Part shown: one piece after another, positions 1 to 53,512 of the stretch
How the letters are laid out: each line of letters opens with the position of its first letter
Position numbering within the stretch: the first letter of the stretch is position 1
Translations under genes and position numbers: made by a program
Notes under the pieces: model-generated
What the model was told of the DNA's origin: nothing
The model's database searches: none
Seen by the model: only the letters and a program-made list of their open reading frames with translations
Virus record (IMG/VR): IMGVR_UViG_3300020156_000445
Coordinates: 1 to 53,512 of that record
Reading direction: 5' to 3' (one strand)
Length of the DNA stretch: 53,512 bases
DNA from: a virus

Positions 1-1494
1 TCACGTTCGTTGTCGCGCTCCACCCATCACCTCGTTCACCTTCTCCTGAACTTGGAGAGGTGTGGCTTTGGGGTTCGTCTCGGCCCATGTGAGCATTTCG
101 ACGGAGAACACCTGTTGCGCCTCAAGAACCTTCTTCGGCTCCTTGAGGAACTGGATGGTCGGGCCGTTGACCAAGGCATCCATGCGCATCATGGCGTTGC
201 GCACGGACGGGGTGCCGAGGATGTTGTGTTCCTTCGACGCGGACTGTGCGACTTGCATCGCGTGGACCACCTGGGATCGCGGAATGTCGCCGCTGGAGAT
301 GGCATAATACACATCCGCCATGGGGTCCTTTGATGTCCCCATGAAGACATCCCGCATTGCCGTGTAGTAGCGGATCGGATCGAGCCTGTCCTTCTCCGCC
401 TCCAAGTTCTTCCGCATCTGGAACACCCTGAACTGAATGTCCGGGTCAGCCTTGGCGGCGTTCTGATACCACTCCTTCCCGAACTCGAAATTCGGGTTCT
501 CCATCAGCTTTTCGATGGCGAACGACATGTTGCGCCCTGCGGCGTCCCTCTTGGCACGGTTGGAGCGAGCCTCAAGGATCTGTTCGGCCTGGAGCTGGCG
601 GTTCAGGATGGTTTGCTCGGCGCGGGCGATGGCATCGCGCCCCTTGGCGGTCAGGCCAGGGCCGGGGGTGCCGTCCGCACGCTTCGCCTTCAGCACCTCA
701 AGGAGCCGGGTGTCCTGCATCTCGATTGCCTTGGTGGTTACGATGTCCACCATGGCGTTGTTGATGTCGGCCCCCTTCACACCCAGGAAGCGGTTTCGCT
801 GGGTGATCTCGTTGACCTCGTTCATCAGCTCATCGGCGGTAATGTGCCGCTTCTGGGAACGGGCCTCGGCGTACTTGCGGTCGAAGGTCTGCCCCACCTC
901 AACCTGCATCTGCTCAACCGCGCCCTTGTAGATGCGATCAGCGGAATACGCGGCGTGTGTCTGGGTCAGGTTGTTGGTGATGCGGTTGATCTCGGGCATC
1001 AACCCGGCGCGGACATCGGGGTCCGACACGGCGTCCAGGCGGCCCTTGAAGAACTCCCGCATGAAACCGTTCAGGGCCTGGGGGTCATCGCTGTCCTTCC
1101 CCTGCCAGCCCTGATATTGCGCCAGGGCGTCGGCTTCCAAGTTCCGCCCGAGGTTCCGCCCCCATTGCTCCTTGTAGCCCTTCACGAACCACGGGGATTG
1201 CGTCGGGTGTATCACCCCCTGTTCGATGGCTTGGTTGTACTCCACCATCGACTTCAGGGCAGAGGCCCGGCCCTCCTCCACGTCCTGCTGCACCTTCTCG
1301 GCCTTCATGTCGTCCAAGTAGGCGTTGATGGTCGGGCGGTATTCGGCCAGGGCCTTCCCGAGGGAGAGGAGCGGGTTGGACGCCTGGGGTTGACGCACGG
1401 CAACCATGGTGTTGACCGGCCGCGCGTAGGTCTGGAGGACTTCAAAGGGTTGAAGGTCGGGGACCTGAACGCGACCACGGAAGTCATCAGCCAT
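1..1494 (-). CDS. Probable podovirus internal virion protein
   Basis: This 497-residue protein is Gln-, Glu-, Ala- and Asn-rich, soluble and largely helical, with no signal peptide or membrane segment. The N-terminus holds a proline-containing linker followed by a long helical region. Size and composition resemble internal core proteins of T7-like podoviruses, which are ejected with the DNA; I see no catalytic motif, so the call is by resemblance only. The start at 1494 is chosen because AGGAGA lies 6 nt upstream. The upstream gene overlaps it by 8 nt, indicating translational coupling. The stop is at the very edge of the window, so the protein is complete at its C-terminus. Confidence 0.45.
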   Translation of the reverse strand: MADDFRGRVQVPDLQPFEVLQTYARPVNTMVAVRQPQASNPLLSLGKALAEYRPTINAYLDDMKAEKVQQDVEEGRASALKSMVEYNQAIEQGVIHPTQSPWFVKGYKEQWGRNLGRNLEADALAQYQGWQGKDSDDPQALNGFMREFFKGRLDAVSDPDVRAGLMPEINRITNNLTQTHAAYSADRIYKGAVEQMQVEVGQTFDRKYAEARSQKRHITADELMNEVNEITQRNRFLGVKGADINNAMVDIVTTKAIEMQDTRLLEVLKAKRADGTPGPGLTAKGRDAIARAEQTILNRQLQAEQILEARSNRAKRDAAGRNMSFAIEKLMENPNFEFGKEWYQNAAKADPDIQFRVFQMRKNLEAEKDRLDPIRYYTAMRDVFMGTSKDPMADVYYAISSGDIPRSQVVHAMQVAQSASKEHNILGTPSVRNAMMRMDALVNGPTIQFLKEPKKVLEAQQVFSVEMLTWAETNPKATPLQVQEKVNEVMGGARQRT

Positions 1495-1771
1495 TGCCGT
1501 TCTCCTCATGGGCGAACTTGGGTTCGCTGTACTTGGCGAAGCGCGGGCCGATGTCGTCGTTCTCGCGAACGGTCATCTTGGCGGCCATGGCGATGCTGCG
1601 GATGGTCAACACGGCGGTGTCGCCACGCTGGACGACAAGCCCCCTGTCGCCGTGTCCGGCGTCCAGAAGGCGACGGCACAGGCTGAAGATGGGGCACCCT
1701 CTGGACGGGGCGGACGACACCCCCAGGGAGGGGACGCTACAGGTGTTCCCTGTGAGTTGAGCGATGAGCAT
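1487..1771 (-). CDS. Small hypothetical phage protein
   Basis: This 94-residue protein is unrecognised. It is placed immediately upstream of the putative internal virion gene and overlaps its start by 8 nt. A GGAGA motif lies just before its ATG. The N-terminal part contains three cysteines and the C-terminal 35 residues are charged. Gene position suggests a small virion or morphogenesis protein, but the sequence gives no function. The overlap and the Shine-Dalgarno motif are the main reasons to believe it is translated. Confidence 0.45.
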   Translation of the reverse strand: MLIAQLTGNTCSVPSLGVSSAPSRGCPIFSLCRRLLDAGHGDRGLVVQRGDTAVLTIRSIAMAAKMTVRENDDIGPRFAKYSEPKFAHEENGNG

Positions 1772-1834
1772 GGTTCTCCGTTTCCGACACCGAGGACGGT
1801 GCAGATTGCTGTCTGCTGGATTGGGGATGGGGAC

Positions 1835-1853
1835 AGGTGCAGTGACTGCACCT
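1835..1853. promoter_or_regulatory. Palindromic operator-like site 1
   Basis: The site is a perfect 19-bp palindrome, AGGTGCAGTGACTGCACCT, upstream of the leftward virion genes. The same core recurs at 2055 and 3205. Three copies of a 15-bp dyad in 1.4 kb is far above chance, so a dimeric repressor site is the simplest reading. The regulator itself is not identified in this window. Confidence 0.6.
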
Positions 1854-2054
1854 AAGGGGACACTGAAGAGGGAGTTAGGTAGGAGAAGAAGAGGGGTAGA
1901 ACGTAGGTGTCACCTGAAGAGACACTTAAGGGAAAACTTCGGTGGATACCTATGCTGAACCCTGGGGTCTCCCTGAAGGTGCAGGGCAATTAAATTACAA
2001 TCAGAGCTTCATCTTCAATCTTCCCAGAAGGCGCATCTCCGGGTTTCTGGATAT

Positions 2055-2069
2055 GTGCAGTCACTGCAC
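2055..2069. promoter_or_regulatory. Palindromic operator-like site 2
   Basis: This is a 15-bp perfect palindrome GTGCAGTCACTGCAC. The centre base is complementary to that of site 1, and the outermost pair of the 17-bp version is lost. It lies 220 bp from site 1, a spacing that would allow looping between sites. Confidence 0.6.
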
Positions 2070-2196
2070 CTATGACCGATCCTTGGTCATTGGGGAGAGG
2101 GCATCCTCAGGGCGGGTGTAGGTTCATGCCGTGTCCTGCGCCACGAGGCACCTTGGCACCCAGAGGGCCGCGTGAACCACAAGGCCCCTCGTGGCG

Positions 2197-2730
2197 TCAA
2201 CCTGCACCACAGCCGTAGACCTCCAGCAACCGACACCGAGAGGGCCGCCGGGCCGCCAGCTTGTCGCGCTCATCCTGAAGACGCTGCACCTTCCGGTTCA
2301 GGATCTCCATGGCCTTCAGCACGAAGGCGTCTTCGTCCATCTCCCCGGAGCGGACCTTCTCCTGCCCAGCGATGTACCCGCCGTCCTTGCGGATGGAGGG
2401 GAGGACTTCGCGGGTCACCCAATCCTGAAACTGACGAACCACCGGGTTCGCGTTCGGGTGGGAACGGAGGATGAGCTTGTAGAGCCCGCTTTCGGAAATC
2501 AGGACGTAGGAGGGGGCGCGAACTCCCTCGAAAATTTCGAGACAGTCACGGCGGGTCACCACACGCTTCTCGTCGTCGTTGATGGACTGGAGGTAGCGAA
2601 CGGCACCGCCGTTTTGCAGGGAAAGCCCCAGGCAGCGGCACACGTCGTTCGCCACGAACCACGGGTTCCCGTCGATGGTGACGATGCGGACGCTGTTGTC
2701 GCGGAAGGCGAAAGTCTGAAGGGCGTTCAT
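2197..2730 (-). CDS. BRO-N family phage antirepressor
   Basis: This 177-residue protein starts with a BRO-N domain (about residues 5-105). Family hallmarks visible are the GNPWFVANDVCRCLGL segment and, near residue 80, the SESGLYKLILRS motif, followed by FQDWVTREVLPSIRKDGGY. The C-terminal 60 residues form a charged helix. BRO-N proteins bind DNA or repressors and act as antirepressors in temperate phages. A good AGAGGA motif precedes the ATG. The last 20 residues look unlike the usual C-terminal KilA-C or ANT domains, so the C-terminus may be truncated. It lies between the integrase and the operator-containing gap. Confidence 0.85.
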   Translation of the reverse strand: MNALQTFAFRDNSVRIVTIDGNPWFVANDVCRCLGLSLQNGGAVRYLQSINDDEKRVVTRRDCLEIFEGVRAPSYVLISESGLYKLILRSHPNANPVVRQFQDWVTREVLPSIRKDGGYIAGQEKVRSGEMDEDAFVLKAMEILNRKVQRLQDERDKLAARRPSRCRLLEVYGCGAG

Positions 2731-2933
2731 GATGTTCCTCTCGGGTATCGAGTGCGAAGGTTCGCTTGAGGTGAAGGTGCAGGGGAATGTGCCCGCGCCC
2801 CCACACGTCCCCGCGTCCTATCGCGCCGATCCCCTCGCCCCTGCCCAGGGTAGTCGCGCGGCTCCGGTCCCATCCCGGCGGGCAACCTGCATAGCTCCCG
2901 TCGATGCCGCCCACGGTCACCAAGAGGTCAAGC

Positions 2934-3980
2934 CTACTCCGCCGCTGTCTCCAGCACCTTCACGGCGTCCGTCAGGTTATGCGGGGCCAGCATGGCGTAC
3001 CGCATGGTCATCTGCATGGTGGTGTGGCCCAGCCAGTCCCGGACGACCTCCAGGCGCACCCCGCGTTGCACCAGACGGGACGCGCAGGTGTGACGGCAGA
3101 TGTACGGGATGAAGTGCGGGTCCTTCGACAGGCCCATTCGGGAGCGGGCCTTGTCCCAGACATGCCGCATCCAATGGTTGTCGTAGGGGAACAGTTTTTC
3201 GGTCGGTGCAGTCACTGCACCAATCCGCCGCTCCATGATCTCCTTCACCCGCTTGGTCATCGGGACGGCGCGGGGCTTGTCCGTCTTGGTGACCCACATG
3301 GAGATAAGGCCCTGCTTCAGGTCCACGTCGCGGGCCTCCAGGCGCCATAGCTCCCCGTTCCGCATCCCCGTGTCTATGAGGACGGTCACCACGTCGGCAT
3401 GGTCGTCCTTCCCCCACTGCCTCAGGAGCCCGAGAAGGGACTTCTCCTCGGCCTCGGTGATCCACCGTAGCCGGGTCTGGCCTTCCTTCTGGCGCTCGAT
3501 CTTGGGGACCTCGGCCAAGAGCTTCTTGTCCTTCATGTGCCGAAGCATCTTGGACAGGACGGCCAGCTTGCGGTTGATGGTGGAACCTGAGTTCCCCTTC
3601 TCCTCACAAGCCGTGACGAACTCTTCCACCGCTTCCATGTCGATATGGGCGATGGGCTTGGAGGACCCGAAGTGTTCCTCAAGGGCCTTGTAGATCAGCT
3701 CGGTTTGCTTCCCCCAGGCGGTTCCCTTCCAGAACTTGGCGTGCGTCTGAGTGTAGGCGTCCTTGAGGGAAGTGCCCTTGCCGGTGAACGCGCGTTCCTC
3801 GTTCTTGGTCACGGGCGTAGGCCCCTTGGGTTCTGGCACGGGTTCTCCTGATTTCAGGGCATCCCTCACCTTCTGCTCGAATGCTTCGGCGTCCTCCTTG
3901 TTGACGAAGGTCGGGCGCAACCGCTTCCCTTGCGCCAAGATGTCCACCTGCCACGACTTTCCACGCTGGCGTACAGCCAT
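2934..3980 (-). CDS. Tyrosine-type phage integrase
   Basis: This is a 348-residue site-specific recombinase. The N-terminal part (1-60) is a beta-rich arm-binding region beginning AVRQRGKSWQVDI. A SAM-like core-binding domain follows at about 75-165. The catalytic domain shows Arg in DTGMRNGELWRLE near 207, CRHTCAS (with Tyr-Ile before it in place of the usual His) near 294, Gly-His in WLGHTT near 318, and the nucleophile Tyr in MRYAML near 328. All the catalytic residues needed are present, so it is probably functional. GGAGTG precedes the ATG. A copy of the operator palindrome lies within its coding sequence at 3205-3221. Confidence 0.88.
   Translation of the reverse strand: MAVRQRGKSWQVDILAQGKRLRPTFVNKEDAEAFEQKVRDALKSGEPVPEPKGPTPVTKNEERAFTGKGTSLKDAYTQTHAKFWKGTAWGKQTELIYKALEEHFGSSKPIAHIDMEAVEEFVTACEEKGNSGSTINRKLAVLSKMLRHMKDKKLLAEVPKIERQKEGQTRLRWITEAEEKSLLGLLRQWGKDDHADVVTVLIDTGMRNGELWRLEARDVDLKQGLISMWVTKTDKPRAVPMTKRVKEIMERRIGAVTAPTEKLFPYDNHWMRHVWDKARSRMGLSKDPHFIPYICRHTCASRLVQRGVRLEVVRDWLGHTTMQMTMRYAMLAPHNLTDAVKVLETAAE
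3205..3221. promoter_or_regulatory. Palindromic operator-like site 3, inside the integrase gene
   Basis: This is the perfect 17-bp palindrome GGTGCAGTCACTGCACC. It lies within codons for the integrase catalytic domain. The codons it occupies (Gly-Ala-Val-Thr-Ala-Pro) are not conserved integrase residues, so the dyad is not explained by protein constraint. It matches the two intergenic copies at 1835 and 2055. Confidence 0.5.
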
Positions 3981-4037
3981 GCTTTCACTCCGAAGTGTCT
4001 AAAGATTGATGACGGTGTGGGAAGTGGGCCGCGACAG

Positions 4038-4256
4038 TTACCGGCCGAGTTCACCGATGACGATCAAGAGGGGGCCAGCGTAGACGTAGACGCTTCCGAA
4101 GTCCTCTTCGTCACGGTGAATTGCCCAACGCTTCCCCTCGGGGTGAGCGAGTTCGGAGAACTGGCGCATGTACCCAGGCGCAAACCACAGGGTGCGGCCA
4201 CCAAACACAACGTGCGGCTGGGGCGTCGTCATGCCAAACGAAATCTGGAAAGTCAT
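4038..4256 (-). CDS. Small hypothetical protein
   Basis: This 72-residue protein is rich in aromatic and beta-branched residues, with no membrane segment of sufficient length. AAGAGGA lies upstream of the ATG at 4256, which decides that start over a longer in-frame form beginning at 4331. It lies 57 bp upstream of the integrase gene on the same strand. No family is recognised. Similar-sized genes next to integrases are sometimes recombination directionality factors, but no helix-turn-helix is evident here. Confidence 0.5.
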   Translation of the reverse strand: MTFQISFGMTTPQPHVVFGGRTLWFAPGYMRQFSELAHPEGKRWAIHRDEEDFGSVYVYAGPLLIVIGELGR

Positions 4257-4308
4257 AGGGTCCTCTTGGGTTGAGATGCCCGAAGGATTACCTCTAAAGA
4301 TAACAATT

Positions 4309-4410
4309 GCAACAACTTTAGTGTCCAACATGTGAAACGATGCTTGGGAAGTATAAGTTGTTGCCTTGATTGGTTTATCGGCTACATGTCATGCCCTGAG
4401 TTTCACATGT
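4309..4410. promoter_or_regulatory. Interleaved inverted repeats upstream of the small gene
   Basis: Two inverted-repeat pairs interlock: GCAACAACTT (4309-4318) with AAGTTGTTGC (4355-4364), and ACATGTGAAAC (4328-4338) with GTTTCACATGT (4400-4410). The order A-B-A'-B' cannot form one simple nested hairpin. It suggests either paired protein-binding sites or a pseudoknot-type RNA. The second B copy overlaps the last codons of the leftward antirepressor fragment. The stretch is AT-rich compared with its surroundings. Confidence 0.45.
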
Positions 4411-4953
4411 GAGACCATTGGGCCTCCCACGGCGCCACGCCACGAAGACCTTGATGAGCATGGCGCGGACCTCCTTGGCCCGCTCAGTGCGGGAGAGGGC
4501 GCAGACGAGGAGGGCCTGTTCCTCGTTCAGGTAGTAGGCCATCTCGGGACGACCGACGCGGCCATTGTGGATGCGCTGCATCCGCAATTCACCAAAGCCC
4601 TCCATTTCGTCACGGTGGGCGTCGATGATGTTCTGTCGAACCTTGCGCGGAACCGCCATGCCCAGGCGTTCCGCAAGTTCCACGTCAAGGACGCGGGGTT
4701 CGTCTTCGATGGTGTGAAGGGGGATGAGGTTGGGCTTGGCGGGCTCCACCGTCCCACGCTCGTAGGCGTCGAACTTCTTGATGACCTCAACGGTCACCTC
4801 GATAGCCGTGGGGGTTCCCGACTGGGTGGTGATGAAGATGGCCTGAGGCTTGTTCAGGTAGTAGAACGTGGGCGGACGGCCGGGGCCTCGGATTTCTCCC
4901 CGCCGAGGAGAAATGTCGCCGGGCGTCCGCCGGTTTGCACCCGGCAGGTGCAA
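4375..4953 (-). CDS. Two-module phage antirepressor-type regulator, 5' end broken
   Basis: This 192-residue open frame contains two related modules of the phage regulatory type. The first holds PPTFYYLNKPQAIFITTQSG (about residues 28-47) and the second MAYYLNEEQALLVCALSRTE (about 137-156). Each is followed by a helix ending in a Phe-Asp/Val-Ala-rich segment (KKFDAYERG, KVFVAWRRG). Between them lies a linker with EGFGELRMQRIHNGR. The first 25 residues do not fit the family. DNA further upstream encodes a homologue of the linker in a different frame (see 4954-5094). The protein as drawn is therefore probably a decayed version of a longer regulator. Confidence 0.6.
   Translation of the reverse strand: MHLPGANRRTPGDISPRRGEIRGPGRPPTFYYLNKPQAIFITTQSGTPTAIEVTVEVIKKFDAYERGTVEPAKPNLIPLHTIEDEPRVLDVELAERLGMAVPRKVRQNIIDAHRDEMEGFGELRMQRIHNGRVGRPEMAYYLNEEQALLVCALSRTERAKEVRAMLIKVFVAWRRGRPNGLTCETQGMTCSR
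4888..4943. repeat. Two perfect inverted repeats at the frame break
   Basis: Two short hairpins stand close together. One has ATTTCTCC and GGAGAAAT arms around a 7-nt loop (about 4891-4913). The other has TTTGCACC and GGTGCAAA arms around CGGCA (about 4933-4953). They sit exactly where the reading frame of the antirepressor changes, so they mark inserted or duplicated DNA. The second hairpin also contains GGTGCA/TGCACC half sites like those of the operator palindromes. Confidence 0.5.
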
Positions 4954-5094
4954 AGGGGGCCATTGTGGAGGCGGTGCCTCTGCAATTCACCGAAGCCCTC
5001 CAGTTCGGCCCGGTGGCGCGCTTCGACAGGCTATCCCTTCCCAGACACCTCCCGGCCGGTTACGCCGCTCCACGCCCTAAACCTGGGTAGCTGC
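4954..5094 (-). pseudogene. Out-of-frame upstream part of the antirepressor gene
   Basis: About 57 bp at 4959-5015 match 4561-4617 with roughly 8 differences. Read on the minus strand in the frame that aligns, they encode ELEGFGELQRHRLHNG, a near copy of the internal linker of the neighbouring gene. The frame then runs into a stop before reaching the FYYLN module. The ancestral gene probably had this linker before both modules, and a small insertion or duplication broke it. The 5' part is lost at the boundary with the downstream end of the DUF6538-type integrase. Confidence 0.5.
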
Positions 5095-5096
5095 CT

Positions 5097-6785
5097 TCAG
5101 TCCCCCGCCGGTTGCTCCTTGGTCACGTAGAGGTGCGACAGGTCCAGGCCAGGGTAGGCAATTGCTTTGATCTTTTCCGCAAGAGTGCTGGCCCTGAGCC
5201 CTGAGCCGTAGTCATCATCAACGGAACCTCCTTCCCACCCTCCCAGCGCCAGCACTACGTCGCGAGAAAACCCTGCTTCTCGCATTGCGTCCCGATAGTT
5301 GTGACGGAAGGAGTGAAAGGTGGTTTTCTTTGTATAAGAATTTGCTGATTTAAGGAACCGCCCATACCACTTTGAGAATGGGTCAGAGTAATATGCGTTA
5401 GCACCAAGCGGAAGATCTGGGAACAAGCGTGCATTCTTGGCCTTGCGCTGCTCTTCAACGAACTCAAGGAAGCCGATCTTGACCAACTCGGGATGAACAG
5501 GAACGTAACGTTCACCAGCATCTGTTTTCACTCGCTTCTTGTCCCCTTCATCACCCCCTTCGGGATCTTCCTGAATGAGAATGCAGGTTGTTCCGTCAAT
5601 GGTAGTTACGTCAGACGTGAGAAGCTGACAGCATTCGTTGAGTCGCATCCCCGAATACAAGGAAATGAGGGGGACCCAGAAACGCCCCCGACGCGGGCGC
5701 GACGGTCCCGCCTGGGCGTATCCCTCTCGATCATTCAGACACCCAACGTATAGAGGGGTGGAGAAGATGGTGGTGAGCTGCTCGGTGCTAAATGGCTTCT
5801 TCTTGTCTTTGCCCCTTCTATTGTCCTGAACGCGGAGCCCCGTTGCTGGGTTCTTTTCCGCAATGTCCTCTTGCACGGCCCAGTTGAACAGAGAGGCTAG
5901 GTTGTTCAGATAGCTATTGATGGAGGTGGCCGACATAGGCTCGATACCATGCGCCTCTGCATGTTTCGCCACCTCCTCCAGTGACATTCCGGGAAAACGC
6001 TTGGTCGCGTTGGGAGGAACCTTGGTGAGGGTGCTTTGCAGTCTTCGGCAATCGTCGCGCGTGATGTCCCGGACAGGCTTGTTCCCTCCCAGGGCCTCCT
6101 TGAGGAGGCGGAAGATAACTCGATAGCCGTCCTTGGTTTTGCCCGACAGGCCCGCGCGTTCCGGCGCATCCATGTACCGGTCTATCAGGTCTTCAAGAGT
6201 GACCTTGACGGGGGCGGCGGGGGCGGGGGATGGGGTTTCGACAACCCTACCGGCATGACGGGCCTTCATCATGTCGTTGGCCGTCACGCTGGCCTTCAGC
6301 ATGGCGCGGGCAACTCGCTGGTAGGGCTGCGAGCCCTTGGAGGCGGAGAGTCCGTGCTGCCTTAGGATTTCCTCAACCTCGAAATCCAGATGATCGGTTC
6401 GCCCGGTGGCGAGCGCGTAGCCCATCCCGGCTTCCACTACGCTCAACGTTTCCGCGATCTCCTCATAGGACTTGTCATCGAGCCCCTCTCGGCGGATCTC
6501 CTCGTCCTCCTCCATCACGGACGAGAGCCACAAGGTCGCGAGTCGGGTGGCTTCAGCCTCGGAGATGTCGTCTTCCGTGCCCTGGTGTCGCTTGCGGGCG
6601 GCGTCAAGCTGTTGGTCAACTTTCAGGCTTTCAGCCTTGACCAGCCGCGCGGCTTCTTTGGGGTCTTTGGTTCGTAGGCTCTGCCAAATCTCCGTCTTGC
6701 CGATCTCCTTGCGAAGATCCTCGGGTACGGAGACGCGGAGATAGTACACGCCGTTGCGGCGGTGGAGGCGGGTGTGACGCGGCAT
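5097..6785 (-). CDS. DUF6538-type tyrosine site-specific integrase
   Basis: This is a 562-residue recombinase. The N-terminus (PRHTRLHRRNGVYYLRVSVP, then EIWQSLRTKDPKEA) is the DUF6538 arm-binding region. A SAM-like core-binding domain sits near 215-320. The catalytic domain has Arg in LYSGMRLNECC near 380, FHSFRHNYRDA near 491, LGGWEGG with Trp in the His/Trp position, and the nucleophile Tyr in DDDYGS near 524. All expected catalytic elements are present. The start at 6785 matches the family N-terminus; longer in-frame starts upstream would run into the attachment region. It reads away from the att copy at 6883, as expected for the integrase of the left element. Confidence 0.88.
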   Translation of the reverse strand: MPRHTRLHRRNGVYYLRVSVPEDLRKEIGKTEIWQSLRTKDPKEAARLVKAESLKVDQQLDAARKRHQGTEDDISEAEATRLATLWLSSVMEEDEEIRREGLDDKSYEEIAETLSVVEAGMGYALATGRTDHLDFEVEEILRQHGLSASKGSQPYQRVARAMLKASVTANDMMKARHAGRVVETPSPAPAAPVKVTLEDLIDRYMDAPERAGLSGKTKDGYRVIFRLLKEALGGNKPVRDITRDDCRRLQSTLTKVPPNATKRFPGMSLEEVAKHAEAHGIEPMSATSINSYLNNLASLFNWAVQEDIAEKNPATGLRVQDNRRGKDKKKPFSTEQLTTIFSTPLYVGCLNDREGYAQAGPSRPRRGRFWVPLISLYSGMRLNECCQLLTSDVTTIDGTTCILIQEDPEGGDEGDKKRVKTDAGERYVPVHPELVKIGFLEFVEEQRKAKNARLFPDLPLGANAYYSDPFSKWYGRFLKSANSYTKKTTFHSFRHNYRDAMREAGFSRDVVLALGGWEGGSVDDDYGSGLRASTLAEKIKAIAYPGLDLSHLYVTKEQPAGD

Positions 6786-6843
6786 CATAGCCCCACGACT
6801 GTAGCACATGGCTGTAGCAGTCGCGGCGCAATTCCGGTGACCT

Positions 6844-6860
6844 ATCAGTAACTTACTGAT
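6844..6860. promoter_or_regulatory. 17-bp perfect palindrome between integrase and att core
   Basis: ATCAGTAA and TTACTGAT flank a single central C. It lies 59 bp upstream of the DUF6538-type integrase start and 22 bp from the 14-bp tRNA-derived repeat. The place suits an integrase, excisionase or autoregulator binding site of the left element. Confidence 0.5.
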
Positions 6861-6882
6861 TTCCCTCAGGGCCAAGGGAAAA

Positions 6883-6896
6883 TGGCGGATGGGGTG
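6883..6896. repeat. attL: copy of the tRNA-Ser 3' end
   Basis: TGGCGGATGGGGTG is identical to the end of the tRNA-Ser gene at 52509-52522, which includes the CCA, the discriminator base and the acceptor 3' strand. Beyond it the match decays to 8 of 12, ending in CGAAC of the T-arm, so the sequence looks like an old tRNA remnant. It lies 183 bp before the P4-type integrase start, which fixes it as the left attachment site of the 45.6-kb phage. It may also be the right junction of the left element. Confidence 0.8.
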
Positions 6897-7025
6897 TCTT
6901 CCGAACACGCATTCTCCACCGTCCGTTTACGACCGCCGACACCGCTGAAAGGCGCGTAAAACCTCGCGTTTGCCATCCGTCACGTTCACGCTCGGTCGTT
7001 GACGTTCGCATGCAGCCGTGAAAAA

Positions 7026-7048
7026 GTGTGGGACGCAGTGTGGGACGC
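7026..7048 (+). repeat. Left integrase arm-type repeats
   Basis: Two copies of GTGTGGGACGC start at 7026 and 7038, a 12-bp period. A second pair with the same orientation and period lies at 52432 and 52444 near the right end. Such short direct repeats inside both ends are how P4-family integrases recognise attP arms. They also overlap the region just upstream of the integrase start and could serve autoregulation. Confidence 0.7.
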
Positions 7049-7079
7049 TGCGGTTCGACGGACGGCACGGGAGCGCGAC

Positions 7080-8294
7080 GTGGGCAGCCTGACAGCGGTG
7101 AAGGTGAAGGGCCTGAAAGAGCCGGGTCGGTACACGGATGGCGCCGGCCTGATGCTGGTCATCGGCAACGACGGCAGCCGGAAGTGGGTGCTGCGCGTCC
7201 AGGCCAACGGCAAGCGGCGCGACATCGGCCTGGGCTCTGCCAGCGACGTGAGCCTTGCCGACGCACGCGACGCCGCGACGGAGATGCGCAAGGCGATTCG
7301 GGAGGGCCGCGACCCGGTGGCCGAACAGCGGGCCGCCAAGGCTGCCGCAGAGGCGCCGGCGATTCCCACCTTCAAGAAGGCGGCGATCGAGGTGCACGCC
7401 GAACACGCGCCATCCTGGAAGAACCCGAAGCACGCGGCGCAGTGGCTGACCACCTTGGAGCGCTACGTCTTCCCGGCGTTCGGCGACCGGCTGGTGGACG
7501 AGATCACCGGGCCGATGATCCGCGACGTGTTGGCGCCGATCTGGCTGGAGGTCCCGGAGACGGCGCGGCGCATTCGGCAGAGGATCGGTACCGTCCTCGA
7601 CTGGGCGCACGCCAAGGGCTACAGGCCAGCGGAAGCGCCCATGCGGTCGGTGACCAAGGGCCTGCCGAAGCAGGCGAAGGGGCAAGAGCACTTCGCCGCT
7701 CTTCCCTGGGCTGACGTGCCCGACTTCATCGCCCGGCTGCGCGAGACCGATAAGACCGGCCCCATGGTCAAGCTGCTGTTCGAGTTCCTGATCATCACCG
7801 CGGTGCGCAGCGGCGAGGTGCGCGGTGCGCGGTGGAACGAGTTCGACACCGACGCGCGGCTTTGGACCATCCCCAAGGAGCGGATGAAGGCCAAGAAGGT
7901 GCACGTTGTGCCGCTGTCGGACAGGGCGATGCAGATCCTCGAAGAGGCCGGCAAGGCGCGCACCAGCGAATCGGACGATGCGTTCGTGTTCCAGGGCACG
8001 AAGCCCGGCCGGCCCTTGTCGGACATGACGCTGACGATGCCGCTTCGGCGCATGGGCATCGAGGCGACCGCACATGGCTTCCGGTCGTCGTTCCGGGATT
8101 GGGCCAGCGAGGCGACCAACTTCCCGAACGAGGTGGCAGAGGCTGCCCTTGCGCACGCGGTCAGGGACCGCACGGAAGCTGCCTACCGGCGCGGCGACCT
8201 GCTGGAGAAGCGGCGGAAGATGATGGACGCCTGGGCTGCCTTCTGCGAGGGGCGCCGGGGCAAGGTTGTGCCCATGGCCCGCAAGAGGGCCTGA
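7080..8294 (+). CDS. int: P4-type tyrosine integrase (DUF4102 N-terminus)
   Basis: This is a 404-residue integrase. The N-terminal DUF4102 arm-binding domain (about 1-80) begins GSLTAVKVKGLKEPGRYTDG and continues LRVQANGKRRDIGLGS. A core-binding domain follows at about 95-190. Catalytic residues are Arg in TAVRSGEVRGARW near 243, His-Gly-Phe-Arg in ATAHGFRSSFRDW near 331, His in ALAHAV near 358, and Tyr in EAAYRRG near 367. I chose the GTG at 7080 because GGGAG precedes it by about 8 nt and the family starts there. An upstream ATG at 6999 would place the arm repeats inside the gene. It drives integration at tRNA-Ser. Confidence 0.92.
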   Translation: MGSLTAVKVKGLKEPGRYTDGAGLMLVIGNDGSRKWVLRVQANGKRRDIGLGSASDVSLADARDAATEMRKAIREGRDPVAEQRAAKAAAEAPAIPTFKKAAIEVHAEHAPSWKNPKHAAQWLTTLERYVFPAFGDRLVDEITGPMIRDVLAPIWLEVPETARRIRQRIGTVLDWAHAKGYRPAEAPMRSVTKGLPKQAKGQEHFAALPWADVPDFIARLRETDKTGPMVKLLFEFLIITAVRSGEVRGARWNEFDTDARLWTIPKERMKAKKVHVVPLSDRAMQILEEAGKARTSESDDAFVFQGTKPGRPLSDMTLTMPLRRMGIEATAHGFRSSFRDWASEATNFPNEVAEAALAHAVRDRTEAAYRRGDLLEKRRKMMDAWAAFCEGRRGKVVPMARKRA

Positions 8295-8415
8295 GATCTT
8301 GCCCGGCGCTGCCGGGCTACGGAACCGGCGGGGATAGGATGGCCCCCGACAAGCGCGGCACTCCGCCCGCGCTTCCCCGCCGGCCTGCAAGCGGAAATGC
8401 CCTGCGGAGAGGGTT

Positions 8416-9213
8416 ATGTTCATCTCGTCATCCACAGCATTGGACATGTTTTCCAAACACGCGCCGCGTCCCTGGTGCAAAAAGCTGTTGGCGCACATGA
8501 TTTATCAAGAAGAAATTAATGTTTATTTCTCATCTGGTGTGATTGCGGTTCGCGCACGAGCAATTTACGAAGAGGATGTTCAAGAATATTCCGAAGTTAA
8601 TATTCAGCATCGCTATCAACCTGAGGCTTTAGACAAGAAAGTTAATGACGATGGAAGCATTACATTGCCTGCAAGCGCAACCTTGATCGGCACTTTTGAT
8701 GCCGTTGTTGATGAATGGAATGATGTATTCAAGAAAGCACCCGGCTGGCTATTTGCTTCCGATGTGCGCATAGATTGGGAGGGAGGAACTCTTTCTTCTG
8801 ATTTCATTCAGGTGTTTGATGAAGAGCTTTCGCAGTACGACAATAATAACGATGGAGAGGCTAAATATTGCCTCAAGGGGATGTTGTTTTCTCTTGACCA
8901 GATCGAGATGTATGCAATGGAATCAGCTTCTAGCGCTGACGTAGTGCACAAGCGGCAGCCGTCGCCTGCGCCAGTGGGGCGTCCTAAGATACATAATTGG
9001 GAGGGAGCGCTCATACATCTAGTTGCTTTGGCTGATGTGCATGGATTGCCTGATACTCAAGGCGCGAATGCTGCCATTTCTCGACATTTACTCCAGTGGT
9101 TTAGTGATGAGAACCTACCTGAGCCGACGCCATCGGATGGCAAGCGTTATGCCCGGCGCGTGCAACAGGCGATTCAGAAAGTGAAGCAGGCTGGGATGGC
9201 CGATAATAGCTGA
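8416..9213 (+). CDS. Hypothetical protein, AT-richer moron-like gene
   Basis: This 265-residue protein is unrecognised. It has no signal peptide and no clear motif, and is acidic overall, with a Lys/Arg/Gln-rich helical tail (RRVQQAIQKVKQAG). A PAPVGRPKIHNWEGA segment near 185 resembles short linker motifs before DNA-binding tails seen in phage regulators. The coding sequence from 8490 to 8930 is much richer in A and T than the rest of the phage, which suggests recent acquisition from another source. A purine-rich GGAGAGG precedes the ATG. The position next to the integrase is typical for superinfection or defence genes, but that is only context. Confidence 0.6.
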   Translation: MFISSSTALDMFSKHAPRPWCKKLLAHMIYQEEINVYFSSGVIAVRARAIYEEDVQEYSEVNIQHRYQPEALDKKVNDDGSITLPASATLIGTFDAVVDEWNDVFKKAPGWLFASDVRIDWEGGTLSSDFIQVFDEELSQYDNNNDGEAKYCLKGMLFSLDQIEMYAMESASSADVVHKRQPSPAPVGRPKIHNWEGALIHLVALADVHGLPDTQGANAAISRHLLQWFSDENLPEPTPSDGKRYARRVQQAIQKVKQAGMADNS

Positions 9214-9254
9214 AAATAGCCGGAAACAGATTATCGGCCATTTCCGGCCATTTC
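9203..9254. promoter_or_regulatory. Inverted arrays of a 10-bp unit upstream of the excisionase
   Basis: On the plus strand, CGGCCATTTC occurs twice in tandem (9235-9254) and is followed by CGGCC. On the minus strand, two related decamers, CGGCTATTTT and CAGCTATTAT, occupy 9222-9203. The arrays therefore face each other across 12 bp, with the unit length equal to one helical turn. This arrangement suits cooperative binding of a small HTH protein such as the excisionase encoded just downstream. Confidence 0.5.
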
Positions 9255-9288
9255 CGGCCGACTGCCTCGTTCGTTCGTGTCTAGCTTT

Positions 9289-9330
9289 CCCCGTAAGCCG
9301 CTGATTGGCAGCGGCCGTAGCCATACGGGG
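9289..9330 (+). promoter_or_regulatory. Hairpin covering the excisionase ribosome-binding site
   Basis: CCCCGTA (9289-9295) pairs with TACGGGG (9324-9330), and inside it GCCGCTG (9297-9303) pairs with CAGCGGC (9309-9315). The GGGG of the outer arm is the only Shine-Dalgarno-like sequence before the ATG at 9338. If this folds in the mRNA, it would hold excisionase translation low until opened. Confidence 0.4.
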
Positions 9331-9337
9331 AACGCTG

Positions 9338-9508
9338 ATGGACAAGGTTTGTGTCTCGGTTGAAGACGCGCGGAAGGCGCTGAGCATCGGGCGCACCTCG
9401 ATCTACGAGCTGATCAACGCCGGCCGGCTGAAGACCGTGAAGATCGGCCGCCGGACGCTGATCACGACGGCCAGCATTCGGGCGATCACCGGCGAAGGGG
9501 GGGCCTAA
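9338..9508 (+). CDS. xis: Excisionase-like helix-turn-helix protein
   Basis: This 56-residue protein is made almost entirely of a MerR/AlpA-type winged HTH (HTH_17). VSVEDARKALSIGRTSIYEL forms the two-helix unit, followed by the wing AGRLKTVKIGRRTLIT and a short tail. Proteins of this size and fold next to phage integrases are recombination directionality factors that bend DNA for excision, and some also repress. The ATG at 9338 is chosen because the domain begins there. Inverted decamer repeats lie 84-135 bp upstream. The gene begins the rightward replication operon. Confidence 0.75.
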   Translation: MDKVCVSVEDARKALSIGRTSIYELINAGRLKTVKIGRRTLITTASIRAITGEGGA

Positions 9509-9511
9509 ACC

Positions 9512-9898
9512 ATGGCCCCCCGTCGCTCCACCAAGGCCGCCAAGCCCACCATCACCAAGCTGAACGAGCACGCCATCGGCCGAGCCGAGTGGATGCTCCT
9601 GCCGATCGCCATCGCCATCGGTCCGGAGAACGAGAGGACGCCTGCCGGCATGATGGCGGAGTGCCAGGGCCACTTCGCCGTGCACGCCACCTTCTACGGC
9701 GCCGACGAACTGGTGCTCACCCACCTGCCCAGCGGGCTGGTGGTGCGCCGGCATCAGCGGGCGCAGCCCCTCAAGGATCTGGCCGAAGCGATCGAGCCGC
9801 TGCACGACTGGTCGTCATCGGAGTACGACGTCGCGCCCGCCGTGACGAAGGCGATACACGCCTTTGACAAGGCGCAGCTCAACCGCGCGGCCGCGTGA
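9512..9898 (+). CDS. Hypothetical phage protein
   Basis: This 128-residue protein starts 3 nt after the excisionase stop, so the two are probably translated together. The N-terminus is basic (APRRSTKAAKPT), the middle contains a hydrophobic beta-rich stretch (HFAVHATFYGADELVLTHLP) and the C-terminus is helical. It has no recognised family and no signal peptide. From the neighbours it belongs to the early operon that leads into replication. Confidence 0.65.
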   Translation: MAPRRSTKAAKPTITKLNEHAIGRAEWMLLPIAIAIGPENERTPAGMMAECQGHFAVHATFYGADELVLTHLPSGLVVRRHQRAQPLKDLAEAIEPLHDWSSSEYDVAPAVTKAIHAFDKAQLNRAAA

Positions 9899-9905
9899 GG
9901 TCGCC

Positions 9906-10571
9906 ATGTCCACCATCACCAACCTCGGCGGCGAGCGCCTGCGCCGGAAGGTGGCCGCTCTGCCGCGGCGCAGTCCCGCCGACTACGCCACCGGCATCGC
10001 GCAGGATCTCAACCGTCTCGTCCAGGATGGCGGCGGCGATGGCGACCAGTTGGCCGCGTTGGCGGAGCGCGCGCTGCGGCTGGCGGCCCTTCTACGGGGG
10101 CAGCTGGACGCCGAACACGAACCAGCGAGCGCCAACGCCGGCCTGACGACCGAGCGCGAGCCACTTTCAGCCGCTGAGGCACTGGCCGCCGCTGAGGTGC
10201 ATGCGGCCGCGTTCTGGCGGTGCCGGGCGACGGGCGTCGACTGCCGGCGGGTGCAGCACCCGGCGCTGGCCGTGGTGGCGGTGAACGACCCCGCGCCGGG
10301 GCAGTCAACCTGTCAGTTCCAGATGTACGCCAACCCGGATCTCGCTGACGCGGCGTCGTTCTGCATCATCGAGGCGCCCCACGGCGTCGGCGCGGCGTAC
10401 CTGCTCGATACAGCGCTCCACCTGGGCGAGAAGTCGTGGGTCGATCGCGCCGCGCTTCTGGAGGCGGTGGACATGATCGCGTGGGAGCGCGGCGACAGGA
10501 CCTGGGCCGGCGCTCATGGCATGGGGCCTTTTGCCCGCCTCGGCGCGCCGGTCGTGCATCGGAGGTCGTAG
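9906..10571 (+). CDS. Hypothetical early phage protein
   Basis: This 221-residue protein begins at ATG 9906, 7 nt after the preceding stop. The N-terminal 90 residues are helical and charged. A central segment holds two cysteines in FWRCRATGVDCRRVQHP, and the C-terminus has a tryptophan-containing helix. I recognise no domain. The gene sits 5 nt upstream of the replication initiator and was probably co-transcribed with it. A helper role in replication is possible but not shown. Confidence 0.6.
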   Translation: MSTITNLGGERLRRKVAALPRRSPADYATGIAQDLNRLVQDGGGDGDQLAALAERALRLAALLRGQLDAEHEPASANAGLTTEREPLSAAEALAAAEVHAAAFWRCRATGVDCRRVQHPALAVVAVNDPAPGQSTCQFQMYANPDLADAASFCIIEAPHGVGAAYLLDTALHLGEKSWVDRAALLEAVDMIAWERGDRTWAGAHGMGPFARLGAPVVHRRS

Positions 10572-10576
10572 CAGCC

Positions 10577-11464
10577 ATGGCGCGAATTCGCTCGATCAAG
10601 CCAGAGTTTTTCCGGCATCGCAGGTTGTACCTGCTGGAGCGCGAGGCGGGCCTGCCGGTGCGGGTGGCCTTCGCCGGCCTGTGGACGGTGGCCGATCGGG
10701 AAGGCCGGTTCCGGTGGGAACCGGATGAACTGAAACTCGACTGCCTCCCCTATGACGATGTCGACTTTTCACGCGTGCTCGACGCGTTGGCCACGCGTGG
10801 CTTTGTCGTGCGTTACGCGTCACACGGCCGCGAATACGGCGTCATTCCGGGTTTCGTGCGGCACCAGATCATCAACAACCGCGAAACCGCCTCCACGCTT
10901 CCGCCTCCTCCGGAAGATATTGAAAACGCAGAAGAATTGACGCGTGCCTCACGCGTCATTGACGCGTGCCCCACGCCTCTTGTGCAAGGCCAAGGGGAAG
11001 GGAGTGGGAAGGGAGGGGAAGGGAGGGGAAGGGAAAGGGAATCCCCCCTGACGGGGGGAGCAAACGCAGGCGGTCCTGGCACTGAATCCCCTTCGCTTAT
11101 TCCAGACGCTCCGGCCATGCCCAAGCCGATGCGGGGTGCCGAGGTCAAGTTGCTGGAGGACGCCCGCGTGATCTGGAACGACGTGTGCGCGCCTGCCGGG
11201 CTGGCCGCCGTCCAGAAGCTGAGCGACACCCGCAAGAGCCGCCTTAAATCGCGCCTGAAGGAAATGGGGAATAGTCTGGACAGCTGGCGCGCGTATTGCG
11301 AACGCATCACCCGGTCATCGAACCTGCGTGGGGAAAAAAGCCGCAACGGATGGAAGGCTGATTTCGACTACTGCATCCGCGAAGACATCGCCATTCGCAT
11401 CATTGAGGGCCAATTCGACGACAAATCGCCTGCCGCTGCCAAACCGGCGCGCGCGTTCACTTAG
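10577..11464 (+). CDS. Phage replication initiator-like protein (lambda O-type position)
   Basis: This 295-residue protein has an N-terminal winged-helix domain (about 1-110) starting ARIRSIKPEFFRHRRLYLLE and including FAGLWTVADREGRFRW, a form common in phage replication proteins. A low-complexity Gly/Glu/Arg/Ser linker (about 135-180) leads to a C-terminal helical domain with LKSRLKEMGNSLDSWRAYCE, ending in a patch suited to contact a helicase. It lies directly upstream of a DnaB-type helicase, the same order as lambda O-P or other initiator-helicase pairs. Its own coding DNA carries eight 11-bp-phased ACGCGT or ACGCCT repeats and a long purine tract, so the gene probably contains the phage origin. 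Confidence 0.75.
   Translation: MARIRSIKPEFFRHRRLYLLEREAGLPVRVAFAGLWTVADREGRFRWEPDELKLDCLPYDDVDFSRVLDALATRGFVVRYASHGREYGVIPGFVRHQIINNRETASTLPPPPEDIENAEELTRASRVIDACPTPLVQGQGEGSGKGGEGRGRERESPLTGGANAGGPGTESPSLIPDAPAMPKPMRGAEVKLLEDARVIWNDVCAPAGLAAVQKLSDTRKSRLKSRLKEMGNSLDSWRAYCERITRSSNLRGEKSRNGWKADFDYCIREDIAIRIIEGQFDDKSPAAAKPARAFT
10771..10978. repeat. Phased ACGCGT iterons: candidate phage replication origin
   Basis: ACGCGT occurs at 10771, 10782, 10793 and 10815, and again at 10940, 10951 and 10962, with ACGCCT at 10973. Within each group the spacing is exactly 11 bp or 22 bp, one or two helical turns. Phage initiators commonly bind iterons located inside their own gene, as lambda O does. The two groups are separated by 120 bp. 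Confidence 0.65.
10992..11041 (+). other. 50-bp polypurine tract next to the iterons
   Basis: This run of A and G is interrupted by a single T at 11005. It contains at least eight runs of three or more G. It encodes the low-complexity Gly/Glu/Arg linker of the initiator. Such a tract can form triplex or G-quadruplex DNA and would not melt easily, so it is more likely a spacer or structural element than the unwinding region. Confidence 0.5.
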
Positions 11465-11472
11465 GATCAACG

Positions 11473-12828
11473 ATGCAGCCCACCAACGATACATCGCTGA
11501 AGCTGTCGGTGACGCTCCCCGTCAACCCCGACATCGAAGACGCCCTCATAGGGTCGGTGCTGATGGCGCCGAAGCTCTGGCCGAAAGTCGCGCACGTGCG
11601 GCCGTCGGACTTCCACAGTCCGGCGCACGCTTCGGTGTGGGAGGTGATGGCCGAACTGGCGAGCGGAGGAAGCGCTCCCGACCTGATCACCGTCACGGCT
11701 CGAATCACGGCCGGGCTCGATCACGCATCGGACGAAGCCATGGCGTGGCGGAAGCACCTGCACGAGCTGACGCTCAGCGGCGGATACATCGCCCGGGAAG
11801 CCCAGAACTATGCCGCGATCGTCCGTGACTACTCCGAGCGCCGGCGGCTGATCTGGGCGATGCAGGATGGCATTCACGCGGCGGCCGACACCGCCGCTGC
11901 TGATACGGCGGCGCAGGTCGCCGGCGGCGTCATGGCGCGGATCACCGTCGACAGTCGCGTGTCCGACGACATCGAGGACGCCTACGACATCGCCGGCCGG
12001 GTGGTCGACGAACTGGACCGACCCATCGACGTGGTGAGCACCGGCATGCCCCGCCTGGACGCCGCGATGGGCGGCGGCATCCGCCGGGGGACGTTCATCG
12101 GCATCGGCGGCGACCAGAAGGCCGGCAAGTCCACCCTGCTCGGCTCCATCGCCTACAACCTGACCGTCGGCGCGGAAGAGCGCGGCGTAGAGGTCGAGCC
12201 GCTGGTCTACCTGTGCCTGGAGATGAAGCCGGAGACCCAGCTGCAGCGCCTCATGGGCCGCTACATGGGCATGAACTCGGAAGCCTTCACCGACCCGGTG
12301 ACGCGCGCCCAGCCGTGGTTCAAGCGCAAAGCCCAGGAGGCCCAGGAGGCGCTGCGCGGCAAGGGGCTGTTCTTCGCGGCCCGCCCCCGGATGACGCTGG
12401 ACGACCTGAAGGGGACCTTGGCGCGGATCGGGCTGTCGAAGAAGTTCCGGGGCGCGATGGTCGACTACGTGCAGTTGGTGGGCGGCAAGCGCAGCAAGAC
12501 ATCGATGGCCGAACACCTGGACGATGTGAACCAGACCATCGCCGAGACCTGCGTGAACACTGGGCTTTGGGTCATGGCCGCTGCCCAGCTCAACAGCGAG
12601 GGCAAGGTGCGCGGCGGCAGTGGCTTGAACGCAGCGTGCGACATCGCCTTTGCGATCCGGAAGCACCAGGAAGTCTATGGGCAGGACCACGAAGCCCACC
12701 TGGAGAACCTGGCTGCCCGCTACACGCGGCAGCTGAACGTCGGATCCGAGAACTGCGCGGCCTACCGGCTGCGGTCGGATCGAGGTCCCTTCTACGACGA
12801 ATTGGAACTGCCGCCGCGCATCGACTGA
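11473..12828 (+). CDS. Replicative DNA helicase, DnaB family
   Basis: This 451-residue protein has the N-terminal DnaB domain at about 15-115 (EDALIGSVLMAPKLWPKV) and a RecA-like ATPase domain from about 185. Walker A is GGDQKAGKST near 212. The H1a-like LCLEMKPETQLQRLM follows, then Walker B in FRGAMVDYVQLV near 330, and the H4 region near AAAQLNSEGKVRGGSGL. It unwinds DNA at the fork, loaded by the upstream initiator. It starts 8 nt after the initiator stop. The length matches host DnaB, and phage-encoded copies of this kind make replication independent of host DnaB recruitment. Confidence 0.9.
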   Translation: MQPTNDTSLKLSVTLPVNPDIEDALIGSVLMAPKLWPKVAHVRPSDFHSPAHASVWEVMAELASGGSAPDLITVTARITAGLDHASDEAMAWRKHLHELTLSGGYIAREAQNYAAIVRDYSERRRLIWAMQDGIHAAADTAAADTAAQVAGGVMARITVDSRVSDDIEDAYDIAGRVVDELDRPIDVVSTGMPRLDAAMGGGIRRGTFIGIGGDQKAGKSTLLGSIAYNLTVGAEERGVEVEPLVYLCLEMKPETQLQRLMGRYMGMNSEAFTDPVTRAQPWFKRKAQEAQEALRGKGLFFAARPRMTLDDLKGTLARIGLSKKFRGAMVDYVQLVGGKRSKTSMAEHLDDVNQTIAETCVNTGLWVMAAAQLNSEGKVRGGSGLNAACDIAFAIRKHQEVYGQDHEAHLENLAARYTRQLNVGSENCAAYRLRSDRGPFYDELELPPRID

Positions 12829-12896
12829 GCGCGCTCGGCGCGCCCTCGGCGATGCACCGCTGCCCTTGCCGGCCTTGTGGATTGAGAGAAGGCACG

Positions 12897-13682
12897 ATGA
12901 ACAACCGCGAACCGAAGTCGGTGGACCTGGAGGCGCTGGTGCGCTGGGCCATCATGGTCCAGCGTGCTGACCGCGACGACGTGGCGCTGCATGGCGTGGA
13001 ACTCGCCGCGCATCTCGCTTCGCGCTCACGGTGCGGGGCGGACGCGAGCGACCACCCCGCCGCATGGCCGGCAGACAGCCTGGTGCGACTGGGCGACATC
13101 GCCGCCGTCGGCGCCCGCATCGACGGAGGCAGGGCTGTGCGCGGCGTGGCCCCCCGTCTGCATCCGGACGCCGAATCGGTGGTGGCGGTGATCGACCGTA
13201 TGCGAGATGGCCGCCGCCGTGGCTTGGTGCTGCACTACGCGCGGATCGGCGAGCGCCCCGACTGGCTGTGCTGGGAGCAGCGCCTCGTCCCGCTGCCGGC
13301 GGAGAGCGGTGCCGGTCGCGGCGTCAAGCACAAGGTGGCTGGCGAGTGGCAACCGGCACCGGAGCGGTCGGAGATCGCACGCCGCTACGTCGCCCAGGGA
13401 CTGCCCATCGTCGATCGGCATGGCCGCAGCATCCTGGAGCGCGAGGAGCGCGGCTTCGCCTTCCGCCGCGATCCGGACGGTCGGCGTGAACAGCTGGTGC
13501 GGTGGTGCCCGGTGGTGGCGGAGCCGAGCATCGACGAGATCCGCATCGTGAACGACACCTACGCGCAGTGGCACGCCGGGATGATGTGGTTGCTGGGGGA
13601 ACTGGTCGGGGCGCCGCTGCGGGACCACCGCGTCACCGGCTTCCTGGCGCCGTCGCAGCCCTGGAACCAACCGAGGGCTTGA
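12897..13682 (+). CDS. Hypothetical protein, end of replication operon
   Basis: This 261-residue protein follows the helicase after 68 nt, with AGAGAAGG before its ATG. It is Arg-, Asp- and Trp-rich, with HYARIGERPDWLCWEQRLVP and a C-terminal WHAGMMWLLGELVGAPL helix. No family is recognised. The position after the helicase and before the non-coding late-leader-like region is where lambdoid phages keep late regulators or ninR-type genes, so a late-gene regulator is one possibility. Confidence 0.6.
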   Translation: MNNREPKSVDLEALVRWAIMVQRADRDDVALHGVELAAHLASRSRCGADASDHPAAWPADSLVRLGDIAAVGARIDGGRAVRGVAPRLHPDAESVVAVIDRMRDGRRRGLVLHYARIGERPDWLCWEQRLVPLPAESGAGRGVKHKVAGEWQPAPERSEIARRYVAQGLPIVDRHGRSILEREERGFAFRRDPDGRREQLVRWCPVVAEPSIDEIRIVNDTYAQWHAGMMWLLGELVGAPLRDHRVTGFLAPSQPWNQPRA

Positions 13683-13734
13683 CATTTCCCGAAAAGGGGT
13701 TGACGTTCGACCCAGCACGAATTGCGCGTTGACC

Positions 13735-13767
13735 AAGCCGCCCCGGAGAGGATCCGCAGGCGGCTTT
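13735..13767 (+). terminator. Hairpin terminator after the replication operon
   Basis: AAGCCGCC (13735-13742) pairs with GGCGGCTT (13759-13766), followed by TTGTCGTT. It lies 53 bp after the stop of the last replication-operon gene. Confidence 0.6.
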
Positions 13768-13904
13768 GTCGTTCCGGGCCATCGCTTGGGCTGCGAGGTG
13801 TCGTTCGCATGCCACGGAATGGCCTCTTGCGCTTTTTGGTATTTCGGATTTAATCAGCACCGATGAGCATGCTGATACCTCGATCGATTTGGTAAGATGC
13901 GGAA

Positions 13905-13937
13905 CCCCCGCTGGCGGCCACCAGCGGGGGTCCTGCT
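13905..13937 (+). terminator. Strong hairpin in the leader region
   Basis: CCCCCGCTGG (13905-13914) pairs perfectly with CCAGCGGGGG (13921-13930) around a 6-nt loop. Only a weak T-rich tail (TCCTGCTTTCC) follows. It may terminate in either direction or act as an RNA structure. Confidence 0.5.
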
Positions 13938-14296
13938 TTCCTATTACCAACCTAGCAACACTCGCGTCAGATCGAGTATTGCCACGATGGCATTGAGGAC
14001 CGCAATCCAGAGCTCCGCATTGATGAGCATGCCGATCTCCTGTTGCAGCATTTCCCACCGACAGCGGCGGGTTGGTCATCGAAGCATTCAATTCGTAACC
14101 GAATCATTAACCGCAGGCTCTGTGGCGGCCGGGAATGACTATCGTCGTTCATCAAATCGATAGTGTTACGTCGTTTCTCTCATCGTCCATTATGGCTGAT
14201 GTTTTGAATGCGGAAAGTATTGGTCTTTTGATATGCTTATATGTGGTTGAGTATTGGTGCCCCTCTGTACTGGGGCACGAACGACCATAGCTGAAT

Positions 14297-14326
14297 CCCG
14301 CCCGGAGCGATCCGAGGCGGGTTTTT
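14297..14326 (+). terminator. Intrinsic terminator before the late genes
   Basis: CCCGCC and GGCGGG form the outer stem, CGGA and TCCG the inner stem, and five T residues follow directly (14322-14326). It would block rightward transcription into the packaging genes unless an antiterminator acts or another promoter lies in 14327-14470. Confidence 0.65.
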
Positions 14327-14356
14327 CGTTCCTGGGGCAGTCTGGGGAACGTAGTC

Positions 14357-14491
14357 ATGGGCAAGCTCACCTGCCTCAAGCCCCGCGTCGCCACCCTTGA
14401 CCCGCACACCGGCACCGCGGTGGCGCCGCTATCGCCCGAGGAAGCCGAGCGGGACCGGAAGCGAAGTGGCCGATGCTCGCCATCAACATAA
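14357..14491 (+). pseudogene. Short remnant resembling the N-terminus of a phage HNH endonuclease
   Basis: This 44-codon open frame starts at ATG 14357 and begins MGKLTCLKPRVATLD. That pattern of Lys-Leu-x-x-Leu-Lys-Pro-Arg opens many small phage HNH endonucleases encoded just before the terminase genes. The rest of the HNH domain is absent. The frame ends by overlapping the next gene by 19 nt. Either it is a deleted HNH gene fused onto the following gene region or a real small protein. Confidence 0.35.
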
Positions 14492-15129
14492 AGGCTGACC
14501 TGACCCCGCTGCTGCGGTCCCTCGACGACTTCGCCCGACAGCAGGCACCGTTCGCCACGGCCAAGGCGCTGACCGCCGTCGCCAGGAGGGTCCAGGAAGC
14601 TGAGGTCAAGGCCTTCAGCGACGTCTTCGACCGCCCGACGCTGTTCACCCAGCGCTCGGTCGGGGTGAAGGCCGCGCGCAAGACCAGCCTGACCGCCGTG
14701 GTGTTCGTGAAGGACATCGCCGCCCGATACCTGCTGCCCTTCGAGGATGGCGGGAAGCACTTCCTGCCCCCGAGCAAGCGCGGCGGCACGCTGTTCAACC
14801 CGAAGGCCGCGCCGGTCAACCAGTACGGCAACCTCGCCAAGGGCACGCTGCGGCGCCTCGCCGGCCGCCAGGACGTGTTCGTCGGCGCCGTGCGGACCAA
14901 GGGCGGCACCACCATCAACGGCGTCTGGCAGCGTCCGGCGGCCGATGGAGCGCGGGGGCGCGGCTTGAACCGGACGGGCAGCCTGAAGCTGCTGGTGCGC
15001 TTCGGCGACGCCCTGCCGGTCAAGCAGCGCCTCGGCTACCGCGAGCGGGCGAAGGCGGTGGTGCAGGCCAGCCTGCAGGCCGAGTTCGACGCCGCCATGG
15101 GCGAGGCGCTGCGGACGGCCCGCCGGTGA
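14473..15129 (+). CDS. Minor tail Z-like / tail completion-type protein
   Basis: This is a 218-residue basic protein. The pattern of an N-terminal helical region with AKALTAVARRVQEAEVKAF, a central RSVGVKAARKTSL segment and a conserved KDIAARYLLPFEDGG region resembles the prophage minor tail Z (lambda gpZ) family, which helps join tail to head. The ending with HTH-like LQAEFDAAMGEALR is also in keeping. Its place upstream of the terminase genes rather than in the tail operon is unusual, so the family call is moderate. It is the first complete gene after the leader region. Confidence 0.5.
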   Translation: MLAINIKADLTPLLRSLDDFARQQAPFATAKALTAVARRVQEAEVKAFSDVFDRPTLFTQRSVGVKAARKTSLTAVVFVKDIAARYLLPFEDGGKHFLPPSKRGGTLFNPKAAPVNQYGNLAKGTLRRLAGRQDVFVGAVRTKGGTTINGVWQRPAADGARGRGLNRTGSLKLLVRFGDALPVKQRLGYRERAKAVVQASLQAEFDAAMGEALRTARR

Positions 15130-15149
15130 CCCGGAGGGTGGGTGTCTCG

Positions 15150-15359
15150 CGCAACATTGTTGCGTGGGTCCTTCCTGAGGGGGGAAGGACCCACGGGCAT
15201 TGCGCACCGCGGGTTCTCCCTCGCGCTGGGCAAAAAAAACGCGTTACACGCTCACGTTACACGCTCCCGCGCGGAGGCCAAGCGGAGCGAAATCAATGGC
15301 TTCATCGTCCAAGCGTGTAACGCCGCCGGGTCCGGACGTTACACGGCCGCGTTACACGG
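15150..15359. promoter_or_regulatory. Candidate packaging (cos or pac) site
   Basis: Immediately before and into the small terminase gene lie a 15-bp dyad CGCAACATTGTTGCG (15150-15164) and a 13-bp-stem hairpin (15163-15175 with 15183-15195, loop of 7). Five copies of CGTTACACG follow: direct at 15242, 15255, 15337 and 15350, and inverted at 15314-15322. The direct copies come in pairs exactly 13 bp apart. In lambda the cos site with its gpNu1-binding repeats sits at the same place relative to the terminase genes. Confidence 0.6.
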
Positions 15360-15934
15360 TGGGCAAGGCGGAGCTGGCGAACGCGCTGGGGTGGACGCGG
15401 CCCAAGCTGGACCGCCGCCTCGACTCCGACCCGACCTTCCCCGTCGTCACACGCGGCACGCGGGCCGGCGGCTGGGAGTTCGACTTGGAGGCCGTGCGCG
15501 CCTACCTCGCGGGGGAGGCGCCGCCGGCGCCCGCCGCCAAGGCCGCCGCCGCGCGGCCGGCGCCAACGCCGCGGGCGGCGCGGGCGGAGCCGCCAGCACC
15601 GCCGCCGGAGGCCACGCCCGGGACGACGGCGAAACCCTCGGCGCCGGCCGCGCACGCCGGCGAGGGCACGGCCAAGCAGCGCAAGGACAACGCCCAGGCG
15701 GCCATGCTCGAGGACAAGCTGCGCCTGTCCCGGAAGGAACTGGTGGAGGCCGAGGAGATGCGCACCGTGCTCGCCACCATGCTGGCGCACCTGTCCAAGG
15801 GCGTCGACGGCATCCCGGTGCTGATGCTCAAGCGCCTGGGCCTGCCCGAGGACGCGCTGCCGGTGCTGCGCGAGATCGTCGACGACGTGCGGTCGCAGAT
15901 GGTCCTGGACCTGCGCAAGGTGCTGAACGGATGA
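15296..15934 (+). CDS. Terminase small subunit (DNA packaging, Nu1-like)
   Basis: This 212-residue protein has an N-terminal HTH region (GKAELANALGWTRPKLDRRLDS, about 20-41) for recognition of the packaging site. A long Ala/Pro-rich linker occupies about 70-115. The C-terminal helical domain (KQRKDNAQAAMLEDKLRLSR onward) is for assembly with the large subunit. This is the domain plan of lambda Nu1 and relatives. The start at 15296 avoids a longer frame that would run through the repeat region. The stop overlaps the large subunit start by 4 nt (ATGA). CGTTACACG repeats flank and enter the first codons. Confidence 0.8.
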   Translation: MASSSKRVTPPGPDVTRPRYTVGKAELANALGWTRPKLDRRLDSDPTFPVVTRGTRAGGWEFDLEAVRAYLAGEAPPAPAAKAAAARPAPTPRAARAEPPAPPPEATPGTTAKPSAPAAHAGEGTAKQRKDNAQAAMLEDKLRLSRKELVEAEEMRTVLATMLAHLSKGVDGIPVLMLKRLGLPEDALPVLREIVDDVRSQMVLDLRKVLNG

Positions 15935-17982
15935 CCTGTGAATACGCCAGCGCCCGGGGCATCGCCGCCGACACGCTGTCGGTGCTGCTGCCGCCCGAGC
16001 GCATGACGGTCGCGGCCTTCGCGGAGAAGCACCGCCACCTCGCCAACGAGGGCGGCGGCTACGTCGGCAAGTGGCGCAACGATCAGGTGCCCTACCTGGT
16101 CGAGCCCATGGAGTGCCTGACCTCGCTGGACCACCTGACCGTCGCCGTGGTCGGGCCCGGCCAGTCGGCCAAGACGACGATCGCCGAGAACTGGCTGCTG
16201 CATTCGGTCGCCTCCGACCCCGCCAACCTGCTGTGGTTCATGCAGACCGACCAGTCGCTGGAGGCCTACGTCAAGCAGCGCATCAATCCGATGATCGATG
16301 CGCACGAGGGGATGCGGTCCCGGCTCGGCACCCGCCCGGTCGACGACAGCCTGCACTTCAAGAACTTCCGCACCATGCGGGCGGAATTCCTGCCGGCGAC
16401 GCGCTCCAACCTGATCAACAAGTCGGCGCCGCGCATCGTCGCCGACGAGATCGACGCCTACGGCGAGCTGGGCGACATCAAGGCGCTGCTCGACATCCGC
16501 CGCCAGACCTTCGGCAGGCAATCGAAGATCCTCGCGGTCAGCCACCCCGACAAGGCCCGCGGGCTGAACCCGCTGCGCGACTGGACCGCCGGCATCATGG
16601 CCATGTACGCCGACAGCGACCGGCGCCTCTGGTACTGGCCGTGCCCGCGCTGCGGCGCCTGGTCGTCGCCGGCGCCGATCGCCAAGCGCGTGATGGTGCT
16701 GGACTACCCCGAGGAGGGCACGCTGGACGAGATCGAGGCGGAGGCGCGGCTGCTCTGCCCGGTCGGCGACTGCCGGATCGAGGACGCCCGGCGACGGGAG
16801 ATGAACGCCGCCGGCCGCTGGATCGGCGACGGCCAGACCATCGCCGAGGACGGCACGGTGACCGGCGAGCGGGTGCGGCGCACCACCGCCGGCTTCTGGA
16901 TCACCGGCACCATGAGCCCCTTCGTGCTGGGCGGCATCGGCGCGCTGGCCCGCGCCAGGGCCAAGGCCGAACGGGAACGGGAGATCTCGGGCGAGGACGA
17001 GACGCTGCGCCAAGTGATGGTGAAGCAGTTCTGCATCCCCTACGCGCCGCCGCGCGCGGTCAGCCTGCTGCTGGCCGACGACATCGCCGAGCGCGCCGAC
17101 GTGCGCCTGCGCCTCGGCGAGGTGCCGGAGGGGGTGCGGTTTCTGACCGCCTTCTGGGACGTGCAGATCGCCCACTTCGACGTGGCGGTCCGCGGCTGGG
17201 GGGTGAACGGCGAAAGCTGGGTCATCGACCGCTTCCGGGTGTCCGGCGACCCCGCCACCACGCCGGAGGACTGGGACCAGCTGCTGGACAAGGTCGTGTT
17301 GCGCACCTACCCGCTGGCCGACGGCTCCGGCCGCCGCATGAGGATCCGCGGCACCGGCTACGATTCGCAGGGCGCGCCCGGCGTCAGCCAGCAGGCCACC
17401 GACGCCTGGACGCGCTGGCGCAAGGCCAAGGTGGTGAAGCTCCACGGCCAGATCGCCGGGCGCGACGTCTACTCGGTCATCCCGACCAAGGGCGCCAGCG
17501 GCCTGATGGCGCCCCGGCTGAACGTCACCTACCCGGACACCGCCGGTGGCGGGAAGAAGGGCGGCGGCGCCGGCACGGTGCCGCTGGGGTTGTTCAACCC
17601 GAACTCCTTCAAGGACGACCTCAACGGCCAGCTGCAGAAGGCGGACGGCGGCCCCTGGTCGATCCACTTCCCCGCGGCGTTGCGCGCCAAGGTGCCGCCG
17701 CACCCCTGGTTCGAACAGCTCGTCGCCGAGGTCCGGCTGCCGAACGGCCGCTGGGAGAAGGAAAACCGCTCCGCCCGCAACGAGGCGCTGGACGTCATGG
17801 TGGGCAACCACGTGGTGGCCCACCTGCACGGCCTGTCGCGGATCAACTGGGAGCGGCCGCCGGCCTGGGCGGCGCCGTGGGACACGAACGCGATGGTGAT
17901 CGCCGCCCCCGAGGACGAGGCGGCGCCGGCCGCACCGCCGGCCGCGCCGTCGCGGCCCAACCTTGCCAGCCGCCTGGCCTGA
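15931..17982 (+). CDS. Terminase large subunit, lambda gpA family
   Basis: This 683-residue motor and nuclease cuts concatemers and drives DNA into the prohead. The ATPase domain has Walker A in VVGPGQSAKTT near 75 and Walker B in RIVADEID near 170. A zinc-binding CPRCG...CPVGDC pair sits near 235-275. The C-terminal nuclease begins at FWDVQIAHFDVAVRGWG near 408, the gpA-family signature. A Pro/Ala-rich tail (last 30 residues) contacts the portal. Length and order match the GpA family (pfam05876). It overlaps the small subunit gene by 4 nt. Confidence 0.95.
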   Translation: MTCEYASARGIAADTLSVLLPPERMTVAAFAEKHRHLANEGGGYVGKWRNDQVPYLVEPMECLTSLDHLTVAVVGPGQSAKTTIAENWLLHSVASDPANLLWFMQTDQSLEAYVKQRINPMIDAHEGMRSRLGTRPVDDSLHFKNFRTMRAEFLPATRSNLINKSAPRIVADEIDAYGELGDIKALLDIRRQTFGRQSKILAVSHPDKARGLNPLRDWTAGIMAMYADSDRRLWYWPCPRCGAWSSPAPIAKRVMVLDYPEEGTLDEIEAEARLLCPVGDCRIEDARRREMNAAGRWIGDGQTIAEDGTVTGERVRRTTAGFWITGTMSPFVLGGIGALARARAKAEREREISGEDETLRQVMVKQFCIPYAPPRAVSLLLADDIAERADVRLRLGEVPEGVRFLTAFWDVQIAHFDVAVRGWGVNGESWVIDRFRVSGDPATTPEDWDQLLDKVVLRTYPLADGSGRRMRIRGTGYDSQGAPGVSQQATDAWTRWRKAKVVKLHGQIAGRDVYSVIPTKGASGLMAPRLNVTYPDTAGGGKKGGGAGTVPLGLFNPNSFKDDLNGQLQKADGGPWSIHFPAALRAKVPPHPWFEQLVAEVRLPNGRWEKENRSARNEALDVMVGNHVVAHLHGLSRINWERPPAWAAPWDTNAMVIAAPEDEAAPAAPPAAPSRPNLASRLA

Positions 17983-17992
17983 GAGGTCGATG

Positions 17993-18253
17993 ATGAACGA
18001 ACTGGACACCGGCATTCTCGCCGGGATGGCGCCGGCCGACCTGCGGGCGGCCCTCGCCGCCCTGCAGAAGGCGCTGCTCGATCTCACCCTCGGCGTGAAG
18101 GAGGTGAGCGTCAGCTACACGCAGGGCGACGGGTCGCGCTCGGTCACCTTCACGCCGACCGACACGGCGAAGATCACCGCCCTGATCCAGACCATACAGG
18201 CGCAGCTCGGCATCGCCTCCGGCCGCCGCGCCATGACCTTCCGGTTCCGCTGA
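17993..18253 (+). CDS. Head-tail connector, gpW family
   Basis: This 86-residue protein has helical N-terminal segments (LRAALAALQKALLDLTLG) followed by the beta hairpin KEVSVSYTQGDGSRSVTFTP that is the mark of gpW proteins. In lambda gpW binds the portal after packaging and provides the site for gpFII and the tail. GAGAGG precedes; ATG 17993 is preferred over 17990 by spacing. The stop overlaps the portal start by 1 nt, so the two are coupled. Confidence 0.88.
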   Translation: MNELDTGILAGMAPADLRAALAALQKALLDLTLGVKEVSVSYTQGDGSRSVTFTPTDTAKITALIQTIQAQLGIASGRRAMTFRFR

Positions 18254-19887
18254 TGAGCGCCGTCACCCTTTACGGCCCGGACGGCCGGACACCGCTGCGG
18301 GCGGAACCCAGCCGCGCCGCCCTGCTGGCCGGCGGGGGCAACACCCCCTACGACGCGGCCGACGTCCAGGGCCAGCACATGGAGGGGTGGCGCCCGTTCC
18401 TGTGGGCGCCGGATGCGGTCAACATGTACCGCGACCGCATCGTGTCGCGGGTGCGGGACCTGGCGGCGAACGACGGCTGGGCGTCCGGCGCCATCACGCG
18501 GATCCTCGACAACGCCATCGGCGCCAGCTTCCGGCCGATTTCCAAGCCGGACTACCGGGCGCTGGCCATGCACTCGGGCAACACGGGATTCGACAGCACC
18601 TGGGCGGACGAGTTCGGCCGCGCCGTCGAGGCGTGCTGGCGCACCTGGGCCAACGACCCCGGCCGCTATTGCGACGCCGGGCGCCGGCTGACCGTGTCGC
18701 AGATGCTGCGGCTGGCGTTCCGCCACAAGCTGGTGGACGGCGACGCGCTGGCGGTCCTGCTGTGGTTGACCGAACGGCTCGGGCCGGGGCGCGCCCGCTA
18801 CGCCACCACGGTGCAGCTGGTGGATCCCGACCGCCTGTCGAACCCGCAGCAGCAGTTCGACCAGCAGATCATGCGCGGGGGCGTCGAGATCGACCGGCAC
18901 GGCGCCGCGGTGGCCTACCACATTCGCAAGGCGCACCAGGGCGACTGGTTCGCCGCCGCCGATTCCGTGACCTGGGAGCGCATCCCGCGCGAGACCGCCT
19001 GGGGCCGCCCGGTGGTGGTGCACGACTTCGACGCGGAACGCGCCGATCAGCACCGCGGCGGCACCGGCGTGCTGACGCCGGTCGTGCAGCGCCTGAAGAT
19101 GCTGATCAACTACGACGGCAAGGAACTGGACGCGGCGATCATCAACGCGCTCTTCGGCGCCTACGTCGAGTCGCCGTTCGACCACACGTTGGTTCAGGCC
19201 GCGCTGAGCGGCGACGAGGGAATCGGTCCCTACCAGGAGCAGCGCACGGACTTCCACAAGAGCCGTCGCACGGAGCTGAACGGCGCGCGGCTGCCGATCC
19301 TGTTCCCCGGCGAGAGCATCAAAACCGTCTCCGCGGCGCGCCCGACCAGCAACTTCGCCGCCTTCGAGGCGGCCATGCTGCGCAACGCGGCGGCCGGCAT
19401 CGGCATCAGCGCCCAGCAGCTCAGCAACGACTGGTCGGACGTCAACTACAGCTCGGCGCGCGCCGCGCTGCTGGAGGCCTGGAAGACGCTGACCCGCCGG
19501 CGCGCCGACTTCGCCGCCGGCTTCGCCTCGCCGGTGTTCGGCGCCTTCCTCGAGGAGGCGATGGAGGTCGAGGACCTGCCCATGCCGTCGGGCGTGGTGC
19601 CCGAGTTCATCGAGTGCCGCGGCGCCTACAGCCACTGCCGGTGGATGGGGCCCGGGCGCGGCTGGGTGGACCCGGTGGCGGAAAAGCAGGGCGCCGTGCT
19701 CGGCATGGACGCCGCGCTCTCCACGCTCGAGGAGGAATGCGCCGAGCAGGGCCTGGATTGGGAGGACGTCCTGGACCAGCGCGAGCGCGAGGTCAGGGCC
19801 TTCGAGGCCCGCGGCCTCGCCGTCCCGTCCTGGGCGGCCATGAACATCCCGGCCGGACAGGCGGCCAAGACGCCGGAGGCGGTATGA
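18253..19887 (+). CDS. Portal protein, lambda gpB family
   Basis: This 544-residue protein forms the dodecameric channel at the capsid vertex. Family features are the segment DGWASGAITRILDNAIG near 75, the WRTWANDPGRYCDAGRRLTV region near 130 and the ISAQQLSNDWSDVNYSSARAALLE helix near 385, typical of pfam05136. The gene lies between gpW and the S49 protease, as in lambda, and overlaps the protease start by 4 nt. The length is normal. Confidence 0.95.
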   Translation: MSAVTLYGPDGRTPLRAEPSRAALLAGGGNTPYDAADVQGQHMEGWRPFLWAPDAVNMYRDRIVSRVRDLAANDGWASGAITRILDNAIGASFRPISKPDYRALAMHSGNTGFDSTWADEFGRAVEACWRTWANDPGRYCDAGRRLTVSQMLRLAFRHKLVDGDALAVLLWLTERLGPGRARYATTVQLVDPDRLSNPQQQFDQQIMRGGVEIDRHGAAVAYHIRKAHQGDWFAAADSVTWERIPRETAWGRPVVVHDFDAERADQHRGGTGVLTPVVQRLKMLINYDGKELDAAIINALFGAYVESPFDHTLVQAALSGDEGIGPYQEQRTDFHKSRRTELNGARLPILFPGESIKTVSAARPTSNFAAFEAAMLRNAAAGIGISAQQLSNDWSDVNYSSARAALLEAWKTLTRRRADFAAGFASPVFGAFLEEAMEVEDLPMPSGVVPEFIECRGAYSHCRWMGPGRGWVDPVAEKQGAVLGMDAALSTLEEECAEQGLDWEDVLDQREREVRAFEARGLAVPSWAAMNIPAGQAAKTPEAV

Positions 19888-20699
19888 GCGAAATGTTCGA
19901 AATGGCGCGGCGGTTCGCAAACCAGCCGCTCGCCCTGCGGCGTGACGAGGCCGACGTGCTGGCGGCCGTCCTGCGCGGCCAGTGCCCCCAGCCGGAAGCG
20001 TTGGTCTTTGGGCGCAGCCAGGAGCGGGAGCGCCAGTACGGCCTGATCGAGGGAGTGGCGATCATTCCGGTGCGGGGCATCCTGTTCCCCGGCGACTGGG
20101 GCTGGTCCTGGGCCACCGGCTACGACTGGATCCGGCGCGGCGTGCTCACCGCCGTGGCCGATCCCGAGGTCAAGGCCATCGTGCTGGACATCGACAGCCC
20201 CGGCGGCGTGGTCAACGGCTGCTTCGATCTGGCGGACGCGATCCACGCGGCCCGCGGGGCGAAGCCGATCTGGTCGATCCTGTCCGAGAACGCCTATTCC
20301 GCCGCCTACGCCATCGCGTCGGCCGCCGACCGCATCACGGTCCCGCGCACCGGCGGCACCGGCTCCATCGGCGTGATCTGGATGCATGTCGATTGGTCCG
20401 CGCTGCTGGAGAAGCATGGGCTGAAGGTGACGTTCATCACCTACGGCGACCGCAAGGCCGACGGGCATCCCGAGCTGCCGCTGGCCAAGGAGGCGCGCGA
20501 GCGCTTCCAGGCGGACATCGACACCATGGGCGACCTGTTCGTCGGGACGGTCGCCCGCAACCGGAACATCCCGGCCACCAAGGTCCGGGGTACCCAGGCC
20601 GCAACCTTCCTCGGGGACGCGGGCGTCGCGCTCGGCCTCGCGGATGCGGTGATGGCGCCCGACGCCGCATTCCTGGCCCTGCTCGACCAGCTGGGCTGA
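19884..20699 (+). CDS. Capsid assembly protease, peptidase S49 (lambda C-like)
   Basis: This is a 271-residue ClpP/SppA-fold serine protease. Visible are the strand IVLDIDSPGGVVNGCF (about 94-110), the catalytic Ser in SENAYSAAYAIAS near 140 and GGTGSIGVIWMHVDW near 155, with a candidate catalytic Lys in ITYGDRKADG near 190. It processes the scaffold and portal during head maturation. Unlike lambda C, the scaffold domain is not fused to it; a separate acidic protein follows 25 bp downstream. It is coupled to the portal gene by the ATGA overlap. Confidence 0.93.
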   Translation: MSEMFEMARRFANQPLALRRDEADVLAAVLRGQCPQPEALVFGRSQERERQYGLIEGVAIIPVRGILFPGDWGWSWATGYDWIRRGVLTAVADPEVKAIVLDIDSPGGVVNGCFDLADAIHAARGAKPIWSILSENAYSAAYAIASAADRITVPRTGGTGSIGVIWMHVDWSALLEKHGLKVTFITYGDRKADGHPELPLAKEARERFQADIDTMGDLFVGTVARNRNIPATKVRGTQAATFLGDAGVALGLADAVMAPDAAFLALLDQLG

Positions 20700-20724
20700 C
20701 CTTTCGCACAATCCGGAGAGCACC

Positions 20725-21324
20725 ATGAAGCACTCGCCATTCGCGGGCGCGGCGTCGTTCGCGCACCTGATCGGCCTCCGCCCGCGCGCCAAGACGGCCG
20801 AGGACGAGGACAACAAGCCCGACACCAAGAAGGGCAAGAAGGCCGAGGAGGAGCAGGAAGACTCCAAGGCCAAGGACGACGACAAGAAGGAGGAGGAGGC
20901 CGAGGACGAGGACGACGCGGCCGCCGAGCAGGACGACGAGGAAAAGACCGAGGACGAGGAGGACGACACGACGGCCAAGGGGTCCAAGCCCAAGGGCAGG
21001 ACCTACGCCGACGGCCGCGCCGCCGAGCGCAAGCGCTGCGCCGCCATCTTCGCGGCCCCGGAGGCCGCCGGGCAGCCGCACGTCGCCGCCCGCCTCGCCT
21101 TCACCACCAACCTGTCGGCCAAGGAGGCCATCGGCGTCCTGGCCGAGACCGCCAGCAGCGCGCCGCAGGGCAAGCGCGGCCTGGGCGACCGCATGGCCAC
21201 CGTGCCCAACCCGAACCCCGGCGCCGACGGCGGCAGCGCGCCGGAGAAGGGCAGCGCCGCCGAAACCATCGCCCGCATGACGGCCGTCTACGACCGCGCC
21301 ACCGGCGCCTCGGGCAAGAAGTAA
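20725..21324 (+). CDS. Capsid scaffold-like protein, separate from the protease
   Basis: This 199-residue protein has a highly charged Glu/Asp/Lys middle (about 25-95, dominated by EEE, DDD and KK runs). A C-terminal part with TYADGRAAERKRCAAIFAAP and VAARLAFTTNLSAKEAIGVL follows. That C-terminal pattern is the one usually found at the end of lambda C-type fused protease-scaffold proteins, where Nu3 starts inside the gene. Here it is an independent gene with its own GGAGAGC ribosome site. It probably guides capsid protein assembly and is then degraded. Confidence 0.75.
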   Translation: MKHSPFAGAASFAHLIGLRPRAKTAEDEDNKPDTKKGKKAEEEQEDSKAKDDDKKEEEAEDEDDAAAEQDDEEKTEDEEDDTTAKGSKPKGRTYADGRAAERKRCAAIFAAPEAAGQPHVAARLAFTTNLSAKEAIGVLAETASSAPQGKRGLGDRMATVPNPNPGADGGSAPEKGSAAETIARMTAVYDRATGASGKK

Positions 21325-21334
21325 GGAGCCTCCG

Positions 21335-21739
21335 ATGACGACCTACAGCAGCTCGCCCTTCGCGCCGGGCGCCGTGTCCGACGCGTTCGTTCCCGACCAG
21401 CTCATCGCCGGCCCGCTCCAGCTGGTCACCGACACGGTGACGCTGATCAGCGGGCAGACCCTGACGCGCGGCGCCGTGCTCGGCAAGATCACCGCCTCGG
21501 GCAAGTACACGCTCTCGCTGGCGGCCGCCACCGACGGCAGCGAGGTCCCGTCGGTGATCCTCGCCGACGATGTGGATGCCAGCGGTGGCGACAAGCTGGC
21601 CGGCGTCTATCTGGCCGGCGAGTTTAACGCCGGCGCCATGACGTTCGGCACCGGCCACACGGCGGCGAGCACCAAGGACGCCCTGCGTGACGCCGGCATC
21701 CACCTCAAGTCGGCCGTCCCGGCCGCCGACCCCACCTGA
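21335..21739 (+). CDS. Head decoration protein (lambda gpD family)
   Basis: This 134-residue protein is beta-rich, with VTDTVTLISGQTLTRGAVLGKIT near 32-54, the usual opening of the HDPD (pfam02924) family. The second half holds PSVILADDVDASGGDKLAGVYLAGEFN. It forms trimers that cement the expanded capsid. The position between scaffold and major capsid gene is exactly that of lambda D. It starts 10 nt after the scaffold stop with AAGGAG upstream. Confidence 0.92.
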   Translation: MTTYSSSPFAPGAVSDAFVPDQLIAGPLQLVTDTVTLISGQTLTRGAVLGKITASGKYTLSLAAATDGSEVPSVILADDVDASGGDKLAGVYLAGEFNAGAMTFGTGHTAASTKDALRDAGIHLKSAVPAADPT

Positions 21740-21753
21740 CGGGAGACAGCACC

Positions 21754-22803
21754 ATGGATATGTTTGCGACGGCCGTCCTCGTCGGGGTCGTGCCCAACCT
21801 CAAGCTGGCGCAGAACTGGCTGCTGGACCGGTTCTTCCCGAACATCGTCACCAGCGACAGCGAGTTCGTCGCCATCGACGTGGACGTCGGCAAGCGCCGC
21901 ATGTCGCCCTTCGTGTCGCCCCTGGTCGAGGGCAAGCTGGTCGAGGGCCGCCGGTACCAGACCAACCAGTTCAAGCCGGCGTACATCAAGGACAAGCGCG
22001 CCCCCGACCTGCGCCGTCCGGTCCGCCGCACGATCGGCGAGCGCATCGGCGGCGAGCTGACCGGCGCCGAGCGCGAGATGGCCAACCTCCAGTTCGAGAT
22101 GGCCGACCAGATCGACATGCTGAACCGCCGCCTGGAGTGGATGGCCTCCTCGGCGCTGACCACCGGCACGGTCACCATCCAGGGCGACGGGTTCCCGACG
22201 ACGGTGGTGGACTTCGGCCGTGATCCGGCGCTCACCGTGGCGCTGTCCGGTGGCCTCCAGTGGACCGCCGCCAACATCGGGACGGTCAACAGCCCGGGCG
22301 CGGTGTCGCCGACGCGCGACCTCGACAACTGGGCCGTGCTGGTGCTGCAGAAGTCGGGCGCGGTGGTCACCGACGTGGTGTTCACCAACGCCTCCTGGCA
22401 AGCCTTCCTGCTGGATCCGGTGCTGCGGCTGGCCAACTGGTTCCCGGGCGCCGGCGGCCAGGGCAACAGCGTGCAGCTCGGCACCGAGGTCAAGCGCGGC
22501 GCCGTCTTCAAGGGCGTGTGGGGCCAGTACAACCTGTGGCTCTACAACGACTGGTACGTGGACGAGAACAACGTCGAGCAGCCGATGCTGGCCGACGGCT
22601 CGGTCATCCTCTCGGGTCCGGACCTGATGGGCACCCGCGCGTTCGGCATGATCCTGGACCCCGACTTCAACTACGGCCCGCTGCCGTACGCGCCGAAGAC
22701 CTGGGTGCAGAAGGACCCGGCGCAGCGCCTGCTGATGATGCAGTCGGCGCCGATCGTCATCCCCAGCCGCGCCAACGCGGCGTTCTGCGCGAAGGTGAAG
22801 TGA
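21754..22803 (+). CDS. Major capsid protein (lambda gpE family)
   Basis: This 349-residue protein matches the gpE type: N-terminal NLKLAQNWLLDRFFPNIVTSDSEFVAIDVDVGKRRMSPFV, then a helical ERIGGELTGAEREMANLQFEM segment near 88-110, then the late GTRAFGMILDPDFNYGPLPYAPKTWVQKDP region. The C-terminus ends IPSRANAAFCAKVK, the classic ending of gpE relatives. It forms the icosahedral shell with the decoration protein. The length is close to lambda E (341). Confidence 0.95.
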   Translation: MDMFATAVLVGVVPNLKLAQNWLLDRFFPNIVTSDSEFVAIDVDVGKRRMSPFVSPLVEGKLVEGRRYQTNQFKPAYIKDKRAPDLRRPVRRTIGERIGGELTGAEREMANLQFEMADQIDMLNRRLEWMASSALTTGTVTIQGDGFPTTVVDFGRDPALTVALSGGLQWTAANIGTVNSPGAVSPTRDLDNWAVLVLQKSGAVVTDVVFTNASWQAFLLDPVLRLANWFPGAGGQGNSVQLGTEVKRGAVFKGVWGQYNLWLYNDWYVDENNVEQPMLADGSVILSGPDLMGTRAFGMILDPDFNYGPLPYAPKTWVQKDPAQRLLMMQSAPIVIPSRANAAFCAKVK

Positions 22804-22804
22804 C

Positions 22805-23041
22805 ATGGCCGATCCCACCAAGCCGGCGACCCCGAAGGCCGCCACCCCGGCCCTCGTCTCCGTCACCGTGGCGAAGGGCCGTACCGTCCACCTCCCGAAC
22901 CCCGACGATCCGGAGGCGCCCGTCACGGCCTACGGCCCCGGCAGCACGCTGAAGGTCGACGCGGCCGAGGCCAAGCGGCTGCGGGACCTCGGCTTCGCCG
23001 AGCCCGAGCCGGCCAAGCCCGCCGAGAAGGTCGAGGAGTAA
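22805..23041 (+). CDS. Small head protein, lambda FI-like position
   Basis: This 78-residue protein starts 1 nt after the capsid stop and ends 3 nt before the next gene. It is Pro/Ala/Lys-rich with a short beta core (LVSVTVAKGRTVHLPNP) and an acidic C-terminus (AEPEPAKPAEKVEE). Its place is that of lambda FI, but sequence similarity is not evident to me. A role in head maturation or packaging is inferred only from order. Confidence 0.6.
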   Translation: MADPTKPATPKAATPALVSVTVAKGRTVHLPNPDDPEAPVTAYGPGSTLKVDAAEAKRLRDLGFAEPEPAKPAEKVEE

Positions 23042-23044
23042 ACC

Positions 23045-23371
23045 ATGGCCGTGGACTGGGACGCGCTGGTGCACGGCTCCGTCGAGCGCGCCTTCGGCGA
23101 GCCGGTGCTCTACGCACCGGCCGCCGGGGCGCCATTCACGATTTCCGGCGTCTTCGACGAGGCCTACGGCCAGGTGGAAATCGTGGAGGGCGCCCCGGTG
23201 TCCTCGGTGGTGCCGGTGCTGGGCGTGCGCCTGTCCGCGTTCGGCGCGACGCCGCCAGACACCGGCGACCGGCTGACGATCTCCCGCACGGGCACCGTCT
23301 ACGCGGTGTCGAACGTGAAGCCCGACGGCCACGGCTGGGCGCAACTCTCGCTGAACTGGGTGTCCGGATGA
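23045..23371 (+). CDS. Head-tail joining protein, gpFII-like
   Basis: This 108-residue, beta-rich protein has DWDALVHGSVERAFGEPVLY at the N-terminus and SRTGTVYAVSNVKPDGHGWA near the end. The pattern fits the lambda gpFII / phage head-tail attachment family. It would bind gpW at the portal and receive the tail. The stop overlaps the next start by 4 nt. Confidence 0.7.
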   Translation: MAVDWDALVHGSVERAFGEPVLYAPAAGAPFTISGVFDEAYGQVEIVEGAPVSSVVPVLGVRLSAFGATPPDTGDRLTISRTGTVYAVSNVKPDGHGWAQLSLNWVSG

Positions 23372-23973
23372 CCGAGCTGTATTCCGAGACCCTGCGCGGC
23401 CTCTTCATCGCCGCGCTGAAGGGCAGGACGCTGGCGGGCCAACGCGTGTTTGCGCCGCGCGACTGGCCGGTGCAGGCCAAGGAGATGCCGGCCATCCTGG
23501 TGGACGATCAGCGCGAGCAGAGCGAGAGCCGCGGCAACGCCGGCTTTCCGGCCTTCCACACCATCGCCTTCCTGGTGGTGGACGGCCGGGTGGAGCAGGA
23601 CACCGAGGAGAAGGCCAAGGCGGACCTGTCGACGCTGCGCGCGCAGATCAAGGCCGCCATCCTGACCAGCCACGAGATCATCGTCGGCGTCGAGCAGATC
23701 GTCGCCATCCGCACCGAAGCCCGCGTTTCCGCCGAAACGAAGAAGCACGTGGGCGAGCTGCGCATGGAGTTCGCCGTGCGCTACCCCGAAGACTTCGAGC
23801 CCGTCATCACCGACACGCTGGAGGGCATCGACGTGCACGCCGACCTGGCCGGGCCGTTCGATCCCACCGGCATCTATCCGGACCCCGCCTTTCCCGAGGC
23901 GGTGCAACCGGCCCCCCGCACCTCCGGGCCCGATGGCCGCGACGAGGGCGGGATTTCCGTCAACCTGACCTGA
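23368..23973 (+). CDS. Tail terminator-like protein (Mu gp37/lambda gpU position)
   Basis: This 201-residue protein begins with a helical ELYSETLRGLFIAALKGRT segment and then a beta core with MPAILVDDQREQSESR and FHTIAFLVVDGRVEQD, followed by KKHVGELRMEFAVRYPEDFEP. This alternation resembles tail terminator proteins, which cap the tube and join it to the head. The C-terminal 45 residues are Pro/Gly-rich and probably flexible. It sits between the head-tail joiner and the sheath module, which supports the call. Confidence 0.6.
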   Translation: MTELYSETLRGLFIAALKGRTLAGQRVFAPRDWPVQAKEMPAILVDDQREQSESRGNAGFPAFHTIAFLVVDGRVEQDTEEKAKADLSTLRAQIKAAILTSHEIIVGVEQIVAIRTEARVSAETKKHVGELRMEFAVRYPEDFEPVITDTLEGIDVHADLAGPFDPTGIYPDPAFPEAVQPAPRTSGPDGRDEGGISVNLT

Positions 23974-23987
23974 TCCGAGGAGCACCC

Positions 23988-24191
23988 ATGTTCGTGCGAC
24001 CCGCGCCCGATCCGGGCGACCCGGGCAAGCGGCTGCGCGTCCGCGACCCCGACCTGAAGGATTTCCTGCCCGACGAGGGCCGCGAGGTGCCGGAGACGCC
24101 CCACTGGCACCGGTTGCTGCACGTCTACCGCGACGTGGAGCGGGTCGATCCGCCGAAGGCCAAGGCCGTCACCAAGAGCGCGGAGGCGTAA
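23988..24191 (+). CDS. DUF2635 family protein (Mu gp38-like)
   Basis: This 67-residue protein has the family core LRVRDPDLKDFLPDEGREVPETPHWHRLL. Such proteins always lie immediately before the sheath gene in Mu-like tails; their role is unknown. It ends directly before the sheath ATG, with no gap, so translation is coupled. It marks the point where lambda-type head genes give way to Mu-type tail genes. Confidence 0.88.
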   Translation: MFVRPAPDPGDPGKRLRVRDPDLKDFLPDEGREVPETPHWHRLLHVYRDVERVDPPKAKAVTKSAEA

Positions 24192-25667
24192 ATGATCCCG
24201 TTCAAGACCATCCCCGCGAACCTGCGCGTCCCGCTGTTCTACGCCGAGGTGGACAACAGCCGGGCGAACTCGGGCGCGCAGACGATGCGCACGCTGATCG
24301 TCGGCCAGATCACCACCGCCGGCACCGCCACGCCGAACGTCCCGGTGATCAGCCAGGGCGCGGCCGACGCCGTGACGGCCGGCGGCCCCGGCTCCATGCT
24401 GGCGCTGATGACCGCGGCCTACCGCAAGGCGGACACCTTCGGCGAAGTCTGGTACCTGCCGCTGGCCGATGCCGAGGCCGCCGTGGCGGCTACCGGCACC
24501 GTGGCGCTGACCGGCACCGCGACCGCCAACGGCGTGGTGTCGCTCTACGTCGGCGGCGTGCTGGTCTCCCAGGCCGTCACCAGCGGGCAGGTCGCCGCCA
24601 CGGTCGCCACGGCTCTGGCCGCCACCGTCAACGCCCTCATCGACCTGCCGGTGACCGCCGCCGCCGCCGCGGGCACGGTGACGTTCACGGCGAAGAACAA
24701 GGGGCCGGGCGGCAACGAGATCGACCTGCGGCTCAACCACCGGGGCGCTGCCGGCGGCGAGGCGCTGCCGGCGGGCCTTGCCGCCACCATCACCGCCATG
24801 GCGGCCGGCGCCACGCCGCCGGACCTGACGGCGGCCTTCGCCAGCCTGGGCGACATGCCGTTCGACTTCATCGTGCTCCCCTACACGGACACCGCCAGCC
24901 TCGATGCCGCGAAGCTGCTGCTGAACGACGTCTCCGGCCGCTGGTCGTGGTCGCAGCAGATCTACGGGCACGTCTTCGCGGCCAAGCGGGGCACGCTCAG
25001 CGCCCTGACGACGTTCGGCGCCGCGCGCAACGACCAGCACGCCTCGGTGCTCGGCTTCCATGACAGCCCGACGCCGGCCTGGATCGTCGCCGCCGACTTC
25101 GCCGGCACCGCGGCGGTCAGCCTGCGCGCCGACCCCGGCACGCCGCTCCAGACGCTGGCGCTGTCCAGCACGCTGGCGCCGCCGATCGGCAGCCGGTTCG
25201 CCATCACCGACCGCAACGTGCTGCTCTGGGACGGCATCAGCACCTTCGTGGTGTCCGACGACGGCACGTGCCGTCTGGAGAACGTCATCACGACCTACCA
25301 GAAGAACGCCTTCGGCGCCGACGACGACAGCTACCTGCAGGTCGAGACGCTGTTCCTGCTGGCCTTCATCCTGCGCCGCATGAAGGCGGTGATCACCTCG
25401 AAGTACGCCCGCGTCAAGCTGGCCGACAACGGCACGCGCGTCGGCCCCGGCGCCAACGTGGTGACGCCCAACATCATCAAGGCCGACCTCATCGCCGCCT
25501 ACCGCGAGCTGGAGGCCGAAGGCCACGTGCAGAACGGCGAGGCCTTCAAGCAGGCGATCATCGTCGAGAAGAACCGCCAGAACCCGAACCGGGTGGACGT
25601 GCTGTGGCCCGGCACCCTGATCAACCAGCTGCGCATCTTCGCGCTGCTGGCCCAGTTCCGTCTCTGA
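24192..25667 (+). CDS. Contractile tail sheath protein (Mu gpL-like)
   Basis: This 491-residue protein opens IPFKTIPANLRVPLFYAEVDNSRAN, the hallmark of Mu-type sheaths. The centre has repeated Ala/Val/Thr-rich beta domains, and the C-terminal half has WSWSQQIYGHVFAAKRGTL and LEDVITTYQKN-like sequence (here RLENVITTYQKNAFG) and KAVITSKYARVKLADNG. The C-terminus ends in FALLAQFRL, as usual. It forms the outer tail sheath that contracts on infection. The length is normal. Confidence 0.95.
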   Translation: MIPFKTIPANLRVPLFYAEVDNSRANSGAQTMRTLIVGQITTAGTATPNVPVISQGAADAVTAGGPGSMLALMTAAYRKADTFGEVWYLPLADAEAAVAATGTVALTGTATANGVVSLYVGGVLVSQAVTSGQVAATVATALAATVNALIDLPVTAAAAAGTVTFTAKNKGPGGNEIDLRLNHRGAAGGEALPAGLAATITAMAAGATPPDLTAAFASLGDMPFDFIVLPYTDTASLDAAKLLLNDVSGRWSWSQQIYGHVFAAKRGTLSALTTFGAARNDQHASVLGFHDSPTPAWIVAADFAGTAAVSLRADPGTPLQTLALSSTLAPPIGSRFAITDRNVLLWDGISTFVVSDDGTCRLENVITTYQKNAFGADDDSYLQVETLFLLAFILRRMKAVITSKYARVKLADNGTRVGPGANVVTPNIIKADLIAAYRELEAEGHVQNGEAFKQAIIVEKNRQNPNRVDVLWPGTLINQLRIFALLAQFRL

Positions 25668-25682
25668 GAGGAGGGCCGTTCC

Positions 25683-26051
25683 ATGGCCGACACCAGCCGC
25701 CGGCTGTCCGGCGTCGCCTACTTCACCGTCGACGGCACCAGCTACATGCTGGCCGGCGACTTCTCCTACTCGCCGTCGCAGGTCAAGCGCGAGACCATCT
25801 CGGGCATGGACGGCGTGCACGGCTACAAGGAGACGCCGATTCCCGGCTTCATCCAGGCCACGCTGCGCGATGCCGGCGGGCTGAGCGTCGCCGCCTTCAA
25901 CGCGATGACCAACGCCACCGTCACCATCGAGCTGGCCAACGGCAAGATCGTGACCGCACGCAACGCCTGGACGGTGGACAGCCAGGAGGTCAAGGGGGCC
26001 GAGGCCACCTTCGACGTCCGCTTCGAATCCGCCCTGGTCGAGGAGGCCTGA
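25683..26051 (+). CDS. Tail tube protein (Mu gpM-like)
   Basis: This 122-residue protein has RRLSGVAYFTVDGTSYMLAGDFSYSPSQVKRETISGMDGVHGYKE at the start and IQATLRDAGGLSVAAF later, matching Mu-type tube proteins. It polymerises into the inner tube through which DNA passes. AGGAGG precedes the start. It follows the sheath gene, the standard order. Confidence 0.93.
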   Translation: MADTSRRLSGVAYFTVDGTSYMLAGDFSYSPSQVKRETISGMDGVHGYKETPIPGFIQATLRDAGGLSVAAFNAMTNATVTIELANGKIVTARNAWTVDSQEVKGAEATFDVRFESALVEEA

Positions 26052-26053
26052 TC

Positions 26054-26347
26054 ATGGATCACCCTGAACAGATGACGCTGGAACTGAGCAAGCCGGTGAC
26101 GCTTGGCTCCGAGACGTACAGCGTCCTGGAACTGCGCGAGCCCACCGTGGGCGAGGTGGAGAAAGCGCAGCGCGCCCAGCGCGGCGCCGACGGCTCCGCC
26201 ACCGCGAGCGACATCGTCCTGGTGTCCCTGGTGTCCGGCGTGCCGAAGCCGGCCGTCGAGAAGATCGTCTACCGCGACTTCCGCAAGGCGGTGGAGTACC
26301 TCGCGGTTTTTCTGGAGGGTGGCCCGGCAACTGGCGCGACGTCCTAG
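26054..26347 (+). CDS. Tail assembly chaperone, short form (Mu gp41-like)
   Basis: This 97-residue zero-frame product has LSKPVTLGSETYSVLELREPTVGEVEKAQRA, typical of the tail assembly chaperone before a tape measure gene. In P2, Mu and lambda this gene makes a second, longer product by ribosomal frameshifting. Here a T5 run at 26307-26311 near the end is in the right place. It binds tape measure protein and tube subunits during tail assembly. Confidence 0.85.
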   Translation: MDHPEQMTLELSKPVTLGSETYSVLELREPTVGEVEKAQRAQRGADGSATASDIVLVSLVSGVPKPAVEKIVYRDFRKAVEYLAVFLEGGPATGATS

Positions 26348-26466
26348 CCGAGGTCACGCGGTGGTACGGGTGGGGACCGCGCGACGCGTGGTCCCTCACC
26401 TGGACCGAGCTGTGCTGGTGGAACGATCAGGCCCTGCGGATGATCAAGGTGGCGCGCGATGGCTAA
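26312..26466 (+). CDS. Minus-1 frame extension of the tail chaperone (frameshift product)
   Basis: In the frame one base back from the chaperone, an open stretch runs on after the T5 run. It encodes GGWPGNWRDVLAEVTRWYGW and WSLTWTELCWWNDQALRMI, ending at 26466. It is tryptophan-rich and hydrophilic, like the gp42/E' extensions. It has no start codon or ribosome site of its own and overlaps the tape measure start by 8 nt. The full product would run from 26054 to 26466. Confidence 0.75.
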
Positions 26467-28456
26467 CCAGTTCCAGATCGTCATCACGGCGAAGGACCAG
26501 GCGTCCGCCGCCGTCGGCAAGGTGACGTCGGCGCTCGGCCGGGTGCGCGGGCCGATCGCCGGCATCAGCTCGGCCGTCGAGCGCCTGGGCGAAACCACCG
26601 GCTTGGCCTCCCTCGGGCGCGGCCTGTCCAGCCTCGGCGGCTTGGCCCGCGACACGGCGGGCAACCTCGGCGTGCTCGGCGGCTCGATGGGGGCCGTCGC
26701 CGGGGCCGGCACCGTCGCCGGGGTGGCGACCCTGGTGAACCACTGGGGGCAGGTCGGCGTCGCCACCGCCAACGCCGCCGGCGGCATCGGCATCGCCGCC
26801 GGGCGGCTGCGCACGCTCCAGGGCGCCGCCGGGCTCGCTGGCCTGTCGGCGGAGAGCATGGCGGGCAGCCTGGGCGCGCTGGCGGCGACGCTCCAGGACG
26901 CCGCCTTCGGCCGGAACCCCGAGGCCGCGGCGATGATGAACACGCTGGGCATGCGTCTTCACCGGACCGCCTCCGGCGCCGTGGACGCGGAGCGGGCCAT
27001 GGGCGATCTGGCCGAGGCCGTATCGCGCCAGACGAACCCGCAGACGCAGGCCCGCATCGCGCAGATCTTCGGCGTCGAGGCGCTGTTGCCCATGCTGCGC
27101 AAGGGGCGCAGCGGCTGGCAGGCCTACATGCGCGACATCGAGCGCTATGGCGCCGTCTCGGAGGAGACGCAGAAGCAGTCCGAGCAGCTGGGCGCCTCCA
27201 TCAACCGGCTGAAGGCGGCGGTGTCCGGCGCGGGCACCACGCTGGAGGCCGAATACTCCGGCAAGTTCGGCGGGGCCATCGACCGGACCGCCAAATGGAT
27301 CAGCGAGAACCAGCGGCTGTCCGGCTCCATCGCCGAGGTCGGCCTGGGGCTCGGGGCCATCGCGCTGGCCGCCCGTGCCCATCCGGTCCTGGGGCTGATC
27401 ACCGGCATCGCCGAGGGGGCGCTGCTCATCTACCGGCACTGGGACGGCATCGGCGCCTTCTTCGAGCGCAAGCTGAAGGAGGTCGACGCCGCCTTCAACA
27501 GCTCGGAATGGGGGCGGCGCACCAGCGGCAAAACCCCGAAGGCGGAGCGCGATGCCTACTGGTGGACCTTCGGGCTCGTCGGCAAGGGCGGGATGCTCTA
27601 CGACACGGGGCCGGGCGAACCGGCGGCTCCGCCCAAACCGGACAGCGCCACGCCGGCACCGGCGGCTCCGCCCAAGCCGGACAGCGCCGCGCCGGCGCCG
27701 GCGACGCCGCCCGAGACGCGCCCGTCGATCATCAACGGCTTCCTGATCGGCCGCGCCGAGGCCGCGCCGATGCCCCCGTCAGCGCTCGTGCCGCCGGCCG
27801 CGCCACCGCTGGTCCCGGACCGTCCGGCCGCCGCCGAGGCCCGCCCTCTGGCCGCGCCGGCTCCCGCGGCGGTGGCGCCACCACCGCCGGCCGCTCCCGC
27901 CGCCGCTCCCGCCGCCGCGCACCAGCCGATCGGCATCCGCAACAACAACCCCCTCAACCTGCGCAGCTGGGGCGCCACGCCGCGCGAGGGCGGCTTCGCC
28001 AAGTTCGGCAGCGCCGACGAGGGTCTGGCGGCGGCGGTCAAGAACCTCGGCGCCTACCAGGACCGGCACGGCATCAACACCATCGCCGGCATCATCAACC
28101 GCTGGGCCCCGCCGTCGGACGGCAACAACGTCCCGGCCTACATCAGCCACGTGGCCAAGGAGACCGGGTACCGCCCGGATCAGCCACTCGACCTGCACGA
28201 TCCCAAAACGGTGGCGCCGCTGCTCAGCGCCATGATCAAGCGCGAGAACGGCATGCAGCCGTACGGCCGCGACCAGATCGAGCGGGCGGCGGCCACCGCG
28301 GCGCCGCCGAACGGGGGCGCGCAGCAGCCCATCCAGGTCGACATCCGCTTCTCCGGCAACGTCCCGCCGGGCACCACCGCATCGGTTCCGGGGCAGGACG
28401 GCGCGTTCCAGCCCAGCCGCATCGACTACTCCTTGCCCGACTTCGCGAGGCCCTGA
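26459..28456 (+). CDS. Tape measure protein with virion muralytic domain
   Basis: This is a 665-residue protein. The N-terminal part (1-290) is helical with repeated Ala/Gly/Ser/Leu segments. Hydrophobic stretches near 290-325 (GLGLGAIALAARAHPVLGLI) suit insertion in the host membrane. A Pro/Ala-rich linker occupies about 380-485. The C-terminal region from about 490 (IGIRNNNPLNLRSW, then FAKFGSADEGLAAAVKNLGA and IAGIINRWAPPSDGNN) is the domain of P5-type structural muramidases that cut peptidoglycan during entry. It is short for a tape measure, so the tail should be short. It overlaps the chaperone extension and is coupled to the next gene by TGATG. Confidence 0.88.
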   Translation: MANQFQIVITAKDQASAAVGKVTSALGRVRGPIAGISSAVERLGETTGLASLGRGLSSLGGLARDTAGNLGVLGGSMGAVAGAGTVAGVATLVNHWGQVGVATANAAGGIGIAAGRLRTLQGAAGLAGLSAESMAGSLGALAATLQDAAFGRNPEAAAMMNTLGMRLHRTASGAVDAERAMGDLAEAVSRQTNPQTQARIAQIFGVEALLPMLRKGRSGWQAYMRDIERYGAVSEETQKQSEQLGASINRLKAAVSGAGTTLEAEYSGKFGGAIDRTAKWISENQRLSGSIAEVGLGLGAIALAARAHPVLGLITGIAEGALLIYRHWDGIGAFFERKLKEVDAAFNSSEWGRRTSGKTPKAERDAYWWTFGLVGKGGMLYDTGPGEPAAPPKPDSATPAPAAPPKPDSAAPAPATPPETRPSIINGFLIGRAEAAPMPPSALVPPAAPPLVPDRPAAAEARPLAAPAPAAVAPPPPAAPAAAPAAAHQPIGIRNNNPLNLRSWGATPREGGFAKFGSADEGLAAAVKNLGAYQDRHGINTIAGIINRWAPPSDGNNVPAYISHVAKETGYRPDQPLDLHDPKTVAPLLSAMIKRENGMQPYGRDQIERAAATAAPPNGGAQQPIQVDIRFSGNVPPGTTASVPGQDGAFQPSRIDYSLPDFARP

Positions 28457-29895
28457 TGCCCGGACGCAACGCCTACCGCGACCTCGGCGGCGCCCTGAAC
28501 CGTGTCGCCACCGCCGCCGGGCGGCTCGGCGTCGACCTCGCGGGGTTCGACGCCACGGACGCGCCCTGGCACACGCGCCTCCAGAAGGCCTCCTTCCGCG
28601 GCGTGCCGTTCGGCGTCACCGGCTCGGTGTCCGAATTCGGACGGCGCGTCGCCGTCCACGAGTACCCGTACCGGGACTCCGTGTGGGTGGAGGACCTGGG
28701 GCGGGCGCCGCGGCGCATCACCCTCATCGGCTTCCTGGTCGAGAACTCCGCCGTCTACGGCGGCGGCGACCTGCTGGCGCAGCGCGACCGCCTGGTCAAG
28801 GCCTGCGAGACGCCGGGAGAGGCCGAACTGGTGCACCCGTCGCTCGGGCGCCGCTCCGTTGCGCTGCTGCGCTTTCACGTCGTGGAGCGTCGGCGCGAGG
28901 GGCGGGTGTTCGAGTTCGGGATGGAGTTCGTGGAGGCCGGCAAGCTGGAGTTCCCGGCCGCGTCCGCTTCCCTGCGCGACGGCGTGTTCACGGCCGCTGA
29001 CGGTCTCGGCCTCGCCGCCGTGGGCGCCTTTGTGAAGGACATCGGCACGCTGCTGAAGCAGGGCGCCGCCATCGTCCGCCAAGTCGTCGACACGGTGGGC
29101 TTCTACGTCCGCGCCGTGTTCCGCCTCATCGACGACGCGACCAACCTGTACAACGCCGTGCGCGACCTGCCCGGCGCGTTCGGGCGGTTCTTCGGCGGCT
29201 CGAAGGTGAAGGCCCGCCGGCGGAGCGACGCGGCCGGCGCCGCCGCGACCTCCCTCGCGGCCCTGAAGGATCTCGCGGCGACGCGCCGCGCGTCGGTGGC
29301 GGCCGCCGGCGCCACCGCCCTGGCAATTGCCCCGACGCTGTCGGCGGCGTCCACCCCGGCGGCGGCGTCCACCCCGGCGGTGGCGGACAGCGTGGCCGCC
29401 GTGATCGCGGCGACCGCCCGCGCGATCACCAACCCCGCCGACGCGCTGCGCCTGCTGGCGCCGCTGGCCGCCCTGGAGGCGCCCACGACGGGGCCGGCCG
29501 CGGCGGTGACGGCGAGCCTCGTGCGCCGCATCGCCCTGGCCGAGGTGGCGAAGGCGGCGGCGCGGTACGAGCCGCGGTCGTACGACGACGCGGTGGCGGT
29601 GCGCACGCGTGTCGTGGACCTGATCGAGGCCGAACTGGTGCGTGCCGGCGATGCCGGAGAGGACGAGACCTTCATCGCTTTGCGTACGCTGCGCACCGCG
29701 GTGGCCGCCGACCTGACCGAGCGCGGCGCCAGCCTGGCCCGCAAGGTCGAGGTCACGACCGCCCGGCCGCTGCCGGCGCTGGTGCTGGCCCACCGGCTTT
29801 ACCAGGATCTCGAGCGCGCCGACGAACTGGTGGAAGAGGCCGCCCCCGTCCATCCGGCCTTCATGCCGGTGACGTTCCGCGCGCTGGCGGAGTGA
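28456..29895 (+). CDS. DNA circularisation / Mu gpN-like tail protein
   Basis: This 479-residue protein has an N-terminal DNA_circ_N region: WHTRLQKASFRGVPFGVTGS, then GRRVAVHEYPYRDSVWVEDLG and RRITLIGFLVEN. This is the standard start of the Mu gp43 family. The middle is Ala-rich and probably helical, and the C-terminus is variable. The protein joins the tube to the baseplate hub. The short repeats ASTPAA and ASTPAV near 298 are low complexity only. Start and stop fit neighbours closely. Confidence 0.88.
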   Translation: MPGRNAYRDLGGALNRVATAAGRLGVDLAGFDATDAPWHTRLQKASFRGVPFGVTGSVSEFGRRVAVHEYPYRDSVWVEDLGRAPRRITLIGFLVENSAVYGGGDLLAQRDRLVKACETPGEAELVHPSLGRRSVALLRFHVVERRREGRVFEFGMEFVEAGKLEFPAASASLRDGVFTAADGLGLAAVGAFVKDIGTLLKQGAAIVRQVVDTVGFYVRAVFRLIDDATNLYNAVRDLPGAFGRFFGGSKVKARRRSDAAGAAATSLAALKDLAATRRASVAAAGATALAIAPTLSAASTPAAASTPAVADSVAAVIAATARAITNPADALRLLAPLAALEAPTTGPAAAVTASLVRRIALAEVAKAAARYEPRSYDDAVAVRTRVVDLIEAELVRAGDAGEDETFIALRTLRTAVAADLTERGASLARKVEVTTARPLPALVLAHRLYQDLERADELVEEAAPVHPAFMPVTFRALAE

Positions 29896-29898
29896 GCC

Positions 29899-30972
29899 AT
29901 GGCCGACGACCTGACCCTGGTGATCGGCGGCCGCGCCGGCCGCACGCTGTCCGGCTGGCAGCAGGTGCGCGTGACCCGCGGCATCGAGCGCCTGCCCAGC
30001 GACTTCGACATCGCCTTCACCGAACGCTTCCCCGGCGAAGCGGCGAGCGTCGTCGTCCGGCCGGGCGACGAATGCCAGGTGCTGCTCGGCAAGGACCCGG
30101 TGGTGACCGGCTACGTGGACCGCTTCATCCCCTCCGTCGACCGCCACGCGCACACGCTGCGCGTCACCGGGCGCGGCAAGTGCCAGGATCTGGTGGACGC
30201 TTCCGCCGAATGGCCCTCGAACCAGATCAGCAGCGCCAGCATCCTGACCATCGCCCGGAAGCTGGCGGAACCGTACGGCATCACGGTTACGGCGCTGAGC
30301 GACGTCGGCAAGCCGATTCCGCAGATCAACCTGCTGTGGGGGGAAACCCCGTTCGCGGTGATCGAGCGCATCGCCCGCACCGAGGCGCTGCTGGCCTACG
30401 ACGGCCCGGACGGCAACCTGATCCTGGCGCGCGTGGGCAACGCCACGCACGCCAGCGGGTTCGAGGAGGGCCGGAACGTCGAGGCCGGGACGGCGCTGTT
30501 CGGCATGGACCAGCGCTTCAGCGAATATGTCGTGCGCACCCTGTCCATGACGCCGGTCGGCGAACTGGGAAGCCTGGGCGACATCAAGGCCATGGTGACG
30601 GACAAGGCCGTCACCCGCAACCGCAAGCGCTACATCATCGTCGAGGCCGGCCTGGACGCCGCCGGGCTGGCGCAGAAGCGCGGGCTCTGGGAGGCGGCGC
30701 GCCGCGCCGGGCGCTCCTACCAGGTGCGCCTCACCGTCGACGGCTGGCGGGACGCCGAGGGCACGCTGTGGACGCCCAACCGGCTCGCCACGGTGTCCAT
30801 GCCGGCGCTGAAGATCCCACAGGTGACATGGGTGATCGCCGAGGTGACCTACCGCCGCGGGGCGCAGGGCACGCAGGCGGACCTCGTTCTCATGCCGCCG
30901 GACGCCTTCGAGCCCGCGCCCATCGTGCTGCTGCCCACCCTTAACGACGTCGTGCCCGGAGCGTCGCCATGA
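29899..30972 (+). CDS. Baseplate hub protein (Mu gpP / gp44-like)
   Basis: This 357-residue protein begins ADDLTLVIGGRAGRTLSGWQ, followed by VTRGIERLPSDFDIAFTERFPG and the repeated beta domains of gp27-like hubs. It forms the trimeric platform for the spike. The stop overlaps the next gene by 4 nt. The length fits the family (about 350-380). Confidence 0.92.
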   Translation: MADDLTLVIGGRAGRTLSGWQQVRVTRGIERLPSDFDIAFTERFPGEAASVVVRPGDECQVLLGKDPVVTGYVDRFIPSVDRHAHTLRVTGRGKCQDLVDASAEWPSNQISSASILTIARKLAEPYGITVTALSDVGKPIPQINLLWGETPFAVIERIARTEALLAYDGPDGNLILARVGNATHASGFEEGRNVEAGTALFGMDQRFSEYVVRTLSMTPVGELGSLGDIKAMVTDKAVTRNRKRYIIVEAGLDAAGLAQKRGLWEAARRAGRSYQVRLTVDGWRDAEGTLWTPNRLATVSMPALKIPQVTWVIAEVTYRRGAQGTQADLVLMPPDAFEPAPIVLLPTLNDVVPGASP

Positions 30973-31541
30973 ACCTCGAACAGCTCTACGTCCGTCTGAT
31001 GCTGGCCATCGGCCGGGGGCGGATGACCGCCGTCAACGACGGCGGCAACGCGCAGACCATGCAGGTCCAGCTCGGCACGGACGAGGTGCGGGACGGCACC
31101 CCGCGCCTCGTGGAATACGGCCTGACCTCCGTCCCGCCGGCCGGGACCGATTGCGTGGTGCTGTTCCTGGGCGGCGACCGCAGCACCGGGGTGGTGGTCG
31201 CCACCGGCAACCAGGGCGCCCGGCCGAAGGGGCTCCAGGGCGGGGAGGTGTGTGTGTACGACGACCTGGGCCAGATGGTGCACCTGACGCGCGCGGGTAT
31301 CGTGGTCAAGGGTGCCGGCCGGCCGGTCACCGTCGAGGACACGCCGGAGGTGACGGTCAAGGCCAGCGGGAAGGTGAGGCTGGAAACCCCGCTTCTGGAG
31401 GTGACCGGCGACATCGTCGACAACGCCGGCCGCGGCGGCCGGTCGATGGCCAGCATGCGGGCGGTCTACGACGGGCACACCCACGGCGGCGTCACGCCCG
31501 GCGGCGCCGACACCGCCGTGCCGAACCAACTCCAGGACTAG
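30969..31541 (+). CDS. Baseplate spike protein gpV-like (Mu gp45)
   Basis: This 190-residue protein has an N-terminal OB-like domain (QTMQVQLGTDEVRDGTPRLV), a beta-helical middle with VTVEDTPEVTVKASGKVRLE and LLEVTGDIVDN, and a C-terminal VYDGHTHGGVTPGG motif. That last His-x-His-Gly-x-x-x-x-Gly segment binds iron in P2 gpV/Mu gp45 tips, so the needle point is probably metal-bound. It punctures the outer membrane. Confidence 0.92.
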   Translation: MNLEQLYVRLMLAIGRGRMTAVNDGGNAQTMQVQLGTDEVRDGTPRLVEYGLTSVPPAGTDCVVLFLGGDRSTGVVVATGNQGARPKGLQGGEVCVYDDLGQMVHLTRAGIVVKGAGRPVTVEDTPEVTVKASGKVRLETPLLEVTGDIVDNAGRGGRSMASMRAVYDGHTHGGVTPGGADTAVPNQLQD

Positions 31542-31543
31542 CC

Positions 31544-31978
31544 ATGCCCGACATCATGATCTCCTGGTCCGCGGGCGAGGCCCGCGGCGACTGGTCCCTC
31601 GCGTCCGGCGACCTGGGCACCGGCGACGACCTCGCCACGGCCATCCTGCTGAGCCTCTTCACCGACCGCCTCGCCACCGCCGACGACACGCTGCCGGACG
31701 GCACCGACGACCGGCGCGGCTGGTGGGGCGACCGCGAGATCGGCTCCCGGCTGTGGCTGCTCGACCGCGCCAAGGAAACCGAGGACACGCGCCGGAAGGC
31801 GGGCGACTACATCGCCGAGGCGCTGCAATGGCTGATCGACGACGGCGTGGTGGCGCGCTTCGACATCCGGGTCGAATGGGTGCGCCGCTCCACCCTGGGG
31901 GCCTGGGTGACCGCGCACCGCCGCGACGGCACCTCGACCGCCTACAACTTCGCCTGGGCTTGGCAGGGAGTCGCCTGA
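31544..31978 (+). CDS. Baseplate protein, Mu gp46 family
   Basis: This 144-residue protein matches the phage GP46 family: DLATAILLSLFTDRLATADDTLPDG, then RRGWWGDREIGSRLWLLDRAKET and the helix YIAEALQWLIDDGVVARFDI. It is a wedge protein of the baseplate (analogue of T4 gp25). It is coupled to the next gene by a TGATG overlap. Confidence 0.93.
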   Translation: MPDIMISWSAGEARGDWSLASGDLGTGDDLATAILLSLFTDRLATADDTLPDGTDDRRGWWGDREIGSRLWLLDRAKETEDTRRKAGDYIAEALQWLIDDGVVARFDIRVEWVRRSTLGAWVTAHRRDGTSTAYNFAWAWQGVA

Positions 31979-33078
31979 TGCCGTTCGTCCGTCCCACCCT
32001 CACCGAGATCCGCCGGCAGGTCCAGCAGGACATCGCCGCCGCCGTGGAGGGCGGCGCCAACCTGCTGCGCCGCGCCGTGCTGCACGTCCTGGGCGACGCG
32101 CAGGCGGGTCTGGCGCACCTGCACTACGGCTACCTGGACTGGATCGCCCGGCAGGCCGTGCCGTTCACCTGCACCGACGAGGCGCTGGAGGGGTGGGCCG
32201 CGCTCAAGGGGGTCACGCGCAAGCCGGCCACGGCGGCTGCGGGCACGGTGACGTTCTCGGGCACGCCGGGGGCGCTCATCCCCGCGGGCACCGCCGTGGC
32301 GCGCGCCGCCGATGGGGCCGCCTACACCACCGGGCAGGCCGTGGTCGTCGGCGCCGACGGGTCGGCGGCCGTCGCCGTCACCGCCGACGCCGCTGGCGCG
32401 GCCGGCAACACCGATGCGGGCATGGCCATGACGCTGAGCCAGGCCGTTCCGGGCGTGCAGTCGACCGGCACCGCCGGGACGCTGATCGGCGGGGCGGACG
32501 TCGAGACCGACGAGGATCTGCGCACGCGCATGCTGGAGGTCTACCGGCTTCCCGCGCAGGGCGGCGCCGCCGACGATTATGTGAACTGGGCCTTGTCGGT
32601 GCCGGGCGTCACGCGCGCGTGGTGCGCCCGCAACGGCGTGGGGCTCGGTACTGTGGTCGTCTACGTGATGATGGATGACGCCCAGGCCGCGCACGGCGGC
32701 TTCCCGCAGGGCACCGACGGTACCGCATCGGCGGAAACGCGGGCCGGCCGCGCCACCGGCGACCAGCTCACGGTGGCGGATGCGCTGTGGCCGCTGCAGC
32801 CGGTGACGGCGATCGTCTACGTGGTCGCGCCGGTTCCGGCGCCCGTCGCCTTCACCATCCGCGGGGTGCCGGTCGGGCTGCGGGAGGCGGTGCGGGCGGC
32901 CCTGGTGGAGCGCTTCCGCGAGGACGCCGCGCCCGGGGGTGCCGTGGCCATCGACCGGCTGTGGGACGCGGTGTCGGGCGTCCTGGGCGGCGCGCCCTTC
33001 GACATCGAGAGCCCGACGGACGAGGTGACCACCACCGTCGGGCGCATGCTGACGCTCGGCACGATCACCTGGGAGTGA
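31978..33078 (+). CDS. Baseplate J protein (Mu gp47)
   Basis: This 366-residue protein has the family beginning RPTLTEIRRQVQQDIAAAVE, LHYGYLDWIARQAVPFTCTDEALEGWAALKGV, then Ala/Gly/Thr-rich beta repeats with GTVTFSGTPGALIPAGT, and the GGADVETDEDLRTRMLEVYR motif. It forms the baseplate wedge arms that link hub and fibres. The length is normal for Baseplate_J (pfam04865). Confidence 0.94.
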   Translation: MPFVRPTLTEIRRQVQQDIAAAVEGGANLLRRAVLHVLGDAQAGLAHLHYGYLDWIARQAVPFTCTDEALEGWAALKGVTRKPATAAAGTVTFSGTPGALIPAGTAVARAADGAAYTTGQAVVVGADGSAAVAVTADAAGAAGNTDAGMAMTLSQAVPGVQSTGTAGTLIGGADVETDEDLRTRMLEVYRLPAQGGAADDYVNWALSVPGVTRAWCARNGVGLGTVVVYVMMDDAQAAHGGFPQGTDGTASAETRAGRATGDQLTVADALWPLQPVTAIVYVVAPVPAPVAFTIRGVPVGLREAVRAALVERFREDAAPGGAVAIDRLWDAVSGVLGGAPFDIESPTDEVTTTVGRMLTLGTITWE

Positions 33079-33085
33079 GGCCGCC

Positions 33086-33781
33086 ATGCCGATGCCACGC
33101 TACTCCCGCGCCGACTTCCGCTCGGCTCTGCAAGCCCTGCTGCCGCGCGGCCGCGTCTGGCCCCGTGAGGACGGCAGCGCGCAGGCCCGCGTGCTGGACG
33201 GCCTCGCCGGCGTCTACGAGCGCCAAAGCGCGGACGCCGCAGCGCTGCTGGCCGACGCCTTTCCGCCGACGGCGCAGGACCTGCTGCCGGAGTGGGAGGC
33301 CACGCTGGGACTGGACGGCGGAGCGACGATGCCGGAGCGGCGCTTCGCCGTGATCGCCCGCCTGACGGCGCGCGGCGGGCAGTCGCACCCGTACTTCATC
33401 GGGCTGGCGGAGGCGCTGGGCTTCCCCGGCGCCACGATCACTGACTTCGGCCGCTTCACGGTGGGGGGCGCGTGCACCGCCGCCGTCCGCACGGGATCCT
33501 GGCACCACGTCTGGCTGCTCCACGTGCCGGACGACGGCGGCCTGCGCCGCTTCACGGCGGGGAGCGCGTGCACCCATGCCGTGCGGGCCTGGGGACGGCC
33601 GCTGCTGGAACGCGCCGTGCGCCGCGTGCAGCCGGCGCATACGCTGGTGCGCTTCGGTTACGGCGCCCCGGACCCGGTGGAGGCGCCACGGGTGCCTCGG
33701 CTCGCCGCCACGGTTCTCGCCACCCGCTCGGGTGCGCTTCTGGCCGCCAAGGGCGGCGCTTTGCTGACAGTCAAGGAGTAG
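33086..33781 (+). CDS. Baseplate-fibre linker, Mu gp48 / YmfQ-like (DUF2313)
   Basis: This 231-residue protein has the DUF2313 pattern: LQALLPRGRVWPREDGSAQA, LLEWEATLGL-like (LLPEWEATLGLDGG) and RRFAVIARLTARGGQSHPYF. Two internally similar segments, GRFTVGGACTAAVRT and RRFTAGSACTHAVRA, show a small duplication. The last 40 residues are variable. It connects the baseplate to the tail fibre network. Confidence 0.9.
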   Translation: MPMPRYSRADFRSALQALLPRGRVWPREDGSAQARVLDGLAGVYERQSADAAALLADAFPPTAQDLLPEWEATLGLDGGATMPERRFAVIARLTARGGQSHPYFIGLAEALGFPGATITDFGRFTVGGACTAAVRTGSWHHVWLLHVPDDGGLRRFTAGSACTHAVRAWGRPLLERAVRRVQPAHTLVRFGYGAPDPVEAPRVPRLAATVLATRSGALLAAKGGALLTVKE

Positions 33782-33786
33782 TGGGC

Positions 33787-35673
33787 ATGGAAAAGGTAGT
33801 CGGGATTTCCGGGCTGGACGAGGCGCTGCCGCTCAGCGGCTTGGAGGTTATCGCCGCCGACCAGGACGAGGCGACGGTGCGCATCCCTCTGGGCGTGCTG
33901 AAGACGTGGATCGCGGCGGGGGTGCTGACCACGGACGGCGACGGTTCGGCGGTCACGGCCAGGGCGACCGGTGGGACGACCACTCGTCTGCTGAGGGACC
34001 GCTTCAGGGACATGCTGAGCGTGCGCGACTTCGGCGCGAAGGGCGACGGGGTGACCGACGACACGGCGGCGTTCCACGCGGCGCGGGACGTGGCCGGCGC
34101 GGCCGGTACGGTGGTGGTGCCGCCGGGCACCTACGCCCTGGGGCCGGTGACGCTGTCGGTGCCGGGGCAGCGGTGGGTGCTGGCGCGCGGCGCCACGCTG
34201 CGCTTGAAGGCGGGGGCCAACGCCGACCTGATTACCGTCACCGCGGATGGCGTCACTATCTGCGGCGATGGCGTTGTCGACGGCAACGCGGCCGGGCAGA
34301 GCGCCGAATGCAGCTGCATCCGCGCGACGTCGGTGGACCGGCTCACCGTGTCCGGCGTCACGGTGCGGGACGCGTCGAACGTGGGCATCCTCATGCACGA
34401 CTGCCCCAACGCGACCCTCCACGGCGTCACGGTCGAGAACACCACCAAAGCGGCCATTGTCGCCTTCTGCGTCAACGTGGACGTGCCCGGCGTCACCATC
34501 GACAAGGTGCACATCGACCGTTCGGGGATCGTCGCCCACAACGGCATCCAACTGGCGACGACCAGCACGACGGGAAAGAAGTTCGTGGGCGGCGCCGTGC
34601 GCAACTGCACGGTCATCCTGCACGAGGAAGGAAGCGGGCTGGGTATCGAGTTCTGGAACGGCGGGCAGGGCATGGTGGCCGTGGGCAACGTCGTGCGCGG
34701 CGGCGCCCACGCGATCAGTTTTGACCGACAGCAACACGGCACCGCGTCCGGCAACACCGTCAGCGGGTACTCCGCCTTCGGCATTGAATTGGCCGCGTGC
34801 GACAACACCACGGTGACCGGAAACACCGCCATCGCGCGTGGGACCGGCAACGTGGGCACCGGCGTGGGGGTCGCGGGGCCGGGCAAGAACAACACGATTT
34901 CCGGGAACACGGCCAAGAACAACCACATCGGCCTGTTCATCATCGACATGATCGGGACGGCCGTGGAAGGGAACGCCGTGGAAGCCAACGGCGCGGGGGC
35001 GACCGGGCTTCGCATCCAAGCTTCGGACCATACTGTGGCGCGCGGCAACGTACTGGACGGCGGTGGCGTGGGCGCCGTCGGAACGGCGTTCATCGACAGT
35101 TCCCACGTGGTTTTCGACGGCAACGTGACCCGCGGGTGGGCGTCGCACTGGTTGCAAATCACCGCCTACAGCCGGAATGTCGATTTCCTTTACATCGGCC
35201 GGAACCCCGTGGCCACAAGTCAAGGCATCGACTACCAGCAGCAGAACGGTTTTTCCATCGGCGAGCACTTCCAGTACGACGCGACCCAGAACTACCCGGC
35301 CCACTACTGGGGAGGCGCCACAGTGTTGGCCAGCGCGTCTTCCCCGGCAAACAACGTGTTGCTTGGCTGGAGTTCCGAGACGCCGAACGGGCGAGTGCAG
35401 GCCGGTGCTGGGTCCATCGTACTGCACAGACATCCGCACGCCGCGCTGAACCACCCGTCCGGGCTCTGGCACAAGACGCAATCGGGGGACGCCGAGGGCT
35501 GGCTTCCGGTGGCGCTGGTGCGCCGCGGCCCCACCGCCAACCGGCCGCTCCGTGCTGACGGATCCGCGCTGACCGCCGACCACACCGGCATGTCCTACTT
35601 CGACACCACGCTCGGAAAGCCGCTCTGGTGGTCCGGCACCGGATGGGTCGATGCCGCGGGCGCGGCGGCGTGA
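33787..35673 (+). CDS. Beta-helix tailspike / pectate lyase-like protein
   Basis: This 628-residue protein has an N-terminal anchor (1-60). The segment LSVRDFGAKGDGVTDDTAAF (about 76-95) is the classic start of a right-handed parallel beta-helix in phage tailspikes. Repeated short coils with TVSGVTVRDASNVGILM and NTVSGYSAFGIELAACDNTT motifs follow, out to about residue 480. The C-terminal part (from about 490) is rich in Trp, His and Asn and may be the receptor-binding head. It probably binds or cleaves surface polysaccharide. No definite catalytic set is visible, as is usual by eye. Confidence 0.85.
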   Translation: MEKVVGISGLDEALPLSGLEVIAADQDEATVRIPLGVLKTWIAAGVLTTDGDGSAVTARATGGTTTRLLRDRFRDMLSVRDFGAKGDGVTDDTAAFHAARDVAGAAGTVVVPPGTYALGPVTLSVPGQRWVLARGATLRLKAGANADLITVTADGVTICGDGVVDGNAAGQSAECSCIRATSVDRLTVSGVTVRDASNVGILMHDCPNATLHGVTVENTTKAAIVAFCVNVDVPGVTIDKVHIDRSGIVAHNGIQLATTSTTGKKFVGGAVRNCTVILHEEGSGLGIEFWNGGQGMVAVGNVVRGGAHAISFDRQQHGTASGNTVSGYSAFGIELAACDNTTVTGNTAIARGTGNVGTGVGVAGPGKNNTISGNTAKNNHIGLFIIDMIGTAVEGNAVEANGAGATGLRIQASDHTVARGNVLDGGGVGAVGTAFIDSSHVVFDGNVTRGWASHWLQITAYSRNVDFLYIGRNPVATSQGIDYQQQNGFSIGEHFQYDATQNYPAHYWGGATVLASASSPANNVLLGWSSETPNGRVQAGAGSIVLHRHPHAALNHPSGLWHKTQSGDAEGWLPVALVRRGPTANRPLRADGSALTADHTGMSYFDTTLGKPLWWSGTGWVDAAGAAA

Positions 35674-35730
35674 CGCCCCGTTGCCCCATCACAGAACACG
35701 CGTAAAGCATCCAACGATTAGAGGCGGATC

Positions 35731-37716
35731 ATGCAGCGTATCGATACGCCGACGCGCGTCGTCGGCCTGCACGGCGACGGTAAGGACGGCTTCACCGGGG
35801 GCGACCCCAACGCCGGGGTGCCGGCCACCGAGCTGTCGGCCGGCTGGTTCAATTCGATCCAAGAGACGGTGGCCCATCCCATCGAGGCGGCGGGAATGGC
35901 CTTGCAGCCGGGCGACCCCGGCCAGCTCACCCAGGCCATCCGGGCGCTGTCCTCGACCGCCCTGGTGCGGCAGCCCGCGAACGTCACCCCGGCGGCCGGA
36001 GCGACGGGGCAGGGCGAGACGCCGACGCTGACGGCCTCCGCCTACTACAGCCTGTACGGCGTGCCACAGGGCGCCGCTCGCTTCGAGCTGTCGCAAAGCG
36101 AAGCGTTCGACGTCATCCTGCACGCCCATACGGTGGCCGGGGCGGCGACCGCCTATACGGTCCCCTCCGGCGTCCTGGCGACCAACAGCGTTTATTTCTG
36201 GCGCGTGGCCTATCAGGATGCGGAGGGGCACTGGTCACTGCGCTCGGCCCCCACCGGCTTCACTACGGGATCGGTGTTCAGTTACGTCGCCCGCCCCTCC
36301 ATCACAGCGCCGGCCAACAACGCCAGCGGCGTCAGCACCACACCCACCATCACCTTCAGCGCTTTCGGCGTCGTTGGCGGCACCGACACGCACGAGGCGA
36401 CGCAGGTGCAGATCGCCACCGACGAGGCGTTCGCCTCCATCCTGCACGACAGCGGCGTGGCCGGTCAGCCCGCTGCCGCCTACACCGTGCCAGCGGGCGC
36501 CGCACTGCCGACGCTGTACATCCTGTTCGTCCGGGTGCGCCACAAGGCCGTGGGGCTGGGCTGGTCGCAGTGGTCGCCCGTGGTGCGCTTCCAGGTCCAG
36601 GCGCGGCCGGCGGCCCCCGTGATGATCGCCCCGGCGGCCGGGGCGGTGGGCGTCAGCCCGACGCCCACCCTGCAAAGCAGCGGCTTCACCGTGCCGGGCG
36701 GATCCGACGCGCACATTGCGTCGCAGTGGCAGATCGCCACCGACGCGGGCTTTACCACCATCGTCCACGACAGCGGCCAGGTGTCGGCGCTGACCGCCTA
36801 CAGCGTTCCGGCCGGAGCCGGCTTGGCGGCGCTGACCACCTACCGGGCGCGGGCGCGGCACTTCGGCGCCGCCACCGGCTGGGGCGACTGGTCTGCCGGC
36901 GTGGCGTGGACGACGGCATCTCCCAGCGGTGAGCAGGTCTACACCACGCCGGGTTCCCATACCTTCACCGTGCCGGGCGGCGTCACGTCGGTGTGCGTGG
37001 TGTGCGTGGGCGGCGGCGAGGGTGGCCAGGGCCACGGGGGCGCCGGTGGCGGGCTTGCGTGGAAGAACGACATCCCCGTCGTCGCCCTGAGCCAGATCAC
37101 CGTCACCGTGGGGGCGGGCGGGCTGAGCGGCAGCGCTCACACGAACGGCGGCACCAGCAGCTTTGGCGCCTACGTGTCCGCCACCGGCGGCCATGATGGC
37201 GTCGGCGGCGTGGCGGTTGGAGGGGACGGTGGTGGCGCTGGCGGAGCCGGCGGTGCCTATCAGCAAAGTGAGGCCAGCGCTTCCCAAGTCGGTGGGGGTG
37301 GCGGTGGTGCCGGCGGTTACACCGGCAACGGCGGGGCTGGCGGCGCCGGCAGCAATGTGGGCCTTGCTGGCCAAGCCGGCCAGGGCGGTGGCGGCGGCGG
37401 TGGTGCCGGTGGCACCGGCGGCGCCGGTTACGGCGCGCAGAACGGCGGCGGCGGCGGCGGCGTGGGCCTGTACGGCCAAGGCGTGTCCGGTGCCGGTGGC
37501 GCGGCCAGCTCGGCCATGGGCGGCAAAGGCGGCTCGGGCGGCGCGGACGGCAAACGCGGGGTGGACCAGTTTGGGACCAGCCCGAACGGCGGCAACTACG
37601 GCGGTGGTGCGGCCGGCGGGGGCGACGGGGCTTCCGGCGGCGGCGGTGCGGCCGGCGGGGGCGCCGTCCGCATCATCTGGGGTAGCGGACGATCCTTCCC
37701 GCTCAACGCCGCTTAA
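35731..37716 (+). CDS. Tail fibre with Fn3-like repeats and glycine-rich tip
   Basis: This is a 661-residue protein. Residues 1-75 form a short tail-attachment region (GLHGDGKDGFTGG...GWFNSIQE). Three repeats of about 100 residues follow, each with a PTLT/PTITF start and a Q(V/W)QIATDEAF/AGF segment then HDSG; these are fibronectin-III-like and clearly tandem. A small domain at about 395-470 (TPGSHTFTVPGGVTSVCVVC) leads to a glycine-rich tip with many GGGGGGAGG runs (about 420-650). Gly-rich tips of this kind in gp38-type adhesins form polyglycine-II layers and present variable loops. It probably decides host range. Confidence 0.82.
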   Translation: MQRIDTPTRVVGLHGDGKDGFTGGDPNAGVPATELSAGWFNSIQETVAHPIEAAGMALQPGDPGQLTQAIRALSSTALVRQPANVTPAAGATGQGETPTLTASAYYSLYGVPQGAARFELSQSEAFDVILHAHTVAGAATAYTVPSGVLATNSVYFWRVAYQDAEGHWSLRSAPTGFTTGSVFSYVARPSITAPANNASGVSTTPTITFSAFGVVGGTDTHEATQVQIATDEAFASILHDSGVAGQPAAAYTVPAGAALPTLYILFVRVRHKAVGLGWSQWSPVVRFQVQARPAAPVMIAPAAGAVGVSPTPTLQSSGFTVPGGSDAHIASQWQIATDAGFTTIVHDSGQVSALTAYSVPAGAGLAALTTYRARARHFGAATGWGDWSAGVAWTTASPSGEQVYTTPGSHTFTVPGGVTSVCVVCVGGGEGGQGHGGAGGGLAWKNDIPVVALSQITVTVGAGGLSGSAHTNGGTSSFGAYVSATGGHDGVGGVAVGGDGGGAGGAGGAYQQSEASASQVGGGGGGAGGYTGNGGAGGAGSNVGLAGQAGQGGGGGGGAGGTGGAGYGAQNGGGGGGVGLYGQGVSGAGGAASSAMGGKGGSGGADGKRGVDQFGTSPNGGNYGGGAAGGGDGASGGGGAAGGGAVRIIWGSGRSFPLNAA

Positions 37717-37728
37717 GGAGACGCTTCC

Positions 37729-38346
37729 ATGTGGGCACGTATTGACGACGAAAACCGCTGCGCCGAGATCGTGACGGATGATCCGGAGGGACGGTTCCAC
37801 CCCTCCATCACATGGGTGCCGGTGCCGGCCGCCCTGGGAGGCTGGGCCGACAGCAGCTATGTCCGCGGCGCGGAGGGCACCGCGGTGCCGCCCTCCCTGG
37901 ACGCCATCAAGGCTCAAGCGAAGGCGCGCTTGGCGGCGCGGCGCTGGACGGCCGAAACGGCCGGGGCGCTCCTGCCGGACGGCACGCGCGTGCCAACCAG
38001 GGACCGCGACAAGACGCTGCTGGCGGGTGCCCGCGACAAGGCGCTGGAAGAGGTGGAGGAGGCCATCGCGGCGGCCCTGGCGGCGGGTGACAGCGCCGAG
38101 GACGGGCGGGCGGCCGGGCTGGCCAGGATGCACACGCTGGACGTGGGTGGGCGCCCGCTGACGGCGACCAACGAAATGTTCATCGCCATGGCCCGCGCCA
38201 TCGGTGCCCACGTCCAGGCCACCTTCGACAGGTGGGGCGTGGTCTGGCACGCCATCGACGCGGCCGAGACGTGGCAGGAGGTGGTGTCCGTCTACGCCGC
38301 AGAGATCGACCGCGGCTGGCCGGGCGATCCGCCCACGTCGGCCTGA
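37729..38346 (+). CDS. Tail fibre assembly / DUF4376-type protein
   Basis: This 205-residue protein has an N-terminal beta domain (WARIDDENRCAEIVTDDPEG, ITWVPVPAALGGW) and then a DUF4376-type helical region: AIKAQAKARLAARRWTAETAG with a following DGTRVPTRDRDKTLLAGARD. Such proteins accompany tail fibre genes as assembly or folding factors. It starts 12 nt after the fibre stop with AAGGAGA upstream and is the last tail gene before a terminator. Confidence 0.8.
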   Translation: MWARIDDENRCAEIVTDDPEGRFHPSITWVPVPAALGGWADSSYVRGAEGTAVPPSLDAIKAQAKARLAARRWTAETAGALLPDGTRVPTRDRDKTLLAGARDKALEEVEEAIAAALAAGDSAEDGRAAGLARMHTLDVGGRPLTATNEMFIAMARAIGAHVQATFDRWGVVWHAIDAAETWQEVVSVYAAEIDRGWPGDPPTSA

Positions 38347-38373
38347 CCCGCAGCCCATTGCCCCCAGCACCCC

Positions 38374-38394
38374 GGCCGCCGCGAGCGGCCTTTT
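38374..38394 (+). terminator. Intrinsic terminator after the tail operon
   Basis: GGCCGC (38374-38379) pairs with GCGGCC (38385-38390) around CGCGA, followed by TTTT. It lies 28 bp after the tail assembly stop and just before the lysis genes, so it may partly separate the two. Confidence 0.65.
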
Positions 38395-38417
38395 CCATGC
38401 CCAACAGGAGGCCGTCC

Positions 38418-38888
38418 TTGGCTGATCTCACCCCCCACGCCGCCGACGGCGGCCTCTTATCGAGCGCCGTCACCCAGGTCGGTACCGCACTGGTCGGCGC
38501 AGGCGTGCTCTGGCGCCTGTTCGTTTCCTTCGGCCGGCAGGACCGGGCCGCCAAGATGGAAGCGGAGTTGCGCGAGGAGCTTCGCCAACGACTCGACCAG
38601 ACGCAGAGGGATCTCGACCGCATCGCGCATGAGCGCAACGAGGCGGTGCAGGTCAGGTTGCAGCTCGAAACGAAGCTCTCCATGACGGAGGAGCGCTTGG
38701 CCGCCACGAGGCAGGAGCGGGACGATGCCCGCACGGCGCTTGCGCGAATGCAGGGTGATGTGGAGCGGCTGGTGGCCGAGAACCACCGCCTCCATGAAGA
38801 CGCGGCAATCGCCGAAGCTCGCGGGGAGCCGGGGATTCGGCCGGCGCCGCGGCAAGTTCCGGGAGAGCGGCCATGGACCAGCCGGTGA
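38418..38888 (+). CDS. Membrane-anchored coiled-coil protein, spanin- or holin-accessory-like
   Basis: This protein of about 156 residues has one N-terminal membrane segment (SSAVTQVGTALVGAGVLWRL, about 14-34) and a long charged coiled coil (about 38-130), then a short Pro/Arg tail. The plan resembles inner-membrane spanins (Rz-like) or LysB-type accessory proteins. A perfect AGGAGG at 38406-38411 with 6-nt spacing makes TTG 38418 the likely start. An in-frame ATG at 38397 touches the terminator and has no ribosome site. The stop overlaps the next small gene by 16 nt in another frame, the arrangement seen in nested Rz/Rz1 pairs. Confidence 0.6.
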   Translation: MADLTPHAADGGLLSSAVTQVGTALVGAGVLWRLFVSFGRQDRAAKMEAELREELRQRLDQTQRDLDRIAHERNEAVQVRLQLETKLSMTEERLAATRQERDDARTALARMQGDVERLVAENHRLHEDAAIAEARGEPGIRPAPRQVPGERPWTSR

Positions 38889-39043
38889 ATGCCCCAGGCC
38901 CTGACGAGGCCCGCGTCGCCCAGGCGCTGGCCGACTGCGGCGGCAACAAGGATGCCGCCCTCCTGCTGCTGGCGTTCCTGCTGCGCAACGCCCAGCAGGG
39001 CATGAGCGCCGGTATGCTGCGGCTGCCGTCGGCGCAACGCTGA
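38873..39043 (+). CDS. Small protein overlapping the spanin-like gene
   Basis: This 56-residue protein starts at ATG 38873 inside the end of the coiled-coil gene; GGGAGAG lies 5 nt before it. It is Ala/Leu-rich, with a helical core DAALLLLAFLLRNAQQ that is amphipathic rather than clearly transmembrane. There is no lipobox, so it is not a typical Rz1 outer spanin. It belongs to the lysis cassette by position; its function is unknown. Confidence 0.5.
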   Translation: MDQPVNAPGPDEARVAQALADCGGNKDAALLLLAFLLRNAQQGMSAGMLRLPSAQR

Positions 39044-39207
39044 GCCAGCTTGCCGCATGCCGACCAAGGAAGCGGCGGGCCGGTGATGAGCCGCCCGCCG
39101 CGCCGATGGGGCAAAGTGCAGAAATTCGCACCAGAAATGCTGCCCGCGCCTTAAGTCCGCCGCCACATCGCAGACGGATAGCAATCACACCATTCGGAGA
39201 CATCGAC

Positions 39208-39915
39208 ATGACGACCGCCTCCACCGGCGGCGCGCTGCGGCGCGTCTGTCAGCCTGCCGTTGCCCTCGTGAAGCACTTCGAGGGCCTGTACCGGGACGCC
39301 TATCGCTGCCCGGCCGGCGTGCCGACCATCGGCTACGGCCACACCGCGGGCGTGCGCATGGGCGACGTCATCCGCACGTCCGACGCCGAGCTGCTGCTGG
39401 AGCAGGATCTCACCCTCGCCGCCGCCCAGGTCGACAAGCTGGTGCGCGTGCCCGTGACCGACGAACAGCGCGGCGCACTGGCGTCCTTCACCTTCAACCT
39501 GGGCGCCGGCAGCTTGGCCGCCTCGACCCTGCTGAAGAAGCTGAACGCGGGCGACGTCGAGGGCGCGGCCGCCGAGTTCGGGAAGTGGGTCTATGCCAGC
39601 GTCGGCGGCTTGAAGAAGCAACTGCCGGGGCTGGTGGCGCGCCGTGCCGCCGAGGCCGCGCTGTTCCGCTCCGGTGCGGTCGCCGCCCAGGATCTGCCCG
39701 CCGGCCAGCACCACCCGCAGCCGCAGATGGGCGCCGCTCCCGACGGCGATGACGATGACCTCGTGCGCCGGGTGCAGCGCGTGGTCGGGGTGAAGGTCGA
39801 TGGCGTGTACGGGCCGGGGACGACGGCCGCGGTGCGTCGCTGGCAGGCTGCGCATGGGCTGGTGGCGGATGGTGTGGTCGGGCCGAAGACGGCGGCGAAG
39901 ATGGGGGTGGCGTGA
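39208..39915 (+). CDS. Endolysin: GH24 lysozyme with C-terminal peptidoglycan-binding domain
   Basis: This is a 235-residue enzyme. The GH24 lysozyme domain (about 10-155) shows the E-8aa-D/C-5aa-T triad as Glu25, Cys34 and Thr40, within HFEGLYRDAYRCPAGVPTIG and then YGHT. A Pro/His/Gln linker follows, then a PG_binding_1 domain (about 180-235) with VGVKVDGVYGPGTTAAVRRW and GVVGPKTAAKMG. It cuts host peptidoglycan at lysis. There is no signal or SAR sequence at the N-terminus, so it needs a holin, which I cannot assign with certainty. The start at 39208 follows CGGAGA. Confidence 0.93.
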   Translation: MTTASTGGALRRVCQPAVALVKHFEGLYRDAYRCPAGVPTIGYGHTAGVRMGDVIRTSDAELLLEQDLTLAAAQVDKLVRVPVTDEQRGALASFTFNLGAGSLAASTLLKKLNAGDVEGAAAEFGKWVYASVGGLKKQLPGLVARRAAEAALFRSGAVAAQDLPAGQHHPQPQMGAAPDGDDDDLVRRVQRVVGVKVDGVYGPGTTAAVRRWQAAHGLVADGVVGPKTAAKMGVA

Positions 39916-40226
39916 TGGACACCTCCGGCACGAGCGCCGAGCTCGACCGTGAGTTCCCGGTCCTGCTGTCCGACAGCGAGCGCCAGCGCCATCCCGATTG
40001 GCCGCGCGCCGTGCCGTGGTCGCTGCTCCAGCCGCACGAGCGGCAGGCCGACAGGAACCACGGACAAACGCTCAAGCGACTGGCGGAGCGCGGCGGTCTC
40101 TCCCCGGCAGAGATGGTGGCCGTGCTGGAGGACCGGCGCTGGCAGAGGATGGACCCGGAGGCGGCGGTAGCGCGGCTGAACGAGCTGGTGCGGCAGCACG
40201 CGGGCTGGGAGATGCGGAAAAAGTGA
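39915..40226 (+). CDS. Hypothetical protein after the endolysin
   Basis: This 103-residue protein is coupled to the endolysin by a TGATG overlap. It is soluble and charged, with WPRAVPWSLLQPHERQADRN and LSPAEMVAVLEDRRWQRMDP, and no membrane segment. It is the last rightward gene of the late block before the DnaA/LexA control region. Small proteins of this kind follow endolysins in several alphaproteobacterial phages, but the function is unknown. Confidence 0.6.
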   Translation: MDTSGTSAELDREFPVLLSDSERQRHPDWPRAVPWSLLQPHERQADRNHGQTLKRLAERGGLSPAEMVAVLEDRRWQRMDPEAAVARLNELVRQHAGWEMRKK

Positions 40227-40276
40227 CCATGACATGCCAAGCTAGCGCTGCGACTCGGTAGGCCTGTTTATAAGTC

Positions 40277-40398
40277 TGTGGATAACCACGGTATATATCT
40301 GTGGAAAATTTGCCACCCTACTTTTCGGGCGTGGCTAAATATTATGCAGGTTGCTCTCTGAGTTCGGAGTTATCCACTAAAGAGTGGAGTTATTCACA
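40277..40398. promoter_or_regulatory. Cluster of four DnaA-box-like sites
   Basis: TGTGGATAA at 40277-40285 is a perfect DnaA box. TGTGGAAAA (40300-40308), TTATCCACT (40370-40378) and TTATTCACA (40390-40398) each differ by one base. The first two point one way and the last two the other. All lie in an AT-rich 200-bp gap. This looks like a DnaA-binding element, either a second origin-type region or control of the adjacent promoter by host DnaA. Confidence 0.6.
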
Positions 40399-40419
40399 GA
40401 ATTTCCAAAATGGTGTCGT

Positions 40420-40434
40420 GAACGTAGTGGGAAC
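40420..40434 (+). promoter_or_regulatory. LexA-type SOS box
   Basis: GAAC-GTAGTGG-GAAC fits the alphaproteobacterial LexA operator (GAAC-N7-GAAC, the reverse of GTTC-N7-GTTC) exactly. It lies 24 bp upstream of a sigma70-like promoter that reads toward the antirepressor gene. LexA bound here would keep that gene off until DNA damage. Confidence 0.65.
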
Positions 40435-40457
40435 AAAAATCGAGGATGCGAACCGCT

Positions 40458-40485
40458 TTGGCGGCGGTCGTGATCGGTGTACAAT
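40458..40485 (+). promoter_or_regulatory. Sigma70-like promoter of the antirepressor
   Basis: TTGGCG (40458-40463) and TACAAT (40480-40485) stand 16 bp apart. The predicted transcript would have a leader of about 240 nt before the antirepressor start. The leader contains a GC-rich inverted repeat (CGGCGGGG at 40634 with CCCCGCCG at 40662), which could affect translation. Confidence 0.5.
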
Positions 40486-40734
40486 GAGGGCATGTTCGTG
40501 AGATGCGATGTGCCACGCCGGCTGAACCGGGCTCCCGCACTTCAAGTGTTTTGGTGCTGCTGCGCCGCTCATTCGCATGCGGCCACTCGTGTGTCGCGCG
40601 AACCGAAATCGGCCGATTCCGGCCGTAAGGTGGCGGCGGGGCGATACCTCCCCAGGCGCGTCCCCGCCGTCGCTTCCCTCGCTGGGCCTTCTCCCCGGGC
40701 CCAACTTGCCAACCCTCACTGAATGAGAGTGAGA

Positions 40735-41565
40735 ATGACCAAGCCCACTATGCCGCGCCGAGAATCCCGCGGCAACGATTCGATTGGCGCGAAGAAGAGT
40801 GCGCAGGTATGCGCTCAGGTTCGCATCGAGGCATTCGCCAACGACAATGAGCCCCGTGTGAGGGACGAGGAGTTGGCCCGCCGCCTCGGCTACGTGAGCG
40901 TGGACGCGTTCCGAAAGGTGATCCGGAAGCACATAAAAATCCTTAGCAAGATCAACCATCTAGCCAGACTGGACGAGATGGTGAATCGGTCGCAGGGTGG
41001 TGGCCGCAAGGCGGCTGTATACCTTCTAACCGAGGCGCAGGCGGTCTTTCTCATCGGTAAAGCCGGCACGGCTGACGCGGACGACGTTTTCGCCGAAATT
41101 GCCAAGGCGTTCGTCGAGTTTCGGCGCAAGGTGTTCCGCACCGACCTGTACGGCGCGATCATGCGGGATCTGCTGTTGCCCGCTCCGCGCACGTGGCAGC
41201 CGGAATACCCGGAGAGCTTCTGGGTGGTGCTGCACAAGGTCGGAGGATGGCAACGACCGCCGGGAAACAACCACTCGAACTGCGCCCACTTCATCAACGA
41301 GTTCATCTACAGCTACTTGCTGGGCGCGCTCGGGCTGAAGGCCTTGCAGGATATTAATCCGGCGAACGACGCAGGTGAACGAGCGCACCGCCACCACCAG
41401 TTTCTAAAAGAGAAGCATCTGGACCGTCTGCGGCAGCATATTGATACCGTCGAGCGGCTGCTGTCGAACTCGGCGTCAATTGGTCACTTCGCAGACCAGT
41501 TCGCTCGCTTCTTCAAAGTCCCCCACGCTCAGCTCGGCTTCCTATTCCAGGAGGAGGCCGCCTAA
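40735..41565 (+). CDS. P63C-type phage antirepressor
   Basis: This is a 276-residue protein. The N-terminal half carries a regulatory-domain pattern (RVRDEELARRLGYVSVDAFR, then YLLTEAQAVFLIGKAGTADA and AEIAKAFVEFRRKVF). The C-terminal part matches the P63C domain: YPESFWVVLHKVGGWQRPPG, FINEFIYSYLLGALGLKALQ and ERAHRHHQFLKEKHLDRLRQ. Such proteins inactivate phage repressors. ATG 40735 is chosen because GAGAGTGAG precedes it; a start at 40723 is also in frame. With a LexA box and promoter 270-315 bp upstream, it is probably the SOS-controlled trigger of lytic growth. Confidence 0.82.
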   Translation: MTKPTMPRRESRGNDSIGAKKSAQVCAQVRIEAFANDNEPRVRDEELARRLGYVSVDAFRKVIRKHIKILSKINHLARLDEMVNRSQGGGRKAAVYLLTEAQAVFLIGKAGTADADDVFAEIAKAFVEFRRKVFRTDLYGAIMRDLLLPAPRTWQPEYPESFWVVLHKVGGWQRPPGNNHSNCAHFINEFIYSYLLGALGLKALQDINPANDAGERAHRHHQFLKEKHLDRLRQHIDTVERLLSNSASIGHFADQFARFFKVPHAQLGFLFQEEAA

Positions 41566-41591
41566 CGGCAAGGGGCAGCAGCTTCAGTTCG

Positions 41592-41616
41592 AAGGCCCGC
41601 CCCACCGGCGGGCCTT
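41592..41616 (+). terminator. Terminator of the antirepressor transcript
   Basis: AAGGCCCGCC (41592-41601) pairs perfectly with GGCGGGCCTT (41607-41616) around CCACC, followed by CTGCTTTC. It lies 27 bp after the antirepressor stop. The next 260 bp (41617-41879) hold no gene I can support. Confidence 0.65.
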
Positions 41617-41879
41617 CTGCTTTCCGGCACATGATCACGCGCTACACACTTCAAGCGCCCTGCGGCGCCGCAGTATTTTGTTGCGGTGCATGGCCAAACC
41701 CATACGGCGCTCGCTAATCGATTGCATTGATTGGCGGCGTTGCAAAGTTATTCAATGGACCTCGCAGTAAGATATTGATTGATCCGGCCTGCCTATGCTG
41801 CATTTTCATAACCAACCTCTTCAGGCAATGCTTGCTTGAGGAAGTTGGATGGTACCGTCTCATTAATGTGAGGATTGTG

Positions 41880-42074
41880 ATGTTTTACACGGTTGAGTAT
41901 GGCGATGGATCACGCAAGGTTCACGAAGTGGATCTTAATACGCGCGATGCTCTGGCGCGGTTTTATGCCTTGAAAGCAGCCGGAGCGGAAAAGGTCAGGA
42001 TCATCGACAAGCGAGGTGAACAGGTGGAGCCGCACTACCTGGATCTTGCCATCCGAGGCGTGCGCTTCGGCTGA
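41880..42074 (+). CDS. Small hypothetical protein
   Basis: This 64-residue soluble protein is charged, with VEYGDGSRKVHEVDLNTRDA and KAAGAEKVRIIDKRGEQVEP. It has an alpha-beta pattern like small phage modulators but no known family. GTGAGGATTGTG precedes the ATG. A bidirectional hairpin follows it. The preceding 300 bp have no gene, so it has its own promoter or is transcribed from far upstream. Confidence 0.55.
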   Translation: MFYTVEYGDGSRKVHEVDLNTRDALARFYALKAAGAEKVRIIDKRGEQVEPHYLDLAIRGVRFG

Positions 42075-42092
42075 GGCGGGCTGAGGCGGGGC

Positions 42093-42131
42093 GAAATGCG
42101 GCGGGTGCCTCCGGGGCGCCCTTCGCATTTC
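42093..42131. terminator. Bidirectional terminator between convergent small genes
   Basis: GAAATGCG (42093-42100) pairs with CGCATTTC (42124-42131), with a further GC-rich stem inside. It lies between the rightward 64-residue gene and the leftward 73-residue gene and reaches the stop codon of the latter. Confidence 0.5.
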
Positions 42132-42351
42132 AGCCCTCTGCGTACCGCCAGTACGCCTCCACCAGCACCCGCAGCGCCGCCATCATCTCGGGCACCGGCC
42201 CGCCCTGCTGCCGCGCCCGCTCGCACCGCTCCTCGACCAGTTGGCATAGCCCGGCCACGCTCATCGCCTCCCGCCTCGCGGCGGCGTCCAGCTGGGCGCC
42301 CAGGTCCGGGTCGGAGGTGATGATCAGCGAGGCGGTGACGGTCGGGCTCAT
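42130..42351 (-). CDS. Small hypothetical protein
   Basis: This 73-residue protein is helical, with DPDLGAQLDAAARREAMSVAGLCQLVEER and a Trp/Tyr-containing C-terminus. No family is recognised. It reads opposite to its neighbours and is isolated. The ATG at 42351 is the best start; a longer frame up to 42399 adds an unlikely basic N-terminus. The confidence is low because short leftward frames are common in this GC-rich DNA. Confidence 0.4.
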   Translation of the reverse strand: MSPTVTASLIITSDPDLGAQLDAAARREAMSVAGLCQLVEERCERARQQGGPVPEMMAALRVLVEAYWRYAEG

Positions 42352-42601
42352 GATGGTGCATCTGGCGGTGGAGCAGATGCGCAAGAAATGCGCGCGCATT
42401 TAGGTGTATGCAACGCGACGGAGTGACGCCACAACGGGGTATGGCTGCCGGCGGTGCGTGACCTGCACCGCAGGAGCCGGGCCAGAATTCTTGCGCCGTG
42501 ACGGGAACTACGCGTTCATCGCCGCCACAAATGGAGCGAGCGACGTAAGCGGTGGCGCTCCGCCGTTCGCGCCGCACCTGGAATGGATCACGGGGGTTCG
42601 A

Positions 42602-43036
42602 ATGATGTCTCGTCTCGTTCGCGCGGGAGTCCTGGCGGCCGGCTTGGCGGTGGCCGGCACGGCACCAGCCGCTGCGGTAGCGCCCTATTGCTACTTGGTT
42701 GGGCTCGACATCATGTGCTCGGTCCCTCCCGGTGCCGTTCTTAGTGTGGCCAAGGCGCAGCACAGCGTCCCCATGCCGGTCAGCGACGAAGCCACCGCGG
42801 AGGTCTGGGAATCGTCCGACCTCAACGGCTTGTGCAAGGCGGATGCGCCGCGCTCGGGCATGTCGCTGGTCGGCAGACAGGGGGTGGTCGAAGGCAGCCA
42901 GATCTTCGCGCCCAACGACAAATGCCTGGAGGTCTACATCAAGGAGTGCAACGGCATCAATCGGGCCTGCGGCTACTCGTTCAAGGTTGATGTCTACACC
43001 CGTGACGACTCGTCCTGCTGTGGGTTCGGTCGGTAG
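42602..43036 (+). CDS. Secreted cysteine-containing hypothetical protein
   Basis: This 144-residue protein has a clear N-terminal signal peptide (MSRLVRAGVLAAGLAVAGTA, cleavage probably after AAAVA near 30). The mature part has eight or nine cysteines, including a CC pair near the end (SSCCGFGR), which suggests disulfide bonds in the periplasm. It is unrecognised. The gene is isolated between leftward genes and has its own start region, so it is probably expressed in the lysogen as a conversion gene. ATG 42602 or 42605 may be used. Confidence 0.6.
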   Translation: MMSRLVRAGVLAAGLAVAGTAPAAAVAPYCYLVGLDIMCSVPPGAVLSVAKAQHSVPMPVSDEATAEVWESSDLNGLCKADAPRSGMSLVGRQGVVEGSQIFAPNDKCLEVYIKECNGINRACGYSFKVDVYTRDDSSCCGFGR

Positions 43037-43160
43037 GGTGCACCGGACGGGGCGGCGGCGCTGACGTAGACGGAGCGCTCCCGCCGCCCACACGATATCG
43101 GGTGCGATTGTCGGCTCCCCGCTCCGCGCCAAGCAAGAGAGGGAGCCATTCTTCCGATCG

Positions 43161-43409
43161 CTACGGGCAGATGAAGGTCACCCCCACTGCGGATTTGCCA
43201 TTGCCGTCGTTGACCGGGTATCGGACGGTCTGGATTTGTGACCCGGCATTTATCTCTCCCCTTTGATCGACACACACGGCGGTGGTCATGCCATAGCCGC
43301 TTTTCACTCCAACGAGGCCTCCCACGACGTTGATGTTGGCCAACGCCGCGACGGAACCGAACACCAGGACGCCAACGACGACGCCACCGGCAAAACTCTT
43401 CGCGCTCAT
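43161..43409 (-). CDS. Small exported hypothetical protein
   Basis: This 82-residue protein has an N-terminal signal sequence or anchor (SAKSFAGGVVVGVLVFGSVA, then ALA) and a short mature part with two cysteines (AVCVDQRGEINAG, VGVTFICP). It is unrecognised. The ATG at 43409 follows AGAGGTTC and is preferred because the signal peptide begins there. It faces the secreted-protein gene 42602-43036 convergently, and both encode small exported disulfide-type proteins, so a joint role is possible. Confidence 0.5.
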   Translation of the reverse strand: MSAKSFAGGVVVGVLVFGSVAALANINVVGGLVGVKSGYGMTTAVCVDQRGEINAGSQIQTVRYPVNDGNGKSAVGVTFICP

Positions 43410-43584
43410 GTCAGAACCTCTGATTGGAAGACACACTCCGTTGGCTTGGTAACGGAAGAGACGCGAAGGTTCCAACCCGATCACTCCGTCTCGAACCCCC
43501 AAGGCTTGGCTGGCCAGATGGCCGACCGTCCCGAGATCCCGGCGGACGAACTGGGCTGAGCCGCCAGCCCACCAATCCATCCCT

Positions 43585-43615
43585 GGCCGCCCGGCGTCAG
43601 CCCGGCGGCCTTTTT
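43585..43615 (+). terminator. Intrinsic terminator upstream of the membrane lipoprotein-like gene
   Basis: GGCCGCC (43585-43591) pairs with GGCGGCC (43604-43610), followed by five T. Nothing certain is transcribed into it, so it may belong to a decayed gene. The layout of terminator, GTGCC, then a membrane-protein gene resembles that before the lysis cassette at 38374. Confidence 0.55.
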
Positions 43616-43655
43616 CGTGCCCGGCTTCCGGCCCGCACCAACACAGGAGACCGCC

Positions 43656-44294
43656 ATGGACCTGACCACCATCACGGCTTGGCTTTACACCAACGCCGAA
43701 AACCCGCTCCTCTGGGCCGTCACTTGCCTCGCCGTCTACGGCGTCCTCCCACACGTGGTCGCGCTCACCCCGACGCTGGCCGATGACAAGGCGCTGGGCA
43801 TCGCCACCCGTCTGCTGAACCTGCTGGTCGGCAACTACGGTGCCGCGCGCAACGGGGCAGCGCTGGCCGGCCGCGTGCTCGGCACCGGCGCTCCCGCCGG
43901 CGATCCTCCCGCCCCGGCGCGGCGCGGCCCGCCCCCGCCGCCGCCCATCAGCCTGGGCAGCATCGCCCTGGCGCTGGCCGTCGCCCTGCCGGTGCTGCTC
44001 ACCACCGCGTGCTCGTCCGTGCCGCTGACGCCCGCCGAGCAGGTGCAGATCGCCGAAGCCTCCTACGAGGTGTCCGCCGCCGCGGTCGACGCCTACTGCG
44101 CCCGGCCGGACGCCGACGCACAGACGAAGCTCGCCCTGCCCATCGCCAAGGACGCCGCCCGGAAGGCGCTGGACGCCGCCGGCCGGTCGGTGGTGGCCAG
44201 CGACCCGGCGGCATGGCCGGTGCTGCTGGCGGCCGGGCAGTCGGCAGCGGCCGGCCTTGCTGCCGAACTGGTCAAGGCCAGTGCCGAGCGCTGA
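43656..44294 (+). CDS. Membrane protein with internal lipobox, lysis-like
   Basis: This 212-residue protein has an N-terminal membrane segment (about 17-36, NPLLWAVTCLAVYGVLPHVV) and a Pro-rich linker (about 80-97). A second hydrophobic segment (about 98-118) ends in LLTTAC, a lipobox with Cys119, and an Ala-rich C-terminus follows. It reads as a holin-like front joined to a lipoprotein-like back. It could be a lysis or envelope protein displaced from the lysis cassette. CAGGAGA precedes the ATG. I recognise no named family. Confidence 0.5.
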   Translation: MDLTTITAWLYTNAENPLLWAVTCLAVYGVLPHVVALTPTLADDKALGIATRLLNLLVGNYGAARNGAALAGRVLGTGAPAGDPPAPARRGPPPPPPISLGSIALALAVALPVLLTTACSSVPLTPAEQVQIAEASYEVSAAAVDAYCARPDADAQTKLALPIAKDAARKALDAAGRSVVASDPAAWPVLLAAGQSAAAGLAAELVKASAER

Positions 44295-44301
44295 ATGCGC
44301 G

Positions 44302-44550
44302 TCAAGCCTGGGCGGCGTTCCTCGCCTCCGCCGTCTGAACCTTCAGGTGTTCCACCCGCTCCATGATGGTCGATTCGTCCTCCAGCTTCACCCGGCGGCC
44401 GGACTTCGTTTCGAACGGCAGGATGGCGTTGATCAGCAACTTGCCCTCGTCGCCGTGCGCCCGGTACGCCTCGCAGACCGGCGGCGTCGCGGCTCCGGGG
44501 TCTCGGGCTGCGGCGTTGATGGTCTCGACGATCCTGGCAAACGTGCTCAT
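44302..44550 (-). CDS. Small hypothetical protein
   Basis: This 82-residue charged protein has STFARIVETINAAARDPGA and LEDESTIMERVEHLKVQTAE, helical with a possible short coiled coil. It overlaps the upstream gene by 4 nt (ATGA), so the pair is an operon. Its function is unknown. Its end is 8 bp from the stop of the convergent rightward gene, with no obvious terminator. Confidence 0.55.
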   Translation of the reverse strand: MSTFARIVETINAAARDPGAATPPVCEAYRAHGDEGKLLINAILPFETKSGRRVKLEDESTIMERVEHLKVQTAEARNAAQA

Positions 44551-44891
44551 TCCTTCGACTCTCCGCGCATGAATTGGCCGGTGTTTGCCATCTGGGCAGG
44601 CGGCCCGTAGGTGATCTGGTAGCCGCTCAGTCGCAGCGCGTCCACCACCTCGCGGGCGACGCGGGTCGTGGCGTCGTCACCTGGCTTGCGGTCGCTGAGC
44701 CAGGAGCGGCGGCGCGCCAGCACCACCTTGATGCCGACCTCTAACTCCATCGACGGCACGGGGTTGCCGGCCAGCACACCGGCCGCCCGGCGCGCCAGCT
44801 CACGGTACTGGTCGCGCAGCTGCTCGCTCGTTTCGGACCACGCCTCACGGCCACCGCACATCGCCTGCGCCGCACGCTCGATCTGGTCCAT
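44547..44891 (-). CDS. Hypothetical protein, first gene of a leftward pair
   Basis: This 114-residue protein is rich in charged residues, with DQIERAAQAMCGGREAWSET and ARRRSWLSDRKPGDDATTRV. It has a mixed alpha-beta look and no membrane segment. It is coupled to the 82-residue gene downstream. It is divergent from the GNAT-like gene at 44952, with 60 bp between them that must hold both promoters. No family is recognised. Confidence 0.55.
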   Translation of the reverse strand: MDQIERAAQAMCGGREAWSETSEQLRDQYRELARRAAGVLAGNPVPSMELEVGIKVVLARRRSWLSDRKPGDDATTRVAREVVDALRLSGYQITYGPPAQMANTGQFMRGESKE

Positions 44892-44951
44892 GACCCTGCT
44901 CCATCCCTGGGATCATAAACCTATCAACGGAATATAAGGAGAACAAGCGCC

Positions 44952-45674
44952 ATGAGCGCCACCCTGAATCGTGCCCTGGTCGAGACCCTGCCCATCACCG
45001 GCCCGCACGCGGAGACGCTGCGGGCCGCCCGTGACGCGCTGTGCTCCGTCGCCCTGGCGCAGGGTCTGACGGTGGTGCTGTCCACCGACTGGAACGCCCT
45101 GTTGGATCTGAACCGCCGGCACGTCGACACGTGGCTCCCCCTGATGCACCAGCCCAACGGCGAAGACGCGTTCTGGCTGGCCGCGGTCGATCGCGACGGC
45201 GAGGTGGTCAGCACCCATGCCGGCGTGCTGATGGACTGCGGCGCCGCGAGCTTCGGCGACCGGCTGTCCGACCTGTCATTCTTCTACGCGCGGCCCGACA
45301 TCGAGGCGGCAGCCGGGGAGCGGTGCTTCTGCGCCAGCGACACGGCGTTCCAGACGCGCGGCCGGGTGGTCTATCTCACGGCCGGCTGGACGCACCCCAG
45401 CGCGCGCGGCAAGGGGCTGCTGCACCTGCTCGGGCGGCTGGTCCGCCTGATCGCGTGGGACCGCTGGGCGCCGCACTGGTGGTGCGGGATGGTGGCGCCC
45501 GACATCGCGCCGCTGTGGTCGGAGGAGAAGGCCGGCCGGCGCTTCCTGGAGAGCCGGCCCACCATCCTGTACCAGAACCCGGCGGCGGGCTTCGACTACC
45601 CGCCGTACCGCTTCATCCGGTTCGGCCGGCCGGGCGTGCACCTGGACATGCAGCAGGTGGCGCAGGGAGGGTGA
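44952..45674 (+). CDS. GNAT-like acetyltransferase-fold protein
   Basis: This 240-residue protein resembles GNAT enzymes in its second half. The strand RVVYLTAGWTHPSARGKGLL (about 138-157) has the RGKG acetyl-CoA loop pattern, and the helix HLLGRLVRLIAWDRW follows, then CGMVAPD. The N-terminus (about 20-90) supplies the usual first strands (AFWLAAVDRDGEVVSTHAGV). The acceptor is unknown; phage GNAT proteins may modify host proteins or toxins. GGAGAA precedes the ATG. A strong terminator follows it. The call is by pattern and is moderate. Confidence 0.5.
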   Translation: MSATLNRALVETLPITGPHAETLRAARDALCSVALAQGLTVVLSTDWNALLDLNRRHVDTWLPLMHQPNGEDAFWLAAVDRDGEVVSTHAGVLMDCGAASFGDRLSDLSFFYARPDIEAAAGERCFCASDTAFQTRGRVVYLTAGWTHPSARGKGLLHLLGRLVRLIAWDRWAPHWWCGMVAPDIAPLWSEEKAGRRFLESRPTILYQNPAAGFDYPPYRFIRFGRPGVHLDMQQVAQGG

Positions 45675-45700
45675 TTCCGGCGAATTGCCGGAATTGGAGA

Positions 45701-45729
45701 AAGGGGGCTTCACCGAGTGAAGCCCCCTT
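45701..45729. terminator. Strong bidirectional terminator
   Basis: AAGGGGGCTTCAC (45701-45713) pairs perfectly over 13 bp with 45717-45729 around the loop CGA. It lies between convergent genes. A second smaller dyad, TTCCGGC/GCCGGAA, stands at 45675-45693. Confidence 0.75.
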
Positions 45730-45744
45730 CCGTCGCGTCGGCGC

Positions 45745-46056
45745 CTATTGGTCCAACCGGCTCAGCAGTTCTTCCACGAATTGCGCACCCGCGTCAGGGA
45801 ACGCGTGGTAGCCCACCTGCCGCGTCAGTTCCGAAACCTCCGTGCTGAACCGTTCGCTGTCGCGTTCGCTGACCTCGAACAGCCGGCGGTGAAGTTCGGA
45901 GCCTTCCAGGGCCGTCAGGTCGGCAGCAATGCGGTCGAGCATTTCCGCCGCCCTGTTATTGCGACTGGCGTCCCCGGGGAATTCGTCCGCCTTCCGGCGG
46001 CGCCATTCGGCAGACGATTCCACGTTGAAGCCAACCAGCATTCCGATGTCGATCAT
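45745..46056 (-). CDS. Hypothetical protein
   Basis: This 103-residue acidic helical protein has ESSAEWRRRKADEFPGDASR and LHRRLFEVSERDSERFSTEV. It has no membrane segment or signal. The ATG at 46056 follows AGCGCAAATG, a weak ribosome site. It is isolated by a terminator on one side and by 119 bp on the other. No family is recognised. Confidence 0.5.
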   Translation of the reverse strand: MIDIGMLVGFNVESSAEWRRRKADEFPGDASRNNRAAEMLDRIAADLTALEGSELHRRLFEVSERDSERFSTEVSELTRQVGYHAFPDAGAQFVEELLSRLDQ

Positions 46057-46175
46057 TTGCGCTTCTCCACGTTGAGGGTGAGGAAGCGCCGCATTTTCAG
46101 CTTGGGTGTCACGTCGACATTGGCAGCGCTTCCGAAGAATAGCAGGTGCTGATGGGGTTGCAAGTTTCTCAAAAG

Positions 46176-46676
46176 TCACGCGTGCACGCAGCTGAGCACG
46201 GCGCGGGTGCCGCTGGCGTCCTGCCAACCCAACAGCGTGTGCTGGTAGTCCAGCGGCCGAGCAAGGCCGCTCACCCGCAGCTGGTTCACCACCGGCGCGC
46301 GGATGTCCAGCGCCTCGGCGTAGCTGGCGGCGAGCACCCGGCCGAAGTCGGTGCGCTCGTCCGCCTCCGCCGGGCGCCCGAGGTTCGATCGGGCCCACGC
46401 GCTGCCCATGTACTTGACGGTCGTCTGGCCGATGAATCTCCAGAGGAGAGGGCCACCCGGCTCGGCGGCGAGGAGCACGCACCGGCTGAGCAGGCCGGTG
46501 CGCTTCAGGTAGTCCAGCACCGGCCGGCAGAGACTGGCGTGCTTGCCGCACTCCGCGACGATCGCCTGCTGCCAGTCCTCCATGGTGCCGCTCGCCTGAC
46601 GCTCGATCTCGGCGCGCACGAGGCTGGGGCGGGCGGTGGCCGGGTTCACCGGCACGATGCACGCGGCGACGGTCAT
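46176..46676 (-). CDS. PAS-like protein, last gene of a leftward operon
   Basis: This 166-residue protein resembles a PAS-type ligand-sensing fold in its second half: GGPLLWRFIGQTTVKYMGSA, then FGRVLAASYAEALD and PLDYQHTLLGWQDASGTRAV. This is a pattern seen in PAS_5-like proteins of Rhodospirillales. The first half has YLKRTGLLSRCVLLAAEPGG. There is no kinase or DNA-binding domain attached. It overlaps the upstream gene by 4 nt, so it belongs with the Tat-exported and acidic proteins. The PAS assignment is tentative. Confidence 0.45.
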   Translation of the reverse strand: MTVAACIVPVNPATARPSLVRAEIERQASGTMEDWQQAIVAECGKHASLCRPVLDYLKRTGLLSRCVLLAAEPGGPLLWRFIGQTTVKYMGSAWARSNLGRPAEADERTDFGRVLAASYAEALDIRAPVVNQLRVSGLARPLDYQHTLLGWQDASGTRAVLSCVHA

Positions 46677-47584
46677 GCGGCGCGCTCCTTCAGGTAGACG
46701 GTGATGGCGGCGCCGTAGGCGGTGCGGAACTGGTCGGGCGTGATGCCGGCGGCCGTGGTCGCGGCGTCCACCATCTCGATGGTGGGCAGCTCCGGCGGCG
46801 CGGCGTGCGCGGGGGCTTCGGCCGCGAACTCCTCCACGATGTCGGCGAGGGGGTCGACCGCCGGCGTCACTGCCTGCATGCCGGCTAAAAGGCCGCTCTC
46901 CACCACGACCTCCGGCTGGGTATCCAGCACATCGCCATCCCCGGCCATGCCAGCCAGCAGCGCCCGGATGACGTGGAGGGCCTTGAGATCGTCGTCGTCC
47001 GCGGAATCGGTCGGCAGGCCATCGTGGACGCACAGCAGCCTGTCCAGCAGCGCCACCACGTCGGCGAAGGTCTTGGGCTCGGCAGCCAGGATCGCCCTGC
47101 GGATGGCGCGCAACTGCGTGTAGAGTTCGTCGCGCAGGTCTTCGGTGATGTCGTCCTCGCCCCGCAACGTATCGTGCCGTTCGGCCAGCTTCGCGGCTTT
47201 GGCGGCGGCCTCGGCGAAGGTCATGCCCAGGCTGGGGATGGTGGTGGAGGTCACGTCCACGGAGATGGGCGCCTGCTGACCCGTCAGCCGCTCGACCGCG
47301 CGCTTGGCGGCACCAATCAGCTTGGCGATGTGCGCGTTCGTGGTCGGCGCGTCGCTGCGCCCCACCTCGGCGACGAAGAAGCTGACGATCTGCGCGGCGT
47401 CGCTGTCGGTCTCCGGCTGGCGCTCGGCGATGGCGGCCACCAGCTCGCCGAACTCGTCCATCGCCGCGGTGATCTCGCTCCACTGCGTGTCGGAGTTCAG
47501 CGTGTCGGCGCGGGCGATGATGGCGAGCGCCCGTTCGACCAGGGCGGGGAGGGTGAAGGTGCTTTCGGTCATGCTCGTCTCCAT
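46673..47584 (-). CDS. Hypothetical acidic helical protein
   Basis: This 303-residue protein is almost all helix and acidic, with repeats of Ala/Leu/Asp/Glu (for example AAAKAAKLAERHDTLRGEDD) and a C-terminal ATTAAGITPDQFRTAYGAAI segment. It has no signal or membrane segment. The start overlaps the stop of the Tat-signal gene (ATGA) and the end overlaps the PAS-like gene by 4 nt. It is the middle gene of a tight three-gene operon. Its function is unknown. Confidence 0.6.
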   Translation of the reverse strand: METSMTESTFTLPALVERALAIIARADTLNSDTQWSEITAAMDEFGELVAAIAERQPETDSDAAQIVSFFVAEVGRSDAPTTNAHIAKLIGAAKRAVERLTGQQAPISVDVTSTTIPSLGMTFAEAAAKAAKLAERHDTLRGEDDITEDLRDELYTQLRAIRRAILAAEPKTFADVVALLDRLLCVHDGLPTDSADDDDLKALHVIRALLAGMAGDGDVLDTQPEVVVESGLLAGMQAVTPAVDPLADIVEEFAAEAPAHAAPPELPTIEMVDAATTAAGITPDQFRTAYGAAITVYLKERAA

Positions 47585-48222
47585 CAGGCGGCAGCGGCGT
47601 TGGAGTGCTCCAGCCCGTAGGCCAGCACTTCGGCGATTGCAGGATGCGCGAGGATGCGGCGAACCAGCGGCCCGGCGCTGGGCTTCACGAGCCGCACGAG
47701 GTCCGGCAGCACGTCCGTGGCGGCGTTGCGTTCCGCCTCTTCGTCGTCCAGATCGAACCGCGCCACCGCAACCACCTTGGCGAACACGCCGAAGATGGAC
47801 GTCGCCTCAGCCGCGCACAGGCGGTTCAGGTGGTCGCCGGCGCGGTCGCACGCTTCATCCACGCGGCGCCACGCCGCCACGATCTCCGGGTGCTCTCGGT
47901 CGGCGACGTCGCCCAGGCGTACCCACATGGCTTGCAGCTCCACGTTCAGCCGATCCACCTCCGCCACTCCATCCAGCCAGTCGAGACAGGCGCGGAGCAA
48001 GATCGTGTCGGGCTCGATGCACGCGACGGCGTGCGCCTCGGTGTCGAATGCCGCCAGCGCGTCGCTGAACGGGTCAGCGGCGGCGGAGGGCGCACCAGCG
48101 GCAGCCAGGGCAACGACGCCAGCGCCGGCCATCAAGGCGCGCCGTGACAGGCGGGCGCCGCTGTCGGCCATGTGTTGGATTTGCCCCCCGCTGGGGGGTG
48201 CGGTATTGTCCGGCTCGATCAT
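47584..48222 (-). CDS. Tat-exported hypothetical protein
   Basis: This 212-residue protein has a twin-arginine-like signal: RLSRRALMAGAGVVALAAAG and a cleavage region APSAAA near 50. The mature part is helical, with two cysteines and no metal-binding motif I can see (AVACIEPDTILLRACLDWLD, VDEACDRAGDHLNRLCAAEA). Export through Tat means folding in the cytoplasm, possibly with a cofactor. It heads the leftward operon. The 394-bp gap upstream contains its promoter. A phage gene with a Tat signal is unusual. Confidence 0.6.
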   Translation of the reverse strand: MIEPDNTAPPSGGQIQHMADSGARLSRRALMAGAGVVALAAAGAPSAAADPFSDALAAFDTEAHAVACIEPDTILLRACLDWLDGVAEVDRLNVELQAMWVRLGDVADREHPEIVAAWRRVDEACDRAGDHLNRLCAAEATSIFGVFAKVVAVARFDLDDEEAERNAATDVLPDLVRLVKPSAGPLVRRILAHPAIAEVLAYGLEHSNAAAA

Positions 48223-48616
48223 CGCTGAGGCCTCACCTAGTGGTTGATCGCCGGCCGGTCGGGGAGGTCGAGACCCCGGCCGGCCAACTCATTTCAGCAG
48301 CGCATCGGGGTCGAGCCGATCCGCCACGTTCGCGGAAAGCCTGAGCTTTGCCGCAACCCTTACGATCTCAGAAGAGAAATCTTAATGAATTGCTTAAGCC
48401 CTGAGGTTGTGCGGAGGTGCGACAGTTTGAAACGGTCGCTGCTGATAGGTTTCGTGCACTGACGTGTCATATCTGGATATGCGTTTTGCATGTGCGAATG
48501 CGTGCTATGTTCTTATCGTGTGCTTCGGGAACTACCATCATATGCACTTTGACTGGCGTTTTTTGTAGTGCATTTGCTCGTATGGTGCTTGAACTGCCCC
48601 AGTTGAAGAGCAGTCC
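48223..48616. other. Non-coding gap with leader hairpin
   Basis: This 394-bp stretch has no supported gene. GGCCGG...CGGGG and CCCCGGCCGGCC form a hairpin at about 48252-48285 just upstream of the Tat-protein gene, in its probable leader. The stretch 48330-48560 is AT-rich and should hold the leftward promoter. Confidence 0.4.
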
Positions 48617-49015
48617 TCAGCAATGGCGTCGATCAGGCGCCGGCGCGCCGCCTTCGTTCTCCCATCCGTCGGTGTCGGTGGCGTACCGCTGGCGAACCTG
48701 GGCGATGATCTCCGGCGGGCCGACGTGGATGATGGCGGCCAGCTGGTCCTGCGCCGCAGCCAGCGCGCGTTCGGCAGCCATGCGTGGCGCCTCGGGCGTT
48801 CCGTCGACGTGCATCCGGATGACGAGGTGGTTGAGCCGGTCAACCTCGTTCTGAGCCTGCCGGATTGCCTCCAGGTGGCGGCGCAGCTCGGCAGCCTCGA
48901 TGCGCATCTCGGCCATCTGGCGGTCGTGGAAGGCCGCGCTGACGACGGCTTCGGCGTCGGCGCCGGCAAGGCTGAGGCGTTCGCGGCCGTGGGGCGCGTT
49001 GCGGGGCTGTGGCAT
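48617..49015 (-). CDS. Hypothetical protein divergent from the XRE regulator
   Basis: This 132-residue protein is rich in Ala/Arg/Glu/Gln, with a long helix or coiled coil at about 30-95 (AELRRHLEAIRQAQNEVDRL, AAERALAAAQDQLAAIIHVG). It has no known family. It is transcribed away from the XRE gene at 49096 across an 80-bp shared control region, a classic regulator-target layout, and is probably controlled by that regulator. Confidence 0.55.
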   Translation of the reverse strand: MPQPRNAPHGRERLSLAGADAEAVVSAAFHDRQMAEMRIEAAELRRHLEAIRQAQNEVDRLNHLVIRMHVDGTPEAPRMAAERALAAAQDQLAAIIHVGPPEIIAQVRQRYATDTDGWENEGGAPAPDRRHC

Positions 49016-49047
49016 GGGACGCCTGTGGGTGTTGCTATTGGAGTATG

Positions 49048-49112
49048 ATTACCCTTATGATGTAGCGCATTCGGTTTTGGAAGGCAACCATAAAGATGAA
49101 CAATTACCCTAA
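49048..49112. promoter_or_regulatory. Repeated ATTACCCT sites around the XRE gene start
   Basis: ATTACCCTTA (49048-49057) and ATTACCCTAA (49103-49112) lie on either side of the XRE start; the second continues into AGGGGAAATT and is partly palindromic. These are candidate autoregulatory sites in the divergent 48617/49096 control region. Confidence 0.4.
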
Positions 49113-49374
49113 AGGGGAAATTACGCCATTCCTGTGCCGGCTTGGGCGCGAAGCGGCGGGCTGGTCACAGCAGCAGCTTGCCGAAGCAGTGCGCGTGACG
49201 AAGAAGACCATCGCGAGTTTCGAGACGGGGAGAACCAATCCCCAGCGCCGGACACTTGAGGACATCCAGACTGCGCTAGAGGCCCAAGGTGTCGAGTTCA
49301 TCCCCGCCGGCGCCTATCAGGGCGAGGGCGGGCCGGGCGTGCGGCTGCGGGCCGCGCCTTCCGCCGAATCGTAG
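49096..49374 (+). CDS. XRE-family helix-turn-helix regulator
   Basis: This 92-residue protein has an HTH_3 domain at about 14-65: REAAGWSQQQLAEAVRVTKK and then TIASFETGRTNPQRRTLEDI, with the standard Q-L-A and I-x-x-x-E-T-G-R positions. The C-terminal 25 residues are Gly/Ala/Glu-rich, without a cleavage or dimerisation domain of LexA type. It could be a Cro-like or small CI-like repressor of this phage. It is the only XRE protein in the element, which makes it the best candidate target of the antirepressor. It is divergent from 48617-49015. Confidence 0.8.
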   Translation: MNNYPKGEITPFLCRLGREAAGWSQQQLAEAVRVTKKTIASFETGRTNPQRRTLEDIQTALEAQGVEFIPAGAYQGEGGPGVRLRAAPSAES

Positions 49375-49439
49375 CGTAGAAGGGGCATTGTTGCGTCGGC
49401 ATCCTCGCCTTCGGTGGCATCCATGCCGGAGAGGGCAGA

Positions 49440-49793
49440 ATGCGCGAGCGGCATTCCGATAGCGGTCCCCGTGCGGGACGCGTCCCACGCACCGATCCGG
49501 AACTCGCCGCGCTGCTGCCGGACGGCCCGTCGATCACCGTGAAGCAGGCGGCGTCCCTGCTCAGCATCGACATCAGTTCCGTCTACAAGGCGGTGCACCG
49601 CGGCGAGCTGCGCGGGCACAGGGTGGGGAAACGCGCGGTGCGGATCTACCTGAACTCCGTCGACGCCTACAGGCAGGCGAGGGAGATCCACCCGCCAGCG
49701 CCGACGCCGGCGCCTACGCGGCGTGCAAGTGCTCGGCAGCCGTCCGCGGCGCACCTGGAAGCCGTCAGGTTCTTGGATAGCCTCGGGGCATGA
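49440..49793 (+). CDS. Excisionase-type HTH protein 1 of the right arm
   Basis: This 117-residue protein has an HTH_17-type domain at about 32-75: ITVKQAASLLSIDISSVYKA then VHRGELRGHRVGKRAVRIYL. A Pro/Arg-rich tail follows, ending in a short helix (HLEAVRFLDSLGA). It may bind DNA as an architectural or regulatory factor. The stop overlaps the next gene by 4 nt. It lies about 65 bp after the XRE gene and may share its transcript. Confidence 0.7.
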   Translation: MRERHSDSGPRAGRVPRTDPELAALLPDGPSITVKQAASLLSIDISSVYKAVHRGELRGHRVGKRAVRIYLNSVDAYRQAREIHPPAPTPAPTRRASARQPSAAHLEAVRFLDSLGA

Positions 49794-50218
49794 TAGATCG
49801 ACATACCGGGAGTGGATTTGTGGGTGTGAGCGCTGGCGTGGCGGATAGCGGCGAAGCGGCCGCCCTGTGCCTCGACGTTGCCCGCGCCACGGTGCGTCGC
49901 AGTGTCGGCGACGCGCCGCCGTTGGTGCAGACCATCGGCGAGGATCTGGCCGAAGTGCTCGCTCAGGAACTGGCGGCCCGGCTTGCCGCCGTGATGCCGG
50001 CAGCGTTGGTCCGCTCGATCGGCGAAGACCTGCTGGAGGGCGCCGACGCCATTGCCGAATTCATCTACGGCGATCCCGGCGACAGGCGGAAAGTCTACCA
50101 CCTCGTTCAGCACGGCCGCTTCCCGGCCTTTCGCATGGGCGCCACCGTGTGCGCTCGGAAGTCGACCATCCTCGCGTGGATCAAGCAGCAGGAGGGTGGT
50201 GGCTTGAACCACCAATGA
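49790..50218 (+). CDS. HTH protein 2 of the right arm
   Basis: This 142-residue protein has Ala/Leu-rich helices in the first 85 residues (QTIGEDLAEVLAQELAARLA, MPAALVRSIGEDLLEGADAI), including the repeated unit SIGEDL/TIGEDL. Its C-terminal HTH_17-like domain reads YGDPGDRRKVYHLVQHGRFP then FRMGATVCARKSTILAWIK. It is coupled to the preceding HTH gene by a 4-nt overlap. It is a possible partner or second regulator. Confidence 0.65.
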   Translation: MIDRHTGSGFVGVSAGVADSGEAAALCLDVARATVRRSVGDAPPLVQTIGEDLAEVLAQELAARLAAVMPAALVRSIGEDLLEGADAIAEFIYGDPGDRRKVYHLVQHGRFPAFRMGATVCARKSTILAWIKQQEGGGLNHQ

Positions 50219-50365
50219 CGGGCTCCATACCGGTGCCACGAGAAAACTCTTCTGCGAAAGTGCGGCCTTTTGGATTCCCTGCGATCATATGTCTCTTAAT
50301 TGTCGACAACGCGAAGATACCTTTCTACCATAGGGCGAAGCGCCTGTTCGAAAATGGAGGGATCG

Positions 50366-50761
50366 ATGCGTGGCTTCCCGAGATATCTCGCTCCGACGGT
50401 GCTTCTTGGTTTGATCATTGGGGGCTGCGCACAAGGGCACGTCCAGTGGGTCCGTGCATCTTGGTCAACTGTCCCTGTCGAGGCCGCTAACGCGCGGTGC
50501 CAGTACGAGACTACGGCCCTCTCCCCACTTCAGGGAGGCGGGCTCCTCTACCAGATCGCCGCGCAGAATAACCTATTCACACGATGCATGGCAGCGCAGG
50601 GTTGGAACCAAGTATTCGTGCCCGCGGCGGCATCTGGTCAGGTGTTCCGCGCGGCAGACCCAGCTCCAACTTCCACGGCGACGAACTGCTCCTACTCGGG
50701 TGGCAGGACCTGGGCGTCTGCCGAATGGTGCAAGAATGGGCTCGGTGGATCACCGGACTGA
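50366..50761 (+). CDS. Lipoprotein, hypothetical
   Basis: This 131-residue protein has a signal peptide and lipobox (RGFPRYLAPTVLLGLIIGGC, Cys at about 21). The mature part has Cys residues near 46, 73 and 107 and is Ala/Ser-rich. GGAGGG stands 5-10 nt before ATG 50366, which decides the start over longer in-frame forms. It is probably anchored in the outer membrane of the lysogen, where a role in superinfection exclusion would be typical, but no homology shows this. The GC content is slightly lower than in the flanks. Confidence 0.6.
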   Translation: MRGFPRYLAPTVLLGLIIGGCAQGHVQWVRASWSTVPVEAANARCQYETTALSPLQGGGLLYQIAAQNNLFTRCMAAQGWNQVFVPAAASGQVFRAADPAPTSTATNCSYSGGRTWASAEWCKNGLGGSPD

Positions 50762-50839
50762 CCGATGCGGACTTCGTGACCGGCTGAACCGTGACCGCGC
50801 GCTGGATCTGGGGGGCGGTGCCGCCGCTGTGAGGCAAGA

Positions 50840-51223
50840 ATGACCAATCAGGCTAATCTGCGTGGCCCCGGTGCAGCGGCGGGGCAGAAGTCCAGCACCT
50901 CGCCTGGTGGTCAGCCGCAGCTTTCGCCGGACGATCTACTGCGGGCGCTCGCCGCCCTCCTCGCGCCGTTGCTTCAGCCGCTGGCGCAAACGTCAGCGGC
51001 CGAAGCGGACGAGCCGAAGGCGCCGCCTGAACCATCCATCCAGAAACAGGCCTTCACGGTGACGTCGTTCTGCAAGGCGCACGAGATCAGCACTCCGACC
51101 TACTACCGCCTCCGGAGGGAGGGAAAGGGACCGCGGGAAATGCGAGTCGGCTCGGATATCCGGATCAGCGTCGAAGCGGCGGCGGACTGGCGGCGCGCGC
51201 GCGAGGAAGATGGGAGGTCATGA
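50840..51223 (+). CDS. HTH protein 3 of the right arm
   Basis: This 127-residue protein has an Ala/Pro/Gln-rich first half with a helical stretch DLLRALAALLAPLLQPLAQT and a C-terminal MerR/HTH_17-like domain: FTVTSFCKAHEISTPTYYRL then REGKGPREMRVGSDIRISVE. The domain is of the kind in small plasmid and phage regulators. AGGCAAG precedes it. It is rightward and convergent with the HTH/integrase remnant pair that follows. Confidence 0.7.
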   Translation: MTNQANLRGPGAAAGQKSSTSPGGQPQLSPDDLLRALAALLAPLLQPLAQTSAAEADEPKAPPEPSIQKQAFTVTSFCKAHEISTPTYYRLRREGKGPREMRVGSDIRISVEAAADWRRAREEDGRS

Positions 51224-51228
51224 GCGGC

Positions 51229-51585
51229 TCATCCGGAGCCAGAGGAGGATACGACCTTCGCCTTCGGAGGGCAGCGCTCTACTCTGCCGCCTCGCCCGTC
51301 CGGAACACCGGCGCAGTTCTGCGCGCATGATCCTGGGCGGCGGGCAAGCGCGAATCTCAGGAAGTCTCGTCCCGACTTCGCCGGCCATTTATCCCAGATG
51401 ACCCGCTCGGTAAGGGCCCTGCGGGCCGCCTGAAAGTCCCTCGTGCCTGTCGAATGACGGCGGATTTGGCGGCTGGATCGGTCGTACCGTGACCGATACC
51501 AGATCCCCGATTGCCGTCCTGGCTTTTGCTCAAACCAGCAGTCTTGGAAAAAGCCGGGCTTTCCTGAGTGGTCTGGTGCGGACAT
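51229..51585 (-). pseudogene. Truncated integrase N-terminus
   Basis: This 118-residue open frame contains SGIWYRSRYDRSSRQIRRHS then TGTRDFQAARRALTERVIWD. This is the beta-strand and helix pattern of an integrase arm-binding domain (W/Y-R-Y-x-R...R-x-S-x-G-T-x-D-x-x-x-A-x-x). After about residue 70 the resemblance is lost and no core-binding or catalytic domain follows. It overlaps the tail of the upstream HTH gene in another frame. It is a remnant of a third-party integrase that once followed an HTH excisionase. Confidence 0.5.
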
Positions 51586-51764
51586 GCGTCAACCGTCTGG
51601 CTGTTGATGAACGCCATGATTTGTGCCGGAGTATGGTAGATCCGCTTCAGGATTTGAATATATCCTATGCGCCCGGCTCGGCGAAGATTGCGTAAAGAGC
51701 TAAGTGAAATGCGCAACTCTTCAGCTGTTTCTGCCTCCGTGAGCATCATCGGGGCTATATTCAT
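51357..51764 (-). CDS. HTH/excisionase-like protein 4 with degraded tail
   Basis: This 135-residue protein has an HTH_17-type domain in the first 60 residues: LTEAETAEELRISLSSLRNL then RRAGRIGYIQILKRIYHTPA and QIMAFINSQ. From about residue 60 the sequence overlaps the integrase remnant in another frame and has no family resemblance. The natural stop may have been lost. This is the usual order of an excisionase followed by an integrase in small genomic islands. The domain itself looks intact. Confidence 0.6.
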   Translation of the reverse strand: MNIAPMMLTEAETAEELRISLSSLRNLRRAGRIGYIQILKRIYHTPAQIMAFINSQTVDACPHQTTQESPAFSKTAGLSKSQDGNRGSGIGHGTTDPAAKSAVIRQARGTFRRPAGPLPSGSSGINGRRSRDETS

Positions 51765-51945
51765 TTTGTGAAGCTCGTTACGTTACACGATGACTGCTAT
51801 CATAGAATTCCCGATCTATCTATTCCATTTTGAAGTGCTCCGTCCTACTGCTTGCCATGGGGTAAATCTGTCGGCTGAGACATCGGCTCAATTTTGAGCG
51901 CATGTTCGGGGCCGCTGGGCCGGCCGGGACATCAACCCTATTTTG

Positions 51946-52122
51946 GGGGCATGATAGATCCCCAGATCTGGGTAGCTATCCAAATCTGGACAGCTATTCG
52001 CGGCTGGCAGCCCGGCCAGCTGGAACACCGGTCCAGATCTGGACGCATGTACGGGGCCGCGCGGCTGGGGCATCACCTCAATTTCGAGGGCATGATAGAT
52101 CCCCAGATCTGGGAAGCTATCC
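51946..52122. repeat. 141-bp tandem duplication with CCAGATCTGG palindromes
   Basis: The segment around 51946-51981 recurs at 52087-52122 with only three differences, an offset of 141 bp. Each copy holds CCCAGATCTGGG (51961-51972, 52102-52113). Between them lie TCCAAATCTGGA (51979-51990) and TCCAGATCTGGA (52032-52043). Four copies of one 12-bp dyad in 153 bp suggest a protein-binding array. A degenerate upstream half-repeat begins near 51881. Confidence 0.65.
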
Positions 52123-52431
52123 ACGGCCGGCAGAGATTCCCGTGCACCGCAGCAGGTGCCCTGGAATCCCAAGGGGCCAGCGCCCGACGTCACCGGGGTA
52201 TCCCGGCGACCCGATCGCGGCGGCCGGGGTTCATGGGAAACCCCATAGACCCGCTGGCGGAATTTCGCGTTACGCACGACGTGTAACGCGCCGTAGATCA
52301 TGGGGCGGCTGCGGGCCTGCGCCGCCTCGGCAGGACGGGGATGCGCGACGTATGCCGGTGACAGGGTGACGATTCGACGCGCTAACCTGCCCGTCTACGA
52401 ACGCTCGTGTTCGCCTTCGTTCGGATGGAAA

Positions 52432-52454
52432 CTGTGGGACGTTGTGTGGGACGC
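52432..52454 (+). repeat. Right integrase arm-type repeats
   Basis: CTGTGGGACGT (52432-52442) and GTGTGGGACGC (52444-52454) are 12 bp apart and in the same orientation as the left pair. They lie 55-77 bp from the attR core. With the left pair they form the two arms expected for a P4-type integrase. Confidence 0.7.
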
Positions 52455-52508
52455 CACCAGAACGCCAAGCTGAAAACCTATATATCTCAATGCTTTAAGC
52501 GGCAAAGG

Positions 52509-52522
52509 TGGCGGATGGGGTG
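52509..52522. repeat. attR: tRNA-Ser 3' end
   Basis: TGGCGGATGGGGTG is identical to 6883-6896. Here it belongs to the intact tRNA gene, so the phage lies on the 3' side of the tRNA and the tRNA remains whole. Confidence 0.85.
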
Positions 52523-52598
52523 GGATTCGAACCCACGGTAGGCTCGCACCTACGGCGGTTTTCAAGACCGCTGCCTTAAACCACTCGGCCACCCATCC
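52509..52598 (-). tRNA. tRNA-Ser (anticodon TGA)
   Basis: This is a 90-nt gene on the minus strand. The acceptor stem GGATGGG pairs with CCCATCC, followed by discriminator G and encoded CCA (52511-52509). The anticodon loop CTTGAAA gives TGA, reading UCA codons. A long variable arm typical of tRNA-Ser follows, and the T-arm has GGTTCGAATCC. Its 3' end is the attachment core of the prophage. It lies 95 bp upstream of the stop codon of the HD-GYP gene. Confidence 0.96.
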
Positions 52599-52693
52599 AT
52601 ACCGGTTCGACGCACGGCGCCGGTCCGGCTTGATAGTCCGGCGCGTCTGCGGGGGTCAAGAGGCGGCGTGACGGCGGGCCGGAATCGCAAGCC

Positions 52694-53512
52694 CTAGAAT
52701 CGGAAGCCCTCGTCGAGCAGCGCCAGGCAGGCGTCCGTCGCCTCGGCGTCCAGTTTGGCGCCGCGCAGGCGGCGCAGCTCCTCGCACGCCGCGTCCAGGC
52801 CCTTGGCCGGGCGGTAGGGGCGGTGCGAGGTGATGGCCTCCACCACGTCGGCCACGGCGACGATCCGCGCCTCCTGGCTGATCGCTTGGCCGGACAGGCC
52901 GTGCGGGTAGCCGGAACCGTCCATGCGCTCGTGATGCTCCAGCACGATGCGGTGGATGGCGTCGTCGAACTCCACGCGCTTCACGATGTCGTGGCCGTAC
53001 ACCGTGTGCAGTTTGATCAGCTCGAACTCCTGCGGCTCCAGCCGGCCGGGCTTGGACAGCAGCTCCGCCGGGATGCCGATCTTGCCGATGTCGTGCATCA
53101 GGGCTCCTAAGCGGATGCTCTCGGCCCGCTCCTCGCTCAGGCCCAGGCGCCGGGCGATGGCGGCGGAGAGCAGGGCGACGCGGGCCTGATGGCCGGCGGT
53201 GTAGGGATCGCGCCGCTCGATGGCGCGGCCCAGCGCCTCGGCCGTCTGGTCGAGCGCGGAGCGCGCGCCGATCAGCGCGTCCAGGCGCCCCTGCTCGGCC
53301 CGGTCGCGGCGGCGGAACTCGCGGCGCAGCAGCAGCCACAGCGCCCCCGACGTGATCAGCACGTAGGTCAGGCCCTTGCCCAGCTCGAAGGCGTAGTGCC
53401 CTTCCAGATCGGCGCCGAACAGGGCGACGGCGAGGCGGTTGCCGGCCAGGATCCACACCGTGCCGAACGCCGCGTAGAGAACCGAGATGGAAAGCGCCGA
53501 CAACGGCCGCAT
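52694..53512 (-). CDS. HD-GYP domain phosphodiesterase, membrane-bound (host gene)
   Basis: This protein of 272 residues or more begins with two membrane segments (about 6-30 and 47-64) and then a short helical linker. The HD-GYP domain follows: HQARVALLSAAIARRLGLSE, LGALMHDIGKIGIP near 138-151 with the catalytic His-Asp, HTVYGHDIVK, HHERMDGSGYPHGL near 206-219, and ARIVAVADVVEAITSHRPYR. All HD and GYP residues are present, so it should hydrolyse cyclic di-GMP. The domain is close to full length, but the window ends at a possible start codon, so the true N-terminus may lie further upstream. This is host DNA outside the prophage. Confidence 0.92.
   Translation of the reverse strand: MRPLSALSISVLYAAFGTVWILAGNRLAVALFGADLEGHYAFELGKGLTYVLITSGALWLLLRREFRRRDRAEQGRLDALIGARSALDQTAEALGRAIERRDPYTAGHQARVALLSAAIARRLGLSEERAESIRLGALMHDIGKIGIPAELLSKPGRLEPQEFELIKLHTVYGHDIVKRVEFDDAIHRIVLEHHERMDGSGYPHGLSGQAISQEARIVAVADVVEAITSHRPYRPAKGLDAACEELRRLRGAKLDAEATDACLALLDEGFRF

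Follow-up and report, generated by a model that had tools for sequence, protein, structure and literature searches.

The placement of a replication origin inside the gene for its own initiator has been established experimentally for the O protein of phage lambda (PMC7466680). The lambda origin lies in the middle of the O gene, between the parts that encode the DNA-binding and the helicase-recruiting functions, and consists of iterons in tandem with a low-complexity tract after them; the helicase-loading function is encoded next. An intragenic origin has also been established by experiment for the Rep protein of pSK41, of the RepA_N type (PF06970), in which a winged-helix N-terminal domain binds Rep boxes in the middle of its own gene, the linker is dispensable as protein, and the C-terminal domain recruits replication proteins (PMC5703833). 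In pPR9, the N-terminal domain and the origin have been swapped as a unit (PMC5703833). The N-terminal domain and origin of RepA from the PLE satellites likewise co-vary and swap as modules, and the origin is attacked by ICP1 Odn, a nuclease that carries an initiator-like domain (PMC7145576, PMC8263062). For other RepA proteins, a study of mycobacteriophages goes no further than to suggest repA as a possible place for the origin, as in lambda O (PMC7157519).

The locus described here lies in a window of 53,512 nt, the whole stretch of DNA that was analysed, which comprises positions 1 to 53,512 of the IMG/VR virus record IMGVR_UViG_3300020156_000445. The window also encodes a lambda-type terminase, a portal protein, a contractile tail sheath and an integrase, and from these genes the virus looks like a temperate tailed phage. 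Near the integrase gene are two sizeable ORFs, at 6927-8498 on the minus strand and at 8416-9213 on the plus strand, for which no match above threshold was found in Pfam or PHROGs. The initiator is encoded on the plus strand at 10577-11464 by an ORF of 295 aa, and the next gene 3' of it, at 11473-12828 on the same strand, is assigned by profile matches to a DnaB-type replicative helicase. The N-terminal domain matches PHROGs 16167, 2149, 12556 and 1408, which are phage replication initiation proteins, with E values from 6e-39 to 1e-19. The protein is identified as an initiator because of this family match and because the helicase gene lies directly downstream.

An AlphaFold2 model, read together with the PHROG matches, divides the initiator into a DNA-binding domain (aa 1-112), a disordered linker (aa 113-186) and a C-terminal domain (aa 187-288). 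The first is modeled with confidence as a winged helix and the last as a helical domain, given that pLDDT is about 87-98 in residues 11-110 and 191-280; it falls below about 50 across most of residues 121-170. Searches of Pfam and NCBIfam gave no family match, no solved structure was found by sequence, and a Foldseek search with the model returned no match with E < 0.1.

Two arrays of the word ACGCGT are found within the initiator gene. Group 1 (10771-10820, unstranded) has the word at 10771, 10782, 10793 and 10815, in steps of 11, 11 and 22 bp. Group 2 (10940-10978, also unstranded) has it at 10940, 10951 and 10962, followed by ACGCCT at 10973, such that every step is 11 bp. The coordinates that the first-pass annotation gave for the seven ACGCGT sites and the one ACGCCT site proved exact, as did their spacings. 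The distance from group 1 to group 2 does not keep the 11-bp phasing. ACGCGT occurs 20 times in the window, which is no more than expected by chance, and the 13 copies outside the arrays are single and scattered; the signal is therefore in the arrangement of the sites and not in their count. A count of phased pairs that accepts any non-purine hexamer gives 8 at a period of 11, and no other period between 6 and 21 scores more than 1. The GC skew of the window does not switch at the initiator locus and is uninformative as an origin marker, and no known RNA element was found.

A protein-level repeat, or a biased low-complexity linker, could in principle yield a DNA pattern of this kind, and the linker is indeed disordered and of low complexity. 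A period of 11 is, however, not a multiple of 3, and the sites in the window occupy all three reading frames. When the initiator gene was recoded synonymously with the protein held fixed, none of 20,000 recodings reached the observed 8 phased pairs, and the maximum was 3. Protein repeat or codon bias as the cause is refuted by these protein-preserving nulls, in agreement with what had been argued earlier from the sequence, and the chance that it accounts for the arrays is close to negligible.

Homologues of the initiator gene were gathered from IMG/VR, GTDB genomes and annotated phages, and were dereplicated to 299 genes in five subfamilies. In the linker DNA before the purine tract described below, self-similarity at a lag of 11 bp exceeds the synonymous null in each subfamily, with Stouffer z values of 24.6, 17.7, 20.0, 8.7 and 10.3, and the next large peak is at a lag of 22. 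The excess at lag 11 is absent from the control DNA, with z of 1.9 for the C-terminal DNA and -1.2 for the downstream ORF. Of the 284 intervals between neighboring sites in ACGCG-class genes, 263 measure exactly 11 bp, and the sites again fall in all three frames. The phasing is under selection at the DNA level. Conservation of the phasing among homologues, which the first-pass annotation had named as a check on its proposal, is thus borne out in every subfamily tested, beyond what the protein requires, and both groups are conserved in place as well.

The step is constant, and the word is not. ACGCGT, TCGCGA, TCGACGA, CTCAC, TCCGGA, GGGAAGCA, AAGCACC, CCAAGG and AACGG serve as iterons in different lineages, in classes that are hand-made patterns with a few genes misfiled (L142 and L154 under AAGCACC, for example). 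Lineages that switch word keep the 11-bp step and, usually, the GGAA-rich tract. A small GCACGTGC class (L193, L216, L019, L021 and similar genes) has a step of 10 bp rather than 11 bp.

Group 2 is followed on the plus strand, at 10992-11041, by the polypurine tract that had been reported to follow the iterons. The tract is GGAA-rich, with 49 purines in 50 nt and a lone T at 11005, and is a candidate element for unwinding or helicase loading. Its 36-nt purine run is the longest run of purines or pyrimidines in the window, the runner-up being 17. Dense GGAA after the iterons is found in 125 of 133, 30 of 30, 16 of 23 and 18 of 41 genes in four subfamilies. In the fifth (HQxPH), the mirror form TTCC mostly takes the place of GGAA, with a dense cluster in 29 of 72 genes; in members such as L313, L314 and L336 the tract is made of TGATTCC repeats (GGAATCA on the other strand), such that with respect to the gene the G-rich strand is the opposite one. 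Glycine codons in the tract are GGG or GGA (GGR) 732 times versus GGC or GGT (GGY) only 4 times, whereas elsewhere GGC and GGT are in the majority. The purine codons in the tract are forced.

Directly 3' of the tract is the inverted repeat TCCCCCC-tgac-GGGGGGA (11042-11059, unstranded). Inverted repeats with arms of at least 7 bp were found behind the tract in 36 of 124 genes of subfamily A, versus 1 of 124 for a downstream stretch taken as control, and the arm sequences differ among homologues. A G-quadruplex was considered as the conserved feature of the tract and was rejected, given that a plus-strand motif, defined as four runs of at least 3 G within short reach, is present in only 45, 27, 0, 35 and 41% of the genes in the five subfamilies.

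The claim of the first-pass annotation that an origin lies inside the initiator gene is supported by the initiator family, the helicase context and the phasing across subfamilies, as a strong inference from architecture. We judge, with a probability of about 0.86, that 10771-11059 is the replication origin of the phage, embedded in the gene for its own initiator. Weighing against this are the GC skew, which has no switch at the locus, and the G-rich make-up of the tract, which makes melting harder to account for than in lambda, where the tract is A+T-rich. The window gene has an iteron array in linker-coding DNA, between the DNA-binding and C-terminal domains, which is the layout of an intragenic origin. 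By analogy with the systems above, it is best read as a lambda-O/RepA_N-like intragenic origin with one-turn iterons.

The mid-gene position, the order of iterons and tract, and the helicase-loading function encoded next are all shared with lambda. The lambda iterons are 18-19 bp long and repeat in steps of 20-24 bp, whereas the sites here are 6 bp long in steps of 11 bp, and the lambda tract is A+T-rich, whereas the tract here is a G-rich, GGGAA-rich purine tract. A second array in recognition-helix DNA is found here, unlike in lambda O. The window initiator gave no match to the PHROG of lambda O (277), to which it connects only indirectly, by way of PHROGs 5810 and 345. The RepA_N system resembles this locus, as modeled, in its winged-helix N-terminal domain, its boxes in mid-gene, its linker and recruiting C-terminal domain, and its exchange of N-terminal domain and origin as a unit. 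The pSK41 boxes repeat at 23 bp, however, rather than at 11 bp, and the GGAA tract is not seen in pSK41. No kinship to RepA_N was found by sequence, with no Pfam match and an hhalign probability of 0.1. Comparison of the modeled fold to the RepA_N-type structures 4pql, 4pt7 and 5kbj gave VIA-align Z scores of 5.7-6.4, amid many generic winged helices. The PLE system is alike in its modularity, but it belongs to a different family, and its iterons are intergenic and about 30 bp long, whereas the 6-bp sites here are intragenic. On these comparisons the locus belongs to neither the lambda O nor the RepA_N group, although it would work in a similar way. No description of origins for this initiator family was found in the open-access literature.

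Sites for a DNA-binding protein within its own gene could also be autoregulatory, in which case the arrays would be an operator through which the initiator represses or blocks its own transcription, with the real origin elsewhere. Hairpin-like terminator patterns do overlap the arrays on the minus strand. A sigma-70 scan, which addresses one promoter type, found no promoter-like site at 8400-12000, however, and both arrays are deep within the reading frame. An operator would also leave the conserved GGAA tract and the hairpin beside group 2 unexplained, and lambda O and pSK41 Rep, with the same layout, are known origins. An operator is considered unlikely.

For an intragenic origin, binding, unwinding, helicase loading and replication are steps that we infer. 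The N-terminal winged-helix domain would bind the ACGCGT sites, and with the sites in steps of 11 bp the protomers would lie on one face of the helix and form a compact nucleoprotein array. Strain from this array would open the adjoining GGAA purine tract. Transcription of the gene would help in this, and single-strand binding on the purine-rich strand might do so too. The C-terminal domain would then recruit the phage DnaB helicase, the product of the neighboring gene, with the disordered linker, itself encoded by the origin DNA, as a tether.

Most of group 1 is held in the DNA for the predicted recognition helix (aa 64-73; 10766-10795 on the plus strand, as placed from the secondary structure of the model and the sequence). 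The group overlaps the codons of this helix and of the first wing strand; group 2, the tract and the hairpin are within linker codons. Of 111 ACGCG-class genes, 76 have a site at each of the positions -91, -80 and -69 relative to the HQ codon, where synonymous recoding leads to an expectation of 0.005. The lineage's own word is present in the group 1 DNA of 87 of 109 ACGCGT genes, of 13 of 13 TCGCGA genes, where the copies are phased, and of 6 of 11 TCGACGA genes, and several GGGAAGCA-class genes (L142, L144, L146, L152 and L154) have reverse-complement words of the TGCTTCC type in the helix DNA. Group 1 therefore bears a word matched to the lineage in four word classes, and because the TCGCGA, TCGACGA and GGGAAGCA classes hold their own words in the corresponding DNA, a chance product of a single protein sequence is not the explanation. 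About one fifth of the ACGCG-class genes lack group 1, and it was undetected in most GGGAAGCA-class and HQxPH-type genes; from its absence in many genes it is taken to be non-essential and accessory. As a second array of the same sites, it may serve for extra binding, bridging or titration.

In plasmid biology, iterons often serve both in replication and in pairing or titration. Group 1 stands apart from the tract and could titrate or bridge, as would be expected if the arrays were a partition, incompatibility or copy-control site that works by pairing or titration and is not a start site. Group 2 nevertheless adjoins the conserved GGAA tract and hairpin, and the presence of an integrase gene in the window makes a plasmid-like need for partition unlikely. 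A site of this kind, in place of an origin, is very improbable.

The motif HQIINNRE (aa 96-103; codons at 10862-10885, plus strand) closely follows the wing in the DNA-binding domain, and in a ranking by mutual information it best predicts the iteron word. Over 160 classified genes, the columns most informative on the word are residues 100, 101 and 98 in the numbering of the window protein. Every ACGCGT-class gene (106 of 106) has Asn 100, those of a Vibrio-type clade included. In a tree from which the motif was left out, strongly supported branches separate this clade from that of the window, so that ACGCGT occurs with Asn 100 in two distinct clades. These patterns are suggestive of an HQxxNN motif that reads the word and changes together with it, a link that is confounded with ancestry, as well-supported branches supply just 2 independent pairs, which do not suffice for a test.

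Several of the words are palindromic hexamers (ACGCGT, TCGCGA and TCCGGA), which would suit sites for another phage or host protein, whether for a terminase at a packaging site, a nucleoid protein or a modification enzyme. Many words are, however, non-palindromic (GGGAAGCA and AAGCACC among them), the word appears to change with the initiator's own recognition motif, and several kb separate the arrays from the gene for the large terminase. We regard the assignment of these sites to another protein as extremely improbable.

The gene L433 (about 2200-2500) has the motif HQRVSHP and TCCGGA in its linker, yet TCGCGA in its recognition-helix DNA, and is possibly an evolutionary intermediate in which a word switch is midway. 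More tentatively, and at somewhat less than even odds, the locus can be viewed as a dual-coding system, in which the recognition-helix DNA is a site array for the same initiator, such that the residues that read the site and the site itself share bases. New specificities would come from a change in HQxxNN and the linker array, and the helix array would follow later, with L433 as an intermediate. If this is true, it would give a readable amino-acid-to-word code, in which, for example, D, N or S at residue 100 goes with TCGCGA, ACGCGT/CTCAC or TCCGGA, respectively.

Phage origins are rarely annotated, and the signature of 11-bp-stepped words after an HQ motif, followed by a GGAA tract, should closely predict an origin. 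The signature applies to hundreds of phages and prophages from several phyla and suggests a pairing of initiator to word. Cultured relatives that show it include Mycobacterium smegmatis phage Redi, of the TCGCGA class, and Vibrio phage 1.176.O, of the ACGCGT class. Such natural initiator-site pairs bear on how replication specificity evolves when the site that an initiator has to match lies within the gene that encodes it, and they may be a route to compatible phage-derived replicons. They also make testable the old question of whether one-turn phasing lets a winged-helix array strain and open DNA.

The C-terminus is modular. When homologues with 65-75% identity in the N-terminal domain were compared in pairs, a shared C-terminal domain could be detected in only 82 of 2410 pairs. 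As judged from these comparisons, the DNA-binding domain and the candidate origin travel as one cassette, with C-terminal domains swapped freely behind the tract. An HNH nuclease domain is found in the linker, after the HQ motif, in L210, L217, L228, L257, L028, L148, L178 and L349, as confirmed by Pfam for L028 and L148 and called by sequence pattern for the others. Because HNH nucleases sit inside them, the linkers must tolerate large insertions. In L210 and L217 the HNH domain separates the purine tract from iteron-like DNA, which looks like the invasion of the origin itself by a homing-type nuclease.

The nuclease-bearing members of the family offer a parallel to ICP1 Odn. The p19 protein of Myxococcus phage Mx8 (L311:2471-3652), annotated as a replication initiation protein, has the same DNA-binding domain joined to a T5orf172/MUG113 nuclease-type domain. 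Given that its layout is as in Odn, it is a candidate origin-targeting nuclease. In three cultured phages, a free-standing HNH endonuclease gene is directly 5' of the initiator gene (L313:56-802, L314:1689-2489 and L315:1762-2508), and these upstream genes may be related to the nucleases found in the linkers.

Follow-up and report, generated by a model that had tools for sequence, protein, structure and literature searches.

The window analysed here is a 53,512-base virus record, a prophage, in which the gene for the small terminase subunit (TerS) is followed by genes for a large terminase (TerL) of the lambda gpA type, gpW, a lambda-type portal protein and a capsid-E major head protein. The large terminase matches the Pfam families GpA_ATPase (3.8e-55) and GpA_nuclease (1.9e-57). 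Five exact copies of the word CGTTACACG, one of them inverted, precede and enter the TerS gene, and in both direct pairs the copies stand 13 bp apart, start to start (Table 1). A sequence-only reading of this DNA had described just these repeats, with this spacing and orientation, and our analysis bears it out: one pair lies 5' of the TerS start and the other three copies lie inside the gene. The window as a whole holds seven copies of CGTTACACG where 0.19 would be expected, and that number was reached in none of 100 shuffles. Near the right end of the prophage, short motifs around CCAGATCTGG occur several times between positions 51900 and 52130, close to the tRNA-Ser gene; a search for an att repeat found no 14-mer that the window's first 6 kb share with its last 3.5 kb.

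Table 1. Features of the window and of its candidate packaging site. Numbering in bp takes position 15196 as bp 1.
Feature	Position	Strand	bp	Remarks
Window (prophage)				IMG/VR record IMGVR_UViG_3300020156_000445
cosQ counterpart GGGTCCTTCC	15166–15175	+		lambda: GGGTCCT; first G 30 bases before predicted nick
cosQ-to-cosN spacer	15176–15195			holds an inverted cosQ copy, GGAAGGACCC, in the window phage
cosN counterpart CG|GGCATTGCGCAC|CG	15194–15209			by homology to BZS1 virion ends
Predicted 12-nt 5' cohesive end GGCATTGCGCAC	15196–15207, ±1 base			BZS1 call would give 15197–15208
A-tract, 8 A	15232–15239	+		between cosN and first repeat
R3 counterpart, CGTTACACG doublet	15242–15250 and 15255–15263	+	47–55 and 60–68
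R2 counterpart, single inverted CGTTACACG	15314–15322	−	119–127	inside TerS gene
R1 counterpart, CGTTACACG doublet	15337–15345 and 15350–15358	+	142–150 and 155–163	inside TerS gene
Small terminase TerS (P0001), 212 aa	15296–15934	+		PHROG terminase small subunit families 141 and 57
TerS regions				structure model: unstructured N-tail (its DNA holds R2/R1), winged helix-turn-helix (~residues 20–75), disordered linker, helical C-terminal part
Large terminase, lambda gpA type	15931–17982	+		ATPase and nuclease (Pfam)
tRNA-Ser gene	52509–52598			near right end of prophage window

Relatives of the small terminase (48–67% identity), taken from viral and bacterial genomes, keep the repeats, and nearly all of them also keep GGGTCCTTCC, about 20 bases, CGGGCATTGCGC[A/G]C and then an A-tract. 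The most conserved parts of the region are not ones that had been listed before: they are GGGTCCTTCC at 15166–15175 and CGGGCATTGCGCACCGCG at 15194–15211, which we treat as counterparts of the cosQ and cosN sites of lambda. Scanning viral contigs with the pattern GGGTCCTTCC N5-35 GGGCATTGCGC located this cosQ–cosN element in at least 119 viral stretches and, among the matches listed, the whole element measured 37 to 40 bases, mostly 40. Variants of cosN with other bases after TTGC appeared in the searches as two and one matches, and a locus without cosQ and with a different spacing (L180) was taken as a chance match. Among 385 alphaproteobacterial genomes the exact element was found only in the starting genome. 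As for the repeats themselves, we rejected the idea that they are a host motif, pairs of CGTTACACG being absent from 43 of 45 Azospirillum genomes; in the two genomes that have them they occupy six places, each either at a cos or some 3 kb 5' of it. Elsewhere in viral contigs such pairs stand mostly in unrelated contexts that have no cosQ–cosN element.

A comparison with lambda's own sequence found GGGTCCT near the lambda right end also, and we take this 7-mer to be cosQ. In 98 loci having the cosQ–cosN element, which form our comparison set, the distance from cosQ to the predicted nick is 30 bases in 70 loci, 29 in 23 and 28 in four, cosQ being absent from one; it is 30 bases in the window and in lambda and 31 in the record of Serratia phage vB_SspM_BZS1. 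Published work describes cosQ as a highly conserved 7-bp site and states that CG flanks both nicks in lambda-like cosN (PMC4669245). The cohesive end of the window should therefore be GGCATTGCGCAC, at 15196–15207, with predicted cuts at about 15195/15196 and 15207/15208.

Phage BZS1 carries the cosQ–cosN element and its genome record starts inside it. Its virion DNA is reported to have 12-nt 5' cohesive ends, GCATTGCGCGCC, as determined with PhageTerm together with a junction PCR comparison (PMC7556043). It resembles the window in cosQ, in nearly all of the cosN sequence, in the distances, in its gpA-type TerL and in having a TerS of phrog_57, but its repeat word is GGTAACA rather than CGTTACACG and the DNA-binding domain of its TerS is a different one. 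It is through this relative, by homology, that the ends of the window phage would be 12 nt long and of 5' polarity. Another phage with a mapped cos, VarioGold, was rejected as a match, since it has unrelated 10-nt 3' ends.

These observations move the predicted cut away from where it had been sought. The sequence-only reading had proposed a cohesive site at 15150–15164, on a 15-bp dyad, with a 13-bp-stem hairpin as a further part; homology to BZS1, whose mapped ends fall in the cosQ–cosN element instead, and the 30-base distance of lambda place the cut some 30–45 bp downstream. Both structures exist exactly as described. The dyad is a 7+1+7 palindrome, CGCAACATTGTTGCG, yet palindromes of its size are about as frequent in shuffled sequence (the window has 34; shuffles average 24 and reach at most 34) and it is not conserved, for which reasons we rejected it as the cut site. 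The hairpin pairs 15163–15175 with 15183–15195 across a 7-nt loop; its left arm contains cosQ, its right arm is an inverted cosQ copy and the stem ends at the predicted nick. Two stems of this kind occur in the window and none in 10 shuffles, but the inverted cosQ arm is unique to the window among the 98 loci and no T-run follows the hairpin, so that we rejected this candidate as a functional element too. That the dyad is cut, with the hairpin taking part, is in our judgement extremely improbable. What survives of the lambda-like order suggested earlier is a cos site next to TerS, with the repeats as the counterpart of cosB; neither the dyad nor the hairpin belongs to its conserved parts.

The same evidence bears on a headful pac site, at which TerS would bind the boxes near its own gene, the cut would be imprecise and the virion DNA permuted. 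Pac sites in or near terS are possible, as in P22 and SPP1 (summarised in PMC4669245), but here the large terminase is of the gpA type, almost every base of cosQ and cosN is conserved and their spacing is fixed, and the cohesive ends of BZS1, which has this element too, are fixed and 12 nt long. We hold a headful site to be a very remote prospect. The region 15150–15359 is very probably the cos packaging site of an Azospirillum-type prophage.

Across the 98 loci the cosQ–cosN element is nearly constant while the repeat word varies with the DNA-binding domain of TerS. Five words, CGTTACAC, GGTAACA, TGTCCCA, TGTCCGCA and TGTTCGCA, occur at bp 46–50, and the first box lies there in 91 of 92 loci despite the five different words. 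A test blind to the word, requiring only a 7-bp direct repeat starting at bp 44–51, was positive in 86% of loci against a background with a mean of 0.9% and a maximum of 5.1%. When the TerS DNA-binding domains were clustered at 60% identity, each cluster had one word (33 loci with TGTCCCA, 31 with GGTAACA and 20 with CGTTACAC). This purity is in part a matter of descent, because word and TerS are adjacent and inherited together. Stronger evidence comes from recombinants, such as the pair L094 and L028, which match at 79 of 80 bases as far as cosN and carry different words beyond it, together with the fixed distances. None of the five words was found in six of the 98 loci, among which L041 has a close variant, GGTAACG, and L051 a different repeat. 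Almost no named phages with the other cassettes were present in 50,697 records. Two Azospirillum loci, L207 (G007) and L213 (G012), combine the common cosQ–cosN with two other TerS types, and their repeats are CTTAAC-like and GGTTCGCA-like.

The layout of the boxes was examined in the CGTTACAC class, which has 20 non-identical members. The first copy of the core GTTACAC is at bp 48 or 49 in all 20, and an inverted core lies at bp 109–120 in 18. The cos segment (the first 260 bp) carries 17.3 boxes per kb and the rest of these loci 0.034 per kb, a difference of about 500-fold. In the first 60 terS codons of the class there are 50 boxes, where shuffling of synonymous codons would lead one to expect 1.8 and gave at most 8 in 2000 trials. 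An A-tract of 6–9 A stands at the equivalent place in 20 of 20 members; it is possibly an intrinsic bend and may act as such. An IHF site corresponding to I1, between R3 and R2, is not conserved in the class: the window matches the IHF consensus at 12 of 13 positions at bp 96–108, and the other 19 members have 2–4 mismatches in differing places.

Could the boxes instead be operators, through which a phage regulator or TerS itself controls the terminase operon, plus an early gene in relatives? Clusters of boxes some 3 kb 5' of cos in Azospirillum relatives, lying before and into a DUF3164 gene and having no cosN, speak for such a role. Against it, the first box is fixed relative to the nick (bp 46–50), whereas among members of the CGTTACAC class the TerS start ranges from bp 65 to 101; a different TerS domain goes with a different word; and the layout is that of R3, R2 and R1 in lambda. 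We therefore regard operators as a very unlikely account of the boxes at cos.

The order of the site in the window is cosQ, cosN, A-tract, R3 pair, TerS start, inverted R2 and R1 pair. Lambda shares with it cosQ GGGTCCT 30 bases from the nick, CG at both nicks, a gpA-type TerL, a winged-helix TerS and the gene order, and in both the TerS boxes run forward, inverted, forward at about bp 50, 115 and 155. The cores of the window are forward at bp 48 and 61, inverted at 120 and forward at 143 and 156; those of lambda (CGTTTCC) are forward at 53, inverted at 114 and forward at 155. R3 spans bp 50–65 in lambda and bp 48–60 in N15, which also has no IHF site between R3 and R2 (PMC9026076). The differences are as clear. 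The boxes of the window are 9-bp doublets with a word of their own, whereas lambda has single 16-bp R sites; R2 and R1 lie inside terS, the TerS start being at bp 101 and not at bp 191 as in lambda; and the window has an A-tract and no conserved IHF site where lambda has I1. The cohesive ends, GGCATTGCGCAC in the window and GGGCGGCGACCT in lambda, are identical at 3 of 12 positions. By the published definition, which requires cohesive ends similar to those of lambda, the window is not a lambda-like member; by architecture, with a 7-bp cosQ at a fixed distance and a complex cosB of three R sites of which R2 is inverted, its cos closely follows lambda. Phage 21, N15, Monarch and the Rpp-dependent cos of enteric PICIs likewise pair a conserved cosQ–cosN with a divergent TerS (or Rpp) site at about bp 48–65, and in N15, too, an inverted site lies within terS, but these have lambda-type cohesive ends and the lineage of the window has other ends and other box words. 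The cosN of lambda-like phages were reportedly surveyed by Vahanian et al. in 2017 (Virology 509:140), and the GGCATTGCGC cosN sequence may already have been described there.

The TerS protein (P0001) matches phrog_57 at 6.7e-13, as do lambda Nu1 (1.3e-76) and the TerS of BZS1 (1.2e-27). Lambda Nu1 matches the Pfam family Phage_Nu1 (PF07471); P0001 gave no match to it, its only Pfam hit being DUF1441, below the cut-off. No relative of TerS came up when solved structures were searched by sequence. The best fold matches of the structure model are the phage packaging domains 7lw0, 7lwr and 7lxs, with gpNu1 (1j9i) lower in the list; for 7lw0 and 7lwr the Z score is 6.8 and the Foldseek probability 1.00 over residues 20–75, with E-values of only 0.03. 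For the N-terminal tail of TerS the model predicts disorder, and the sequence of this tail varies except at residues that the boxes encode, consistent with a stretch retained for the sake of its DNA.

The sequence with its conserved parts, the constant distances, the way in which word and TerS domain vary together and the relative with mapped ends lead us to infer TerS binding, nicking and termination in the window phage as follows. The winged-helix domain of TerS would bind the CGTTACACG boxes, that is, the R3 doublet, the inverted R2 and the R1 doublet, and box-bound TerS would place the gpA-type large terminase over cosN. Nicking there would yield 12-nt 5' ends, GGCATTGCGCAC, and cosQ, GGGTCCTTCC, would serve the terminal cut. 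We have high confidence in reading the region as the lambda-like cos of a temperate phage, with TerS boxes as described; it would work as the cos of lambda does, though both its cohesive end and its TerS word differ. Directly 5' of cos lies a gene for a minor tail protein (phrog_1924, window 14473–15129), which would therefore come to stand at the extreme right of the genome once packaged. Sequence similar to window 14473–15129 precedes cos in L006 and L007 as well.

Taken together, these comparisons are best read as pointing to a variant lambda cos system in which TerS and its repeats form exchangeable cassettes. Three lambda-like packaging specificities (lambda, 21 and N15) had been documented by the time PMC4669245 appeared, and the co-variation of word and TerS predicts at least five further ones on one nearly constant nicking site. 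With at least five natural TerS–box pairs on a nearly constant cosQ–cosN, the code relating recognition helix to DNA word becomes testable by simple swaps, and the same swaps could test whether co-resident prophages and satellites are insulated from one another. In addition, the search string GGGTCCTT, about 20 bases, GGGCATTGCGC locates the probable genome termini in many prophages for which none are assigned at present. More speculatively, and with considerably less confidence, we suggest a widespread lineage with one nicking platform (cosQ and the GGCATTGCGC cosN) and at least five, probably more, mutually exclusive TerS–box cassettes, which would be swapped by recombination just right of the nick; co-resident prophages would thereby avoid cross-packaging, and box clusters away from cos would reflect a second, regulatory use of the TerS word.

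A second use is possible for the boxes that lie away from cos, both in the window and about 3 kb upstream in relatives. The upstream cluster of CGTTACACG in Azospirillum phages (L005:2942-3060; L195 and L200, both G012; and L196, G001:C1:268866), where there is no cosN, consists of a forward pair 22 bp apart and an inverted copy about 110 bp on, with a third copy in one prophage. It lies between a tyrosine recombinase gene and the DUF3164 gene and adjoins a small inverted repeat. In the window, two single copies of CGTTACACG stand near the right end of the prophage, at 51781–51789 (+) and 52280–52288 (−), and the latter is part of a near-palindrome, CGCGTTACGCACGACGTGTAACGCG, at 52268–52292.

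Follow-up and report, generated by a model that had tools for sequence, protein, structure and literature searches.

A LexA-type site before a P63C/Rha-type regulator gene in an Azospirillum-like prophage: a plausible case of SOS-controlled antirepression

Phages are known to keep antirepressor genes behind host LexA sites, an established strategy (PMC9437464). The Gifsy prophages of Salmonella encode LexA-controlled antirepressors, GfoA, GfhA and GftA, whose genes lie outside the immunity region (PMC3121763). Here, we describe a locus in an IMG/VR virus record of 53,512 bases (IMGVR_UViG_3300020156_000445, analysed at its full length and called the window below) that is a plausible further case of SOS-controlled phage antirepression, an already known strategy. 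The locus resembles the Gifsy systems in that a LexA-type site precedes a gene of antirepressor type that would lie outside the immunity region, and in that no self-cleaving repressor domain was found. However, the Gifsy antirepressors are small and their repressor binding is experimental, whereas the window protein is of the Rha/P63C type, has 277–280 aa depending on the start codon and is known here from its sequence; the site also differs in being of the alphaproteobacterial form GAAC-N7-GAAC. SOS-controlled expression, predicted here, and a proposed repressor-disabling role also characterise Tum of coliphage 186 and AntC of N15 (both cited in PMC3121763). No search found any sequence relation to either, and Tum has a DinI-like half, whereas the window protein combines a winged-helix-like and a P63C domain. 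An earlier note on this DNA had named both 186 Tum and P22 as models; the first analogy is apt, but the second is not, as the P22 repressor is RecA-cleaved. P22 Ant is controlled by Mnt/Arc, not by LexA.

The limits of the prophage are defined by three features.

6883–6896, plus strand: left attachment core TGGCGGATGGGGTG, identical over its 14 bp to the 3′ end of the tRNA-Ser
6999–8294, plus strand: tyrosine integrase of the prophage, beside the left core (PF22022, E 7e-27; PF13356; PF00589)
52509–52598, minus strand: tRNA-Ser(TGA), 99% identical to Azospirillum tRNA-Ser, with the right attachment core at 52509–52522

Since the 14-bp core recurs in the tRNA-Ser(TGA) and the integrase lies beside its left copy, the prophage can be placed at ∼6.88–52.5 kb. 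It is a contractile-tail prophage whose tail sheath is 80–84% identical to those of Azospirillum cavernae prophages. The sheath, together with a tRNA-Ser up to 99% identical, points to an Azospirillum-like host, and on these sequence grounds the virus is a prophage of an Azospirillum-like soil bacterium. Its structural genes are common to the A. cavernae relatives; to the right of the endolysin, the overlap is confined to the gene at 44952–45674, found in one prophage, and to the P63C protein's general Rha N-domain.

Another mobile element occupies positions 1–6882 and abuts the left attachment core; it carries genes for Bro-N, a Rha-like protein and two integrases. These genes (Bro-N at 2197, Rha at 4375, integrases at 2934 and 5097) were considered as parts of the same prophage and ruled out, as they lie outside the core at 6883; the element and the prophage are probably tandem elements at one tRNA-Ser site. 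A perfect 15-bp palindrome, GTGCAGTNACTGCAC, occurs there in three copies (1837–1851, 2055–2069 and 3206–3220), near Bro-N and an integrase gene, and is operator-like.

The locus itself comprises the following features.

40420–40434, plus strand: LexA-box-like site GAACGTAGTGGGAAC, alphaproteobacterial GAAC-N7-GAAC (motif search and weight matrix)
40458–40485, plus strand: promoter-like TTGGCG (40458–40463), 16-bp spacer and TACAAT (40480–40485), 9/12 matches
40490–40734, plus strand: probable leader of the P63C transcript, long, GC-rich and structured (fold −107.9 kcal/mol, z −2.4 against shuffles)
40723–41565, plus strand: P63C/Rha-type phage regulator, 280 aa (PF10546; phrog_518)
41591–41617, plus strand: terminator-like hairpin 3′ of the P63C gene, with an 11-bp GC-rich stem and no long T run (−31.1 kcal/mol, z −3.3)

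The more likely start codon of the regulator gene is the ATG at 40735, preceded by GAGAGTGAG. The protein matches Pfam P63C over residues 154–231 (E 1.7e-9, 38.6 bits against a cut-off of 26.1) and, as a whole, PHROG 518, ‘Rha-like transcriptional regulator’ (E 9.9e-23), the better of the two matching stretches being the C-terminal half (residues 170–279). Pfam Phage_pRha (PF09669) stays below its cut-off, at 18.5 against 29.9 bits. An AlphaFold2 model built from a 23-sequence alignment (pLDDT 78.9) predicts a confident winged-helix-like N domain (∼residues 35–137) and a helical P63C domain. The best viral structure in Foldseek is p63 of Myxococcus phage Mx8, similar in predicted fold over 241 aligned columns (E 2e-10); however, sequence identity is 17%, and Mx8 p63 is itself without established function in the sources found. 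Other viral structural neighbours are annotated as Rha, KilAC, antirepressor or regulatory proteins, and sequence and fold searches of the PDB returned nothing significant (DdrC, E 0.11). Thus, PF10546, PHROG 518 and the structural neighbours confirm the earlier assignment of the gene to the P63C type, within a phage regulator family usually called antirepressors. No antirepressor activity of any P63C protein is demonstrated in the literature found, and antirepression by this one is proposed from its family.

The candidate target lies near the right end of the prophage.

49096–49374, plus strand: short XRE/HTH regulator and possible lysogeny repressor (HTH_31 as its sole domain, E 3e-12)
49440–49793, plus strand: HTH_17 protein, excisionase-like (PF12728, E 8e-9; phrog_66 and phrog_2907, excisionase)

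The XRE protein (92 aa; 34% to gp64 of Azospirillum phage Cd) is the sole CI-like HTH protein of the prophage and is the candidate for its lysogeny repressor. It consists of the HTH only, in agreement with the earlier statement that it lacks a self-cleaving domain. A different regulator of the phage might have been self-cleaving; a six-frame search of the window found no Peptidase_S24 domain. The XRE gene is followed by excisionase-like HTH_17 genes, and after circularisation this module would adjoin attP and the integrase, a usual place of a lysogeny module. The P63C gene, ∼7.5 kb from the only CI-like gene, would therefore lie outside the immunity region.

These features suggest the following mechanism. 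The 40.2–41.6 kb region would be a separate single-gene transcription unit for the P63C/Rha-type regulator, a reading consistent with the terminator-like hairpin that follows the gene. In the lysogen, host LexA bound at 40420–40434 would hold down P63C transcription; upon DNA damage, LexA would be cleaved and the P63C protein would accumulate. The protein would then inactivate a non-cleavable phage repressor, for which the XRE protein is the candidate, and induction of the prophage would follow, on the pattern of 186 Tum or Gifsy GfoA. We favour this chain, although with confidence that falls a little short of even for the whole of it. Induction through SOS expression of an antirepressor, as proposed in the earlier note, is strengthened by the host-type box, the absence of Peptidase_S24, the antirepressor family and the single-gene unit, but weakened by the position of the box off the promoter and by a close relative that has no box (see below).

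The exact GAAC-N7-GAAC box is present on the plus strand as had been described. Its bare core carries no significance alone, since two matches were found in the window against 1.33 expected, and the significance of that motif was ruled out as chance-level. We therefore rely on the full site, scored with a weight matrix built from 45 distinct GAAC-N7-GAAC sites that precede lexA or recA genes in Azospirillaceae. The site scores 19.3, the highest in the window, with 0.011 such sites expected at the window base composition; leave-one-out scores of the 45 lexA/recA sites run from 18.3 at the 10th percentile to 21.9 at the 25th. The other exact-core match, at 35088, scores only 6.2. Among 2000 dinucleotide shuffles of the 496-bp gap before the gene (40227–40722), 0.2% attain 19.3 and 1.2% hold an exact core. 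LexA is encoded in 59 of 59 Azospirillaceae genomes tested, and GAAC-N7-GAAC was found near lexA at all 30 Azospirillaceae lexA loci examined. The view that this is a LexA site of the host type thus stands, and on its sequence we consider it likely, if unproven, that LexA binds here. The CtrA site TTAA-N7-TTAA does not occur in the window. One further LexA-like site was found.

44927–44949, plus strand: weaker LexA-like site GAATATAAGGAGAAC, second-ranked in the window (score 16.2, one core mismatch)

It lies 2 bp before the gene at 44952–45674; an A. cavernae prophage carries a 36% homologue of this gene at its right end.

TTGGCG-16-TACAAT is the sole promoter-like match in 39900–42500 (0.6 expected per shuffle), which bears out the promoter that had been placed before the P63C gene; the gap between box and −35, given earlier as 24 bp, is 23 bp. 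The box is centred at about −64, and the start codon is ∼300 bp away, beyond a leader of ∼250 nt between promoter and ORF. Boxes of Azospirillaceae lexA and recA are 19–150 bp away from the start, apart from a single one at 312. By eye, no convincing promoter overlaps the box. Because the box is upstream of the −35 and so far from the start codon, repression of this promoter is not obvious, which speaks against LexA control.

This geometry is part of the case for the strongest alternative, in which GAAC-N7-GAAC is a chance match and P63C an ordinary accessory (moron-type) regulator, transcribed from a promoter of its own with a long leader and free of SOS control, that works against other phages or within the lytic/lysogenic circuit. 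Exact cores are expected at more than one per window, the box lies off the promoter, and the closest P63C orthologue found (L232/L313, IMGVR_UViG_3300020202_000122; 55–57% identity) keeps much of the setting but not the box. In L313, the P63C gene adjoins endolysin/lysis genes, as in the window, and a −10-like TATAAT ∼230 nt before the ORF leads into a structured leader (z −3.4), but there is no comparable LexA box (best score 7.2) and there are no DnaA boxes. Apart from the endolysin, the other phage genes in the 20.8 kb of L313 examined are unrelated to the window. Against a chance match stand the rarity of the full-length matrix score and the fact that the best site of the window stands before a gene of an antirepressor family, and we judge this alternative rather unlikely. 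The two leaders (40490–40734 in the window, 9722–9967 in L313) are each ∼245 nt long and fold better than shuffles; their sequences align poorly with each other.

The next-closest P63C proteins (L225–L231 in IMG/VR, 38–44% identity) are the same two-domain protein. These relatives came from alignment-based scans; a single-protein scan of IMG/VR gave no matches, and the plasmid collection held no P63C match. In L225–L229 (five loci, four distinct), an exact GTTC-N7-GTTC lies beside an HTH repressor gene, within a TTGNCG/TTGCTG...CATAAT/CATACT promoter; P63C follows a cro-like gene, with the LexA box ∼700–770 bp upstream and not directly before P63C. In L225, the box is also 89 bp before a KilA-N/ANT antirepressor gene, and L230 and L231 have exact boxes further upstream. 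As exact LexA boxes occur in the L225–L231 phages, SOS coupling appears to be common in phages of this P63C clade. The exact arrangement of the window, a box directly before the P63C promoter, was seen in no other relative examined. Further Rha/P63C homologues were examined in annotated phages, Azospirillaceae and Alphaproteobacteria, and none had a comparable box near the gene; a survey of the ANT family in Alphaproteobacteria gave few loci, with only scattered boxes.

Three observations on these and other phages are recorded here. In four related phages, the exact GTTC-N7-GTTC (L225 2259–2273, L226 2232–2246, L227 2298–2312, L229 2301–2315) lies in a conserved sigma70-like promoter directed, in antisense orientation, into the 3′ end of the HTH repressor gene, with an open plus-strand frame of 68–80 codons behind it; this promoter is possibly an SOS-driven antisense or small-protein switch. 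The small plus-strand ORFs antisense to the L225–L229 repressor were not accepted as real genes, as they are in the codon register of the repressor and may be conservation shadows. Secondly, a small conserved protein of 85–87 aa (MAATERIIFQPYVW...) has an exact LexA box ∼20 bp before its start.

L229 985–1245, plus strand: small 85–87 aa protein
L230 630–890, plus strand: small 85–87 aa protein
L231 319–576, plus strand: small 85–87 aa protein
L233 1575–1832, minus strand: small 85–87 aa protein
L245 1635–1892, minus strand: small 85–87 aa protein

It adjoins KilA-N/ANT antirepressor genes in L233 and L245, and the L229 copy has no PHROG match. Lastly, related Azospirillum-type phages have a LexA-type box TAAGAACTTYTCAAGAACATTG in the space between divergent genes (L164 1945–1967, G005:C1:12127, and its equivalent in cavC, G001:C1); in G005, one of the flanking genes is of the Peptidase_S24 repressor type.

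The gap before P63C holds a second group of sites.

40277–40398, both strands: four DnaA-box-like sites (motif search and gap shuffles)
40277–40285, minus strand: DnaA-box-like TTATCCACA
40300–40308, minus strand: DnaA-box-like TTTTCCACA
40370–40378, plus strand: DnaA-box-like TTATCCACT
40390–40398, plus strand: DnaA-box-like TTATTCACA

The earlier note saw the LexA box and promoter in this gap but missed these sites and the structured leader. Immediately ahead of the LexA-type site, the four DnaA-box-like sites form outward-facing pairs in an AT-rich gap (43–52% GC, against 68% for the genome), and they may belong to an origin or to a promoter under DnaA control. A gap primarily bound by DnaA, as a phage origin or a DnaA-regulated promoter, would have its AT-richness explained by the DnaA sites and not by the LexA box. 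The window's only two TTATNCACA sites (0.18 expected) fall in the cluster together with two sites of one mismatch each, all four within 122 bp, and none of 2000 gap shuffles held two perfect or four near-perfect sites of this type. However, neither a turn in GC skew (there is no minimum, and thus no origin signal, at 40 kb) nor an adjacent initiator gene accompanies the cluster, the replication module with its DnaB-like helicase gene lies elsewhere (11473–12828), and none of the relatives found shares the arrangement. We consider a primarily DnaA-bound gap improbable as the explanation of the locus, and it would be compatible with LexA control of the same promoter.

A still less probable alternative is that P63C is SOS-induced but targets the element left of 6.88 kb (Bro-N, Rha and two integrases) or other prophages: that element abuts the left attachment core and antirepressor cross-talk is documented, FsoA of Fels-1 acting on Gifsy-2 (PMC3121763), but no operator or repressor was linked to either element. 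That host LexA and host DnaA jointly control one P63C promoter, which would thereby read both the replication-initiation state and DNA damage, seems to us very improbable.

If the favoured chain, from LexA-repressed P63C to prophage induction, is correct, the enterobacterial cases of SOS-controlled antirepression (186, N15 and Gifsy) would be joined by a prophage of the Azospirillum type in which both the LexA motif and the antirepressor family differ. It would also give a testable function to the P63C domain, which is widespread and without demonstrated role in the literature found, and would offer a concrete promoter for examining a possible joint gating of prophage induction by DnaA and LexA. 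Through the predicted control of a P63C regulator gene, DNA damage may thus wake a dormant virus.
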